Positions 1 to 43,685 of a stretch of DNA of 43,685 nt are shown one piece after another. The stretch is from a virus. The notes beneath the pieces were generated by a model. It was not told the origin of the DNA. It was given only the letters and a program-made list of their open reading frames with translations, and made no database searches. Numbering within the stretch: the first letter of the stretch is position 1; each line of letters opens with the position of its first letter. Where the stretch lies: the IMG/VR virus record IMGVR_UViG_3300036398_000576, positions 1-43,685 of that record; one strand, 5' to 3'. The translations under genes and the position numbers were made by a program.

Positions 1-239
1 GCGGCTTCAGCCTGTGACGGCGTGGCCTTTAGCGCCTGCTCCCTTTCCCACTTGCGACGTTCTCGTGCAAGCCTCTTGCCGACCATCGCGTCCAACTCTT
101 CTTGAGAGAACGATTTGGTTGGCTTTTCCTCCGGCTGTTGCGTTTCTGCAACGACTTCGGGTTCCGGGGTAGCCGTGACCACCGGTTCCGGCGCGGATAC
201 TTCCGCTACGACTTCAGGGACTACGTTTTCGTCCGACAT
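1..239 (-). CDS. Possible scaffolding / capsid-assembly protein, 3' end off the window
   Basis: The open frame begins at ATG 239-237 and runs off the window edge after 79 codons. It has a good Shine-Dalgarno (AAGGAAGG) just upstream. The N-terminal ~45 residues are low-complexity and rich in Pro, Glu, Val and Thr. They are followed by a charged helical stretch (SFSQEELDAMVGKRLARERR, then KWERE). This layout, an acidic disordered start and then an EELDAxVxxRLARER-type coiled coil, is what I know from phage scaffold or capsid-assembly proteins, but only a fragment is visible. It lies downstream of two tailspike genes. The window already has a different scaffold at 36393-37250, so this one may belong to another phage (see the 127-bp finding). 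Without the C-terminus the call is tentative. Confidence 0.5.
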   Translation of the reverse strand, partial: MSDENVVPEVVAEVSAPEPVVTATPEPEVVAETQQPEEKPTKSFSQEELDAMVGKRLARERRKWEREQALKATPSQAEA

Positions 240-317
240 AACCTTCCTTACGGAAACCTGGTGAAACGCACCAGTACGGTTAAACTTTAACTTACAAGTT
301 GCGTCTGTGCAACAACC
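240..317 (-). other. Intergenic gap with two small hairpins
   Basis: This 78-bp gap separates the tailspike stop from the scaffold-like gene. It holds GTTGC/GCAAC (298-313, 6-nt loop), starting a few bases after the stop. It also holds CTGGTG/CACCAG (258-274, 5-nt loop) just before the Shine-Dalgarno. Neither has a clear U-tract on the - strand, so they are weak terminators at best. The second could affect translation of the next gene. No promoter is obvious to me. Confidence 0.35.
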
Positions 318-1748
318 TTAAGAAACTCGAACCTTGACGGCGGAGCCGGTGCGATACAAGTTTCCAACAGATATGCCGCCTGCAGCGGCAGCAGTGTCGT
401 CAGCAAAATTTTGTAGCAACGGCATCCAAATTTGCCGGTCATTTCTAAATCCAGCAATAACGTTGCCATTGCTGTCATACATGACAGCGGCATAGTTGGA
501 TGATGTTTGGTCATCTCCCGCTACGGTTAATTTAACGTCCGGTTGGATTGGATAGCCAATCCCAATATGCCCATTAAGGTCTTTAGCAAACTGGTTGGTC
601 GTGTCAGTCCAGGCTGTTGTTGCCGCGTTACCGGCCCGATACACGCCATTTACAACCTGCACGTTGGCAGCGTTAGAGATACCGCCCGGAGCGTAATCGG
701 CTGTAGAAATCAGACTTGTGCATTGAATAGCGTTATCGTGAAAACGGTTTGGGAAAACCGTATTGCCAGCAGAGAACACATATTCGGTTGGCCCGTAATA
801 CATGGTTGGGCCAACTGGGTTAAAAATATAGTTTCCTGTAATAGCGATGCTTTTGTTGGAAACGCCGCCCGCAAAGAAGTTAAATTCTGGCGAGAAGTTT
901 GATTCCAAATGGCAATTAGTTAGCGCAAATCCGCTGGCGCCGGTAATGTCGCAAATGCTGCCTTGGATACCTTCAATTACACAACTGGTGAAAGACAAGC
1001 CATTGGTGCCGCGAGCCGGGTCAATACAGCGCACAATCGTAAAGCCGTTTTCAATGATGCACTGGGTAAACTTGATGTCGTAAGAACCAGTAACATTGAT
1101 AAAGTTAGGCGGATTGTTCCGAATGTTGCAGTTTAAGAAGTATATTGTTTGCGCGTAAATCGGCGACAAAATGCAACGAATCAAGAAGAACACGCAGTTC
1201 TGGAACTTGATACGCAAGAAGTTAGGTGACAACACATAACTTCCGTTGAAGAAACTAGATGATTCAAAACGGATGTTTTCAAACGTTACAAACTCTGACT
1301 GCGGCGCAATCGTGTACGGCAACGTCGAGTTAAAAATTACAACGTTGCCAGCCGTGTAAAAGCCCGCATCCGGGCCTTCGCCGTAAATTGTGAACTCATC
1401 AGCGTTTTGATCAACCAATCTATTGATGATAAGAGAAGAACTAATTTTGCACTTACCTGGCACAACCAGAGTGGGCCAATTGTTAGCCGCGCAATAATTA
1501 AGCGCTGATTGCACGGATGCCGTGTCATCTGCGATTCCATCGCAAACAGCACCAAAGTCTTTAACGCTAACCCGCTCGGCAACCTTGTTTGAAAGCGAAC
1601 GAGATACCGCGCCAACGCCGGATCGCTTATACCCCAAGGCGCTAGTGGCTGCTTTTACCGTAATGCCGTTAGACACAACGGGATTTAATTCGGAACCGTC
1701 AAGCGCTCCGGCAGCAGGCAGTTGCGAAATCTTTTTCGTAATAGTCAC
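318..1748 (-). CDS. Tailspike with pectate-lyase-like beta-helix, 476 aa
   Basis: The start is GTG at 1748-1746, chosen for a GGAG Shine-Dalgarno six bases upstream. Residues 1-45 form the docking peptide shared with other fibres here (TKKISQLP ... NGITVKA). Around residue 60 comes VKDFGAVCDGIADDT, the signature that opens Pectate_lyase_3-type right-handed beta-helices in phage tailspikes. A long stretch of short beta rungs with many Asn/Phe/Thr follows. The last ~60 residues (DSNGNVIAGFRNDRQIWMP region) resemble C-terminal trimerisation or foot segments of spikes. It probably binds or cuts a surface polysaccharide at the tail tip; substrate and catalytic residues cannot be read off. The gene is clearly more AT-rich than the terminase and head genes, suggesting recent import. 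Confidence 0.75.
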   Translation of the reverse strand: MTITKKISQLPAAGALDGSELNPVVSNGITVKAATSALGYKRSGVGAVSRSLSNKVAERVSVKDFGAVCDGIADDTASVQSALNYCAANNWPTLVVPGKCKISSSLIINRLVDQNADEFTIYGEGPDAGFYTAGNVVIFNSTLPYTIAPQSEFVTFENIRFESSSFFNGSYVLSPNFLRIKFQNCVFFLIRCILSPIYAQTIYFLNCNIRNNPPNFINVTGSYDIKFTQCIIENGFTIVRCIDPARGTNGLSFTSCVIEGIQGSICDITGASGFALTNCHLESNFSPEFNFFAGGVSNKSIAITGNYIFNPVGPTMYYGPTEYVFSAGNTVFPNRFHDNAIQCTSLISTADYAPGGISNAANVQVVNGVYRAGNAATTAWTDTTNQFAKDLNGHIGIGYPIQPDVKLTVAGDDQTSSNYAAVMYDSNGNVIAGFRNDRQIWMPLLQNFADDTAAAAGGISVGNLYRTGSAVKVRVS

Positions 1749-1762
1749 GGCTTACTCCGTAA

Positions 1763-3778
1763 TTAGGCTCGGGTGTACGTCAATTGCAGGAAGATCGTAT
1801 CACCTGCGGCAAACGTAATTGGCGACGTGTTGGTGACGTTGGTGCCGTTGTTTAACTGCAAGCCAACCCCCGTGTCGCTATTGACCGATACGGCGCCGCC
1901 GAAATAGTACGTCGAGGGGCTGGTGTCAAAGATGCGCCAGTTGCCAATGTAACCAAGCGGGTTGGCATTGGTCGTAAACGGCAAGTCCAGCGTAATAATG
2001 CCAGCCCCAAACGAGGTCGTAGACCCTACCGTTAGCGTGGCATTAATGGTGACTTGCTTTTCATCAACAGTGTACGAAGCGTTCCGCGCTCCGTTGCCAA
2101 GCGTGATTGCCACGCCGCCCGACTTCCAAACCGGGGTAAACGTGATGTATTCGTAGTACCCAAAACGGTTGGTGACGGTCGTCGAGGCTTCGGCGTAGTT
2201 ACCCGTTACCATGCCCAGATACTTCTGGCGCTGGACGTTGAGGTTAGTCACCGTCACTTGGTCAATACGAATACCAAAATCCATCTGCTTGACAGTACGG
2301 TCGTCGATGAACGTGTTGTTTGAGATAAACAGCGCTTGGTAAGCCGTAGCCAGCGGAGCCACGCCGCTCAAGCCAATCGCCACGCCCTGCGGGGTCGTGT
2401 ACCCCGGCGCATCCGAGCAGTTACGGATGTAGTTGTTGCTAATCTCTAGCGGCCCCATGCCGTTTACCGAGTTGATGAACGTAGCAATACCAGAGCCAAA
2501 ATTGCTAAAGGCGTTGTCGCGGATAATGATGCCGCGATGATCATTGCCAGCATTACCTTGAGGCGTAATTAAAATACCAACAGACGGAATGGTTGCGCCA
2601 GTCTTTGAACAGAAGTTATTGCTGATCTGTACATTCTGGATGCGGAAGAACGACGCAATTTGAAACGCCGCCTTAAACGTCGGAACTACGCCGGTCAGAG
2701 TGCTGTCGTCAATCAATACCGTGTTGCCTTCAATCAGTACGCGGCTGATGTCTGTCTCGGCTTCGCTACTTCGGAAGAAGTCAATCGCATACCACTTAAC
2801 CGGCGAGAACGTGTTGTTTGAAATAATAATGTTGTTGGCAGGAGACGTAATGTTGGACGCCACCCACATTCCTTGCCAATAGTTACTGATAAAGTTGTTG
2901 GTAAAGCGCTGGTTTGCGCCGTGGACTTCGTACGCTACAAACGAACCGCTGTTACCCGAAATGCCGTTTGGGAACATGGTGTCGGCGGTAAAGGTGTTGC
3001 TTTCGCAGACGACATCTTCCGCCCATGCAAACACGCTGCTGTGATCGTCGGTATCCAAACCGTTGTTCTTGAACAAACAGTTGGTAATAGACCAATTCTG
3101 GCCAAGCGTCACGCCGATCGTGTTGCTCTGCGCCATTACGACGCACGAGGTGCCAGCGGTGTTAAGGAACTTGCAGTTGTCGACAACGACGTTATCGCAT
3201 CGAGCCGCCACGCCGCCGGTCGTACCGGTGACGTGGATCATGGCTTGGTTGTAGCGGTTGTAAGATGCCGGAGCAGACGGGCTGATGCGGTTGTTCAAAC
3301 CGTTCATATCCATCGTCAAGCCGACAAAACGGATGTTTTGCAGCGGGACGTTGGTGAAGAACATAGCCAGCCGCTTGGGAACCGCCAGCGTTGAGACGTT
3401 ATCCTTCAGTTTAAGAACAGCGCCAACTTCACCATACAGCGACATGTTTGACTGCATGATAAACGCGCAGGTCATCTGCCCTTCGCCGAGCGGAGTGCCT
3501 TCCCAATCCTTCAGCGTAGCCGGGACAACAATGTATGTTCCGCCAGGAAAATACACAGTTGAGCCGGTCGCAGAGGCCGCGTTGATAGCCGTCTGGATAG
3601 CGATGGTGTCGTCCGTAACGCCGTCTGCTTTGGCGCCGTAGTCTTGCGGCGTGACGTAGTTACGGAACGCGCTGAGTGACGCCTTAACGGTTACGCCGTT
3701 CTGAACGATAGCCGCAGGGCTAGACGCCGATACCGGACTGGTGGCGCTTGGGAGGTCTGTAATAGGGATAATAGCCAT
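1763..3778 (-). CDS. Tailspike / depolymerase with docking-peptide N-terminus, 671 aa
   Basis: The ATG at 3778 is preceded by GGAGTAA, whose TAA is the stop of the upstream 95-aa gene. Residues 1-42 are the short docking peptide (ITDLP ... VQNGVTVKASLSAF). From about residue 43 the spike signature appears (YGAKADGVTDDTIAIQTAIN). A parallel beta-helix body follows and then a C-terminal beta domain ending GVGLQLNNG ... LTYTRA. From that signature to the last residue it is collinear with and very similar to the 797-aa tailspike at 18551-20944, which has a different, T7-like N-terminus. The role is receptor binding and probably glycan cleavage; substrate unknown. It is the fourth gene of the fibre cassette read from 5695 downward. 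Confidence 0.8.
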   Translation of the reverse strand: MAIIPITDLPSATSPVSASSPAAIVQNGVTVKASLSAFRNYVTPQDYGAKADGVTDDTIAIQTAINAASATGSTVYFPGGTYIVVPATLKDWEGTPLGEGQMTCAFIMQSNMSLYGEVGAVLKLKDNVSTLAVPKRLAMFFTNVPLQNIRFVGLTMDMNGLNNRISPSAPASYNRYNQAMIHVTGTTGGVAARCDNVVVDNCKFLNTAGTSCVVMAQSNTIGVTLGQNWSITNCLFKNNGLDTDDHSSVFAWAEDVVCESNTFTADTMFPNGISGNSGSFVAYEVHGANQRFTNNFISNYWQGMWVASNITSPANNIIISNNTFSPVKWYAIDFFRSSEAETDISRVLIEGNTVLIDDSTLTGVVPTFKAAFQIASFFRIQNVQISNNFCSKTGATIPSVGILITPQGNAGNDHRGIIIRDNAFSNFGSGIATFINSVNGMGPLEISNNYIRNCSDAPGYTTPQGVAIGLSGVAPLATAYQALFISNNTFIDDRTVKQMDFGIRIDQVTVTNLNVQRQKYLGMVTGNYAEASTTVTNRFGYYEYITFTPVWKSGGVAITLGNGARNASYTVDEKQVTINATLTVGSTTSFGAGIITLDLPFTTNANPLGYIGNWRIFDTSPSTYYFGGAVSVNSDTGVGLQLNNGTNVTNTSPITFAAGDTIFLQLTYTRA

Positions 3779-3781
3779 TCT

Positions 3782-4069
3782 TTACTCCATCCAAGGCAGC
3801 GGCTTCGGTGCCACGGTCAGCGCAGCAGGCAGAGAGGCGTCTACGTCTTTCTCGACGAACGCTTTGTCCACGCGCGCCCAGACCCATGACAGGACGGTAT
3901 CTTCCGTCAGATCGGCATACGACACAAACGGCTGACCCGGAGCGCCGAGGTCTAACTTGCCGCGCATTGAGTTGTTACCCTCACACGCCCATGCGACTTG
4001 CGTGACCACATCGCTGTGACCATCAAGGCTTGGCGCGACGTACAGACCTTCGACTTTCCAATTAGCCAT
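3782..4069 (-). CDS. Conserved small phage protein following the fibre gene (copy A), 95 aa
   Basis: The ATG at 4069 overlaps the stop of the previous gene as TAATG. The protein begins [13 protein letters not shown] and has several Trp (AWACEG, LSWVWARVDKAF). It resembles a family of ~90-residue phage proteins found beside tail-fibre genes (DUF7936-like from memory, not verified). There is no signal peptide or membrane segment. A second copy at 41865-42152 has the same sequence except the last two residues (ME here, SN there). The seven base differences inside the shared coding part are all synonymous. It may be a fibre-associated accessory or assembly protein, judged from position only. Confidence 0.75.
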   Translation of the reverse strand: MANWKVEGLYVAPSLDGHSDVVTQVAWACEGNNSMRGKLDLGAPGQPFVSYADLTEDTVLSWVWARVDKAFVEKDVDASLPAALTVAPKPLPWME

Positions 4070-4117
4070 TACTTGTCCTCGTCAGCGGGCAGCGGCTTGT
4101 TGCCTTCTGCAAGCCAT
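3791..4117. repeat. 327-bp duplicated segment, copy A (partner 41874-42200)
   Basis: By eye the two copies differ at eight positions out of 327 (about 97.6% identity). The segment covers nearly all of the 95-aa gene and the 3' end of the small gene before it. Similarity stops abruptly on one side at the GGAGTAA ribosome-binding site of the next gene and on the other inside the small upstream gene. The next genes differ completely: tailspike here, portal at copy B. Confidence 0.95.
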
Positions 4118-4218
4118 TTCAGATATTCCTGATAGTCGGTGTTGGCGGGGTCAAATGGGATGCTGGCGTTGTCTGATAGACGCAAAACTGCAAATTTGCC
4201 AAGTAATTTGTATTCCAT
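4069..4218 (-). CDS. Small protein between fibre and 95-aa gene (copy A), 49 aa
   Basis: The start at ATG 4218 ([11 protein letters not shown]) is chosen because CGGAG lies seven bases upstream and the fibre gene stops at 4220. An upstream in-frame start at 4263 would lie inside the fibre gene. The stop is TAATG-coupled to the next gene. The C-terminal part ([16 protein letters not shown]) matches the end of the equivalent 53-aa protein at 42152-42313, while the N-terminal part differs. Function is unknown. The constant tail and variable head mirror the variable fibre tip upstream, which would suit a matched fibre partner or chaperone, but that is speculation. Confidence 0.7.
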
Positions 4219-4219
4219 T

Positions 4220-5695
4220 TTATAACTCCGCCGACAAAATAACTCTTGGAGCGTTTGCGCCACTTACAAGTTGTGCGCCATATCCGGCTGCACCGCCTGC
4301 TCCCGCCCACGTCGCGGAAAAAGATACAGTTTCTTTGGTTGAGTTTAAGCCACCATCTAAAGCAAGAGTGCTCAATGCAGAGGATATAGACCCATTTCTG
4401 GCATAAAAATCGCCAACTGTTCCTGTTGTTAAAGTTGGAGAAGCCCGCATTGGATTGCCAAAACTGTAAGTGAAGGTTCCCGAAGTTGTAGCCGATTGCC
4501 ACCCATCTGTAACTACTGTATACGCCGTATCCCCAGCCAACTTTTGGCAATACCGCTGGCACAGCATCAACTCCGTGCCAAAAGGTCTACGCTCAAACGG
4601 AGTGGCGACGGAGCCGGTTTCTAGTTGGACTCCGGTTACATACCAAGTGGCGCTGAGAGTTGCCATTAGGTTTGTTGCGCCGGTTGCGCCATAAATTCCG
4701 CTTGTCCCAGTCCACGCTCCAGCAGTTGCAGATGCCGATGCGCCTGACCCAAGAGAAAAAGTTACGGTGATGCCGCGTCCCGTTCCCGTTCCCCACGTTC
4801 CGGTTGTGTCGCCAGCCACGGTAACAGTCTTGTATTCCCAAGTGTTTGCCGCGTTAATGACGTAAGTAAAAGGATAGTTTCGGTCATTGGCTGCATTTTG
4901 CAAAACGCCACCAAACGTGCCTGTCACGCTTGAGCGAATCCAAAACGAGAGCGTTACTGTTAATGCGCCAGCAGCGCCCCAACCCAAATCCGCAACATTA
5001 GTGCCTTCGATGGCTTGGCGAAAAATATAGGATTGAGTTGCGCCAAGAGAAGCGTCTGCCGTTGTTACGGTTACTTTGGATGAGTTGATAAAGCCCGCAG
5101 GAACAACCGTGTCTTGCTGGACGGTAAAAACACCATCAGCAGACTGACCCGAAGCAAACCAACGGTCAACAGTATATGTGTTGGCGGTTGAGTTAATTGT
5201 CACCGCCGCACCCGCATTGCGCTGATCAATCCGCATATCACCGTTGATGATCCGGTTACGGAAGAACAAGCCGTTGCTGTTAAACGCAGCAGCGACCGTG
5301 CCGCCAGCAGAGACAGCCACTTCGTTCGCAGCAGGAAAGTACACGCCTGTGTCGGTGTCGCCCGTGTTCGTCACAGTCGGAGCAGCAGCCGTACCGTCTG
5401 CGTACTCGACCTTGGTCGATACCGCGATCACGCCCGTGGAGTTGGCAATAGTGGCCGCAGCCGTACCGTCTTTCGCTTTGAGGTTCGTCACCTCGACGTT
5501 CGTCGCATCCAGCGTGGTTGCGTTGGCAACACCAAACGTCTGGTCAGCGCTAAACGTGTTGGCGGTGCTAGTGACCAAGCCAAGCAGGTTAGTGCCAGTC
5601 AGTTTGTAGTTAGCGCCAGATCGAGCAATAACGTACTCGTCACCAGCCTGTGCCGGTGCGCCCGAAGGCAATGCGCTGATTTTGGTATCGGCCAT
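4220..5695 (-). CDS. Tail fibre, variable-tip copy A, 491 aa
   Basis: The ATG at 5695 has GGAGTAAGTC immediately before it. Residues 1-40 are the docking peptide ([20 protein letters not shown]), followed by a Ala/Thr-rich repetitive beta stem. Around residue 150 the motif [20 protein letters not shown] opens a carbohydrate-binding-like beta-sandwich region seen in many environmental phage fibres. A strongly conserved stretch follows ([20 protein letters not shown], then TELMLCQRY). The final ~100 residues differ completely from copy B (42310-43685). This suggests a constant shaft with an exchangeable tip. The 5' portion 5463-5589 is base-for-base identical to the window end. It likely binds a host surface receptor. 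Confidence 0.85.
5463..5589. repeat. 127-bp perfect repeat, internal copy (partner 43559-43685)
   Basis: Aligned by eye at a constant offset of 38,096, every base from 5463 to 5589 equals 43559-43685, the last base of the window. The next base outward is a mismatch (5462 C, 43558 A). The length of exactly 127 matches a common de Bruijn assembly k-mer and suggests an assembly-graph junction, not a biological terminal repeat. Confidence 0.95.
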
Positions 5696-5704
5696 GACTT
5701 ACTC

Positions 5705-6019
5705 CTACGCCCAAGCCCTAACAGGGTTATTTGGCGGATCAATGACTATTTTGGCAATTTTATCAGCGTCAAAACTACTTGCATCTATGACACGCAAATT
5801 AGCGTGGAATCCGCCGACGTTTTGCACCCAACTTAATTGACCTTCGTCGGTCTGGATCGTCTCGCCGGTCGGCTTGTACACATCACCGATAACGTCCAGA
5901 GCGTACTTATGGGCGTCGGTAACGTGCCAGCCCTGATCGCCTTCGGTCACAACGCCTGCCGCCTCTAATACGTCGTAGAGGGCTGTGGCGTCGGCTGCTT
6001 TGAGGAAGTAGTCGGTCAT
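5705..6019 (-). CDS. Conserved small protein of the fibre locus, 104 aa
   Basis: It starts at ATG 6019 and overlaps the end of the 603-aa fibre gene by four bases (ATGA), indicating coupled translation. The sequence is soluble, mixed alpha/beta and acidic, beginning MTDYFLKAADATALYDVL and ending PPNNPVRAWA. I do not recognise catalytic motifs. Similar ~100-residue proteins sit after fibre genes in other phages, so a fibre-accessory role is likely but inferred from position only. It lies directly upstream of fibre copy A with a nine-base gap that holds that gene's Shine-Dalgarno. Confidence 0.7.
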   Translation of the reverse strand: MTDYFLKAADATALYDVLEAAGVVTEGDQGWHVTDAHKYALDVIGDVYKPTGETIQTDEGQLSWVQNVGGFHANLRVIDASSFDADKIAKIVIDPPNNPVRAWA

Positions 6020-7827
6020 GCTGTGAGGGCCTGCAAGGTGGCGTTAGGCAGCCGGGTTGGGTAGTAGGCGATGCGGGAAATCCAACCGTTTAACGGAGAT
6101 GTAGACGTACCACGCCTTCCAAGTTTCATTTCTGTAACGCCAGATGGGACAGTTCCAGACGTATCAGTATTTGGCGCTGCGCCATTTGCAGAAAACGCAA
6201 AATTGTTAACTGCATACGCTAATGAAATTTTCGCGACATTAAGAGAAGTCGTGCCTTGCGTAATTGAAGCCTGTGTTGATCCGGTATCAACAACCGCACC
6301 AACGTAAGTAGTCGTTGTTTGCCCTAAAGTTATTCGATCTGTTTCAGAAACAGATGTGATTGCCGCAAGAAATTGCGTTGTTCCTGCACTAACCGTTTGA
6401 TATTCCCCAAACACCGTCCCCTCACTCGCGTTGTACCACGACGAGAAATTCGTCCCCGTCATGCTGGCGACATCGGCGTTGCGGGTCAGCGCGGTGGTGG
6501 TTGTGGGGATGTAGGAGGTAGCGAACGCATTGGCTTCTAGTTGTGCGCCCCAGATGTAAATGCCGGAAGTGCCGTCGCCGGTTGAGAGCGTGTTATCTGC
6601 GTTTGTTGAATAAATGCGTTGTCGAGACGCGGTTGCACCAGTTCCCGTGGTTCTTGTTACCGCACAACGATACCAGCCGTTGCCAACTGGAGTTATCGAC
6701 GCCGTAACACCAGCACTAACAGTCCCTACCGTTCCCGCGCTTAAATTAAACCACGCGCCAACGTTTAGATTTTCTGGGCCGCGAGTTTCTAAATTAACCC
6801 AAGACCATTCGGCTGCTTTTGCAAAACAAGAAAAGGTAAAAGTTGTTGATGCGGTTAAAGCCACGGTTGCAAACACTTGCCCATTTGGTAACCCAGAATC
6901 TGTAATTAGTTTGTCGCCTGTTAAATTCCCATCTGGCGCACTAATTACATTGCTTGAAACGGTCGATTGGTTTTTTGACCAATGAGCATTCGCAAAATCT
7001 TCTGAATACAGTTCTGAATTCGTCCTCTGCTCCTCAATCAGCAAGCCACGCGGTTGCAGCGTAGAGGGGTCGTAGTCAAAGCGAGGGGCGTAGTACGCAG
7101 CCGTAGTCGTGGGGTAGTAGGTCGTCAGCGAGGATGTGACGCCGCCTTCCATGTTGGAAACGTTCATCTGTGCGCCAATCAAATAAAGTCCTTCACCTAT
7201 TGCTATTGTCGTTGGCGTATTTGTGTCTGTTTCTCCGACTCGCTTTAAGAACAATCTAACGCCGGTCGCACCAGTTAACGTCGGCGTTGACACAATAAAG
7301 CGTTCGCCGGCAACTGCAACGCTTGAACCTGTTGCAGCCACGTTAGTTGTAAATGTTCCGTCTACAAGATTGACATTTATTCGCGCATCGGCGCCTTGAA
7401 TTACAACCAATATTCTGGTGATGTCACCAAGAGGTTTAGCAAAAAACGATACCGTTCGTTGTTGAGTTGCCGCAGTAATAGCAATCGACGTAATTCCGAC
7501 AGTCGTATTGGCAACTGTAGCCTCAATTTTTTGATAATTGATGCTAGTAATTGGCGAGGCTACCGACGTAGAAACGATAGTTGAGGAATTTTTGCTCCAG
7601 TCGGCTTGAGAAAAATCTTGGCTCCAAGTAACCAGATTATGCTTCGCATACACCAGCGTACCCGTGCTATCAAACAGCGTTGCCTGTGAGCCACGGGAGA
7701 AGGTGATGCGGGGGTCGAGCGCAGTCGCGCTAGTGAAGTTAAGGAACAGCGACGGCTCCGCAACCGTGCGCGGCCAAGTGCGCCCGTAGGTTCGAGCGCT
7801 GTCTCGGGTGTAGTCCTCCGAGGCCAT
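6016..7827 (-). CDS. Tail fibre / head-spike protein with two carbohydrate-binding-like modules and LamG-like domain, 603 aa
   Basis: The ATG at 7827 is coupled to the previous stop (TAATG). The N-terminus (EPSLFLNF, then DPRITFSRGSQATLFD) is typical of phage proteins with LamG/concanavalin-like folds. Two related modules follow, each opening with a similar motif: NLVTWSQDFSQADWSKNSST near residue 63 and NSELYSEDFANAHWSKNQST near residue 270. The C-terminal ~150 residues (SWYNASEGTVFGEY ... GWISRIAYYPTRLP) look like a LamG-like jelly roll. AT-rich patches inside both modules against GC-richer flanks suggest mosaic assembly. It probably contacts cell-surface glycans. It is followed by the 104-aa gene. 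Confidence 0.8.
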   Translation of the reverse strand: MASEDYTRDSARTYGRTWPRTVAEPSLFLNFTSATALDPRITFSRGSQATLFDSTGTLVYAKHNLVTWSQDFSQADWSKNSSTIVSTSVASPITSINYQKIEATVANTTVGITSIAITAATQQRTVSFFAKPLGDITRILVVIQGADARINVNLVDGTFTTNVAATGSSVAVAGERFIVSTPTLTGATGVRLFLKRVGETDTNTPTTIAIGEGLYLIGAQMNVSNMEGGVTSSLTTYYPTTTAAYYAPRFDYDPSTLQPRGLLIEEQRTNSELYSEDFANAHWSKNQSTVSSNVISAPDGNLTGDKLITDSGLPNGQVFATVALTASTTFTFSCFAKAAEWSWVNLETRGPENLNVGAWFNLSAGTVGTVSAGVTASITPVGNGWYRCAVTRTTGTGATASRQRIYSTNADNTLSTGDGTSGIYIWGAQLEANAFATSYIPTTTTALTRNADVASMTGTNFSSWYNASEGTVFGEYQTVSAGTTQFLAAITSVSETDRITLGQTTTTYVGAVVDTGSTQASITQGTTSLNVAKISLAYAVNNFAFSANGAAPNTDTSGTVPSGVTEMKLGRRGTSTSPLNGWISRIAYYPTRLPNATLQALTA

Positions 7828-8111
7828 TAGAACGACGGCGACGGGATACGGAGAGCGACCGCGTAGACGGCTGTAGCCGTTGCGATGTTCGCACGGATCT
7901 CACAAGCGCCAAGTTCGAAGATGCCGCCGCCAGCGCTGGTCAGCGTCGTGAAAGAGCCGACATCCTGCGCTGTGCCGTTCGGGCCTTTGGTCTCGAGCTT
8001 GACCGTGCCGGGGAATGATCCCTCGACTCGGAACTCACCACGACCACCCGGCCATGCGAAATATGCGCCAGTCGCGCTGGCATTCGATGCGAGAACAATA
8101 CCTGTCGCCAT
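7827..8111 (-). CDS. Small structural protein of the fibre locus, 94 aa
   Basis: The gene starts at ATG 8111 and ends in a TAATG junction with the 603-aa fibre. The sequence is beta-rich with a Gly-rich middle (FAWPGGRGEFRVEGSF, then a GTVKLETKGPNG stretch) and reads like a small all-beta sandwich. It has no signal peptide or transmembrane segment. Its position between two fibre genes makes it a likely virion or fibre-base component. I do not recognise a named family. Coding character is supported by tight spacing and by clean third-position GC. Confidence 0.7.
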   Translation of the reverse strand: MATGIVLASNASATGAYFAWPGGRGEFRVEGSFPGTVKLETKGPNGTAQDVGSFTTLTSAGGGIFELGACEIRANIATATAVYAVALRIPSPSF

Positions 8112-8123
8112 GAGAGTCTCCGA

Positions 8124-8912
8124 TTACGCAATGCGGTTGATGTTTGCGATGACCGATGGTGTAACCGGTCTAGTTGGTGAAGTTTGAGCAGCCGTGAAGT
8201 CGAGCGTGACAGCGACGTTTGGCGTCGACCAGATCACCTCGATGTAGTCGCTCGCAGCGAGCTGGAGCGTGAACACGATCGTGACGACAGCCGTGCCGGG
8301 AATGCCGCCACCTTGCGCTGGAACCGTTGCGTCCGTGTTCGAGTTGGTAACATCCGTGCCGTTCTTGCGCAGCCAAAAGCTCGCAATGTGCGACGAGCTG
8401 TTGGTGTTCTTCAGCAGCAGGTTGAAGTCGAACTTGTAGATGCCAGCCTTGGTCACCGTGATGCGGGTATTGGATGCAACCGAGATTCCGCTCGAGTAGT
8501 CCGTTGTTCCCCAGATCACGCCGGTCGCTGTGTTCGCTGCCGCGGTCTGGTCGGTGATATCCGAGAACGCACCGTAGTCGTTCTCCGTGATGCGAGCGAT
8601 CGGGACGCTGCCAACCGTCAACGCGCCATCCTTGCGCACCGACCACTTCGACACACCGCCGACCTGCAAGTCATCGAGCAGGCTGCCAGCAGCAGAGGCC
8701 GTGTCCGTGACGTTGAACACGCGAGCCTTGAACGTCGTCAGGGCGTTGTTCCATGTGGCCGCTAGTGCACCAATGGACTTGCCGACAATCGCCGCAGCGG
8801 TCGCCTTCTTCGTCTCTGTACTGCTAGTGTCGACGATCGGCAAAACGTCAGCAGCAGGATCGATTAAATCCTGCGCAATGGACGTCAGCGCCGATATCTT
8901 CTTCGTTGACAT
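8124..8912 (-). CDS. Tail fibre with C1q/TNF-like head, 262 aa
   Basis: ATG 8912 is coupled to the previous stop as TAATG. Residues 1-45 are the docking peptide (TKKISALTS ... VLPIVDTSSTETKKATA), similar to that of other fibres here. A short shaft follows, including GSLLDDLQVGGVSKWSVRKD, a stretch common in phage fibre stems. The C-terminal ~130 residues (AGIYKFDFNLLLKNTNSSSH, then FWLRKNGTDV) have the alternating pattern of a C1q/TNF-like trimeric jelly roll, a fold often used as a receptor-binding tip. It is the first fibre gene after terminase and the two small linker genes. Confidence 0.8.
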   Translation of the reverse strand: MSTKKISALTSIAQDLIDPAADVLPIVDTSSTETKKATAAAIVGKSIGALAATWNNALTTFKARVFNVTDTASAAGSLLDDLQVGGVSKWSVRKDGALTVGSVPIARITENDYGAFSDITDQTAAANTATGVIWGTTDYSSGISVASNTRITVTKAGIYKFDFNLLLKNTNSSSHIASFWLRKNGTDVTNSNTDATVPAQGGGIPGTAVVTIVFTLQLAASDYIEVIWSTPNVAVTLDFTAAQTSPTRPVTPSVIANINRIA

Positions 8913-9076
8913 TACATCATCCCGCGAGCACGGGCAGCGGCCTCATCCTTGCGCTTGGCAATCATCTGGGCAGCAGACATCTCGCCCTGCTTCATGCCCT
9001 CGGCCATGCCGGCAGCCTTGCCCTTCTTCTCGCCCTTGCGCTTCATGTACTTGCCGAATGCTGTCATGCCGCCCAT
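8912..9076 (-). CDS. Small basic, Met/Lys-rich phage protein, 54 aa
   Basis: Start ATG 9076 (MGGMTAFGKYMKRK) was chosen because GGAGG lies eight bases upstream and the preceding gene stops at 9078. A longer in-frame version would lie inside that gene. The protein is a charged helix (KKGKAAGMAEGMKQGEMSAA) with no membrane segment. Its stop overlaps the fibre ATG at 8912 (TAATG), so all three are translated in series. Function is unknown. Such small charged proteins are common next to terminase genes in podoviruses. Confidence 0.65.
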   Translation of the reverse strand: MGGMTAFGKYMKRKGEKKGKAAGMAEGMKQGEMSAAQMIAKRKDEAAARARGMM

Positions 9077-9077
9077 A

Positions 9078-9275
9078 TCAACCACCTCCAAGCAAACGAG
9101 TGACGCCGACCGAGCCGGTCTGCTGACTGGCTGGTGTCGACATGATCGTAGATCCGCGGCCACGGCGACGAGCCATGCGGCGCTGTTCGATGCGTGAGAG
9201 CTGCGCCTCATCCACCGTTGGAGGCGGAGGCGTCGGCTCGATCTTCGGCATCTTGGGCTTAAAAAGACTTGACAT
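9078..9275 (-). CDS. Small conserved structural-region protein, 65 aa
   Basis: It starts MSSLFKPKMPKIEPTPPPPT and then has a basic segment (RMARRRGRGSTIM) and a Gly-rich end (GVTRLLGGG). The pattern of a proline-rich N-terminus, RRRGRxST and LLGGG is one I recognise from small phage proteins encoded beside terminase or portal genes, without an assigned function. It directly follows the large terminase gene with a 30-base gap. It is probably a minor head protein, inferred from position. Confidence 0.7.
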   Translation of the reverse strand: MSSLFKPKMPKIEPTPPPPTVDEAQLSRIEQRRMARRRGRGSTIMSTPASQQTGSVGVTRLLGGG

Positions 9276-9305
9276 ATCGCACTCCCTTTGGGTTGCGACG
9301 ACAGT

Positions 9306-10682
9306 CTACCCCAGCACTCGGTAGTCTGCTACAGCGGATTGATGCCCCATGCGACGGGCAGATTCGGTGCCGCGGAATGGCTTGCGGCCCTTGGCGAGAT
9401 AGCGGAATGCGTCAGCAAAGTGCGACGTCCAATCGTGTACCGGCTTGTCGCGGAACCGCTGGAGCTGGTCGCTGTACTCGCGTCGGTATTGCTTCAGCGC
9501 GTCGATCGCTCGAGTCATGCGAGCCTTGGCCTCATCCTTCGTCTCGCCCGGGAACGGATCAGGGTCGAGGTTGAACTCGCAGGCAGGCAGCATCATGCGC
9601 ACCGCTTGGATGCCATCGTCCACCGCGTCACGCTCGAGCACACGCGGCTTGAGACCGTAACCCGCGGCTACCTGTACTCGAGACTGACCGCTGCCCCATT
9701 CCTGCACAGCGCCGTCGTGAGGCCATATGTGGTCGCCGTAGACGTAATCGAGAGCCAGCAGCTTCTTCGCGTACCAGTCGAGGCCGACACCGCTGCCCTC
9801 GAGTACGTTGATGATGCGCACCTTGTGGCCGATCAACTGGTAGAACCAGATCACCGTTGAGTCGCCGACGCCAATATCCCATGCTGTGCCGACAGGCTGG
9901 CCGATAACGTGCGGGAACTCGGCAATGCGGCCATTCAGCTCTGCCGATCGGATCAACTCGTTGTAGTACGCGCCCGGGATGTCTGCGTCGAAGTCGCAGT
10001 AGTATTCCTGCCGGATAATCGCTTCGGCTTCCTTGTCGCCACGCTCCATGCGCAGTTCTTTGCGCTCGCGCTTGATCGTGTCGATCGGAATCGCTTTCGT
10101 ATCCTCGACAGTCAGCACCTGCCCGAACCAGTCTGGATCTTGCCGCGCAAAGTCGACGAGCCGAGCGAAATGGTTCCGGCCTCGAGGCGTCGAGATGAAG
10201 ATCGCCCAGCCGCCGTTCTCGGCAAGGATCGGTCGCAGGAATGCCCACGCATTGGGATCGGCCATCGCGTATTCGGAGAACACGACACCGACCGGAGGCG
10301 AACCGACGAGGCTGTTGTAGTTGTCCGAGCCGACCACTTGCCATGTCGAACCGTTCTTGAACCGGATGAACATATCCTGCTCACGGGTCGTCTCGCGTAG
10401 TTCTTCGGGGAATGCGTCGTCGATGCGACGTCTGCCGGTGTGCGGGTTGACCGCGTCCCATATCGCCTTACGCGACTGATTGGCCTGCGGGAGCATATGC
10501 CACACAGATCCGACGCGGGTCATCATGGACACAGCCGCCCAATGCAGGCTGATGTCGTCTTTACCAGAACGGCGGTGCCATGCCAGAGCGAGGCGCTTTG
10601 TGCCGCTCTCGAGCGCTCGCCATGCCGGGATCTGGTAGTGGCGAGGGAGCCAACCGTTAGCTGGCAGGTTTATCGTTGGCAT
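9306..10682 (-). CDS. terL: Terminase large subunit (DNA packaging ATPase-nuclease), 458 aa
   Basis: This is the motor that pumps phage DNA into the prohead and cuts it. The Walker A-like motif HRRSGKDD lies at residues 36-43. A Walker B-like strand is PPVGVVFSEYA, with the acidic pair following the hydrophobic strand. The coupling motif is STPRGRNHF. In the C-terminal RNase H-like nuclease domain, acidic residues are visible in WDIGVGDST, HDGAVQEW and DWTSHFADAFRY. Length and motif order fit the compact terminases of small podoviruses and Mu-like phages. The N-terminus overlaps the small terminase gene by 26 bases. Packaging mode (cos or headful) cannot be read from the sequence. Confidence 0.95.
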   Translation of the reverse strand: MPTINLPANGWLPRHYQIPAWRALESGTKRLALAWHRRSGKDDISLHWAAVSMMTRVGSVWHMLPQANQSRKAIWDAVNPHTGRRRIDDAFPEELRETTREQDMFIRFKNGSTWQVVGSDNYNSLVGSPPVGVVFSEYAMADPNAWAFLRPILAENGGWAIFISTPRGRNHFARLVDFARQDPDWFGQVLTVEDTKAIPIDTIKRERKELRMERGDKEAEAIIRQEYYCDFDADIPGAYYNELIRSAELNGRIAEFPHVIGQPVGTAWDIGVGDSTVIWFYQLIGHKVRIINVLEGSGVGLDWYAKKLLALDYVYGDHIWPHDGAVQEWGSGQSRVQVAAGYGLKPRVLERDAVDDGIQAVRMMLPACEFNLDPDPFPGETKDEAKARMTRAIDALKQYRREYSDQLQRFRDKPVHDWTSHFADAFRYLAKGRKPFRGTESARRMGHQSAVADYRVLG

Positions 10683-11046
10683 CCGTGATCCGTAGCACGT
10701 TGACCGTCAGGCCGACGTTGCCGGAATGCTCAACCTCGGCCTTGTCGCCGTAGCGCTTGGGCAGGAACTTGGAGGCGAACCACTTGCGCACATCCAGTTC
10801 GACCCGAGCCTGCTGGGCATCGATAACGCCAGCCCGCATATCCTCGATGACCTGCTCGGCTTTCTCGACCTGATCGGCTGCGAGAGCCTCTAATGCGCGC
10901 GCGTAGTTGTCACCAGCGCTTACACGCAAAGCCGCTGCTCTGAACGTCGCCCGATTGATTCCGGCCTCTTTGCAAGCTGCGTTCTCGGACATTCCGCCCT
11001 CGACTAGCTCGAGGACTTTGCGCACTTGTTCTGCGCGGTCTGCCAT
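10657..11046 (-). CDS. terS: Terminase small subunit, 129 aa
   Basis: It recognises phage DNA and recruits the large subunit. The N-terminal half has a helix-turn-helix (GGMSENAACKEAGINRATFR). A helical middle and the segment VRKWFASKFLPKRYGDKAEV follow; this KW-AS-LxPKxYGDK pattern is typical of phage small terminases. The tail ends in a short beta motif (VGLTVNVLRITD). The ATG at 11046 overlaps the stop of the upstream 56-aa gene (TAATG), and the 3' end overlaps terL. It carries no membrane or signal sequence. Confidence 0.9.
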   Translation of the reverse strand: MADRAEQVRKVLELVEGGMSENAACKEAGINRATFRAAALRVSAGDNYARALEALAADQVEKAEQVIEDMRAGVIDAQQARVELDVRKWFASKFLPKRYGDKAEVEHSGNVGLTVNVLRITDANDKPAS

Positions 11047-11216
11047 TACTTCTCCGTCAGGCGTCGAACGACAGCGCTCTTTTTCGCCTTCTTGGCTGAC
11101 GATCGTGCGGTTGATAGTGCGATCGCAATCGCTTGCTTCTGCGGGCGGCCAGCCTTCACCTCTTTCGAGATGTTCGAGCTGATCGTGGCTTGGCTGTATC
11201 CTTGCTTCAGAGGCAT
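11046..11216 (-). CDS. DUF6496-like small protein, 56 aa
   Basis: Translated by hand from ATG 11216: it begins [20 protein letters not shown] and continues [15 protein letters not shown], ending in a Lys/Arg-rich tail. The AxISxNIxxExxAGxPQKQAxAIAL pattern is a widespread short phage protein family that I know as DUF6496; function is unknown. The stop forms TAATG with terS. It lies in a run of four very small genes upstream of terminase, three of which have such conserved but uncharacterised motifs. Confidence 0.75.
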
Positions 11217-11220
11217 GGTC

Positions 11221-11517
11221 TTACTTCCCCTTGTTGCGTTCGCTTATCGCTTTGGCTTTCGCTTTCGCGTCGGCTTTGCTGCTGGCTCCCCATGCTCGGA
11301 GGGCGAGGGCAAGGCGGGTTGGCTTACCGTCTTTCTCCATCGGGCCCGGAGCGCTGCCCATGCGCGCGAGAAAGCTTGCTCGACGCGGATTGTCGCCGCT
11401 GCGAACCGGAGCCTTAAGTGTTCCACCAGTCTCTCGAGCATAACTAGCCCTTCCTTTCTCGTTGAGGCCGCCCTTTGGGTTCTGGCCCTCTTTGCGCTGC
11501 CATGCCGCGGTCTTCAT
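11221..11517 (-). CDS. DUF6321-like small basic protein, 98 aa
   Basis: It begins [20 protein letters not shown] and contains the further hallmarks [18 protein letters not shown] and [11 protein letters not shown], matching my memory of DUF6321 proteins common in environmental phages. The C-terminal third is helical and basic ([19 protein letters not shown]), which would suit nucleic-acid contact, but no function is established. It is coupled to the previous gene by ATGA at 11514-11517 and followed three bases later by the DUF6496-like gene. Confidence 0.8.
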
Positions 11518-11753
11518 GGGATTAACTGTACGTCGGGTGACGGACGACTGCGGTCTTCGTAGAACGGAATGCGGTCACGGACTGCGCCACCGAGCGCGGG
11601 TCTAGCCACCGCTTGCGCGCCTGCCAATCGGGTCGCTCTTGCAGCGATCGGGCGGAATGCAGCAGCACCCATCCTGATCTCGCCTGCGATCCCGCGGCGT
11701 ACTGGCGGCAACTCATTCGGGTCGCCGTTATCGCCGAGACGGCTTGCCAGCAC
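11514..11753 (-). CDS. Hypothetical protein, 79 aa
   Basis: The best start is GTG 11753 (translated MLASRLGDNGDPNELPPVRR), with AAAGGA a few bases upstream. It overlaps the end of the acidic 63-aa gene by 26 bases and shares ATGA with the next gene. The protein is rich in Ala, Arg and Pro, with no motif I recognise. It is supported mainly by its position filling the gap in a densely packed operon and by overlap at both ends. A competing frame at 11522-11716 looks like a shadow. Confidence 0.55.
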   Translation of the reverse strand: MLASRLGDNGDPNELPPVRRGIAGEIRMGAAAFRPIAARATRLAGAQAVARPALGGAVRDRIPFYEDRSRPSPDVQLIP

Positions 11754-11919
11754 TTCCGAATCCTTTCATCAGGAAATCGCGGGCCTCGGCAGCAGACTTG
11801 AACTTGAGTTTCAACTCGAGTTCGCCAGCCTCCTCGCCGCCTTCCTCTTCGCCTTCGTAGCCTTCCTCGTCCATCATCTCGAGGTGCTTGGCGAGCATTT
11901 CTGCGCCTTTGCCTTTCAT
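11728..11919 (-). CDS. Small acidic protein, 63 aa
   Basis: It begins MKGKGAEMLAKHLEMMDEEG and has a strongly acidic centre (YEGEEEGGEEAGELELKLK), followed by a FKSAAEARDFLMKGFGSAG helix. No family is recognised. The ATG at 11919 overlaps the preceding stop (ATGA). It sits among very basic small proteins, so an ion-pairing partner role is conceivable but unsupported. Length and composition make it a plausible real gene and not a shadow. Confidence 0.6.
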   Translation of the reverse strand: MKGKGAEMLAKHLEMMDEEGYEGEEEGGEEAGELELKLKFKSAAEARDFLMKGFGSAGKPSRR

Positions 11920-12062
11920 TTCTTCAACGCCGTTTTCGCAGATTCACGAAACGCCTTCGCAGTCGGCGCACCCTTGGCCCCAACCTTACGCATCTTCTCG
12001 CCGCTTCCGGCCTTGATGCGCTCGCGCTTGGCATGAATGTTTGCGTAGAGTCCGGGCTTCAT
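11916..12062 (-). CDS. Conserved small basic phage protein (MKPGLYANIHAKR family), 48 aa
   Basis: Translated by hand from ATG 12062: MKPGLYANIHAKRERIKAGS followed by GEKMRKVGAKGAPTAKAF. This combination, LYANIHAKRxRIxxGSGEKMRKxGxKGAPxxxxF, recurs in small proteins of many phages and large viruses and is very constrained, but I know of no function. It ends in ATGA overlap with the acidic protein gene. The Shine-Dalgarno is weak, so translation may depend on the upstream gene. Confidence 0.75.
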   Translation of the reverse strand: MKPGLYANIHAKRERIKAGSGEKMRKVGAKGAPTAKAFRESAKTALKK

Positions 12063-12071
12063 ATCAGGATT

Positions 12072-12269
12072 CTATGCCGCTGGCGGCAGATCGTCTACCG
12101 GCTTTTGCTTGACCTTGGCACCCCGGGCGAATTGGATAATCTTGGCTGACTCTTTCGGCGGCGGTTCGGGATTGCACTCGCAGCACCTGATCCAGTCGCC
12201 CATGCCGTCAGCGATCCAGCCTGCTGCGTTGCAGTTCGGGCAGGGCGCTAACCTGATTCCATCCGTCAC
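12072..12269 (-). CDS. Small zinc-ribbon-like protein, 65 aa
   Basis: The start is GTG 12269, decided by GGAGG eight bases upstream and by a GTGA overlap with the previous stop. The longer ATG start at 12338 would overlap the upstream gene by 73 bases. Two cysteine clusters, CPNC and CCEC about 18 residues apart, look like a zinc ribbon. The rest is short and polar (KIIQFARGAKVKQKP). Zinc-ribbon mini-proteins of this kind in phage early or middle operons often bind nucleic acid or RNA polymerase; the role here is unknown. Confidence 0.65.
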   Translation of the reverse strand: MTDGIRLAPCPNCNAAGWIADGMGDWIRCCECNPEPPPKESAKIIQFARGAKVKQKPVDDLPPAA

Positions 12270-12460
12270 GAATCGAGCCTCCGTTCGTACTCGTTCAACA
12301 CCCGGCGCGCCCAGATCGAGGGGCCATCGTCGTTCCATTTGCTGATCCTGCGCAGCACCCGTTCATACTGCTTCATGGTATGCCAAGACACCATCAAAGT
12401 GAGCGCCAGATCAACGCCTGCCAGCTCCTCGTCCGTTACATCGTCCTCAACGGTATACAT
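12266..12460 (-). CDS. Hypothetical helical protein, 64 aa
   Basis: Start ATG 12460 (MYTVEDDVTDEELAG) is favoured over an upstream in-frame start because GAGGAAAGGATC directly precedes it. The sequence is predicted helical with a conserved-looking SKWNDDGPSIWARRVLNEYE segment. No domain is recognised. It overlaps the upstream coiled-coil gene by 25 bases and the zinc-ribbon gene by four bases (GTGA). Confidence 0.6.
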   Translation of the reverse strand: MYTVEDDVTDEELAGVDLALTLMVSWHTMKQYERVLRRISKWNDDGPSIWARRVLNEYERRLDS

Positions 12461-12627
12461 GATCCTTTCCTCAAGTAAGGCGGCACCCAATCCTTACCGA
12501 AGTCGAAGGGTTCCTGCAAACCAAGTTCGACGCGGGATATTTCGCGGTGTATTGCGTTTAGCTCTTGATTTAATTTGCGAATTTGGCACCAAAGTTCGCG
12601 CACTTTTTCTTCCTTCGTCAATGCCAT
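12436..12627 (-). CDS. Hypothetical coiled-coil protein, 63 aa
   Basis: The frame encodes MALTKEEKVRELWCQIRKLN followed by QELNAIHREISRVELGL, a good amphipathic helix. ATG 12627 has a GGAG touching it directly, which is too close. An in-frame GTG at 12603, with AAGGAAG five bases upstream, is an alternative start. It overlaps 134 bases of the 86-aa gene at 12494-12754 in another frame; of the two, this frame looks the more protein-like in the shared part. See the finding on a possible frameshift. Confidence 0.5.
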   Translation of the reverse strand: MALTKEEKVRELWCQIRKLNQELNAIHREISRVELGLQEPFDFGKDWVPPYLRKGSCIPLRTM

Positions 12628-12754
12628 CTCCTAGCAGTTTGATCAGTTTGTTGACGGTGTCCTGATTGATCATCTGTTGCAGGATGTCGTGGTACTTCTC
12701 CTGCCTACACTTGAAAACGTATTCAACTCCGCAGATCCTGCATCTCTTTGGCAT
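12494..12754 (-). CDS. Hypothetical protein with CxxC start, 86 aa (3' part doubtful)
   Basis: It begins MPKRCRICGVEYVFKCRQEK, a possible half zinc-binding site (C5, C8, C16), then a helical stretch (HDILQQMINQDTVNKLIKLL). After about residue 45 the sequence becomes Arg/Thr/Ser-rich, as shadow frames do, just where the 63-aa coiled-coil frame opens. Either two real genes overlap by ~110-134 bases or a one-base change has split one gene. The start overlaps the end of rusA by 32 bases and has no clear Shine-Dalgarno. Confidence 0.5.
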   Translation of the reverse strand: MPKRCRICGVEYVFKCRQEKYHDILQQMINQDTVNKLIKLLGDGIDEGRKSARTLVPNSQIKSRAKRNTPRNIPRRTWFAGTLRLR

Positions 12755-13097
12755 AAGGCTGGATTCTCACAATGACTTCGCCCTCATCCTTGGCTTCATG
12801 CCGTTGGATGGACAGGGCATCGATTAGGCTGTCGTCTTCAATGACATCAGCGTGGACTAGGGCATCGAGCAGCGCCTTCTGGATGTTATCGAGATCGCGC
12901 CGCCGCTTGTCTGGTGGGTACGCATCGATGCTAACCGCGAGCCTGCAAGCGAGATTGTCCCGAGGGATTCCTTGCTCGAGTATCCGATAGGATACGGTCT
13001 GCCGGTACTGCCTGCCGTCTGCTGACACCACGATTCGACCGCGGTAATTGCGCCAGTAGTGGTTAATCGAGGGAGGCCACGGGAGGACGATACGCAT
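12723..13097 (-). CDS. rusA: RusA-family Holliday junction resolvase, 124 aa
   Basis: RusA cuts four-way DNA junctions made during recombination and replication so that packaging can proceed. The N-terminus IVLPWPPSINHYWRN is the classic RusA opening. The catalytic block PPDKRRRDLDNIQKALLDAL gives D68 and D70, and VIEDDSLID supplies the third acidic residue (D88/D89), matching the D70/D72/D91 set known for E. coli RusA. It lies on the late strand, not in the early recombination operon. It overlaps the preceding gene by 35 bases. Confidence 0.93.
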   Translation of the reverse strand: MRIVLPWPPSINHYWRNYRGRIVVSADGRQYRQTVSYRILEQGIPRDNLACRLAVSIDAYPPDKRRRDLDNIQKALLDALVHADVIEDDSLIDALSIQRHEAKDEGEVIVRIQPYAKEMQDLRS

Positions 13098-13380
13098 GAT
13101 TCATTCTCACGTTACGTTTGAGAATCTGCGCTCGCCCTTCACGGCTCATGCAGATGTTCTGTAATTTCTGATAATCCAGATCGAGCATATCGCAGATCCA
13201 GCGCAGGCTTCCGACCTCGTCGTGCGGTGCGTAGATCCAATGCAGCGCCGCTCGAGCATTGCCCTTGCGATTGCAGTCTCGGATGGCGAGATACAACACG
13301 CTCGACCACAGAGCTCGGTACGGTTCGTCGTCGTCGTTGCGCGGGCCAGCCGCGGTAGCCTTATCGATTGCGAGGGTCAT
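13063..13380 (-). CDS. Conserved phage protein of unknown function, 105 aa
   Basis: The central part (ALWSSVLYLAIRDCNRKGNA, then RAALHWIYAPHDEVGSLRW and ICDMLDLDYQKLQ) looks well conserved and largely helical, with aromatic residues typical of a folded core. I recall similar proteins in replication or regulatory regions of proteobacterial phages but cannot name a function. It overlaps the DUF3310 gene by 20 bases and rusA by 35. Confidence 0.65.
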   Translation of the reverse strand: MTLAIDKATAAGPRNDDDEPYRALWSSVLYLAIRDCNRKGNARAALHWIYAPHDEVGSLRWICDMLDLDYQKLQNICMSREGRAQILKRNVRMNHAYRPPVASLD

Positions 13381-13585
13381 TGCCTGTCATCCAAGTGAGC
13401 CACCAGATCGCTTTCTGTGCGTCTTGCTCTAGCGGGTTGTCCGGTTTACGTCCTGCTCGAGCGATGTATCCCAATGCTGTCAGTCTACAGAACTCGAGAA
13501 AATGTTCTTGGGATTTAGCATTCGCTCGCATGAAATCGACTGTCTCGATCTCCTGCTGGTAATGCTTCGGGTTGATGTTGTCCAT
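13361..13585 (-). CDS. DUF3310-type protein, 74 aa
   Basis: The start at ATG 13585 (MDNINPKHYQQEIETVDFMR) is chosen because this is where the family usually begins, 22 bases after the previous stop. An ORF start at 13651 would overlap that gene. The family pattern is clear: NPxHYxxxxIETxDFxRAN, FCRLTALGYIARAGRK, DAQKAIWWL. DUF3310 proteins are common in phages and sometimes annotated as nucleotide kinase-like; no activity is established. A Shine-Dalgarno-like AGGGG lies ten bases upstream. Confidence 0.8.
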   Translation of the reverse strand: MDNINPKHYQQEIETVDFMRANAKSQEHFLEFCRLTALGYIARAGRKPDNPLEQDAQKAIWWLTWMTGNDPRNR

Positions 13586-13607
13586 GATCACAATACCCCT
13601 GTTTTGA

Positions 13608-13931
13608 TCACGCGGTTTCCTTTGCTCTCTCGCGTAACCGATCGACTCCACGCTGGCCGAACAACTGCCGCACTAAGCCAATGCAATCGGGATCGGTCAG
13701 CACCTTGGCTGCACCCAGTTCGCGTATCAGTTCACCCGCTCTAGCCTTAATCGATTCGACATCAACACCCGGTCTAGCGAGTTTGGCATCGAGTAGACGC
13801 AATCGATTTAAGGGATTCTCTGATACCGCTGTAGCCCAGTATTCTGCTGAAGAACTCAAAGCAAACTCTGTACGGTCTGGTACTTTCTTCTCTTGTTTAG
13901 CAGAAGGTGAGTAAACGAATTCATCTCCCAT
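13608..13931 (-). CDS. Hypothetical protein, 107 aa
   Basis: ATG 13931 has a strong AGGAG ribosome-binding site (CAGGAGATACATAC before ATG). The sequence begins MGDEFVYSPSAKQEKKVPDR and includes SSSAEYWATAVSENPLNRLR, then a helical C-terminus (GLVRQLFGQRGVDRLRERAK). No domain is recognised. It is the first well-supported gene after the non-coding or RNA region 13932-14340, so it is the likeliest target of whatever that region regulates. Confidence 0.65.
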   Translation of the reverse strand: MGDEFVYSPSAKQEKKVPDRTEFALSSSAEYWATAVSENPLNRLRLLDAKLARPGVDVESIKARAGELIRELGAAKVLTDPDCIGLVRQLFGQRGVDRLRERAKETA

Positions 13932-14340
13932 GTATGTATCTCCTGTATATCTTCTGTGTATATACGTCTAGAACCTGATGACTGATGGTGAACTCTGCAC
14001 GGTCATTGGACGGATTACGCCTAATGAGATCGCACAGAGTTGATGACTGACGGAGCCACCCTGCTGTCGGCAACTTTTCACAGGTTTCCCTGCTGTGGTT
14101 CGCGCTTCCCGACGACACGCCGCGCGTTCAGAGGCCCACCGCCCCGGTCTGAATTTAAGGATCTGCTGCGCGTAGTTTCCCCGACCAGCATTCCCGAGTA
14201 GTTCGGCGTGGTTAGGTGATTGACATGACTAGAACAGTCAGTCAGACTTCCATCCACGCTAGAACCGCAACTCAAGCGTATAGGCTGCCAGCCAGCCGCG
14301 TCAACCCCCTTAATTGGGGGTTTGTCGTTTCTGGGCATCG
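13932..14340 (-). ncRNA. 409-bp region without a convincing gene; possible structured antisense RNA (C4-like)
   Basis: Between the repressor-like gene and the 107-aa gene, several short frames are open on both strands, but none has good composition plus a ribosome-binding site. The region has clear inverted repeats: AACCCCC/GGGGGTT with a six-base loop (14303-14322), TGACT/AGTCA (14226-14240), and CACAG/CTGTG around 14079-14097. The stretch near 14150-14210 resembles, from memory, a nucleotide-level conserved segment found in many proteobacterial prophages after a small regulator, where short spurious ORFs are often annotated on both strands. A C4-type antisense RNA is one possibility. Two weak ORFs (14078-14338 and 13921-14118) are the alternative. 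Confidence 0.35.
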
Positions 14341-14574
14341 TCAGCCTTTATCAGCCCATCTGCGAGCCGCGGCTATCTGCAACTGCTTGCGAGCGATACG
14401 GCCTGTAGCAGCCTCTGGCGCGACTATAAGGCCGAGCTTCCAGCGCAGAACCTGTTTCTCGGGAACGACTCCGTTACGCACCCAGCGTGATACCGCGGGA
14501 GCGGATACGCCGAACGCTCGAGCCACTTGTGCTTTGCTGCCGTGGAAGGCAGCGAGTAGGTCATTGGTATTCAT
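14341..14574 (-). CDS. Cro/YdaS-like helix-turn-helix regulator, 77 aa
   Basis: It is a small DNA-binding repressor. Residues 12-35 (GSKAQVARAFGVSAPAVSRW) form a Cro-type helix-turn-helix, followed by VRNGVVPEKQVLRWK, the region after the recognition helix in YdaS/Cro-like proteins. There is no dimerisation or cleavage domain, so it is Cro-like and not CI-like. The gene is divergent from the early operon. The palindrome TTAACCGCCGTTAC (14587-14600) lies just before its start, and related palindromes lie in two early promoters, so it probably represses both itself and the early genes. A candidate promoter (TTGCCT ... TAAGAT) reads toward it across that palindrome. Confidence 0.8.
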   Translation of the reverse strand: MNTNDLLAAFHGSKAQVARAFGVSAPAVSRWVRNGVVPEKQVLRWKLGLIVAPEAATGRIARKQLQIAAARRWADKG

Positions 14575-14586
14575 AGCCTGCCGATC

Positions 14587-14600
14587 TTAACCGCCGTTAC
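14587..14600. promoter_or_regulatory. Operator O1, TTAACCGCCGTTAC
   Basis: This inverted repeat (TTAAC, four-base spacer, GTTAC) lies 13 bases upstream of the repressor-like gene. It differs at one base from O3 and shares half-sites with O2. Its position implies autoregulation. Confidence 0.7.
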
Positions 14601-14660
14601 GGAGAAAAGGCAAAGGGAATATGCACGGCAAAATATGTACCTATTTTTTCCGGAGGGGGC

Positions 14661-14688
14661 TTGACTAATACTTAACCTGTGTTAATAT
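14661..14688 (+). promoter_or_regulatory. Early promoter PE1 (sigma-70 type)
   Basis: TTGACT (14661-14666), a 16-base spacer, then TAATAT (14683-14688). The operator palindrome O2 occupies the spacer and enters the -10 box. It drives the early operon from 14726. A GGGGC directly precedes the -35 box, as at PE2. Confidence 0.8.
14672..14685. promoter_or_regulatory. Operator O2, TTAACCTGTGTTAA
   Basis: A perfect palindrome with arms TTAAC/GTTAA around CTGT. It starts 11 bases after the first base of the -35 box, exactly as O3 does in PE2. Repressor binding here would block RNA polymerase. Confidence 0.8.
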
Positions 14689-14725
14689 GCACCCATACCA
14701 GCACGGTGCTGGCAGGAGATACGAG

Positions 14726-14947
14726 ATGAATTACCAAGACCGAATCATTAGCTGGGACAACGATCAATGGCGCGTGTTGAGTCAAGGAGCCACGGTTGTC
14801 GATGAAAACGGCGACGACCTTGGATTGGTATACGTCCATCTTTCCAGCACGACTCGCTTCCGCGATCAGCGCAATGGCCGCAATCCAATCCAGATTGGCG
14901 ACTGGGTTCCGGCAAGCGTTCTACGCGCTGGCAAGGTGGCGGCGTAA
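14726..14947 (+). CDS. First early-operon gene, hypothetical, 73 aa
   Basis: Start ATG 14726 (MNYQDRIISWDNDQWRVLSQ) follows AGGAG by seven bases. An in-frame ATG at 14687 lies within the -10 box and cannot be the start. The protein is acidic and looks like a small beta-barrel or SH3-like fold (VVDENGDDLGLVYVHLSSTT, IGDWVPASVLR). No family is recognised. As the first gene expressed it may act on the host, but there is no direct evidence. It is transcribed from PE1 and separated from the next gene by the second promoter PE2. Confidence 0.7.
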   Translation: MNYQDRIISWDNDQWRVLSQGATVVDENGDDLGLVYVHLSSTTRFRDQRNGRNPIQIGDWVPASVLRAGKVAA

Positions 14948-14964
14948 GCCGCCCCTCCCGGGGC

Positions 14965-14992
14965 TTGACTTCCCCTTAACCGACGTTACGAT
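14965..14992 (+). promoter_or_regulatory. Early promoter PE2 (sigma-70 type)
   Basis: TTGACT (14965-14970), a 16-base spacer, TACGAT (14987-14992). The geometry is the same as PE1, and the -35 box is likewise preceded by GGGGC. It carries operator O3 and feeds the genes from 15020 onward. A short GCCCC/GGGGC hairpin (14950-14964) just before it might weaken read-through from PE1. Confidence 0.7.
14976..14989. promoter_or_regulatory. Operator O3, TTAACCGACGTTAC
   Basis: It differs from O1 by one base and lies in the same phase within PE2 as O2 lies within PE1. The core TAAC/GTTA is a perfect inverted repeat. Confidence 0.75.
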
Positions 14993-15019
14993 ACGCATAC
15001 AACAACACGGAGATACGAG

Positions 15020-15211
15020 ATGAACAACGCATGGTGCTTTCAATGCCAAGTCGCCGAAGCCATCTGCGACGATTACTGCGTCGCCTGCGAGATCGCCTTC
15101 TTCCGCGCCAACCTCGACGAGCAGCCGGATCTGTTCGAACAAGTCGAGCGCGACCCGGTTCGCTTCGCCGCTTGGATTCCCGTAGTCAAGGCTTTGCAGG
15201 AGGCCGCATGA
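15020..15211 (+). CDS. Early small Cys-rich protein, 63 aa
   Basis: It begins MNNAWCFQCQVAEAICDDYC followed by VACEIAFF. Cysteines at 6, 9, 16, 20 and 23 suggest a small zinc-binding knuckle, then an acidic helix (FRANLDEQPDLFEQVERD). The ribosome-binding site is GGAG seven bases before ATG, in the same GGAGATACGAG context as the first early gene. The function is not recognised. It overlaps the next gene by four bases (ATGA). Confidence 0.65.
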   Translation: MNNAWCFQCQVAEAICDDYCVACEIAFFRANLDEQPDLFEQVERDPVRFAAWIPVVKALQEAA

Positions 15212-15384
15212 ACGACATCGCCTATCGCGCCGAACTCGAGCGCGTCATCCGAGATCTGATCAAGTTCGTCGATAACAAGTCGCTCGACCCGATCATCGAG
15301 CAGTCGGTTAAGTACGCCTATTCGATGGGCAAGACCGATGGCTACGCCGCTGGCGTACAGGCCGTCACGGGAGACCAGCGATGA
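15208..15384 (+). CDS. Hypothetical early protein, 58 aa
   Basis: Start ATG 15208 overlaps the previous stop (ATGA) and is preceded by AGGAGG. The longer in-frame version would begin inside the upstream gene. The protein is helical: MNDIAYRAELERVIRDLIKF, then IIEQSVKYAYSMGKTDGYAA. No motif is recognised. The stop is coupled to the next small gene by ATGA. Confidence 0.6.
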   Translation: MNDIAYRAELERVIRDLIKFVDNKSLDPIIEQSVKYAYSMGKTDGYAAGVQAVTGDQR

Positions 15385-15500
15385 AGTCGCCTTGGCCGCA
15401 GTTCATCGGACTGATCATTCTGTTTCTACTAGCTGCCGCACTCGACCCGTGCGGTGACGGCGGCTGCACACAACAAGAGGAGATACAAAGCCATGAGTGA
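15381..15500 (+). CDS. Single-span membrane mini-protein, 39 aa
   Basis: Hand-translated from ATG 15381: MKSPWPQFIGLIILFLLAAA, then LDPCGDGGCTQQEE. One hydrophobic segment (residues 8-21) is followed by a short tail with two cysteines. It could be a membrane-inserted inhibitor or accessory peptide. It lacks the spacing of a clear lipobox. It overlaps both neighbours (ATGA before, eight bases after) within the early operon. The small size keeps confidence moderate. Confidence 0.5.
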   Translation: MKSPWPQFIGLIILFLLAAALDPCGDGGCTQQEEIQSHE

Positions 15501-15666
15501 CCTCGCGCCTTGGGGCAACGACGACCAGAGCTGGTGGCAGCAACAGGATCAGGAGCTGGCAGAGCGTGACGAGCAGGAGCGCATCGCTGCCTGCGATCGA
15601 GCCCTTGCCGAACTGAACGCCGTCATCGAAGACGAACTCAACAAGATCTACCGGAGCCTGCCATGA
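15493..15666 (+). CDS. Hypothetical acidic helical protein, 57 aa
   Basis: Start ATG 15493 has AGGAG eleven bases upstream; the longer frame would cover the membrane peptide gene. The sequence is acidic and helical: MSDLAPWGNDDQSWWQQQDQ, then ALAELNAVIEDELNKIYRSL. No domain is recognised. It overlaps the annealing protein gene by four bases, so it belongs to the same translation-coupled chain. Confidence 0.6.
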   Translation: MSDLAPWGNDDQSWWQQQDQELAERDEQERIAACDRALAELNAVIEDELNKIYRSLP

Positions 15667-16184
15667 GCGAACTGCTGAAGATTAACGTCAACGACCACAT
15701 CGAGAAAAAGAACAACCTCTCGTATCTGTCGTGGGCATGGGCGTGGGCCGAGGTGTTGAAGATAGACCCGACTGCGCGCTACACCGTTTACGAATTCGAC
15801 GGCCTGCCGTTGGTCTACCTCAAGGATCAGACCGGGATGGTCAAGGTCTCGGTCGAGATCAAGGGCGACATCAAGACTTGCCTGCTGCCGGTGCTTGACC
15901 ACCGCAACCAGCCGATCCAGAACCCGAATGCGTTCGCCGTGAATACGAGCATCATGCGCTGCCTTGCCAAGTGCATCGCGCTGCACGGCCTCGGTTTGTA
16001 CATCTACGCTGGCGAGGATCTGCCGGAGGCGGAGGTCGACGAGATCGAGGCCAAGCTCAACGCCGAGATCGCCGCCTGCAACACGGTCGACGAACTCAAC
16101 GCTCTGTATCACACGCTGCCGGAAGCGATCCGTTCCCGCGGCGTCAGCAAGTTTACCGCCCGCAAGAAGGAGCTTTCCAAGTGA
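15663..16184 (+). CDS. Single-strand annealing protein, Sak3/DUF1071-like, 173 aa
   Basis: It pairs complementary single strands during phage recombination. The N-terminal KKNNLSYLSWAWAWAEVLKI followed by DPTARYTVYEFDG is the hallmark of the DUF1071/Sak3 single-strand annealing family. The middle (NPNAFAVNTSIMRCLAKCIA, then LHGLGLYIYAGEDLP) matches the conserved core where the family ends its domain. A helical C-terminus follows. It is coupled by GTGA to a lambda-type exonuclease, the classic partner that makes the 3' single strands it anneals. Confidence 0.88.
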   Translation: MSELLKINVNDHIEKKNNLSYLSWAWAWAEVLKIDPTARYTVYEFDGLPLVYLKDQTGMVKVSVEIKGDIKTCLLPVLDHRNQPIQNPNAFAVNTSIMRCLAKCIALHGLGLYIYAGEDLPEAEVDEIEAKLNAEIAACNTVDELNALYHTLPEAIRSRGVSKFTARKKELSK

Positions 16185-16786
16185 GCGACACCCAACGTAC
16201 GCCGGAGTGGTACTCGAGTCGCTGTGGCCGGGTCAGCGCATCGGCCATCTCGAATGTGATGATGGAGAAGACGAAGGCCGGTTATCGTAACTACATGGCG
16301 CAGCTCGTATGCGAGCGCCTCACAGGGCAGGTTACGGAGACGTATACGAGCCCGGCGATGCAGCACGGCATAGACACCGAGGCCGAGGCCAGAGCCGCTT
16401 ATAGCGCCCGTGTGGGGCAGCTAGTCGAGGAGGTCGGCTTCATCAAGCATCCAAAGCTCGAGGCCGGTGCGTCACCGGATGGCTTGGTCGGCACAGATGG
16501 CTTGGTCGAGATCAAGTGCCTGCAACCTGCGGCGAGCTTGGACATCATCGAGAGCAAGAAAGTTCCCACCGAGCACCGCCTCCAGATGCAATGGCAGATG
16601 GCCGTCACCGGACGCGACTGGTGCGATTACGTCGTGTACCAGCCGAAACTGCCCGAGCGCCTGCGCTTGCACATCATCCGCGTCCACCGCGACCAGCCGC
16701 AGATCCTAGAGATCACGCGGGCCGTGACGAATTTCTTATCTGAAGTTGACCGCAAAGTGAATAACCTTAAGGAGTTGAGCCTGTGA
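16181..16786 (+). CDS. YqaJ/lambda-type 5'-3' exonuclease, 201 aa
   Basis: The start is GTG 16181, overlapping the previous stop (GTGA), with AAGGAG upstream. RTPEWYSSRCGRVSASAIS (from residue 6) is the standard opening of YqaJ-fold exonucleases. HGIDTEAEARAAY and the catalytic block ASPDGL ... LVEIKC (D100, E110, K112) follow. The later QMQWQMAVTGRDW motif fits the family. It degrades one strand of duplex DNA ends to feed the annealing protein. The long upstream extension of this open frame lies over the annealing gene and is not coding. Confidence 0.92.
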   Translation: MSDTQRTPEWYSSRCGRVSASAISNVMMEKTKAGYRNYMAQLVCERLTGQVTETYTSPAMQHGIDTEAEARAAYSARVGQLVEEVGFIKHPKLEAGASPDGLVGTDGLVEIKCLQPAASLDIIESKKVPTEHRLQMQWQMAVTGRDWCDYVVYQPKLPERLRLHIIRVHRDQPQILEITRAVTNFLSEVDRKVNNLKELSL

Positions 16787-17067
16787 AGCAATACGACAAC
16801 ACGAACCGCGGCCTGCTAGCCAAGAACGATCGCAAGCAGAGCGAGCAGCACCCGGAGTACACCGGCAGCATCAATATCAACGGAGTCGAATATTGGCTCT
16901 CGGCATGGGTGAAGGTCGGCAAGAGCGGCAGGCTCGAAGGGCAGAAGTATTTCAGCCTGTCGGTGAAGGCAAAGGATGGCCTGCCCGAGGCGCGCCCAGT
17001 ACCCAAGCAACAGCAGCCAGTCACCGAGACGTTCAGCGATGACGACATCGGCAACATCCCGTTTTAA
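16783..17067 (+). CDS. Single-stranded-DNA-binding-like protein, 94 aa
   Basis: The GTG start at 16783 overlaps the previous stop by GTGA, with AAGGAG upstream. The body (EYTGSININGVEYWLSAWVKV, then QKYFSLSVKAKDG) reads like a small OB-fold, and the tail DDDIGNIPF copies the acidic, Phe-ended C-terminus by which bacterial SSB recruits partners. Following annealing protein and exonuclease, it completes a recombination cassette. OB-fold identity is inferred from pattern and context. Confidence 0.75.
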   Translation: MKQYDNTNRGLLAKNDRKQSEQHPEYTGSININGVEYWLSAWVKVGKSGRLEGQKYFSLSVKAKDGLPEARPVPKQQQPVTETFSDDDIGNIPF

Positions 17068-17085
17068 GTAAGGAGGATTCCTTAC
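17068..17085 (+). promoter_or_regulatory. Hairpin burying the ninB ribosome-binding site
   Basis: GTAAGGA (17068-17074), loop GGAT, TCCTTAC (17079-17085), a perfect seven-base stem two bases before the ATG at 17087. The Shine-Dalgarno GGAGG (17072-17076) straddles stem and loop, so folding should limit ninB translation unless ribosomes or a protein open it. Confidence 0.7.
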
Positions 17086-17086
17086 C

Positions 17087-17494
17087 ATGCGCCGCGTAAT
17101 AGCCAGAGGCACACCGCCCGATCAGATCGCAAACGCGATCAGCAACATGGTCAGCAGACTTGACCCGGCGCAGAGCTGGCAGATCACCGTCGAGGCATTC
17201 AAACCAAAACGTAGCGACCAACAAAACGCCTTCCTCTGGGGTGTGGTGTACCCATCCGTCCTAGAGGGAGGCGGCGAGGCGCTGCGAGGCTGGACGACAA
17301 ACGATCTGCATGAATACTTCTTGATCGAGGCATGGGGTTCCGAGGTCATCGAGGGATTCGGCAGGAAACGGCACAAGCCTCTGCGCAGATCTAGCAAGTT
17401 GACCAAGCAGGAATTCAGCGACTACCTCGCCATCATCGAGGCCAAGTGTGCAGAGCTTGGCATTCACATACCGGAGCCAAACTATGAGTCTTGA
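17087..17494 (+). CDS. ninB: NinB-family recombination protein, 135 aa
   Basis: The lambda NinB (Orf) family consists of recombination mediators that help load annealing or strand-exchange proteins onto single-stranded DNA. The key pattern is clear: FKPKRSDQQNAFLWGVVYPS, DLHEYFLIEAWG, then RRSSKLTKQEFSDYL and a C-terminal helix ending GIHIPEP. Length is normal. Its ribosome-binding site lies in a perfect hairpin (17068-17085), unusual within this otherwise tightly coupled operon. The next gene overlaps it by 11 bases. Confidence 0.88.
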   Translation: MRRVIARGTPPDQIANAISNMVSRLDPAQSWQITVEAFKPKRSDQQNAFLWGVVYPSVLEGGGEALRGWTTNDLHEYFLIEAWGSEVIEGFGRKRHKPLRRSSKLTKQEFSDYLAIIEAKCAELGIHIPEPNYES

Positions 17495-17963
17495 TATTGC
17501 GACTGCTCGAGGGCAGGTCAGCCTCGCAGACGAGCAGCACGTTGCCGATTGGTTCAACGCCAAGCCCGGATTCAGATACATACAAACGCCGAAAGACAGA
17601 CCAGCCAAGGTCGATGCGATCCTCACCCGCAACGGCGAGGTGATGGGGCTTGCCGAAACCAAGTGCCGATACAACCTGACGCTCGAGCAGTTTCAGCGAA
17701 TGTTCCAGAACGAATGGCTGATCACCGCCGAGAAGGTTGAGAGCGGGGCCAAACTCGCAAGCGGATTCTGTGTCCCGTTATATGGGTTCTTGTTTCTGGT
17801 GGATGCTGACGTCCTGCTGGTGCAGAACCTATCTGCCGCCAAGATGCGCAAGGAGGTCACCGAGACCCAGCGCACCATCAACGGCGGCACGGCAATGCGC
17901 GAGAACTACTTCGTCCAGATGGATACAGCGAAGGTCTACCATGGCATCAAAACGGACTGGTGA
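17484..17963 (+). CDS. PD-(D/E)XK nuclease-like protein, 159 aa
   Basis: Start ATG 17484 (MSLDIATARGQVSLADEQHV) is chosen for GGAG seven bases upstream. The core RPAKVDAILTRNGEVMGLAE followed by TKCRYN gives D44, E58 and K60, the D-x(13)-E-x-K set of the restriction-endonuclease-like fold. Later segments alternate beta and helix (FCVPLYGFLFLVDADVLLVQ). Likely a DNA-end or structure-specific nuclease in the recombination pathway. The substrate is not known. It overlaps both neighbours. Confidence 0.75.
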   Translation: MSLDIATARGQVSLADEQHVADWFNAKPGFRYIQTPKDRPAKVDAILTRNGEVMGLAETKCRYNLTLEQFQRMFQNEWLITAEKVESGAKLASGFCVPLYGFLFLVDADVLLVQNLSAAKMRKEVTETQRTINGGTAMRENYFVQMDTAKVYHGIKTDW

Positions 17964-18243
17964 TCTGCGCAAGCAGGCCAGAGGCCGTGGCTGCATGGTG
18001 CGGCTTGAGGGCGTCTGCAACCACAACAGCGAGACAGTCGTGCTCGCCCATATCCGTATGCCCGGGATCTCTGGCATGGGGTTGAAGGCCGACGATCTGC
18101 TCGGCGCATGGGCTTGCTCGAGTTGCCACGACGCAATCGACCGCCGGTCTCACATGGATCTCGACCGAGACTATGTACGCCTTGCCCATCTCGAGGGTAT
18201 GGTGCGCACGATCGCGCAGTTACGCAAAGAGGATCTAGTGTGA
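17941..18243 (+). CDS. DUF1364-type HNH-like nuclease protein, 100 aa
   Basis: The ATG at 17941 has GAAGG before it; the longer frame overlaps the previous gene. It contains GRGCMVRLEGVCNHNSETVV, then LAHIRMPGISGMGLKADDLL and AWACSSCHDAIDRR, the cysteine/histidine pattern of DUF1364 proteins, usually annotated as nuclease-domain proteins in the lambda nin-like region. Cys at 18 and 26 with the CSSC pair could bind zinc. It fits the recombination theme of the operon; activity is inferred. Confidence 0.8.
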   Translation: MASKRTGDLRKQARGRGCMVRLEGVCNHNSETVVLAHIRMPGISGMGLKADDLLGAWACSSCHDAIDRRSHMDLDRDYVRLAHLEGMVRTIAQLRKEDLV

Positions 18244-18449
18244 CCTGCTGGAGCTGTCGCTACTCCAAACACGACGGCAAACAATTATTCTGCACGGCTA
18301 ATGATTGGCCCGCAGACTGGCGCTGCAATCACTTCATGTACGAACCCGGCACCGACGAGGTGGAGCATGACGATCGACAACGAAAGCCCAGCGGGAGCGT
18401 GGGCAAACGAACTCAAGGCCGCGCCGTGGGGCTACGGCCAAGAGCGTGA
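18240..18449 (+). CDS. Small Cys-rich protein, 69 aa (C-terminus doubtful)
   Basis: The GTG start at 18240 is coupled to the previous stop (GTGA). It begins with CWSCRYSKHDGKQLFCTAND and then WPADWRCNHFMYEPGTDE. Cysteines at 3, 6, 17 and 29 form a likely zinc site. Similar short phage proteins usually end near YEPGTDE. Here the frame continues for ~25 Arg/Gly-rich residues overlapping the next gene by 83 bases, and that part may be an extension or the result of a frameshift. Function unknown. Confidence 0.6.
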   Translation: MTCWSCRYSKHDGKQLFCTANDWPADWRCNHFMYEPGTDEVEHDDRQRKPSGSVGKRTQGRAVGLRPRA

Positions 18450-18582
18450 TTGGCGCATCGATAACGCGCTAGCCGCCATCAGGATGCGTGGCCTCTGGTC
18501 GGAGGCCAGCACCCTAGTGGCAGAGATCAACAGCCTAAAGGCGGAGATTGCTAGGCTCGAGTGTAAGTCACCTGCACCGTAA
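18367..18582 (+). CDS. Last early-operon gene, hypothetical, 71 aa
   Basis: It begins MTIDNESPAGAWANELKAAP and ends in a coiled coil (VAEINSLKAEIARLECKSP). ATG 18367 has GAGG six bases upstream. It overlaps the previous gene by 83 bases. Its 3' end runs 32 bases into the convergent tailspike gene (18551-20944) on the opposite strand, leaving no room for a terminator between the operons. No family recognised. Confidence 0.65.
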   Translation: MTIDNESPAGAWANELKAAPWGYGQERDWRIDNALAAIRMRGLWSEASTLVAEINSLKAEIARLECKSPAP

Positions 18583-20944
18583 TCAAATCGCCAGTTGCTA
18601 ACGTGACCGGCGACGTATTGGTTACATTGCCACCGTTATTTAACTGCAAACCAACTCCGGTTGAGTTTTCTGTAACAAACGCGCCGCCAAAATAATAAGT
18701 TGACAGGCTAGTGTCGAAGATGCGCCAGTTGCCGATGTAGTTGATGGTTGTTGGCGATGATGTGAACGGAATGTCTACGCTCAAAGCGCCGCCAGCGAAA
18801 CTGGTCGTCGATCCAACAAGCAGCGCAAAGCTGATTGTGACCTGCGCCTCATCAACGGTATACGAAGCATTGACTGCACCGTTTCCAACCGTGACAGCGG
18901 TTCCGCCGGATCGCCAAGTCGGAGTCAGGGCGACATTGGCATAGTAGCCAAAGCGGTTGGTCACCGTTGTCGAGGCTTCAGCGTAGTTAGCCGTTACCAT
19001 GCCAACATACTTCTGGCGCTGGACGTTGAGGTTAGTCACCGTTACCTGATCGATACGGATGCCGAAATCCATTTGCTTGACCGTGCGGTCGTCGATGAAC
19101 GTGTTGTTAGATATGAACAACGAGGCGTATGCCGTAGCCAGCGGAGCCACGCCGCTCAACCCAACAGCCACGCCCTGCGGAGTCGTGTAGCCAGTCGCAT
19201 CCGAACAGTTGCGGAAATAGTTATTGCTGATCTCCAGCGGCCCCATTCCGTTCGTCGAATTGATAAACGTCGCAACGCCAGAGTTAAAGTTGCTGAAGGT
19301 GTTATCGCGGATAACGATGCCGCGGTGATCGTTGCTCGCATTGCCTTGCGGGGTGATCAAGATTCCAATGGACGGGATCGTCGCGCCAGACTTTGAGCAG
19401 AAGTTGTTGCTGATCTGCACATTCTGGATGCGGTAGAACGATGCAATCTGGAACGCAGCCTTAAACGTCGGCAACGTGCCGGTCGTTGTGGTGTCGTCCA
19501 CCAGCACCGTATTGCCATGAATCAACACGCGGCTGATGTCTGTTTCAACTGCGCTGCTGCGGAAGAAGTCAATCGCATACCACTTGACCGGAGAGAACGT
19601 GTTGTTTGCAATGATGATGTTTTCAGCAGACGAGGTGGTATTCGACGCAACCCACATCCCCTGCCAGTAGTTGCTAATCAAGTTATTCACGAACCGCTGG
19701 TTCGCGCCGTGAACCTCATACGCCACAAACGATCCGCTGTTGCCAGAGATTCCGTTCGGGAACATCGTGTCAGCGGTAAAGATATTGTTTTCACAAACGA
19801 CGTTATCAGCCCAAGCAAAGATGCTGCTGTGATCGTCGGTGTCGATACCGTTGTTCTTAAACAAACACCGAGTGACAGACCAGTTCTTGCCAAGAGTCAC
19901 GCCGACTGTGTTGCTCTGCGCCATGACAAGGCAAGACGTTCCTGCCGTGTTGAGGAACTGGCACGAATCGATCTGGACGTTATCACCTCGAGCAGCCACG
20001 CCACCGATTGTGCCGGTGAAGTGGATCATCGCTTGGTTGTATCGGTTGTAGGATGCCGGAGCGGATGGGCTGATGCGGTTGTTCAAACCGTTCATGTCCA
20101 TCGTCAATCCGTAGATACGGATATTTGAGACAGGCACGTTTGAGAAGAACATCGCCACTCGCTTCGGAGCAGCCAACGTCGAGACGTTATCGGCAAGCTT
20201 GAGAACTGCGCCGACGTCTCCGTATAAACACATATTTGACGGGATGACAAAGGCCACCGTCATCTGCCCCTCGCCGAGCGGAGTGCCTTCCCAGTCCTTC
20301 AGCGTAGCCGGGACAATGCGATAGGTGCCAGCCGGGAAGTACAGCGTCTGTCCCGCGGCAGCAACCGTATTGATCGCGGTCTGGATCGCAGCCGTGTCAT
20401 CGGTTTGCCCGTCACCAACTGCGCCGAAATCCTTCACGCTCACAAACGGGGACGGCAGCGACTGCGCAGTAGGCGCACCGTTGCTGTCGAACTTGAGGAA
20501 CTTGCCAGCGCGATCTACCGAACTCGGGATTACAGTCGTGATGCTGGTCGAGTCAGTCGTCGGATACTTCAGCGCCCGATCGAAGTCGACATCAAGCTGC
20601 TGCGCAATCATCGTCAGCTTGTCGATGGCTTGCTCGAGCGTCTCGGCAGGCAGTCGATCGTTCGGCTGGAGATCCGTCTCTTGCGTCAGCGGGACATTGC
20701 GCGAGATGACCAGCGTCGTGCCAGCGGCAGGAGCTACTGTCATCGTGATCGAGCCGCCAGTCAGTACGCCTGCGCCCGTCACCGTGTAGTTGGTGCCGAG
20801 AACCTGCGGAGTCTCTACGCCCGCAGAGGAGCGCAGCACTACGGCCAGTTGAGAGTTGGCAAGAAAGTAGAACGGCACAGCAAAGAGCGTGGACGTTCCG
20901 TTGCCGGAATAGCTGATTCGCGCAGTTGTCGATGAGACGGTCAT
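18551..20944 (-). CDS. Tailspike with T7 gp17-like N-terminus and beta-helix domain, 797 aa
   Basis: Residues 1-130 (STTARISYSGNGTSTLFAVP, then ISRNVPLTQETDLQPNDRLP and LEQAIDKLTMIAQQLDVDFD) form the T7 gp17-type virion-anchoring domain of podovirus fibres. A linker follows, and near residue 165 SVKDFGAVGDGQTDDTAAIQ begins a pectate-lyase-like parallel beta-helix that runs nearly to the end. From that point it closely matches the 671-aa spike at 1763-3778. It is encoded at the end of the late operon, directly after the internal virion proteins, where T7-like phages put their main fibre. Probably a capsule- or LPS-degrading spike; substrate unknown. Its gene end overlaps the early operon. Confidence 0.9.
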   Translation of the reverse strand: MTVSSTTARISYSGNGTSTLFAVPFYFLANSQLAVVLRSSAGVETPQVLGTNYTVTGAGVLTGGSITMTVAPAAGTTLVISRNVPLTQETDLQPNDRLPAETLEQAIDKLTMIAQQLDVDFDRALKYPTTDSTSITTVIPSSVDRAGKFLKFDSNGAPTAQSLPSPFVSVKDFGAVGDGQTDDTAAIQTAINTVAAAGQTLYFPAGTYRIVPATLKDWEGTPLGEGQMTVAFVIPSNMCLYGDVGAVLKLADNVSTLAAPKRVAMFFSNVPVSNIRIYGLTMDMNGLNNRISPSAPASYNRYNQAMIHFTGTIGGVAARGDNVQIDSCQFLNTAGTSCLVMAQSNTVGVTLGKNWSVTRCLFKNNGIDTDDHSSIFAWADNVVCENNIFTADTMFPNGISGNSGSFVAYEVHGANQRFVNNLISNYWQGMWVASNTTSSAENIIIANNTFSPVKWYAIDFFRSSAVETDISRVLIHGNTVLVDDTTTTGTLPTFKAAFQIASFYRIQNVQISNNFCSKSGATIPSIGILITPQGNASNDHRGIVIRDNTFSNFNSGVATFINSTNGMGPLEISNNYFRNCSDATGYTTPQGVAVGLSGVAPLATAYASLFISNNTFIDDRTVKQMDFGIRIDQVTVTNLNVQRQKYVGMVTANYAEASTTVTNRFGYYANVALTPTWRSGGTAVTVGNGAVNASYTVDEAQVTISFALLVGSTTSFAGGALSVDIPFTSSPTTINYIGNWRIFDTSLSTYYFGGAFVTENSTGVGLQLNNGGNVTNTSPVTLATGDLITVQVTYTRA

Positions 20945-23484
20945 GGGTTTTCCTCTACAATTTTTTCAAGCTCTGGAGCGCGCGCCTCTGTCAATGGCTG
21001 ACCCGGCTCCCACCAGTATGTTGTGCCACGATCCCGGTATGATCTCGCCTGCGCTCGCTGCAAGTACCCCGGGTTAAAGTACTCTTGGAGCTGATTAAAG
21101 ATTAGTCGATCGAGCGCTGCTTTCGTGTACCAGATAGACCCACCGGGCGTGTAGCCCTTTACGGTACGCGCAACTTCCGCGCCAAAATCTGTTTCCTCTC
21201 CGGCAGCAGCTTCTCTCAAGTTTCCGATCGTCAGCTTGTACGCATCTTCTATTGCGCCAATCATTGGGCCGCCGAGCGCGCCAAACAAAGTACGCCCGTA
21301 TCCGTTGACCTCGGCAAATAGAAAGTCTCCGTACAATCCCATGCCGCCACCTTTCAAAGCAGCAGCGGTCAGGTTTTTTTCAAAGTTCTCTGAATCTGGA
21401 TCAAGAGTTGTCGGATCGCGACCAGACACTATATCGTTTACTGCCATCGAAATAGCGCCGAGCACAGTCTGCAATGCAATCAAGGTGGCGATGTACCCAA
21501 CCTTACTGCCAGCATTGTTGTACATCCCAATAGCGCGGCCCCAATGCTTGGAGATAACGGATAGCGGGAATGTCTTGAACTGCAAGAATGAGCGCAGAAT
21601 CTCGCCCGGGATGGTGCCGGGAGTTGTGCCGCCAGTAATCAATACGCGCTCTCGAGCGCTTGGCTCAATCACCGCGATGTCGCGCTCTTCAAGAACAATA
21701 GCTAGCAACTTTGTCGCCGCCTCGTTCTTTAAAGAATCAGGAGCATTCTGAACTGCGTAGATATTCTCCGGCGTCAAGACGGTAGCGCCTTGTCCCCAGT
21801 CATCTACGCCAGCCGCGCGCCACACATCCCAAACTTCCTGCGTGATGCCTTTGCCCTGCAAGATGCGGAAGTCTTCTGGATCAAGGCTGCTTAATGTTTG
21901 GGTGGTTCTAGTCAACGAGCCAATCGTGTCCATCATAGTCACGGCAAACGCGCGACGACGCAGCTCGGTCAAGGCATTCAAGCCAGACAATCGCAGAACC
22001 GTAGACGCCATAATGTTCGGGACTTGCGAGCCAAGCGTGTCCTCGCCAAATCGATTGGCATTGTCGATCATGGCGTTGACGATAAGGCCAGCTCGCATGG
22101 CCCGCTGTTTCTCGGCTTTGTTCAGCGGATTGAACCCGCGAACCTGATTCAAAAACAGTTTGAACATAGGCAAGCGATTAACGCGAGCCGTTAAATACAA
22201 AGTGCCTTCATCTGATATTGATGAAATGACAGCAGAGCCAAGCTTCATCGAAACGAACAGCGACCGAATGGTTGCCATTGCCGCGGCAAACCGACGCCGA
22301 GGAGGCGGCGGATTGTTTCCAGCGACGTAGTTGTAAAGCTGTTCAATAAAGGATGACTGAAGGTTAATCTTATCGCGCAAAAAAACTACGTTCTGCCCAG
22401 CTCTTGCGGCGCTAGTAACAGCCTCGTTGCCATACTTTTCAATTAAGTTGGCAACGGTCAAATCCGCATTGGGGCCAAACTGCTCAATAAGCGCAATGTC
22501 TCGAGACATCCGAGAGATGTGGCCGGTCATAGCCTCAAACACAGACCGACCAGAATAAGTCTGCATTGCAGCAACAGCAGAGTCTGCGTCCTTGAAATGC
22601 AACTGCCGACTCTTATTCCCGCGGTTAGCTTTAATCCCGCTTACGCGAGTTGTGTTCGGCCCAACAGTTTTGTTTGCGCCATCTGTTGCAATAGTGACCC
22701 ATGCCTCGGCAAGAAAGTCACGCATCTCTTGGTCGTTGTATCGAGTGCCATCATCGTGCACATATTTACTGCGATCGACCCAATCCATGAACGCATCGAC
22801 GAATCTGTTTTGCGCATCGTCTCCACGAAGAACAAGATGCGCATCCCATGCCTGCGGCATTGACCAGTTATCGAGCTTTCCGATATCGCCACCGGCAGCG
22901 TTGAATCGTTCGCGCAATGACTCGGCTAGATCCAGCCACTCTTTCGCAGCCTGCACTAACTCCGGCTTGAGGCCAGCGATCTGACCATATGCGGCGCGCA
23001 CAAAGTCAATCTCGGCGCGTCGGTTTGCAAGCAACCCAAAAAGTCGCGGGCTAATCTGCTGCCATGCATTGGCAAGTCTGCCCATTGCAGCGGCCATAAT
23101 GGCCTTGGCATTTACTTCAACAGATGTCGAATTGTTTTTGCCGTCTGACTTTCCAGATACCAATCGCTCGAGAGAATCTAATCCGTCCTTATCAATGCCA
23201 GCCGCGGCCTGATCTTGAACGTATTTCTCAACGCGATCGTTAGCAGCAATCTGCAACTGCAATCGCTGCTTCTTGAGTTGCGCTTCTTCAACAAGTTGTT
23301 GCGCCGCAAGATTAGCGGCCTCGGTCATCCGCTGTGATGTCGAAAGCGTTTGCCAGCGCGCCGGATCTTGGCGCGCAAGAACGACCATTGCGTCACGAAT
23401 GCGCTGCTCAATGTTGCGCGATTCGGCTACCGTAATGGTGCGACCGATCGCAGCTTGGACAGCGTTGATACAGACTTGGCGCAT
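20941..23484 (-). CDS. Internal virion / DNA-ejection protein (T7 gp16 position), 847 aa
   Basis: A large, mainly helical protein beginning MRQVCINAVQAAIGRTITVA. There are several hydrophobic stretches in the second half (GYIATLIALQTVLGAISMAV, then GGGMGLYGDFLFAEV), consistent with a protein that is carried in the head and enters the cell envelope during ejection. Its C-terminal region (GRTLFGALGGPMIGAIEDAY; GGSIWYTKAALDRLIFNQLQ) resembles the shared end of large phage inner-core and polyvalent proteins. It overlaps the tailspike gene by four bases and the 1504-aa gene by one. I see no lytic transglycosylase motif. Confidence 0.75.
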   Translation of the reverse strand: MRQVCINAVQAAIGRTITVAESRNIEQRIRDAMVVLARQDPARWQTLSTSQRMTEAANLAAQQLVEEAQLKKQRLQLQIAANDRVEKYVQDQAAAGIDKDGLDSLERLVSGKSDGKNNSTSVEVNAKAIMAAAMGRLANAWQQISPRLFGLLANRRAEIDFVRAAYGQIAGLKPELVQAAKEWLDLAESLRERFNAAGGDIGKLDNWSMPQAWDAHLVLRGDDAQNRFVDAFMDWVDRSKYVHDDGTRYNDQEMRDFLAEAWVTIATDGANKTVGPNTTRVSGIKANRGNKSRQLHFKDADSAVAAMQTYSGRSVFEAMTGHISRMSRDIALIEQFGPNADLTVANLIEKYGNEAVTSAARAGQNVVFLRDKINLQSSFIEQLYNYVAGNNPPPPRRRFAAAMATIRSLFVSMKLGSAVISSISDEGTLYLTARVNRLPMFKLFLNQVRGFNPLNKAEKQRAMRAGLIVNAMIDNANRFGEDTLGSQVPNIMASTVLRLSGLNALTELRRRAFAVTMMDTIGSLTRTTQTLSSLDPEDFRILQGKGITQEVWDVWRAAGVDDWGQGATVLTPENIYAVQNAPDSLKNEAATKLLAIVLEERDIAVIEPSARERVLITGGTTPGTIPGEILRSFLQFKTFPLSVISKHWGRAIGMYNNAGSKVGYIATLIALQTVLGAISMAVNDIVSGRDPTTLDPDSENFEKNLTAAALKGGGMGLYGDFLFAEVNGYGRTLFGALGGPMIGAIEDAYKLTIGNLREAAAGEETDFGAEVARTVKGYTPGGSIWYTKAALDRLIFNQLQEYFNPGYLQRAQARSYRDRGTTYWWEPGQPLTEARAPELEKIVEENP

Positions 23485-26400
23485 TAGCCATTCCTCAAGA
23501 AACAGGTAACGGCAACAGGGAACGCGGTCGATTCCTCTTCCGCTTTGGCAATGACCGCATCAGCTTGATCCATTGCATCAGCAGCTTTCACGAAGCTGCC
23601 GTCAGCGTCCACGACTTGCAATCCGTGGTAACCATTCTCGGGGCTGGCCGCGTCAATCAGCCTTTGCGCTGCATCGACACCGACAGCGTCACCGGGTTTG
23701 GGCGCTGCTTCCGCGCGACTTGGCTCTCGAAGCTGGCGAGCTGCTGCTTCAATGCCTTGACGTATGGGTCGTCCTTCCCATATTCCGGCTCGAGGCGCTC
23801 CACCTTCTGTCTCAATAGCTCGACTTGCGAGGGCATCGATAGCTCCCTGATATTCGCTGCTAAACCGGACGTCTGTTGCATACCAAAGCTGCTGGGCAAA
23901 GGTTACCCCTTGAACCTCACGCATGACGCGACGCGCAACAGCATCCATTTCAGCTTCGCGTTCGCGAATCCTAGCAGTTAATTCTTCGTCGGTCATCCGC
24001 ATCATGGCGTCGTCGCCATAGCGAACATCGAACTCGGGGATGTACTGGAACCGCACACCAACCGCCGCAGGCATCGCCCCAGCCATCGCCTCTGGCAGCC
24101 GTTTGGCGTCCACAATCACCGTGTAGAACTCAACCCCTTGCGCCTTCAGATCGTCCAGCAGGGGCTGCATATTCTCGATCGCTTTGGCGTCGCGGAAGTA
24201 AATCTCGACGCCGGGGCGGTGCACCAGCGGGTCTGGATCTTCGTCAGTACGCAACACGCGAGACAGGAACATACTGTCCTGTAACGCATTCTGGGCCTCT
24301 CGGAGCAGGCGCAGCATTAGGGGCGATGGGTCATAGCCCTCGCGCACCACGGCCTCTACGTCAAGCGAGCGCTCGATATCGCCGTACCGGCCTTGGGTGG
24401 ACAGCACCTTGCTGCCCAGCACCGTTGCACCGTCGTCGTTTTCGTAGATCGCTGTCTGCACCCGATTTGCCAACGCGGCCTGATCGGCATCGGTCGGGAT
24501 GAAATCCACGCCTTGGGTGCCAACCGCCTGTTGGATAGAGATGCCAGCCTGATACCGCTCGGCAGGGCGCACTAGCGTTTCAAGCTCGGCGATCGCCGCA
24601 GCCTTCTGGTCTGGCGATGACTTGGCCGAATCAGCTACCCGGCGCAGCTCCGTGATGCGGGCCTGCTGGGCGCTGCCCGTTAGGTCAGCCTCAAACTCAA
24701 ACGAACCACCTTCACCGGCTGCGCTCGTCCAGTTGTTGCGCGTCCAGATCTCTTTCTCCAAGAACCAAACGATAGCCTGCAGGTCATCGTCATTGACGGT
24801 CGACAGATTCTTGTCGGTCGCCAGCTCGGCATCGTCTCGGATGTCTTTTGCCGCTTGATTGAATACGTCCTGCCCGAACCCAAATTGCAGCGTCGTCTCG
24901 CCCGTGGCGCGCATCTCACCGGACACGCCACCTTCGGCCATGCTCGGGATGCGCAGCAATCCAGCCAAGCGCTGCAACATACGCGCAGCCCATACGTCGA
25001 TCGTCGCCTTTTCGCGAAAACCAATCAGGTTGCCCGAGAAGTTGAGCGCCTTTGGGGCTGTGCCACCGCGGCCAATGTCAGCGTCAGGGTCTTTAACAAC
25101 GCGCCACAAATCAACCAGAGCGCGCACTACGTTGCGACCGTTGAAGCCGTACTTCTTCCCGGTCTCCTTCAGCGGCATCAAATCATCAGGCAGCTTGCGG
25201 GCTTCCGACACTTCCGACTTAAGGCGCGCGTACTCCGGCATCTCCTTGATCGCTTTCTTCGTTTTACCAGCAGCGAGCTGCTCGTCAAAGAAGGCGCGGA
25301 ACTCGGCTTCCTTTTGCGTGGTGTTATCTACCCACGCCACCCACCTCGGCATCAGCTCGTCAAAGTCGCCACGCATAGCGCGACGCATGGCGTCGATCGC
25401 ATTCGACCAGTTGCCGCGCACAGGCGTGTTCGGAGATGTAGCGCCAAGCAAGTCAGCAAAAAGATCGCCAAGACCGCCAAACTCTTGACGGAGTCGGCTG
25501 CGCATTTCCTTGTACCAGCCAGCCTGCGCAATGATGTTCTTGGCAGCAGCATCGCCAGCCTTCGCTCGAGCAAACACAGCGCGCACTTCATCGCGCATAC
25601 GCGCAGCTAACGACTTTACTCGAGCAGCATATTCCGGCGTTCCTTTCTTCAGAGACTTGCCAGCCTCGTTGGTGTTGAACGCATACGGAATGTTCTTGTA
25701 AAGATACGACAGCTTTGGCGGGCCATCCTCGGCCTCATCCATACGAACGCCAATAAACTCGAGCGGAGCCCACCCATCTCCACGCGGATGCGCGGCTTTG
25801 TGAGAACGAACAACGTCGTTGATTTCTTTCTCTGGGATGCCAGCGTCTTTTGCCGCTTGCTTGACCGCAGCCTTCTCGGCATCAGACAGCGTGACCTTCT
25901 TGGCAATTACGCGCTCACCACGTTCAGCGCCAATGATGTGCGTACCGATGCCGCGGTCTTCATCAAGCTGCGCAAGTTCAATGCCGTCAACAGGGGACAG
26001 CATTTCTCCACGCAGTTTGCCTTCCAGATTAACAATCTGATCCAGCGCACGAATAACAGCCGCATTGCTATCCAAGCCAAACGCCGCCTTGGCCTTTTCC
26101 AAAAACTCTTTTAGAAATTGCTTAACCGATTGCAGCCAGCCATCTCGATTGACTCGCTCATTGATAATGCGAGCGCCATTCACAGCCCACCACTCGGATG
26201 GGCTGGTGTATTGGTACGCAAGCTTTGGTGCGCGGTCTTCTCGAATAGCAGCTTCAACTTCTTTGCGCGCCTTGACGTCGCCGCCAAGCGACTTCAATAC
26301 GTTGTCGATAAACTGCATGGTCTGCGTATCTTTTTCTTTACGCGCCTTGCGGTTCAAAGACTCGATAGCATCCAGCCATTCTGTGCGGATTTTGGTTCGT

Positions 26401-27998
26401 AAGTTCTCCGGCAACATCCGCTCAATGTGGTGCAACACTTCGTGAACCGCAGTCTCGTCATTGGCTCGATTGGTAAAGATCGTGACCAGACGCTCGACCG
26501 GGTTGTACTGACCGCGCGCGCCAGTTTCTGCCACTCGGAAACTCAAGGCCAAATCGTTCGCAATGTTGGGATTTTTATCCAACAAGTATGTAACGAGGTC
26601 ATACGCCTGCTGGCTGATCTCGCCAGTACGGGCAGCGCGGGCAAAGCGCTCACGAACCCACAGATCGCCACGCACTCGAGGGGTGCGCCCCTTCTCGGCA
26701 CGGATAACCGCTCGCTCTTCGAGCGCAGTCTGCAAATTACGCAGACGGAATATCACACCCTCTGGGTCGCCAAACTTTTCGTATGACTGAAGAATCCGGC
26801 GCACTTCGTCGGTAACGCGAATCGGAGACTGCTCAAGAAATCGAACAGCCGTGTCTGGGTCGCGGCCACCAAGGTCTTGGAAAATAGTGCCTTCTTCACC
26901 GGGGCGCACGGTCGGGATGCCGCGGCTTTCAAGTTCAGCTTCTAGAGTCGCAATCTCGTCAACAAGATTTGCCAACCCAGAACTCTTGAACGCATCAACT
27001 ATAACTTGCTCTTGGCCTTCCAACTCTGGGCGCGGAACGGTTTCGCCCTTTGCTTCGACGCCCTCGACATTGACCGGCTGACCAGCGATAAGCTGCTCAA
27101 TAGCCAAGTTGAGTCTCGAGATGTGCGCGCGCAACGCTTCGTCATCTGCCGCAAACTCTGGCGCTGTATCAATTTCAATGTGCTTTGAATCCAACGCTAC
27201 GTTGGCAGCATCACGTTGATCTTGGGATGGCGGCGGGATGCGGCTTTGAGCCTCTGGAGGAATGTTTGAGCTGCGGGCACCGAGATAACCAAACGCGGCA
27301 CCAAGCACAATATCTGCGGCAACTGCAGCAGCCTGCACATCACCGTAGTGATCAGCAAGCTTGTCATAGCCGCGCGCCTCCAAATACGAAGACAGCGTCT
27401 TTTGTGCGACCAAGCTTTGCGCGACGTTTGCAGCAGGGCCGTAGAGCAACGTATTGCGCAGGACGTTTTTGCTGAATGCGGCTGGCAATGCAATACCACC
27501 AGCCTGCAATACGCCATCAATTAAGCCGCCGCCGACCGCGGTCATCGGGTCTACACCTTGCTCGGCAAGATCTGATGCTGTACCAGTAAATACAAAGCTG
27601 CCGCCGGTTGCGGCCATTGCAGCGCCGCCAAGCGGGCCAGCAGCAACAACAGGCAGAATCGAACTAGTGATCCCGTACAGCAATTGCGCGCCGGTTCCAG
27701 TTGTGACCGGATCTGGAGTCATGCTCGCAGTAATTCGACGCGGCTCGTTTAGAGCGACTTCTTCAAGTGACTTTAAAAAGTCCTCATTAACGCGCAACTC
27801 TGGGTCAAGATATTGAAACGAATTAGCGTAAGCGCCAGCAGATGCGATTTGATATGCGGTCGCACCCACTCGAGCGATGCCGGTTCCGACCGCATCAAGC
27901 GCGCCATCGAAAAAGCCGGGCTGCTCTGGCGGCTCTTGCGCCTGCAGCATGAACCGCTCTTCAACTTCTTGCTCTGCTCTGGAAAGGAGGAAGCTCAT
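23484..27998 (-). CDS. Giant internal virion / polyvalent protein with HExxH motif, 1504 aa
   Basis: The largest gene of the window. The N-terminal ~230 residues contain Ala/Gly-rich hydrophobic helices (ILPVVAAGPLGGAAMAATGG). Near residue 515, TAVHEVLHHIERMLPENLR contains H519-E520-x-x-H523, the zinc-metallopeptidase signature. A DWA-rich middle (LRQEFGGLGDLFADLLGATS, then PNTPVRGNWSNAIDAM) and a long C-terminal half with VIVDAKRLPEAMAGAMPAAV look like domains of large polyvalent phage proteins. It is encoded between the gp15- and gp16-like genes, so it is most likely packaged in the head and injected with the DNA. A peptidase role, perhaps on envelope or host proteins, is inferred. Confidence 0.75.
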   Translation of the reverse strand: MSFLLSRAEQEVEERFMLQAQEPPEQPGFFDGALDAVGTGIARVGATAYQIASAGAYANSFQYLDPELRVNEDFLKSLEEVALNEPRRITASMTPDPVTTGTGAQLLYGITSSILPVVAAGPLGGAAMAATGGSFVFTGTASDLAEQGVDPMTAVGGGLIDGVLQAGGIALPAAFSKNVLRNTLLYGPAANVAQSLVAQKTLSSYLEARGYDKLADHYGDVQAAAVAADIVLGAAFGYLGARSSNIPPEAQSRIPPPSQDQRDAANVALDSKHIEIDTAPEFAADDEALRAHISRLNLAIEQLIAGQPVNVEGVEAKGETVPRPELEGQEQVIVDAFKSSGLANLVDEIATLEAELESRGIPTVRPGEEGTIFQDLGGRDPDTAVRFLEQSPIRVTDEVRRILQSYEKFGDPEGVIFRLRNLQTALEERAVIRAEKGRTPRVRGDLWVRERFARAARTGEISQQAYDLVTYLLDKNPNIANDLALSFRVAETGARGQYNPVERLVTIFTNRANDETAVHEVLHHIERMLPENLRTKIRTEWLDAIESLNRKARKEKDTQTMQFIDNVLKSLGGDVKARKEVEAAIREDRAPKLAYQYTSPSEWWAVNGARIINERVNRDGWLQSVKQFLKEFLEKAKAAFGLDSNAAVIRALDQIVNLEGKLRGEMLSPVDGIELAQLDEDRGIGTHIIGAERGERVIAKKVTLSDAEKAAVKQAAKDAGIPEKEINDVVRSHKAAHPRGDGWAPLEFIGVRMDEAEDGPPKLSYLYKNIPYAFNTNEAGKSLKKGTPEYAARVKSLAARMRDEVRAVFARAKAGDAAAKNIIAQAGWYKEMRSRLRQEFGGLGDLFADLLGATSPNTPVRGNWSNAIDAMRRAMRGDFDELMPRWVAWVDNTTQKEAEFRAFFDEQLAAGKTKKAIKEMPEYARLKSEVSEARKLPDDLMPLKETGKKYGFNGRNVVRALVDLWRVVKDPDADIGRGGTAPKALNFSGNLIGFREKATIDVWAARMLQRLAGLLRIPSMAEGGVSGEMRATGETTLQFGFGQDVFNQAAKDIRDDAELATDKNLSTVNDDDLQAIVWFLEKEIWTRNNWTSAAGEGGSFEFEADLTGSAQQARITELRRVADSAKSSPDQKAAAIAELETLVRPAERYQAGISIQQAVGTQGVDFIPTDADQAALANRVQTAIYENDDGATVLGSKVLSTQGRYGDIERSLDVEAVVREGYDPSPLMLRLLREAQNALQDSMFLSRVLRTDEDPDPLVHRPGVEIYFRDAKAIENMQPLLDDLKAQGVEFYTVIVDAKRLPEAMAGAMPAAVGVRFQYIPEFDVRYGDDAMMRMTDEELTARIREREAEMDAVARRVMREVQGVTFAQQLWYATDVRFSSEYQGAIDALASRAIETEGGAPRAGIWEGRPIRQGIEAAARQLREPSRAEAAPKPGDAVGVDAAQRLIDAASPENGYHGLQVVDADGSFVKAADAMDQADAVIAKAEEESTAFPVAVTCFLRNG

Positions 27999-30031
27999 TA
28001 TTTAGCCTGCACCACCACGAATCGACCGTTGTTATCCACAAGCGGAGTCGTGCCTTGCAGCACAGCGTACTTGCCGTCGCCAATGGTCATCAGCTCGTAG
28101 TCATCTAGCTCGGCGTCTTTCGGGATGTTGGCGACTCCGCGGTACTTCCCGAATTGGCTGCGCAATATGGTCAACGTGGTATCTGCTGGCATTCCAAACG
28201 GGAGAATGATCTTGCTGCCATTCCAGTCCGTGACGCCGCCGCTTACAGCGCGCGCAGCTCTTTTTGCGATAGCAGCATCATAGCGACCCGTGTTATCCCC
28301 ACGCTCTGCCATCTCGGCAGCGTAATACGCGCGGAACGCCTCATACGAAACAAGTTCAGATTGCACATCTCCACGATATGCATCGCCAACCACGGCATTC
28401 CATGCTGGACGCAATAAGGTTTCGGTCGGCATTGGATAAGAAGCCTTGCCGATAAGCTTTTTGGTTTCTTCAGAAGGATTCAGCAGTTCTTCGCCTTTTA
28501 AGATTTTGGATGCGACATTAGCAACCAAAACGGTCTCATCTGCAGAGCCAAAGCTGCCTTGTCGCAACAAGATAGAGCCGTCATTAACCATCATGCGACC
28601 AGCCAACGCTGTCACAGGGACGCCCTCTGCAAGCTGTTGCATTACGGCGGTATATGAATCGCGATCAAGCGATCGACTTATTTGCTTCAAGAAATCAGTC
28701 TTTTGCACGGGAGTCATGTTGCCGAGCATATTTGAGAAAGCTTCGGCCTCGCCCTGTTTTAACAAGCGAGTCGGCGCACCATACTCTTTGCGCATTGTTT
28801 TCCCAATCGTTGCGCGATTCTTTAGCTCTGCTGTAAATGCATCCGGGTTGACTGGGTCAAGTTGCCCAACAGGCATCAGCCCTCGAGCTTCTGCAAACTG
28901 GATTGGGTCTTTATTTCTATCCGTAATAATTTGCGCAGCCGACTTTTGCAGCACGTTATAACGAGCAGATCTGTTGGCAAATCCTTCTTGATCTGGTGCA
29001 GGCTTTTCGTTTTGCAAAGCAGAATTAATTTGATCAGGGCTCATTCCTGCAAAACTTGCCGCCATAGCGCCAATGCGGAATGACTCTTGATATTCAGCAT
29101 ATGCCTTGGCATCTAATCCACCAGCGGCAAACTGCGCTCTACTTAACGGGTTCTTGACAGGATACCCGGCCAGTAACAAAGCTTCCTGATCCTTAATTGT
29201 TTGATTTAGTTGCTCGCGAACTTTTGCTTGCTCCGCTTTACGCTGCGCTTCAATTTCTCGAATGCGACGATCAGCCTCATTTTTAAGAGGGCCGATTGAG
29301 TCAGGGTCGAGCGCATCGAGAAAGGCATATCCAGTCTCGCCTTTTTTCTTATCCAACGCCTTGCGCATGGCATACGGATTTTTATCAATTGCAGTTGATG
29401 CAGCATCTTGCGCGAGAAGAGCCTTTTGCTGTCCACGAAATTTTTCGCGGGCATCAGCATCCGAAATGCGATCGGCAATTAAATCAAGGCTGGACGCCAT
29501 CGGCGCATATTGCGACGGATCAGACAGCACAACGCGACGGGCATCATCTGCGCCTTGCGTAGCCACACGCACAGTCTTGGCAACAGAACTGCGCGCCTGA
29601 TACTGCATTGAGCGGTTCTGAACTTCGAGCCCTTGCAAGCCAGATCGCTGCGCAAACCAGTCGCGCGCCTTGTCAGATTTCAGATTAGGCAAGTACTCGC
29701 CAACCAGCGCGTTGTATCTTTCCTGCGCTGTATCTGCATAGGTCTCAAAATCGTCAGCGGCTTCAGCCTCCTGTTGGAGCGCTTGCTCCTCCTGCATCCA
29801 GCGGCTGGTTAGTTCAATAGACTTGGCTGACGCATCAATCGCGGCCTCATCCTCGCGTCGCTTCTCAACTTCAAGATTACGGCGCTCAATCATTTGCCCA
29901 GCAGCCACAGCACCGCGGGCGATCGCTTCACCGGCCTGCCCTAATCCAGACTGAATGCGCCCGAGTCCACCGACGTCGGGAGCAATGACGCGAGGCGTCG
30001 TTTGCTGTCGATAGAATTCGAGCTTTGCCAT
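27998..30031 (-). CDS. Internal virion protein (T7 gp15 position), 677 aa
   Basis: It begins MAKLEFYRQQTTPRVIAPDV followed by GGLGRIQSGLGQAGEAIA, a common opening of podovirus internal core proteins. Most of the length is helical with long charged segments (RRIREIEAQRKAEQAKVREQ). The C-terminal ~90 residues turn beta-like (WNGSKIILPFGMPADTTLTI; KYAVLQGTTPLVDNNGRFVV). It probably forms part of the ejection tube with its neighbours. It abuts the gp14-like gene (two-base gap) and overlaps the 1504-aa gene by one base. Confidence 0.8.
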   Translation of the reverse strand: MAKLEFYRQQTTPRVIAPDVGGLGRIQSGLGQAGEAIARGAVAAGQMIERRNLEVEKRREDEAAIDASAKSIELTSRWMQEEQALQQEAEAADDFETYADTAQERYNALVGEYLPNLKSDKARDWFAQRSGLQGLEVQNRSMQYQARSSVAKTVRVATQGADDARRVVLSDPSQYAPMASSLDLIADRISDADAREKFRGQQKALLAQDAASTAIDKNPYAMRKALDKKKGETGYAFLDALDPDSIGPLKNEADRRIREIEAQRKAEQAKVREQLNQTIKDQEALLLAGYPVKNPLSRAQFAAGGLDAKAYAEYQESFRIGAMAASFAGMSPDQINSALQNEKPAPDQEGFANRSARYNVLQKSAAQIITDRNKDPIQFAEARGLMPVGQLDPVNPDAFTAELKNRATIGKTMRKEYGAPTRLLKQGEAEAFSNMLGNMTPVQKTDFLKQISRSLDRDSYTAVMQQLAEGVPVTALAGRMMVNDGSILLRQGSFGSADETVLVANVASKILKGEELLNPSEETKKLIGKASYPMPTETLLRPAWNAVVGDAYRGDVQSELVSYEAFRAYYAAEMAERGDNTGRYDAAIAKRAARAVSGGVTDWNGSKIILPFGMPADTTLTILRSQFGKYRGVANIPKDAELDDYELMTIGDGKYAVLQGTTPLVDNNGRFVVVQAK

Positions 30032-30033
30032 GA

Positions 30034-30576
30034 TTATCTACCTGTGTTTCGGAGCATACGCGGGCCGGTCACAGAGACGCGCGGCTTGACTTTGCGGCTG
30101 CTGATTTTAACTTCTTGCAGGTCGTCGATTGTCGGCTTTTGCGGCATCTTTCCGCCAGCAGCCGAGAATGCCATCAGCGCATTTGTGCCAGCCGAGAGGA
30201 TTGCTGGCCCCAACAGCGGCTTCGCAGCCCGCGTTATGTCAGCTTCAAACTCAAATCCTCGGCGACGGCCTTCTCCCTCGTATCGGATATTCAGCGCATC
30301 CAGTTCGGCAGCAGTCGCAGCCTGCGAATACACATCACCAAAAGTCACGTTTTCAAGCAAGTTATATTGCGCACCGGCAGCGCGAGTCTCGCCGAACGCA
30401 GCGCGCGTTTGCCGTCGCTGCGCTTCTTCAGCAGCACCAGCCTCAAGAGCAGCAGCGCGCGCTTGCTCTTCAAGCCCTCGAGCTTGAGTCTCGCCAACCT
30501 TGCGCGCTTGTACAGTCTCGGCAATTGTGCCGACTGCGGCGGCGGCAGCAGCGATAAATGGTATGAACTGCGCCAT
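30034..30576 (-). CDS. Internal virion protein (T7 gp14-like), 180 aa
   Basis: It begins with a hydrophobic segment (FIPFIAAAAAAVGTIAETVQ) and continues as an Ala/Glu/Arg-rich helix (ARGLEEQARAAALEAGAAEE), then FEADITRAAKPLLGPAILSA. Size, N-terminal membrane-active segment and position between gp13-like and gp15-like genes fit the small ejection protein that inserts in the outer membrane. It overlaps the previous stop by one base. Confidence 0.78.
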   Translation of the reverse strand: MAQFIPFIAAAAAAVGTIAETVQARKVGETQARGLEEQARAAALEAGAAEEAQRRQTRAAFGETRAAGAQYNLLENVTFGDVYSQAATAAELDALNIRYEGEGRRRGFEFEADITRAAKPLLGPAILSAGTNALMAFSAAGGKMPQKPTIDDLQEVKISSRKVKPRVSVTGPRMLRNTGR

Positions 30577-31001
30577 TACTGAATCCTCGAATACATCGCC
30601 ATGTCTTGGCCCTGCGTCCCGAATGAACGCATCAAACCCTCATATTCAAATCGCAGCATCTTTGCCCATCGGTGACCGGCATCGAACCGCGCATCGACAT
30701 ACGCCTCAATGCGCCGATACGGGCGGGTGTTGAGGTAGTCATCGACGATCCGCGTCAGACCGATCATCTTCGGGCCAGCGTCCTTTGACAGCCACGCCCA
30801 CGCGGCATATCGGTTCGTCCACATCTCTGCGACGCCTGCGCACATAATCGGCTTGCTGCCATCCAAAATCGTGTAGGCAGGGCCAGCGTCGATCAACTGC
30901 TCGCAGTATTCGTCATCGAATGTCAGCGGAGACATGATCTGTTGCGCGTCTTGCAGCACCATCGCTCGCAGATACTTGGCCTTGAACGAGACGACTTCCA
31001 T
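30576..31001 (-). CDS. T7 gp13-like internal virion protein (GNAT-like fold family), 141 aa
   Basis: Start ATG 31001 (MEVVSFKAKYLRAMVLQDAQ) is chosen because GGAGG precedes it and it forms TAATG with the stop of tail tubular protein B. A longer frame to 31073 lies inside that gene. The block AWAWLSKDAGPKMIGLTRIV and YRRIEAYVDARFDAGHRWAK is characteristic of the phage gp13/DUF2833 group, which has a GNAT acetyltransferase-like fold. In T7 gp13 is needed for head morphogenesis. Catalytic function is doubtful. Confidence 0.85.
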   Translation of the reverse strand: MEVVSFKAKYLRAMVLQDAQQIMSPLTFDDEYCEQLIDAGPAYTILDGSKPIMCAGVAEMWTNRYAAWAWLSKDAGPKMIGLTRIVDDYLNTRPYRRIEAYVDARFDAGHRWAKMLRFEYEGLMRSFGTQGQDMAMYSRIQ

Positions 31002-33877
31002 TAGTCCTCCGTCTTCATTCGCGGGTACATCGCAACGACCGTTAGCGGCAGCGGCTGATCCGCAATCGCCCAAATACGGCCATCAGTTTCGTATCCACCC
31101 GGATACGGGAACTTGTCTGTATCGCCCGTCAAAATAGGTGGCGTTTCGTCCATGTAGTCTGACAGCGATCGGTACAAAATGTAATCGCTCGATGACGGAT
31201 CAGGGCCGACCTTGCCACCAAGGCTAGCGTAAAGCCGCATCACGATCTGGTGGAATCGCTTCGTCTTGCCCTGCGCGGTGCCGTCCGTGGCACCCGAGTC
31301 AATCCGTTGAGTCGCAAGATAGGACGTATACGGCAGGCCGATCTGCGCTCGAGAAGCAGGAACCGGCAGCGTGATCTGGCCGTTGGTCACGGTCAGGTTT
31401 TTAACTTCCGCGCCGTCAGCCAGAGCAGAGAGCGTCTGGCCTTCCATGTGCCAGAGGCCGGAGACAACGCTAGATGTCATGCGCCAACCGCCAGCAGGAA
31501 TCTCATTGTCGTTCGGGAACGGAGCCAGAATCGTGCAGAGCACCTGCTCCTCACTCACATAAGTCGTGATTCTTGCTCGAGCGGTGCGCCATTGCTCGAT
31601 GGTTTCGTCAAAGTAGCGCATCGTGATTTCACGGCCAACATCGCTAGCCGTAAATACGTCATCGTTTATAGCGAGAAATTCGTCTGCTTCGGTTGTTAAA
31701 TAATCGGCACCATCTTCGGTGATCAGCTCAAACACCGATGTGACAAGGAACGCGACATTAGTCGCGCCCCGCACGGTCGCATCACAACCGGGCAGAATTG
31801 ATTCGTTTACAACCCCATCAAATTCAAGCGACGTATCTAAATACACAGCCCCTTGAATATCGTCGTTCTGCTCAAAGCCTTCTGCAAAATACTCGACAAA
31901 CTTGCGTGTGTTAGCGACAGAAACTACCGCGGTTTCTGCAAGCAGAGAACAAGTGTTCTCGAGCAACACCTCGTCGCCATCTTCAAGCAAAATAAATTCG
32001 CTGGTTCCAGTATTTGAGATCGATCGCTCGACCACCATCCAGACATCGTTGACGTCAGCGTCCGGGCTGGTAATGACCTGCACAGACTTGACCTTGGAAT
32101 TCGTGCCAGCGATCGGATGACGGTGCCAGCCGTAGACGTTCTGCTCCCGGTCATACGTCATTCCGAGCAATCGCCCGTTCGACAGTACGATCCAGATGAT
32201 ATTGTCCGGCTCCTTCTGGTATGCCATCTCGACGATGCCGGTCTGCGTGATCTCTGGGTACAGCACGTTCATGTCGCGCGGAACCCATGAGTCAGACTGG
32301 ATGTCAAACCGCAGCTCGATGACACGACGGCCACCGATACGAATGAACAACACCGAATCCTCGACCAGCACCGGCTCCAACTCTCTCGAGCCTTCAGCAG
32401 ACTGGATCTCGTACTTGACGTTCTCGGGGCCGAGCACTTGGTTCGGAGTGATTTCCTGCACCGCAATTTCAGATCCCGCGGTACCAATCAGCAGCACATC
32501 CGATGCCGTCATCCAACGGATCTTGTCGACCGTGCCGACAGATATGGTCAGCGAGATAGAGTTATCCGCGAGGATCTCGCCCAAGGTGTCTGGGCTCATC
32601 GAGGAATAGTCACCGGCTACCGACGCATAGATCTGCTGGTTGCCAGAAAACCACAGCCGATCGCGCCAGAAAGCGACCTTGTACGGGAACGCAGCGCCTG
32701 TCGCCTCGCCCCATGCGCCGATGCGGTAGCGGCAGTCGTCACCGGCAACCACCTCGGCAGGAGCAATGCCCGGGCCGATAATGTCGCAAGTCGCATTCTG
32801 CGCGTCCGTGATCGCCGTAATCTTAACGATGACGTAGCCCGGATGCAGGTACTGCCAAGTCACCGCACCGTCAGACTCGGTGCCCTCTTCGTGTATAGGG
32901 CGCACAGAGCCTGTTGTAGCGGTGTTCTGCGCTTCGTAATACTTGCCATCAGATTTGCGCAGATTCGTCGCTGTGATGCTCTTATTCGTTTCCCACGGCA
33001 CCGTCGTGATGTTGGTCGGCTCTAGCCGGAACAGCATCCCAACGTGCTCGTTCTCAAATATGTTGCTCGAGCAGGTAAGCGAGACGCCAGTACCAGTCGA
33101 GGCACCGAGCGTGAAGTTTTTGGTATCGAGCGGCTCCGTCTGGAACGGGCCGTCAGTCGGCGAGTACGTCGCGAACGCCCAACTTGTATTGCCGCTGCGG
33201 GTCAACGTGCGCGGCGCATAGCCCTCGCAGCCGATATACAGCACATCGCCTGACTGGACGATAGAAAGGGCGCAGCCGCCTTCTGGGCTCGTCAGATCAG
33301 CAACGGCATAGGGCGATGCAATCTCGTAGACCTTTTGCATATCGCCGTTAAAGACGTACGCGCTGTAACTAGTCGTATCAATCGCGTTGCCGAACCAATC
33401 CTTCAGCGAGAATGTATTCGCGCCAGTATTGACGTTCGATACTTGCACATAACGGTTGTTGATCTGCGTCATGCCCTCGACGCCGGTCACATAGAACCAG
33501 TCACCGTTGGCAGGGTCGGTGCCGGTGTAAGTCAGTACGCCCGGGCTGGCATTGGTGATATTGGTGATATCAAGTATGTCACCGAGTACCACACCTCGAT
33601 CGGTGTAGAAGCGCACATACTGGTCGCCGAACTCAAGGATATAAGCCTGATCGAACGAGAACTCAAAGCGCTTGAGATACGAGGCTTTGTCCTGATACTT
33701 GGTCGGCAGCACGAACCGAGTACCGGGCGAGCGCTTGGCTGGCCCCTGCACGGTCGGGATGAACCGCTCCATCTTGTAGCAGGAACTGCTGTACTTCTCA
33801 AAGTCGACGCGACCGGATAGGAGAGGGCCGACCTCGCCGCCGTTGAAGTTAGAGATCGCGGGCGAGCTTTTCGCCAT
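31001..33877 (-). CDS. Tail tubular protein B (nozzle), 958 aa
   Basis: This forms the nozzle of the short tail. The opening SPAISNFNGGEVGPLLSGRV followed by DFEKYSSSCYKMERFIP and GPAKRSPGTRFV is diagnostic for podovirus tail tubular protein B / stabilisation proteins. Further matches are the LWFSGN ... VAGDYSSM segment and the propeller-like central part with many DNDIRW-type turns. Length is on the large side for the family (T7 gp12 is ~790), with extra C-terminal beta domains. It lies directly after tail tubular protein A. Confidence 0.93.
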   Translation of the reverse strand: MAKSSPAISNFNGGEVGPLLSGRVDFEKYSSSCYKMERFIPTVQGPAKRSPGTRFVLPTKYQDKASYLKRFEFSFDQAYILEFGDQYVRFYTDRGVVLGDILDITNITNASPGVLTYTGTDPANGDWFYVTGVEGMTQINNRYVQVSNVNTGANTFSLKDWFGNAIDTTSYSAYVFNGDMQKVYEIASPYAVADLTSPEGGCALSIVQSGDVLYIGCEGYAPRTLTRSGNTSWAFATYSPTDGPFQTEPLDTKNFTLGASTGTGVSLTCSSNIFENEHVGMLFRLEPTNITTVPWETNKSITATNLRKSDGKYYEAQNTATTGSVRPIHEEGTESDGAVTWQYLHPGYVIVKITAITDAQNATCDIIGPGIAPAEVVAGDDCRYRIGAWGEATGAAFPYKVAFWRDRLWFSGNQQIYASVAGDYSSMSPDTLGEILADNSISLTISVGTVDKIRWMTASDVLLIGTAGSEIAVQEITPNQVLGPENVKYEIQSAEGSRELEPVLVEDSVLFIRIGGRRVIELRFDIQSDSWVPRDMNVLYPEITQTGIVEMAYQKEPDNIIWIVLSNGRLLGMTYDREQNVYGWHRHPIAGTNSKVKSVQVITSPDADVNDVWMVVERSISNTGTSEFILLEDGDEVLLENTCSLLAETAVVSVANTRKFVEYFAEGFEQNDDIQGAVYLDTSLEFDGVVNESILPGCDATVRGATNVAFLVTSVFELITEDGADYLTTEADEFLAINDDVFTASDVGREITMRYFDETIEQWRTARARITTYVSEEQVLCTILAPFPNDNEIPAGGWRMTSSVVSGLWHMEGQTLSALADGAEVKNLTVTNGQITLPVPASRAQIGLPYTSYLATQRIDSGATDGTAQGKTKRFHQIVMRLYASLGGKVGPDPSSSDYILYRSLSDYMDETPPILTGDTDKFPYPGGYETDGRIWAIADQPLPLTVVAMYPRMKTED

Positions 33878-33880
33878 GTC

Positions 33881-34483
33881 TTAAAGCCTCGCCAAGATCC
33901 AAGTCTGGTCGGCAAGCGACTCCGGTGGGTTCTCAATCGCATTGGCAATCACGGCATCCTTCACCGCATTGCGATAGTCCTGATATGCCATCTGCTTTTG
34001 CTCTGCGCTTGCGGTCAGCGGCTCTGCGACAAGGTACGCAAGATATGCGGAGAATGCCATGTCAAACGCCGTATCGAACTGCACCGGGTCAGTCACCCGT
34101 GACAGGTATCGCAGTTTCAGCGGGCCAGCTTGATTCGAGAGAATGTTCTTGCCCTCGACGACGTACTCCTGCCCGCCAGTCGAGATTAAATCCGACAGGT
34201 CAGGCGAGGGATACCATTGGCCTACTTGAATGATGCGCAGGCAGTCAGTCGGGATCTGGTACTGATATGACCAGTCCCACAACGGGGTGCTGACATCAGC
34301 GGCAAGGTTTGCTCGCTTGATGCAAAACCGCCAAGAAAAGCGGCGCTGGAGATAATCCCGCGCCATATCAAACACGGCATTCACCTCGCGCGCAGGCTTG
34401 GTGTTATCCGTGAGATTTAGAATGCGCAAATCCCCGAGCTTCGTCAGCGCGAGGTTTGCGATTGCTACATTACTAGCGGCCAT
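33881..34483 (-). CDS. Tail tubular protein A (gatekeeper), 200 aa
   Basis: It attaches to the portal and to the nozzle. The N-terminus SNVAIANLALTKLGDLRILN followed by TDNTKPAREVNAVFDMARDY and LQRRFSWRFCIKR is the well-known gp11-like pattern. Length is normal. The ATG at 34483 and the three-base spacing to the nozzle gene fit a coupled pair. Confidence 0.93.
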   Translation of the reverse strand: MAASNVAIANLALTKLGDLRILNLTDNTKPAREVNAVFDMARDYLQRRFSWRFCIKRANLAADVSTPLWDWSYQYQIPTDCLRIIQVGQWYPSPDLSDLISTGGQEYVVEGKNILSNQAGPLKLRYLSRVTDPVQFDTAFDMAFSAYLAYLVAEPLTASAEQKQMAYQDYRNAVKDAVIANAIENPPESLADQTWILARL

Positions 34484-34501
34484 CGGGAAACCCCGAGACC
34501 G

Positions 34502-34696
34502 TTAAGCCGGGGGCCAAATGTCTTGAATGATCGCCTGCTTGATCGTCTCGATCGCAAACAGGACTTCATCCTTCTGCATACTGGCCGCAAGATCGACGCG
34601 CAATTCGACGTCGGTGGTGGCCGTAGAGGAGCTGCCCTCTGTGACGTTACGAACGCCCTGTTCGCCGCGGTCAATGCCGTAGAAACGCTCTGCCAT
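34502..34696 (-). CDS. Small conserved head/tail-region protein, 64 aa
   Basis: It begins MAERFYGIDRGEQGVRNVTE, a Thr/Ser linker, then DVELRVDLAASMQKDEVLFA and an IKQAIIQDIWPPA tail. I have seen this pattern (ERFYGxDRGQ, DVExRVD, A-KxxVLxAIExIxxAI) in short proteins between capsid and tail genes of podoviruses; function unassigned. The hairpin at 34717-34744 precedes it. Confidence 0.7.
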   Translation of the reverse strand: MAERFYGIDRGEQGVRNVTEGSSSTATTDVELRVDLAASMQKDEVLFAIETIKQAIIQDIWPPA

Positions 34697-34716
34697 GTCT
34701 GTTCTCCGTGAAGAGA

Positions 34717-34744
34717 GGGGCGAGCCAGTTACCCAGCCCGCCCC
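34717..34744 (-). terminator. Hairpin after the decoration-like gene
   Basis: GGGGCG/CGCCCC six-base stem with a mismatch and a further GC pair, read on the - strand right after the stop of the 167-aa gene. It is followed by TCTCTTC, only partly U-rich. It could be a weak terminator or an RNA-processing or stability element that sets the level of abundant head mRNA. Confidence 0.4.
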
Positions 34745-34750
34745 GCTTTA

Positions 34751-35254
34751 TTACGCCGCGTAACGACCGATGAGCTTCACCGTGCCGGTCGCGTCAGCGT
34801 CGGCGGTCAGCGTGAAGGCCACATCGTAGAACACCGAAGGGTCGCTGGTAAGACCGAGGGCGTCCCACAGTTCCTTGCCGCTGTTCGCAATCGTGAACAC
34901 CGCAGCTTCGTGCAGAACATCCACGCCGTTGAGCGCACCGTCCTTGAGGGACAGGGCCGAGGCAAAGAAGTCAGCATCCTGCACAGCGCCGCCATCCTTG
35001 GCGGTGCGATACAGGCCGATGTCCGAGATCGTCGTCGTGCCGATGTCCGGCGAGTAGATGCGCAGATCCGTCATGACCGCATTCGAGGGAACGCGGAACA
35101 TCCGGTAGGTCGAGCCGGTGTTATCACCAGAGGTGATGGCGACCGTCGCAACCTCGATACGCTCGAAGCCACCATCAACCCGAGGGCTGTTGAGGACTGC
35201 GGGCAACGCATCTGCATTGGTAACAAGGGTTGATTTAACTGCTACAACTGCCAT
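34751..35254 (-). CDS. Probable head decoration / minor structural protein, 167 aa
   Basis: It begins MAVVAVKSTLVTNADALPAV and is beta-rich (RIEVATVAITSGDNTGSTYR; MTDLRIYSPDIGTTTISDIG), ending VAFTLTADADATGTVKLIGR. Proteins of this size and style directly after the capsid gene are usually head decoration or auxiliary head proteins. The ribosome-binding site includes GGGAGTAA, like several other structural genes here. No catalytic residues seen. Confidence 0.65.
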   Translation of the reverse strand: MAVVAVKSTLVTNADALPAVLNSPRVDGGFERIEVATVAITSGDNTGSTYRMFRVPSNAVMTDLRIYSPDIGTTTISDIGLYRTAKDGGAVQDADFFASALSLKDGALNGVDVLHEAAVFTIANSGKELWDALGLTSDPSVFYDVAFTLTADADATGTVKLIGRYAA

Positions 35255-35268
35255 TTTCCTTTACTCCC

Positions 35269-36156
35269 TTATTCCGCGCAGAGGATGTCAACGATCTTCT
35301 TCTCTTCCGTGCGCGTGGCACCGAAGGTACCCATCAGATAGATCTGATACGGGTGCGAAGAAAGATCACGACGCTGCGTGATGTCAGACATGATGTCGTT
35401 CCACATACCCAAGTGAACGCCCGAGGGCACCCACACAGGGCAGCGACGATGGCTCGAGCTCGTCGGCAGACGCTCGGTGTGGATGAAGTTGATGCCCAAG
35501 AACTGCATCACCTTGCCATCCTTCATCACCGGAGTGTCGCTGTTGAAGTCGCTCGAGACCACTTGGATCTGGCCCAAGAGGTCGTCGTGCTGCTCGGCAG
35601 AGATGGCGCAATACACCGGCTCTGCGTCGAGATCGACTTCGTTTTCCATCAGGATGCGACGCGCTTCGCGCAGCTTGTCGACCGTGAGGCCCACGTTGCC
35701 AGAGGCAGCGTAGTTCACAGCAACGCGCTGGTTCGACGTATCGAAGCCCGTGGTCGTGCCACCAGCCTCGCCCGTCTTGTTGTCGCCGAGCATACCGCTG
35801 ATGATCACATCGTCCATCGCACGGCCCATCGCGTACAGACCGTTCTGCGCGTAGGCAGACTGCGGGTCAGCGAGGAGACGGAGCTTGTCGAAGTTGTCGA
35901 TCAGGTCGGCCCAGTCGAAGTCTTCCGGAAACACCCAACGACGGTTGTTCGGGGTGTTGACCGGGACGATCGGCTGGTAGCGGGTCGAAACCGCACGAGC
36001 AGCGGTAGCACCGTACTGCGTGACGACTTCAGACGCCTTGCCCTTGTACGAACCAGTCTGCACAGAGGTGCGCAGCTTGGAGCCCTTTTGCTGCAACAGC
36101 AGCGAGATGTTAGTGCCGTATTGGACGGCATAAACTGATGCAATATTGTCGGCCAT
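35269..36156 (-). CDS. Major capsid protein, 295 aa
   Basis: It forms the icosahedral shell. MADNIASVYAVQYGTNISLL begins the N-arm. The N-terminal portion (GKASEVVTQYGATAARAVST, then RYQPIVPVNTPNNRRWVFPE) and the central DFDWADLIDNFDKLRLLADP match capsid proteins of environmental podoviruses with the HK97 fold. The C-terminus (SDITQRRDLSSHPYQIYLMG) is typical of the P-domain end. The ribosome-binding site TTTGGAGGGCTATC is very strong. The gene sits behind a terminator and long leader (36157-36392), so it probably has its own expression control. Confidence 0.9.
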   Translation of the reverse strand: MADNIASVYAVQYGTNISLLLQQKGSKLRTSVQTGSYKGKASEVVTQYGATAARAVSTRYQPIVPVNTPNNRRWVFPEDFDWADLIDNFDKLRLLADPQSAYAQNGLYAMGRAMDDVIISGMLGDNKTGEAGGTTTGFDTSNQRVAVNYAASGNVGLTVDKLREARRILMENEVDLDAEPVYCAISAEQHDDLLGQIQVVSSDFNSDTPVMKDGKVMQFLGINFIHTERLPTSSSHRRCPVWVPSGVHLGMWNDIMSDITQRRDLSSHPYQIYLMGTFGATRTEEKKIVDILCAE

Positions 36157-36392
36157 GATAGCCCTCCAAAAAAACTAAATAAGTAGTGTTTCTCGGATAG
36201 CTTGTCCGTTGCCGGGGCCAAATCCTTGTGGGATACGCTCCCACCGCTCGGTCGTCTTTCCGACTGTCAGCGGGGTCTTGCGACTTGCCCGATCCTAAAA
36301 AAAGAGACCCGAGATCTCTCCCGGGTCTCAACGCCTTTCGGCTCTCTAGGAGATACGCACGAATGATACACACGCGCGTACCACACTAGCAA
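36157..36392 (-). promoter_or_regulatory. Capsid gene leader with hairpins
   Basis: This 236-bp gap between scaffold and capsid genes is the longest on the late strand apart from 13932-14340. On the - strand it contains in order a small GCC-GAAA-GGC hairpin (36333-36342), the terminator (36297-36329), and a GTGGGA/TCCCAC hairpin (36228-36244). It ends in an AT-rich stretch and a very strong Shine-Dalgarno. A promoter for the capsid gene is expected downstream of the terminator, but I see only a weak candidate (TTGGCC ... TATCCG), so none is claimed. Confidence 0.6.
36297..36329 (-). terminator. Rho-independent terminator between scaffold and capsid genes
   Basis: On the - strand GAGACCCG, a ten-base loop, CGGGTCTC, then seven T. 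The stem is a perfect eight pairs (36304-36311 with 36322-36329), the A-tract on the + strand is 36297-36303. It reads in the direction of late transcription. Confidence 0.85.
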
Positions 36393-37250
36393 CTACTCTG
36401 TAAATAGCTCCGGGTTCGCCATACGCTGCAACCGCATCATCTCCTCGATTGCACCCTGCCGAACTTTTTCGTCACGGTTCATGTAACGGCCCATGAACTC
36501 CTGATCAGCAAACATTCCAGCGATCTTGTTCTTCGCTGCCTGCGGGGTGAGCGCACCACCAGCGGTGCCCTCGGCGGCCACGAACGTGCCCTCCGCAAAC
36601 GACGCACCGATCGAATGGAAGAGCTTCAGCATCGGCCCGGTGCCGATCGCTTCCTCGAGCCGCTCAAGCGAGTCAGCGTCGATTCCAGCGTCTGCACCAA
36701 ACTTTGCCACAGCCCGCTTGGCAAGCTCGACGTTTTGATCAGCCGCGGCACCCCACTCCCGGCGCAGGGCGGTGAAATCTTCCTCGGACTTCGACAGGAA
36801 CGACTCGCGCTCCATCTCTATCCGCTTGCCGGACGTTTCGTTCCACCACTCGGCGAGCCCCTTGGCTTGCTTGCTTGTCAGCCCAAGCTCATGCAGGACG
36901 GGAGAGACCGCCTGCGCGAACGAGCCGTCATCCCCTTCCGGGACTGGCAGTTCGTACTTATCGGCGCTCTCCGGGCGTCCTAGGCGGTTATAGACGGCAC
37001 TCCAGCCCTCTGCGTCGTCGTCCGACTTGGGGGCGAGAATGGTGCGTCCAGCTTTGTCAGCGCCGAATACCTTCTCGAGGTTCTGGTAGGAGAGCAGCGC
37101 GTCGGCTGGCCCCTTCCACCCCTTGGCCTTGACTAGTTCACCTAGTTGACTAGCCGTGCCTTGGTCGATCCCTTCCGGCGCGTACCACGCGGGAGCCGCT
37201 GCCGGAGCAGTCGGGTTGCCTGCTGGTGCAGACCCTTGATCGTCACTCAT
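36393..37250 (-). CDS. Scaffolding protein, 285 aa
   Basis: It assists prohead assembly and is lost before packaging. After a Pro/Ala-rich start (APAAAPAWYAPEGIDQGTAS) comes the typical ELVKAKGWKGPADALLSYQN, LEKVFGADKAGRTILAP and LGRPESADKYELPVPEGDDG pattern of podovirus scaffold proteins, then helices (LTSKQAKGLAEWWNETSGKR) and a C-terminal helix-turn (FADQEFMGRYMNRDEKVRQG). It lies right before the capsid gene, the usual order, and overlaps the upstream Bbp19-like gene by eight bases. Confidence 0.88.
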   Translation of the reverse strand: MSDDQGSAPAGNPTAPAAAPAWYAPEGIDQGTASQLGELVKAKGWKGPADALLSYQNLEKVFGADKAGRTILAPKSDDDAEGWSAVYNRLGRPESADKYELPVPEGDDGSFAQAVSPVLHELGLTSKQAKGLAEWWNETSGKRIEMERESFLSKSEEDFTALRREWGAAADQNVELAKRAVAKFGADAGIDADSLERLEEAIGTGPMLKLFHSIGASFAEGTFVAAEGTAGGALTPQAAKNKIAGMFADQEFMGRYMNRDEKVRQGAIEEMMRLQRMANPELFTE

Positions 37251-37554
37251 CGATGAATTCCTCTTGCAGATTGGTCAAGGTCTTTTCGTCCAGTTGCAGC
37301 GCCTCGACAATGAGCTGCACCGTTTCTTGTCGGCCAACCATGCGACCGACCTCGAACATATCCGTCGCGCCTGTTTTGTCCGATGCGACCGGGGGTTTCC
37401 CGTAACGGCTGAACCGCTTCAGATGGGCAATGATGATCTGGCCGTCTTCGGACAATTTGTTGGTCTTGCCGTCGATTAGCGCCCGCTTGTAGGCACGGGA
37501 GCGGAACATCACTCGAGCGATTCTCGAGCGCATCACAGAGATCATGCTCGGCAT
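37243..37554 (-). CDS. Bbp19-like phage protein, 103 aa
   Basis: Start ATG 37554 (MPSMISVMRSRIARVMFRSR) is chosen because it forms TGATG with the preceding stop and has GAGGA upstream; an in-frame TTG at 37572 is less likely. The LIDGKTNKLSEDGQIIIAHL segment and KTGATDMFEVGRMVGRQETV region match what I know as the Bbp19-like family, encoded beside head genes in Bordetella phage BPP-1 and relatives. Role unknown, possibly virion assembly. Confidence 0.75.
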   Translation of the reverse strand: MPSMISVMRSRIARVMFRSRAYKRALIDGKTNKLSEDGQIIIAHLKRFSRYGKPPVASDKTGATDMFEVGRMVGRQETVQLIVEALQLDEKTLTNLQEEFIDE

Positions 37555-38618
37555 CAGCGCTTCCTCAACCAAGTCAGATATTCAGCGCCTTCCTCTGGCT
37601 CCCACCAGACTTTGACCATATCGGGGTGGTTGTCCGGCAGCAGAGGGTTGATCGTCGTCAGCCCGCAGGGCGATAGCGCGTTATCGCGGAACCCTCGCTC
37701 TTTGGCGTAGCGGTCGTACACCTTGTACGAGGCGACCTTCATCAAGTGCATCGTGATTCCCGAGATCGGGTCTTTCAGCACCGAGTAAGCGCTTTCGTGC
37801 TTATGGCCTGCGACGTAGATGTGATCGCGCGTACCGAGCATTGCGGCCTTCATCGGGCCGTGAGCCGGATTCCAGATTGACGATCCTGCGTGGTCGTGGC
37901 GGGCGTTCACACGCACCTCGCGCCCGTTCGGAAACTTCAGCGCTATGCGGGCCTCGGATGACTTGTACAACGTGCTTTGCTGTTTTGCGATCCACTTGAT
38001 GGGGTCTCCAGATCCAGACCACATATCGTGATTGCCGCCGATCATATACAACCACCGGCAGCGATCGATGAACCATTCGGCCAGACGCCAAGCCTGTGCG
38101 GCAGACGTTGCCTGTTCTCCGTAAAGCCTTGCTAGACGGCCCACCCAGTTATTGGTCGTATCGCCCACATTGCAAGCGAACAGCCCCTCGGTGCGATTGC
38201 AAAGGTCTGTGTGCCGCTCGAGCGCCTCGATGTCGGTGCCGTCGTCGTCAACGTGCGGGTCGCCAAAATGCAGCAGGCCGATCGGGCCGCCAATCTTGAT
38301 GCGAATCGGGATGAGCTTTGACGCCTCTTCGTGTTCGCGCTTGTGGGCAAACTTGCGCTTGCGCTGCTCAATCAGCTCGTCGATGGATACGTCGTCGTCC
38401 GGCAGCGGCGTGAATTCGAACTCTTTCTCGACTGGCGTCTGACGTCCGGGCTGGTATGTCGATACTGGAATCGACGCGCCCTGCGCCTTCATGCGCTTGA
38501 GGCGGTGCAGGAACGTGCGCTCATTGAGCCCCAGCTCCGCGGCTGCTACCGCCCGTATCCCATTGTGCTTGCGTAACGTCTCGAGTATCTGTTCGTCCGT
38601 TGCCTTTGCGGCTACCAC
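37554..38618 (-). CDS. Calcineurin-like metallophosphoesterase with N-terminal helix-turn-helix, 354 aa
   Basis: Residues 10-45 (ILETLRKHNGIRAVAAAELG, then LNERTFLHRLKRMK) look like a DNA-binding helix-turn-helix. The catalytic domain has the full metal set: FGDPHVDDDG (D120, H122), VGDTTNNW, GGNHDMW, ARHDHAG and AGHKH. Such enzymes include SbcD/Mre11-like nucleases and cyclic-nucleotide phosphodiesterases. Combined with the HTH, a DNA-directed role (end processing or host DNA) is plausible but unproven. It lies between lysis and head genes, coupled to the Bbp19-like gene by TGATG. Confidence 0.85.
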   Translation of the reverse strand: MVAAKATDEQILETLRKHNGIRAVAAAELGLNERTFLHRLKRMKAQGASIPVSTYQPGRQTPVEKEFEFTPLPDDDVSIDELIEQRKRKFAHKREHEEASKLIPIRIKIGGPIGLLHFGDPHVDDDGTDIEALERHTDLCNRTEGLFACNVGDTTNNWVGRLARLYGEQATSAAQAWRLAEWFIDRCRWLYMIGGNHDMWSGSGDPIKWIAKQQSTLYKSSEARIALKFPNGREVRVNARHDHAGSSIWNPAHGPMKAAMLGTRDHIYVAGHKHESAYSVLKDPISGITMHLMKVASYKVYDRYAKERGFRDNALSPCGLTTINPLLPDNHPDMVKVWWEPEEGAEYLTWLRKR

Positions 38619-38622
38619 AGCA

Positions 38623-38889
38623 TCACCTTTTGCGAGTTACTTTGATGCCGAGTTCCTTTCGGCGCTCTGTTGTCCGGACATCGTCCCTGACAGCAGTCCA
38701 TTCCAAATGCCCGTCAATGAGCCTGTATTGTTCTTTATGGGTGAGCGCGCAATCGCAGCACTCGGTGTAGGTGTATCCCTTTACTCGGTACCAGATTCCG
38801 TCGTACATCTGGACGACAGGTACATTCGCATCTCGTCTTGCCTTCGGGCCACCAGCCCGGGCAGAACCTTTCCGCCGCCTTTTGTCCAC
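38623..38889 (-). CDS. Conserved small phage protein with CCxC, 88 aa
   Basis: GTG 38889 is the best start, with GGAG eight bases upstream; ATG 38808 is the alternative but lacks a Shine-Dalgarno. The N-terminus is Lys/Arg-rich and overlaps the lysozyme gene by 109 bases. The rest (GIWYRVKGYTYTECCDCALT, then HKEQYRLIDGHLEWTAVRDD) resembles short phage proteins with a CCDCxLTH motif, possibly a metal site. Function unknown. It is followed four bases later by the metallophosphoesterase gene. Confidence 0.65.
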   Translation of the reverse strand: MDKRRRKGSARAGGPKARRDANVPVVQMYDGIWYRVKGYTYTECCDCALTHKEQYRLIDGHLEWTAVRDDVRTTERRKELGIKVTRKR

Positions 38890-39317
38890 TTCATGAACTC
38901 CTGCGCAGCGCCCCAGTAGTCACCGCGGTTATGTTTCATGCGCAACGAAGAGCGTTGCAGATTTCCGAGGCCCACGTTGAAAGAGAAGGAAACAAGGCTG
39001 TCGAACTGGCCTTGACGATCAGGAGCAATAGCGCAATATCGGGCCACGCCGCGCTCAAATCGCGCAAGGTCTTTAGCAAGTAGATCGTCCACTTCAGCCA
39101 TAGACCAAACACGGTCGTCCTCGGGGTTTAGCGGATAGTCCCGGCGCAGAGGAAAGTTGCCATTGTCTGCCGTTCTGACCACCGGCAACCGTGCCTGCTC
39201 CGGGTACAGAACATGGCCGACTCCCACCGTCCACAACTTGGCGGGGCAAAGATACGGTCGCAGGCGCACTCCTTCGTGATGCTTGATCGCGGCGAGCGCC
39301 TGCTCGCTTATGTTCAT
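38781..39317 (-). CDS. Endolysin, T4/P22-type lysozyme (GH24), 178 aa
   Basis: It cuts peptidoglycan to lyse the host. ALAAIKHHEGVRLRPYLCPA contains the catalytic Glu (E15) in the usual HEGxRLxxY context, and LWTVGVGH (residues 28-35) is the conserved TxGxGH turn. The SLVSFSFNVGLGNLQRSSL and GLVARRQDEMRMY regions complete the family pattern. No signal peptide, so it depends on a holin. The last ~12 residues are unusual and lie in the overlap with the 88-aa gene. It is coupled by ATGA to the holin-like gene. Confidence 0.9.
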   Translation of the reverse strand: MNISEQALAAIKHHEGVRLRPYLCPAKLWTVGVGHVLYPEQARLPVVRTADNGNFPLRRDYPLNPEDDRVWSMAEVDDLLAKDLARFERGVARYCAIAPDRQGQFDSLVSFSFNVGLGNLQRSSLRMKHNRGDYWGAAQEFMKWTKGGGKVLPGLVARRQDEMRMYLSSRCTTESGTE

Positions 39318-39796
39318 TTCTTAAATGCTTGCGTCCCAAACCAAAATGCAATGATGCTCGAAAGAATCAACATTTCATCTTCGCTGAACACATTTTCCAT
39401 AGCCACGGCAAACGGGATGCCGGTGCTATATGCGTACCATACACCAGTTGCATTCAAAACAACAAGTTCCAGCACAAAGATATAAGTCACTACAGGTCTG
39501 ACAGAAGCCCGCAGATTGATGATCCATTGGCTGGCACCCTTGCCGATTTCCATGTCGTGAGCGTACAAAGACGAGCGCTCCTGCGCTTGTGTCTGCATAG
39601 CTATCTGCTCGGTCTTAATCTCCTCGATGCGCTCCTGCGACTGAAATCCCCGAGCCGCCATCTCGAGCTCCTTCTCCTTTTGCATGGCGAGGATCGCCAG
39701 TTCGTGGCGCTTGTCCTGCTTGTCTTGGAAGAAATCGAGGATCTTGGGCAGGCCGCCAGCCAAAAACGAGAGGAACGTCGAGAGCATCGTCATCAT
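39314..39796 (-). CDS. Holin-like membrane protein (3TM family), 160 aa
   Basis: There is a hydrophobic N-terminal helix (MLSTFLSFLAGGLPKILDFF), a long charged coiled coil (ELAILAMQKEKELEMAARGF), then two membrane segments (RPVVTYIFVLELVVLNATGV and EMLILSSIIAFWFGTQAFKK). This layout matches phage holins of the three-TM / gene-transfer-release type. Position directly before the lysozyme supports a holin that releases it. ATG 39796 has AGGGG eight bases upstream. Confidence 0.8.
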   Translation of the reverse strand: MMTMLSTFLSFLAGGLPKILDFFQDKQDKRHELAILAMQKEKELEMAARGFQSQERIEEIKTEQIAMQTQAQERSSLYAHDMEIGKGASQWIINLRASVRPVVTYIFVLELVVLNATGVWYAYSTGIPFAVAMENVFSEDEMLILSSIIAFWFGTQAFKK

Positions 39797-39807
39797 AGCG
39801 GCAACCC

Positions 39808-39960
39808 CTACTTATCGCGTTTGTTGATCAGGTCGAATAGCGTCTTGATCTTGTCCTCAAGAACAGCGACGCGCAGATCCAGCTTCGACAGGACAATGAT
39901 TAGCGTAATCATCGCAAGGATGACCGGCCACGCTCGAGTAAAGATCTCGAACAGTTCCAT
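39808..39960 (-). CDS. Single-span membrane protein of the lysis cassette, 50 aa
   Basis: Hand-translated from ATG 39960: MELFEIFTRAWPVILAMITL, IIVLSKLDLRVAVLEDKIKT and a short tail. One transmembrane helix (about residues 10-24) is followed by a short coiled coil. It starts two bases after the previous stop and ends before the holin gene. It may be a second holin, an antiholin or a spanin-like helper; no family recognised. Confidence 0.65.
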   Translation of the reverse strand: MELFEIFTRAWPVILAMITLIIVLSKLDLRVAVLEDKIKTLFDLINKRDK

Positions 39961-39961
39961 G

Positions 39962-40201
39962 CTACTTGTCCGCTTTGGTGGTCGAGAGCTGGTTGATCAG
40001 GTTGAATATGTCGTCGAGGGTTCGGCGAATGTGCTGCACATCGTCCCGGTAGTCAGCCTTGGTGACGTACATATGCGGCAGATTGCGCACATCCCGGTCG
40101 AGTTTCTCGATTGAACGGGTCAGGCTATTTAAAATCCAGCCGACCATGAAGCCAGACGCGCCGACCAGAATGTTGAACATCATCTGCGCATCCATCGTCA
40201 C
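39962..40201 (-). CDS. Membrane-anchored coiled-coil protein of the lysis cassette, 79 aa
   Basis: One N-terminal membrane segment (FNILVGASGFMVGWILNSLT), then a charged helical tail (TRSIEKLDRDVRNLPHMYVT, YRDDVQHIRRTLDDIFNLIN). This arrangement is common in small phage proteins near holin genes (holin/antiholin or i-spanin-like). Its ATG overlaps the portal stop by four bases (ATGA). It lacks the proline-rich lipoprotein partner of classic Rz/Rz1 pairs. Confidence 0.7.
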   Translation of the reverse strand: MTMDAQMMFNILVGASGFMVGWILNSLTRSIEKLDRDVRNLPHMYVTKADYRDDVQHIRRTLDDIFNLINQLSTTKADK

Positions 40202-41865
40202 ACTCCCGGAACTGCTCTACGCGGGGCCGATGCCGCGATCTGCTCGGCCTTGGCAAATCGTTCGGCGGCTTGGCCTGCGATCGGAGCGGCGGCCAGCAAC
40301 TGCTCTGTCTGCTGCTGTTGCGCGTCCTCGGCATCCATCGCCTCGAGCTCCTCATCGGTGCGCAGCGCCTTGGCGGGCACACCATTGGCCTCGGCAATCA
40401 GCTTGATGGCCTCATCCGCATTGATGCGGCGCAGGACAGACATATCGCCAGAGACCTGTGCGACCGGCAGCATAGCCTCGATCGTGCGCAGGATACCCGC
40501 GGCCTCTTCGGTCTTCATCAACCGAGCGAGCGGCCCCTGATACTTCGGCAGGATCTCGCCACCCGATGACAAGTAGTCGAGCAGAACAGGCGGAGGCTCC
40601 GGCAGGTTAAAGCTTGCCGAGAGCAGGTCGAGCTCGCGGTCGATGATCGGCCCCAAGAACTCTGACTGTTGGCGACCCATCGTCGGCCCGAGCAGAGCGC
40701 CCTTCTCCTGCGCGCGCTGCAACACTTCGGTCGCAGTCATTGCCCGCGGCTCTTCGACAAGAATCTGGAACAGCGTCACCAAGAACGAGTCGTTTACGGC
40801 TCGGCGCTTTTGATCAGCCATCTCGATACCGATCGGCAGGTTGCCGCCTGTCATCAGAGGCTGCACCAGCGGCGTACCGTCGTCACGGAGGTACCCGTAG
40901 TTCAACGCATTGGGGCGCACGGAGAAGGCATTCAACGCCCCCTCTTCCGTCAGAATGAGCGGCGGATCAACCATGCGGTGCGCCATACGGAGCATGGTCT
41001 TTTCCATCTCTTGCAGGGATTTGATGTCGGCCAGAGCCTCCATCGCAGGAGAGCGCCCATAAATCTCACGCGGGCCGGTAACGTACCGACCGACCGCATA
41101 CGGCATCACTCGGTAACCGCTATCCTCGAGCAGCACCTGCCCCTCTCGAGAGACGTAGCGCGACAGGTATCGCATACCGTCAGCGCCAGCCATGCCTTCC
41201 TTGTAATCCGTGTTCGGGCGAACGCAATGCACAAACTCGAACATTGTGTTCGGCGCGCTCTTGGCCTGCTCGACAATTCCACGCGGCAACTTGCCAGCCC
41301 AGTTCGGGATCTGGATTGCTTGACGCGCAGAGAGCTGGAACGATCGGTAAACCGTATCGACGCGGCCAACGTGGTCGAGATCGATGACGAGCTCCGAGAG
41401 CGGGATCGCGCGATATCGCAGCGTGACGCCCGGCACCTCGTCGATAAACATCGCAGACGTACCGAATGCGCCGAGACTCATGTAGCACTCGAAAGCCTGA
41501 CTCGCAAAGTTTGCAGTCGGCGAGTAACGCTGACGGAACATGACGTCTCGCAGCGTGTCGCACCAGCGGCGCACAGCGATGTCGTCATCGAGCTCTGGGA
41601 TGCCGGTATGCAATCCGTGCCAGAGCTGCGTCGCAGGCGTCAGCATCGAATCCATCGCAGCAGAGAACCGCGGCAGAGCGCGCTGGGCAGTCGAGTCGAA
41701 GATCTTCTCTGATCGCTTCTCGCCCGGTGTACGCCAGCCAGTCATCTCGGCCATCGTCGGCCAGACTCGCTCGGCTACTTCCTGCCAATGGTTCTCCCAT
41801 GTACCACGCGCGCCCTTGAGACGATCGTAGCCCTCGAGGACTTCAGCAGCGCGTGAATCAGCCAT
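40198..41865 (-). CDS. Portal protein (head-to-tail connecting family), 555 aa
   Basis: It forms the dodecameric ring through which DNA enters and leaves. The opening RAAEVLEGYDRLKGARGTWE, HWQEVAERVWP and KIFDSTAQRALPRFSAAMDS, then LTPATQLWHGL, are diagnostic for podovirus head-to-tail connecting proteins. The middle (GPREIYGRSPAMEALADIKS, LQEMEKTMLRMAHRMVDPPL) and VEEPRAMTATEVLQRAQEKG also fit. The C-terminus is helical and Gln-rich (EDAQQQQTEQLLAAAPIAGQ). Length is usual. It starts TAATG-coupled to the 95-aa gene. Confidence 0.94.
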   Translation of the reverse strand: MADSRAAEVLEGYDRLKGARGTWENHWQEVAERVWPTMAEMTGWRTPGEKRSEKIFDSTAQRALPRFSAAMDSMLTPATQLWHGLHTGIPELDDDIAVRRWCDTLRDVMFRQRYSPTANFASQAFECYMSLGAFGTSAMFIDEVPGVTLRYRAIPLSELVIDLDHVGRVDTVYRSFQLSARQAIQIPNWAGKLPRGIVEQAKSAPNTMFEFVHCVRPNTDYKEGMAGADGMRYLSRYVSREGQVLLEDSGYRVMPYAVGRYVTGPREIYGRSPAMEALADIKSLQEMEKTMLRMAHRMVDPPLILTEEGALNAFSVRPNALNYGYLRDDGTPLVQPLMTGGNLPIGIEMADQKRRAVNDSFLVTLFQILVEEPRAMTATEVLQRAQEKGALLGPTMGRQQSEFLGPIIDRELDLLSASFNLPEPPPVLLDYLSSGGEILPKYQGPLARLMKTEEAAGILRTIEAMLPVAQVSGDMSVLRRINADEAIKLIAEANGVPAKALRTDEELEAMDAEDAQQQQTEQLLAAAPIAGQAAERFAKAEQIAASAPRRAVPGV

Positions 41866-42152
41866 TAGTTACTCCAAGGCAGCGGCTTCGGTGCCACGGT
41901 CAGCGCAGCAGGCAAAGAGGCGTCTACGTCTTTCTCGACAAACGCTTTGTCCACACGCGCCCAAACCCATGACAGGACGGTATCTTCCGTCAGATCGGCA
42001 TACGACACAAACGGCTGACCCGGAGCGCCGAGGTCTAACTTGCCGCGCATTGAGTTGTTACCCTCACACGCCCATGCGACTTGCGTGACCACATCGCTGT
42101 GACCATCAAGGCTCGGCGCAACATACAGACCTTCGACTTTCCAATTAGCCAT
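41865..42152 (-). CDS. Conserved small phage protein following the fibre gene (copy B), 95 aa
   Basis: Identical in protein to copy A (3782-4069) for the first 93 residues; the last two differ (SN here). All seven nucleotide differences in the shared part are synonymous, so the protein is under purifying selection in both contexts. The stop overlaps the portal ATG (TAATG) and supplies the GGAGTAAC ribosome-binding site. Likely fibre-associated, by position. Confidence 0.8.
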   Translation of the reverse strand: MANWKVEGLYVAPSLDGHSDVVTQVAWACEGNNSMRGKLDLGAPGQPFVSYADLTEDTVLSWVWARVDKAFVEKDVDASLPAALTVAPKPLPWSN

Positions 42153-42200
42153 TACTTGTCCTCGTCAGCGGGCAGCGGCGTGTTGCCTTCTGCAAGCCAT
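41874..42200. repeat. 327-bp duplicated segment, copy B (partner 3791-4117)
   Basis: Same segment as copy A at a constant offset of 38,083, with eight differences. Its downstream side joins the portal gene, whereas copy A joins a tailspike gene. Confidence 0.95.
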
Positions 42201-42313
42201 GCTTGGAATTCGGGATACTCGTCCGTGCAGGTCAGGCGGCACAAACCATCGTCGTCAATGCGAGCGTAGATTTGTGGCTCGCCTTCGTTTTTCGGCAGCA
42301 TCTTGTACGTCAC
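42152..42313 (-). CDS. Small protein between fibre and 95-aa gene (copy B), 53 aa
   Basis: Hand-translated from GTG 42313, which overlaps the fibre stop (GTGA) and has GGAG nine bases upstream: MTYKMLPKNEGEPQIYARID, then CTDEYPEFQAWLAEGNTPLP. The C-terminal ~16 residues match copy A (4069-4218), the N-terminal part does not. As with the fibre tip before it, the variable half and constant half may move as a matched set. Function unknown. Confidence 0.65.
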   Translation of the reverse strand: MTYKMLPKNEGEPQIYARIDDDGLCRLTCTDEYPEFQAWLAEGNTPLPADEDK

Positions 42314-43685
42314 AGTTCTGCACTCCATCCGAGGTAGGCTGATGAGTTTGCGCCCGTTGCTTGCGTGATGTTACCCGCAACAATGTTTGCGGCAACCGTA
42401 AAATTAACCGCGCCATAAGCCGTTGTGGTAAGAACGCCCGCATACGCAGGAACAGCAGAACACGCTTGAACGCCACCTCCGGCTTGATAAAGTTGATAGT
42501 CAGTCGCGGTTCCTGATTGTTCCAAAGCAGACGGCGCAGTACGCATTGTTACTGGATACGGTATCAATGCGCCTGCTGATGTCGTGCTATAGCATTGAGC
42601 AAAACCAAATGGGTAATTAGCGCCTGTAGATTTAAGCCGATAATAATACCGCTGACACAGCATCAACTCCGTGCCAAAAGGTCTACGCTCAAACGGAGTG
42701 GCGACGGAGCCGGTTTCTAGTTGGACTCCGGTGACGTACCAAGTGGCGCTGAGAGTTGCCATTAGGTTTGTTGCGCCAGTTGCGCTGTAAATGCCGGTTG
42801 TTCCAGTCCAAGCGCCTGCTGTTGCAGATTGAGATGTCCCAGAGCCAAGCGAAAACGTAACTGCAACGCCGCGATCCGTGTTGGTGGCCCATGTTCCTGT
42901 GGTATCGCCCGCAATCGTAACGGTCTTATATTCCCAAGTGTTTGCGGAATTAATAACGTAAGTAAACGGGTAGTTGCGAGTGTTGCCGTTGTTATTTAAC
43001 GCGCCGCCAAATGTACCCGTGACGCTTGAACGAACCCAAAACGACAGCGTAACTGTCAATGCACCCGCTGCGCCCCACCCCCAATCTGCGATGTTGTTCC
43101 CTTCAACAAATTGACGGAAAAGGTACTGTTGCGTTGCACCTAGTGACGCATCTGCGGTGGTAACGGTCATTTTGGATGAATTAGCAAATCCGGCAGGAAC
43201 AACCGTGTCTTGCTGGACGGTAAATACACCATCAGCAGACTGGCCAGAACCCAACCAACGGTCAATAGTGTATGTGTTTGCGGTGCTGTTAACTGTCACC
43301 GCCGCACCAGCATTGCGCTGGTCGATCCGCATATCACCGTTGATGATCCGGTTACGGAAGAACAAGCCGTTGCTGTTAAACGCAGCAGCGACCGTGCCGC
43401 CAGCAGAGACAGCCACTTCGTTCGCAGCAGGAAAGTACACGCCCGTGTCGGTGTCGCCCGTGTTCGTCACAGTCGGAGCAGCAGCCGTACCGTCTGCGTA
43501 CTCGACCTTGGTCGATACCGCGATCACGCCTGTGGAGTTAGCAATAGTGGCAGCAGCAGTACCGTCTTTCGCTTTGAGGTTCGTCACCTCGACGTTCGTC
43601 GCATCCAGCGTGGTTGCGTTGGCAACACCAAACGTCTGGTCAGCGCTAAACGTGTTGGCGGTGCTAGTGACCAAGCCAAGCAGGT
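42310..43685 (-). CDS. Tail fibre, variable-tip copy B, 5' end off the window
   Basis: The frame stays open to the window edge, so the start is missing; the ORF start at 43674 is an internal Leu codon. It matches copy A (4220-5695) in the shaft and in the [20 protein letters not shown] region, but the last ~95 residues (GFAQCYSTTSAGALIPYPVT ... YLGWSAEL) are unrelated. If 43685 continues at 5590, as the 127-base identity suggests, the frame is kept and the complete protein is 493 residues with the same docking peptide. Role: receptor-binding fibre. Confidence 0.85.
   Translation of the reverse strand, partial: LLGLVTSTANTFSADQTFGVANATTLDATNVEVTNLKAKDGTAAATIANSTGVIAVSTKVEYADGTAAAPTVTNTGDTDTGVYFPAANEVAVSAGGTVAAAFNSNGLFFRNRIINGDMRIDQRNAGAAVTVNSTANTYTIDRWLGSGQSADGVFTVQQDTVVPAGFANSSKMTVTTADASLGATQQYLFRQFVEGNNIADWGWGAAGALTVTLSFWVRSSVTGTFGGALNNNGNTRNYPFTYVINSANTWEYKTVTIAGDTTGTWATNTDRGVAVTFSLGSGTSQSATAGAWTGTTGIYSATGATNLMATLSATWYVTGVQLETGSVATPFERRPFGTELMLCQRYYYRLKSTGANYPFGFAQCYSTTSAGALIPYPVTMRTAPSALEQSGTATDYQLYQAGGGVQACSAVPAYAGVLTTTAYGAVNFTVAANIVAGNITQATGANSSAYLGWSAEL
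43559..43685. repeat. 127-bp perfect repeat at the window end (partner 5463-5589)
   Basis: Identical over exactly 127 bases to 5463-5589 and ending with the window. It marks where the assembly path probably re-enters itself at 5590. Confidence 0.95.

Follow-up and report, generated by a model that had tools for sequence, protein, structure and literature searches.

We consider it highly probable that a beta-helix tailspike module is exchanged among podovirus types, each type carrying it on its own anchor, and that the window analysed here (the whole 43,685-nt IMG/VR record IMGVR_UViG_3300036398_000576) is a chimeric assembly showing two versions of it. More specifically, a module of 590 residues would circulate by recombination among several podovirus types, and its N-terminal attachment would be supplied by each type: HTVC010P/BcepC6B-like phages (type X) would use a gp17-like anchor, and P22-like phages (type Y) a short ISxLP docking peptide. 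The two versions are P0001 (1763-3778, minus strand), a 671-aa peptide-anchored spike in a stretch attributed to type Y, and P0002 (18551-20944, minus strand), a spike of 797 aa that bears this beta-helix domain on a gp17-like anchor and is attributed to type X. At both loci the plus-strand reading contains many stops and the ORFs lie on the minus strand.

Residues 40-671 of P0001 align with residues 166-797 of P0002 without a gap and to the last residue, and over these 632 codons the two are 80% identical in amino acids and 76% in nucleotides. The initial annotation had described the spikes as collinear and very similar from the DYGA/DFGA motif to the end, which is confirmed; a blastn match between the genes of 77.5% over 1842 nt rules out likeness in short motifs only. 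It had also called the parts before the motif unrelated, and indeed the N-terminal parts share 13% amino acid identity over the 39 residues that can be aligned, so that by alignment they are unrelated. Along the shared part, identity is 64% in codons 44-82, which hold the DYGA..GDGxTDDT motif, 90% in codons 83-103, 85% in the helix core (codons 104-500) and 67% in codons 546-671, the last 126 residues differing by a third. With the helix core at 85% identity, a common receptor specificity is plausible. Convergence, or merely a generic pectate-lyase-like beta-helix scaffold in common, has hardly any probability as an explanation: the DFGA..GDGxTDDT motif is generic and occurs also in an otherwise dissimilar 476-aa spike of the window, but the 80% identity runs gapless to the last residue.

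Synonymous divergence, which had been proposed as a check, is high over the shared part (dS 1.26 by NG86 to 1.76 by YN00, with dN of about 0.13), and the longest exact tract between the two genes is 36 nt. The 80% identity on a single contig would also fit a spike domain that had recently been duplicated inside a genome and then passed to the other anchor, but these values make such an origin very improbable, as does a tree of the spike domain, built without the N-terminal motif, in which the P0001 domain groups with other peptide-anchored type-Y spikes and the P0002 domain with gp17- and third-anchor spikes. Gene conversion within one genome was likewise rejected on these dS values, all above 1, and on the shortness of the exact tracts.

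Both proteins match the Pfam family PF12708 (Pect-lyase_RHGA_epim; P0001 53 bits, P0002 50.7 bits, cut-off 27). An AlphaFold2 monomer model had a mean pLDDT of 72.5, with the helix region mostly at 70-95 and about 70 C-terminal residues (600-671) poorly predicted. Foldseek matched the model to the HK620 tailspike (E 5e-13), and VIA gave matches to the AlgE4/6 epimerases (Z 34), the HK620 tailspike (Z ~32 over 442-487 residues) and the Sf6 tailspike (Z 31), with phi29 gp12 also among the matches (Z range 31-34). Judged from the profile and the model, the shared part is a right-handed beta-helix tailspike with an HK620/Sf6/AlgE-like fold. By analogy with its tailspike and AlgE relatives, the domain would bind and probably cleave a surface polysaccharide, and it presumably works as a trimer. 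Seven acidic residues, D157, D242, D245, D266, E284, D333 and E341, are invariant and are candidates for a catalytic role. HK620 and Sf6 are P22-like phages, as is the type-Y backbone, and their tailspikes are right-handed beta-helices too; unlike the spikes described here, they have a different N-terminal attachment, and sequence identity to them is only 11-17%.

The best viral structural neighbour of the model was the tail protein of Achromobacter phage JWDelta/JWAlpha (V9SKC4), which is also the strongest sequence match from an isolated phage (29% over residues 45-357), although less than 50% of the query is covered and the ends do not align. The isolated-phage collection searched held no relative above 30% identity across the full domain, and when the first 25 kb of the window were compared with phages by megablast, only short patches matched. 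In a profile search of 84,980 prokaryote genomes, the best match to the spike was in Sphingomonas, with 34% identity over less than half of the query, and no host was called; the other matches were mostly to the generic DFGA motif.

The initial annotation had distinguished two anchors, a docking peptide of about 42 residues and a T7 gp17-like domain. The first holds at about 43 residues: codons 1-43 of P0001 (3650-3778, minus strand; MAIIPITDLPSATSPVSASSPAAIVQNGVTVKASLSAFR...) encode an ISxLP-type docking peptide with the pattern MxTIKISQLPxATxPLTGxE..VTKKA, which many type-Y spikes share. L014-L016 have this peptide at 100% identity, although identity in their spike domain falls to 66%, and a diverged form occurs on the neighbouring 476-aa spike and on the 491-aa fibre. 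The second, codons 1-131 of P0002 (20552-20944, minus strand), holds in a wider sense. It matches PHROG 1640 tail protein (1e-40 over residues 1-129) as well as the N-terminal part of Dpo31, a tailspike of known structure (2.4e-15 over residues 1-128), and is 47% identical to BcepC6B and HTVC010P fibres, but the Pfam domain PF03906 (Phage_T7_tail) scored 16.6 bits (E 0.0067), under the cut-off of 25.2. The P0002 gene directly follows a virion protein gene (20941-23484). Judged from these matches, the P0002 N-terminus is a gp17-position tail fibre/spike anchor of podoviruses. It is conserved (63-82%) in 14 type-X records, and in five tabulated type-X records no similarity to the C-terminal part of P0002 was found.

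About two dozen relatives of the spike domain were found in IMG/VR, on three anchors and in three podovirus types. Besides the docking peptide, the domain is carried by gp17-like anchors in G008/L028 and G020/L024 and by a third anchor, MSVLLKNNAF...VRAQEGTAAQA, in G009/L012 and L022. The third phage type (G009, 47 kb) encodes two consecutive spikes (L051:4362-8272) with related anchors, MSVLLKNNAF and MGVVLKNNAV, and the first of them carries the spike domain of P0001 and P0002. On well-supported branches, the spike-domain tree requires that the gp17-like anchor was gained or lost at least twice. Pairs of both kinds exist: P0001 and L014 have the same anchor (100% amino acid identity) and different spikes (45% in the C-terminal part), whereas L018 and L021, as well as L024 (gp17-like) and L018 (peptide), have nearly the same spike on different anchors, the last pair reaching 91-100% nucleotide identity over most of codons 140-350. 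Anchor and spike therefore move separately.

The anchor-switch crossovers appear to lie near codons 83-103 of P0001 (3470-3532, minus strand; VPATLKDWEGTPLGEGQMT), a probable crossover zone just past the first beta-helix turn whose DNA is conserved across alleles. Within it, codons 88-99 (TLKDWEGTPLGE) have a mean pairwise nucleotide identity of 0.83-0.89 across alleles, versus 0.69 for the rest, and L018 and L021 become nearly identical from about codon 86. The initial annotation had seen a clean domain graft starting at the DYGA/DFGA motif. The tree branches and the L024/L018 pair argue for recombination, and that part stands; the boundary needs to be moved. The DYGA/GDGxTDDT stretch is 97% identical between P0001 and L014, which have a common anchor, and 64% identical between P0001 and P0002. 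A graft boundary at DFGA was rejected because the motif is family-wide, as the 476-aa spike illustrates, and mostly goes with the anchor side, which places the graft point about 40 codons further downstream.

The same annotation took the graft as showing that one receptor specificity can be moved between the fibre locus and the main tail-fibre position, which implies that a single phage has both. The structure of the contig does not support this setting. A 127-bp sequence at 5463-5589 recurs as the right end of the contig (43559-43685), with a mismatch immediately before the match, and the contig ends at this 127-mer. The assembler commonly applied to this collection has 127 as its maximum word size, and a terminal repeat of exactly this length is what a k=127 assembly-graph junction leaves behind. 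Two records, G011 (39,721 bp, type Y) and G025 (36,261 bp, type X), have 127-base terminal overlaps and are therefore complete circular genomes assembled in the same manner. End 127-mers with a second, internal copy are also present in the related linear IMG/VR contigs G016, G023, G024 and G028, so that lollipop contigs of this sort seem to be frequent among these phages.

Closing the contig at the repeat gives a ring of 38,096 bp (5590-43685), an apparently complete HTVC010P/BcepC6B-like podovirus genome carrying only the gp17-anchored spike. Joining 5590-5695 to 42310-43685 yields an intact 493-aa fibre ORF, and gene order and size of the ring match the type-X records G023, G024, G025 and G028. 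In the near-complete type-X relatives compared, the genome is collinear with the ring and the left genes of the window are absent; L069 and L132 have the order fibre, 64-aa gene, 95-aa gene, portal. The type-X portal is related to those of HTVC010P-group and BcepC6B phages and unrelated to that of type Y. GC content along the contig gave no clean separation of the two parts and was not used as evidence.

The remaining 5.6 kb (1-5589) is very probably a fragment of a P22-like type-Y phage ending in the scaffolding gene, as judged from its gene content: part of a fibre, a 95-aa gene, P0001, the 476-aa spike and the start of a 260-aa protein, which matches type-Y contigs. Of the latter, which is cut by the contig end, the N-terminal 79 aa are present (1-239, minus strand); they show 98.7% identity to 260-aa proteins encoded by L005 and G001. 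The 260-aa protein belongs to phrog_8865, head scaffolding of the P22 type. The portal, head-closure and DNA-ejection proteins of type Y are P22-like, and in G011 and the isolate DSL-LC05 the spikes are encoded between portal and scaffold; in DSL-LC05 the scaffold gene follows the tailspikes, the same place as at the left end of the contig. The 476-aa protein (318-1748, minus strand) is a second peptide-anchored beta-helix spike of the type-Y cassette with an ISQLP-type docking peptide. It is 82% identical in L005, and other type-Y contigs have in its place a 516-aa spike with a similar N-terminus and a different body.

Two genes of this fragment have counterparts in the ring. The 95-aa gene (phrog_7802; 3782-4069, minus strand), upstream of P0001, has a second copy upstream of the portal (41865-42152) that is 96% identical in nucleotides. 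This small gene, common to the fibre cassettes of the two phage types and with 93 residues identical between the copies, stands before the spike in type Y and before the portal in type X. The tail fibres (phrog_4492) at 4220-5695 and 42310-43683 are 87% identical in nucleotides over about 1 kb and differ at their C-terminal ends, and a phrog_4492 fibre with an ISALP-type N-terminus is carried by both types. Since the 95-aa and fibre genes are truly common to types X and Y, genuine recombination between the types occurs.

This observation bears on the reading in which P0001 and P0002 are truly encoded by one phage: recombination between the two fibre/95-aa copies would have inserted a cassette made up of fibre, 95-aa gene, P0001, second spike and scaffold, so that the same domain would be presented from two attachment points of the virion. 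The presence of both spikes on one contig and the duplicated 95-aa and fibre genes flanking the putative insertion speak for it, but it would require a partial P22-type scaffolding gene in a phage with an unrelated capsid, and this scaffold occurs in none of the type-X records tabulated. Moreover, the contig stops precisely at a 127-mer that it also contains internally, and complete relatives match the ring by itself in size and gene order. We consider such an insertion distinctly improbable, and equally so a real recombinant in which a type-X body had captured a type-Y fibre cassette, with the same domain on both anchors of one virion. Type-X and type-Y markers were mutually exclusive in 34 other tabulated records, and only the window has both. 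Taken together, the repeated 127-mer, the complete type-X ring, the left type-Y fragment with its scaffold and the marker exclusion indicate that the contig is very probably chimeric through an assembler error, and that P0001 and P0002 very probably stem from separate short-tailed phages. In this chimera, the type-Y piece would have been attached to the type-X genome at the common 127-mer in the fibre gene, which both phage types carry. The two source phages probably coexisted in the sample and may share a host. A further metagenome, 3300036985, contains a type-X contig with a spike 97% identical to P0002 and a type-Y contig with a spike 86% identical to P0001.

Comparable exchanges are known. 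In E. coli O-antigen phages, tailspike receptor-binding domains are exchanged between genera on genus-specific anchors, and a conserved DNA motif at the border of anchor and domain has been proposed as a recombination hotspot (PMC10408124). As in those phages, the anchors described here follow phage taxonomy and the C-terminal spike domain crosses types; the differences are that these are uncultivated podoviruses and that the conserved block is another one (VPATLKDWEGTPLGEGQMT), lying inside the spike domain. In Klebsiella phages of the KP32 and KP34 groups, depolymerase-type receptor-binding proteins (RBPs) attach through an anchor domain or a short conserved N-terminal peptide, and the depolymerase domain is horizontally exchanged (PMC6872550). 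The same two modes of attachment and the exchange of the spike domain are found here, but in the Klebsiella phages the two kinds of RBP act jointly on a single virion and a T4gp10-like branch is present, whereas P0001 and P0002 were assigned to different phages instead of to one genome. In P0002, where 35 residues separate anchor and spike, no Pfam or PHROG match named for a T4gp10-like branching domain was found.

Linear IMG/VR contigs with an internally recurring end 127-mer thus call for caution, since they can fuse two phages at variable fibre genes and mimic a phage with duplicated receptor-binding domains. The biology seen here is inter-phage exchange of receptor-binding domains, an already known process, and it provides an example from uncultivated phages of one receptor-binding module spread across three podovirus body plans, with a crossover zone that can be mapped.

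Follow-up and report, generated by a model that had tools for sequence, protein, structure and literature searches.

Gene content of the window

The window, by which we mean the whole 43,685-nucleotide stretch of viral DNA analysed here, carries two copies of a fibre gene and of its neighbour, a DUF7936 gene, each pair in a different setting (Table 1). The DUF7936 copy near the left end lies directly upstream of a tailspike gene, as it also does in loci L083 and L085, and the copy near the right end lies directly upstream of the portal gene, as in L009, L010, L011 and L036. We refer to positions 1–5462 as the arm and, for reasons given below, to positions 5590–43685 as the circle. The circle encodes a head-tail connector that scores 372 bits against a Pfam cut-off of 27, and the large terminase, the major head protein and the tail proteins all lie within this same part of the window. 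Its portal family is that of the podovirus BcepC6B, the Pelagibacter phages HTVC100P and HTVC024P and the Stenotrophomonas phage BUCT708, a group with genomes of 34–44 kb into which the size of the circle falls. Unlike in these known podoviruses, the best match of its portal in the phage collection is only 44% identical, and a megablast search of positions 35000–43685 against phage records returned no nucleotide match.

The genes at 1763–3778 and 18551–20944 were also considered as portal copies and rejected, both being beta-helix tailspikes. The two are homologous and occupy different places in the genome, forming a second shared receptor-binding module in addition to the fibre cassette.

Table 1. 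Features of the window, with coordinates counted from its first base
Feature	Position	Strand	Basis
Predicted complete circular podovirus genome, 38,096 bp, portal PF12236/phrog_332	5590..43685	.	gene order across the join shared with 31 loci; G002
Overlap node X, contig-end copy	43559..43685	.	exact identity with 5463-5589; 127 is the largest k of JGI metaSPAdes (PMC7171226)
Overlap node X, internal copy; putative entry point of the foreign arm into the circle	5463..5589	.	exact identity
Second shared stretch Y, side copy, 149 bp	3882..4030	.	
Stretch Y, second copy	41965..42113	.	
Putative foreign arm, P22-like podovirus	1..5462	.	gene order as in L083, L087, L088, G019, G021; tetranucleotide profile
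Head scaffold, first 79 aa, cut by contig start	3..239	-	84% identical to L088 scaffold start; G019 orthologue phrog_8865
Second side-arm tailspike, beta-helix	318..1748	-	PF13229
Side-arm tailspike, beta-helix	1763..3778	-	PF12708
DUF7936 gene, side-arm copy	3782..4069	-	PF25590/phrog_7802
Side-arm fibre, 491 aa	4220..5695	-	phrog_4492
Fibre gene start common to both alleles	5590..5695	-	identical in circle join, side allele and L144
Small cassette gene	5705..6019	-	phrog_18574; 95% aa identical in L144
Tail protein	6016..7827	-	phrog_5939
Large terminase TerL	9306..10682	-	phrog_2, E 9e-21
Circle's own tailspike, closes late operon	18551..20944	-	beta-helix; homologous to 1763-3778
Major head protein	35269..36156	-	phrog_3437, 257 bits
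Portal / head-tail connector	40198..41865	-	PF12236, 372 bits; phrog_332
DUF7936 gene, circle copy	41865..42152	-	phrog_7802 (PF25590 found for side copy)
Fibre gene of circle, C-terminal part; continues into 5590-5695 to give 493 aa	42310..43685	-	

The 127-bp overlap and the closure of the circle

The two copies of X agree at 127 of 127 bases and a mismatch lies directly outside the match (5462/43558), just as an earlier note on this DNA had described. The identity itself is unsurprising, since X merely closes off a more extended homology, between 3790–5589 and 41873–43685, that takes in the DUF7936 gene with the greater part of the fibre gene and contains other exact runs of 149, 119, 86 and 77 bp; what is surprising is that the match is cut at the contig end at exactly 127. 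Identity between the two copies reaches 92–100% in DUF7936 and 98–100% near X, and is about 40% in and just past the last part of the fibre gene. Positions 4556–5589 are 86.8% identical to the contig-end copy at the offset of X, and a backward exact run of exactly 127 occurs there at one of 1,034 positions, namely the last. In JGI-style metagenome assembly, metaSPAdes is run with -k 33,55,77,99,127 (PMC7171226), and an exact match that stops at the contig end at the length of the largest k therefore points to a de Bruijn overlap.

Overlaps of the maximal k at contig ends are a documented signature of assembly-graph breakpoints (COBRA, PMC10914622). Like the self-circular metaSPAdes and MEGAHIT contigs of that study, the window has an exact overlap of this length where paths meet, and in both cases the closing overlap leads to a circular phage genome. 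Unlike the COBRA end overlaps, that of the window lies 5.46 kb inside the contig, which would be because the path came in from another phage, and a comparison of the two ends misses it. Counting against a closed circle, IMG/VR gives the record no end-repeat class, "linear" being the class for records without end repeats.

As a control set, 15 long relatives were rebuilt from the same collection. The exact value of 127 bp was found in five of them, as an end-to-end overlap in two (G002 and G019) and as an internal overlap, which we call a lasso, in three (G001, with a circle of 37,776 bp; G021, 37,398 bp; G005, 36,868 bp); others show 62, 72, 99 or 123. These recurrences, together with the COBRA paper, support the proposal of the earlier note that the repeat is a graph overlap at k = 127. 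By locus, the lasso contigs are L113/L114 (G001), L117/L118 (G021) and L119/L120 (G005), and their closures are invisible if only contig ends are compared. Lassos are not confined to fibres, since that of G021 could not be traced to a fibre gene.

Closing the window at X gives 43685 − 5589 = 38,096 bp, the same size class as the lasso circles (36,868–37,776 bp), in support of the earlier suggestion of a small podovirus. The portal and the sequence at 7.6–8.7 kb lie on the same strand and 54–4,566 bp apart in all 31 related loci that have both flanks, whereas in the linear window they are about 34 kb apart and in the reverse order. The order in these 31 loci, fibre region and then portal, fits the window only if 43685 joins 5590, which supports the closure of the circle. 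G002, a record of 36,261 bp that has a 127-bp overlap between its ends, runs collinear with the circle once this is closed and is without 1–5462. The contig thus carries at its end an exact overlap of length k, and the join restores both the gene order of the relatives and the fibre gene: read on the minus strand, 43685 to 42310 and 5695 to 5590 together encode 493 aa in one frame with a single terminal stop, the same intact fibre that the earlier note had predicted. From these comparisons, the reading of 5590–43685 as one complete podovirus genome of 38,096 bp is strongly supported. In the closed circle the late operon would run unbroken through the terminase, the tail and fibre cassette, the portal, the head, the tail, the internal proteins and the tailspike; this is supported by the gene order in relatives, in agreement with the continuous operon claimed before.

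A single independent contig, L144, reads from 43102–43685 straight into 5590–6511 with 97.0% identity over 1,519 bp (584 bp at 99.3% on the left of the join, 95.6% on the right). Of the first 690 bases of its fibre, 686 agree with the joined circle allele but far fewer with the side allele, and where the two copies in the window disagree, L144 nearly always has the base of the circle. A search of viral contigs found no exact match in any of them to the side-allele context together with the right flank, and matched the right flank alone only in L144. Since L144 (L144:1-9018) is itself P22-like, encoding a P22-type portal upstream, it confirms that this fibre sequence is continuous, not that the phage of the circle carries that fibre. 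L144 is an example of a near-identical fibre in a phage whose portal is unrelated to that of the circle.

Which allele belongs to the circle depends on a second exact repeat. Stretch Y, 149 bp inside the DUF7936 gene, is longer than k and sits between the fibre alleles and the portal; the assembler would have crossed it twice, so the phase of the fibre alleles would rest on paired-read resolution. The fibre allele of the circle may therefore be swapped with that of the arm phage. By arithmetic, the circle would then measure about 38,083 bp, and its closure holds either way.

The P22-like arm and the origin of the contig

Leftward from its fibre, the arm encodes DUF7936, two beta-helix tailspikes and, after these, a head scaffold of which 79 aa from the start are present. 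The arrangement of DUF7936, spike and scaffold is common to loci L083–L093; in one of these, L087:565-3987, the order of the tailspike genes is swapped relative to positions 318–3778 of the arm. The complete-size records of the arm type, G019 and G021, have the P22 portal PF16510/phrog_156 (1.9e-173) and G019 also has the scaffold phrog_8865; L144 likewise has a P22-type portal, and the arm's own portal position lies outside the window, which unlike a full P22-like genome holds only 5.46 kb of the arm phage. The portal of the circle was found in none of the arm-type records by a portal search that included positive records. A TerL search of the same records also gave no match, a weak result as the search had no positive control, and it is the portal search that carries the point. 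The tetranucleotide distance of the arm, 0.309, lies outside that of all 66 circle windows (0.130–0.251).

Judged by gene order and composition, the arm is a piece of a different, P22-like podovirus rather than a variant allele or second path of the circle genome, and the contig is accordingly chimeric. The earlier note had described the contig as a complete circle plus an alternative path; its circle is strongly supported, by the 31 loci and G002, and its alternative path is contradicted by synteny. The crossover lies somewhere to the right of 5462, at a point that cannot be placed exactly because both phages have X, and probably the remainder of the fibre start as well, L144 being 95.6% identical up to 6511.

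We consider it very probable that the contig is an assembly-graph lasso and a chimera in one, a complete 38.1-kb circular podovirus with a foreign 5.5-kb P22-like tail. A de Bruijn assembler with a largest k of 127 would have begun in the P22-like fragment 1–5462, crossed the 127-bp X in the fibre gene, which would also be present in a second podovirus of the same sample, made one turn of the circular (or circularly permuted) 38,096-bp genome of this second phage, and halted on meeting X again. The merge would be possible through near-identical cassettes of fibre and DUF7936, most likely the result of a recent exchange of receptor-binding cassettes.

The alternative path of the earlier note, taken as a strain bubble in the fibre region of one phage, draws on the fibre and DUF7936 genes that arm and circle have in common. 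Strain variation can moreover explain at least one other lasso, that of G001, in which tail and head agree at 93.7% beyond the node. For the window this reading is very improbable: past DUF7936 the arm consists of a pair of tailspikes and a head scaffold with counterparts in loci that have P22-like genes, its composition differs from that of the circle, and neither the 76 portal loci nor the 30 loci resembling 1–1760 include one that has both. A genuine genome of 43.7 kb, hybrid or simply larger, with its fibre cassettes in duplicate and a pair of head modules, is also very improbable: although the record reads as a single sequence and recombination between direct repeats is possible in principle, the overlap at the end equals k precisely, and 11 long relatives with the portal of the circle (31–38 kb) have no nucleotide match to 1–3781. 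We also know of no precedent for two unrelated scaffold and portal sets in one genome, which counts against such a phage.

We give hardly any credence to the 127 bp being a true direct terminal repeat, T7-like, of a linear virion genome. Short terminal repeats do occur in podoviruses (PMC10563150), but this one lies within the coding frame of the fibre and reaches a contig end in just one of its copies, and other records have the same length of 127 elsewhere in their sequence.

The shared receptor-binding cassette

The biological point that is left is the cassette on which the two phages would have been merged. The cassette formed by the tail gene at 6016–7827, the small gene at 5705–6019, the fibre and DUF7936 adjoins both portal types, whole or in part. 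At its N-terminus the protein of 6016–7827 resembles that of G005, which has the portal type of the circle, and is unlike those of L144 and L145, of the P22 type; the sequence that follows is common to both types, and the 3′ end of the gene is nearly identical to that of L144. It appears somewhat more probable than not to us that podoviruses unrelated in portal and head module (PF12236 type and P22 type) exchange in nature the whole receptor-binding cassette, comprising the 3′ end of the 6016–7827 tail gene, 5705–6019, the fibre and DUF7936, at 95–99% DNA identity, with the N-terminus of the tail protein staying typical of each virion type. An identity this high suggests that the exchange was recent, and L144 may itself be a chimeric assembly. 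Modular receptor-binding proteins are known to be exchanged across genera, with a conserved N-terminal anchor and exchanged C-terminal parts (PMC10408124, PMC10386132), and the kept N-terminus and shared remainder of 6016–7827 fit this pattern. Unlike in those cases, here a run of genes appears to be common to podoviruses with unrelated portals.

For curation, a useful result in an otherwise ordinary record is that a "linear" entry of 43.7 kb becomes what is very probably a complete genome of 38.1 kb to which a foreign tail is attached, and lasso contigs with an internal overlap would conceal whole genomes as well as chimeras in public virus collections. For the phages themselves, a fibre cassette common to podoviruses with unrelated portals may point to competition for one host, and if the exchange of the cassette is true, two unrelated phages would target the same host receptor.
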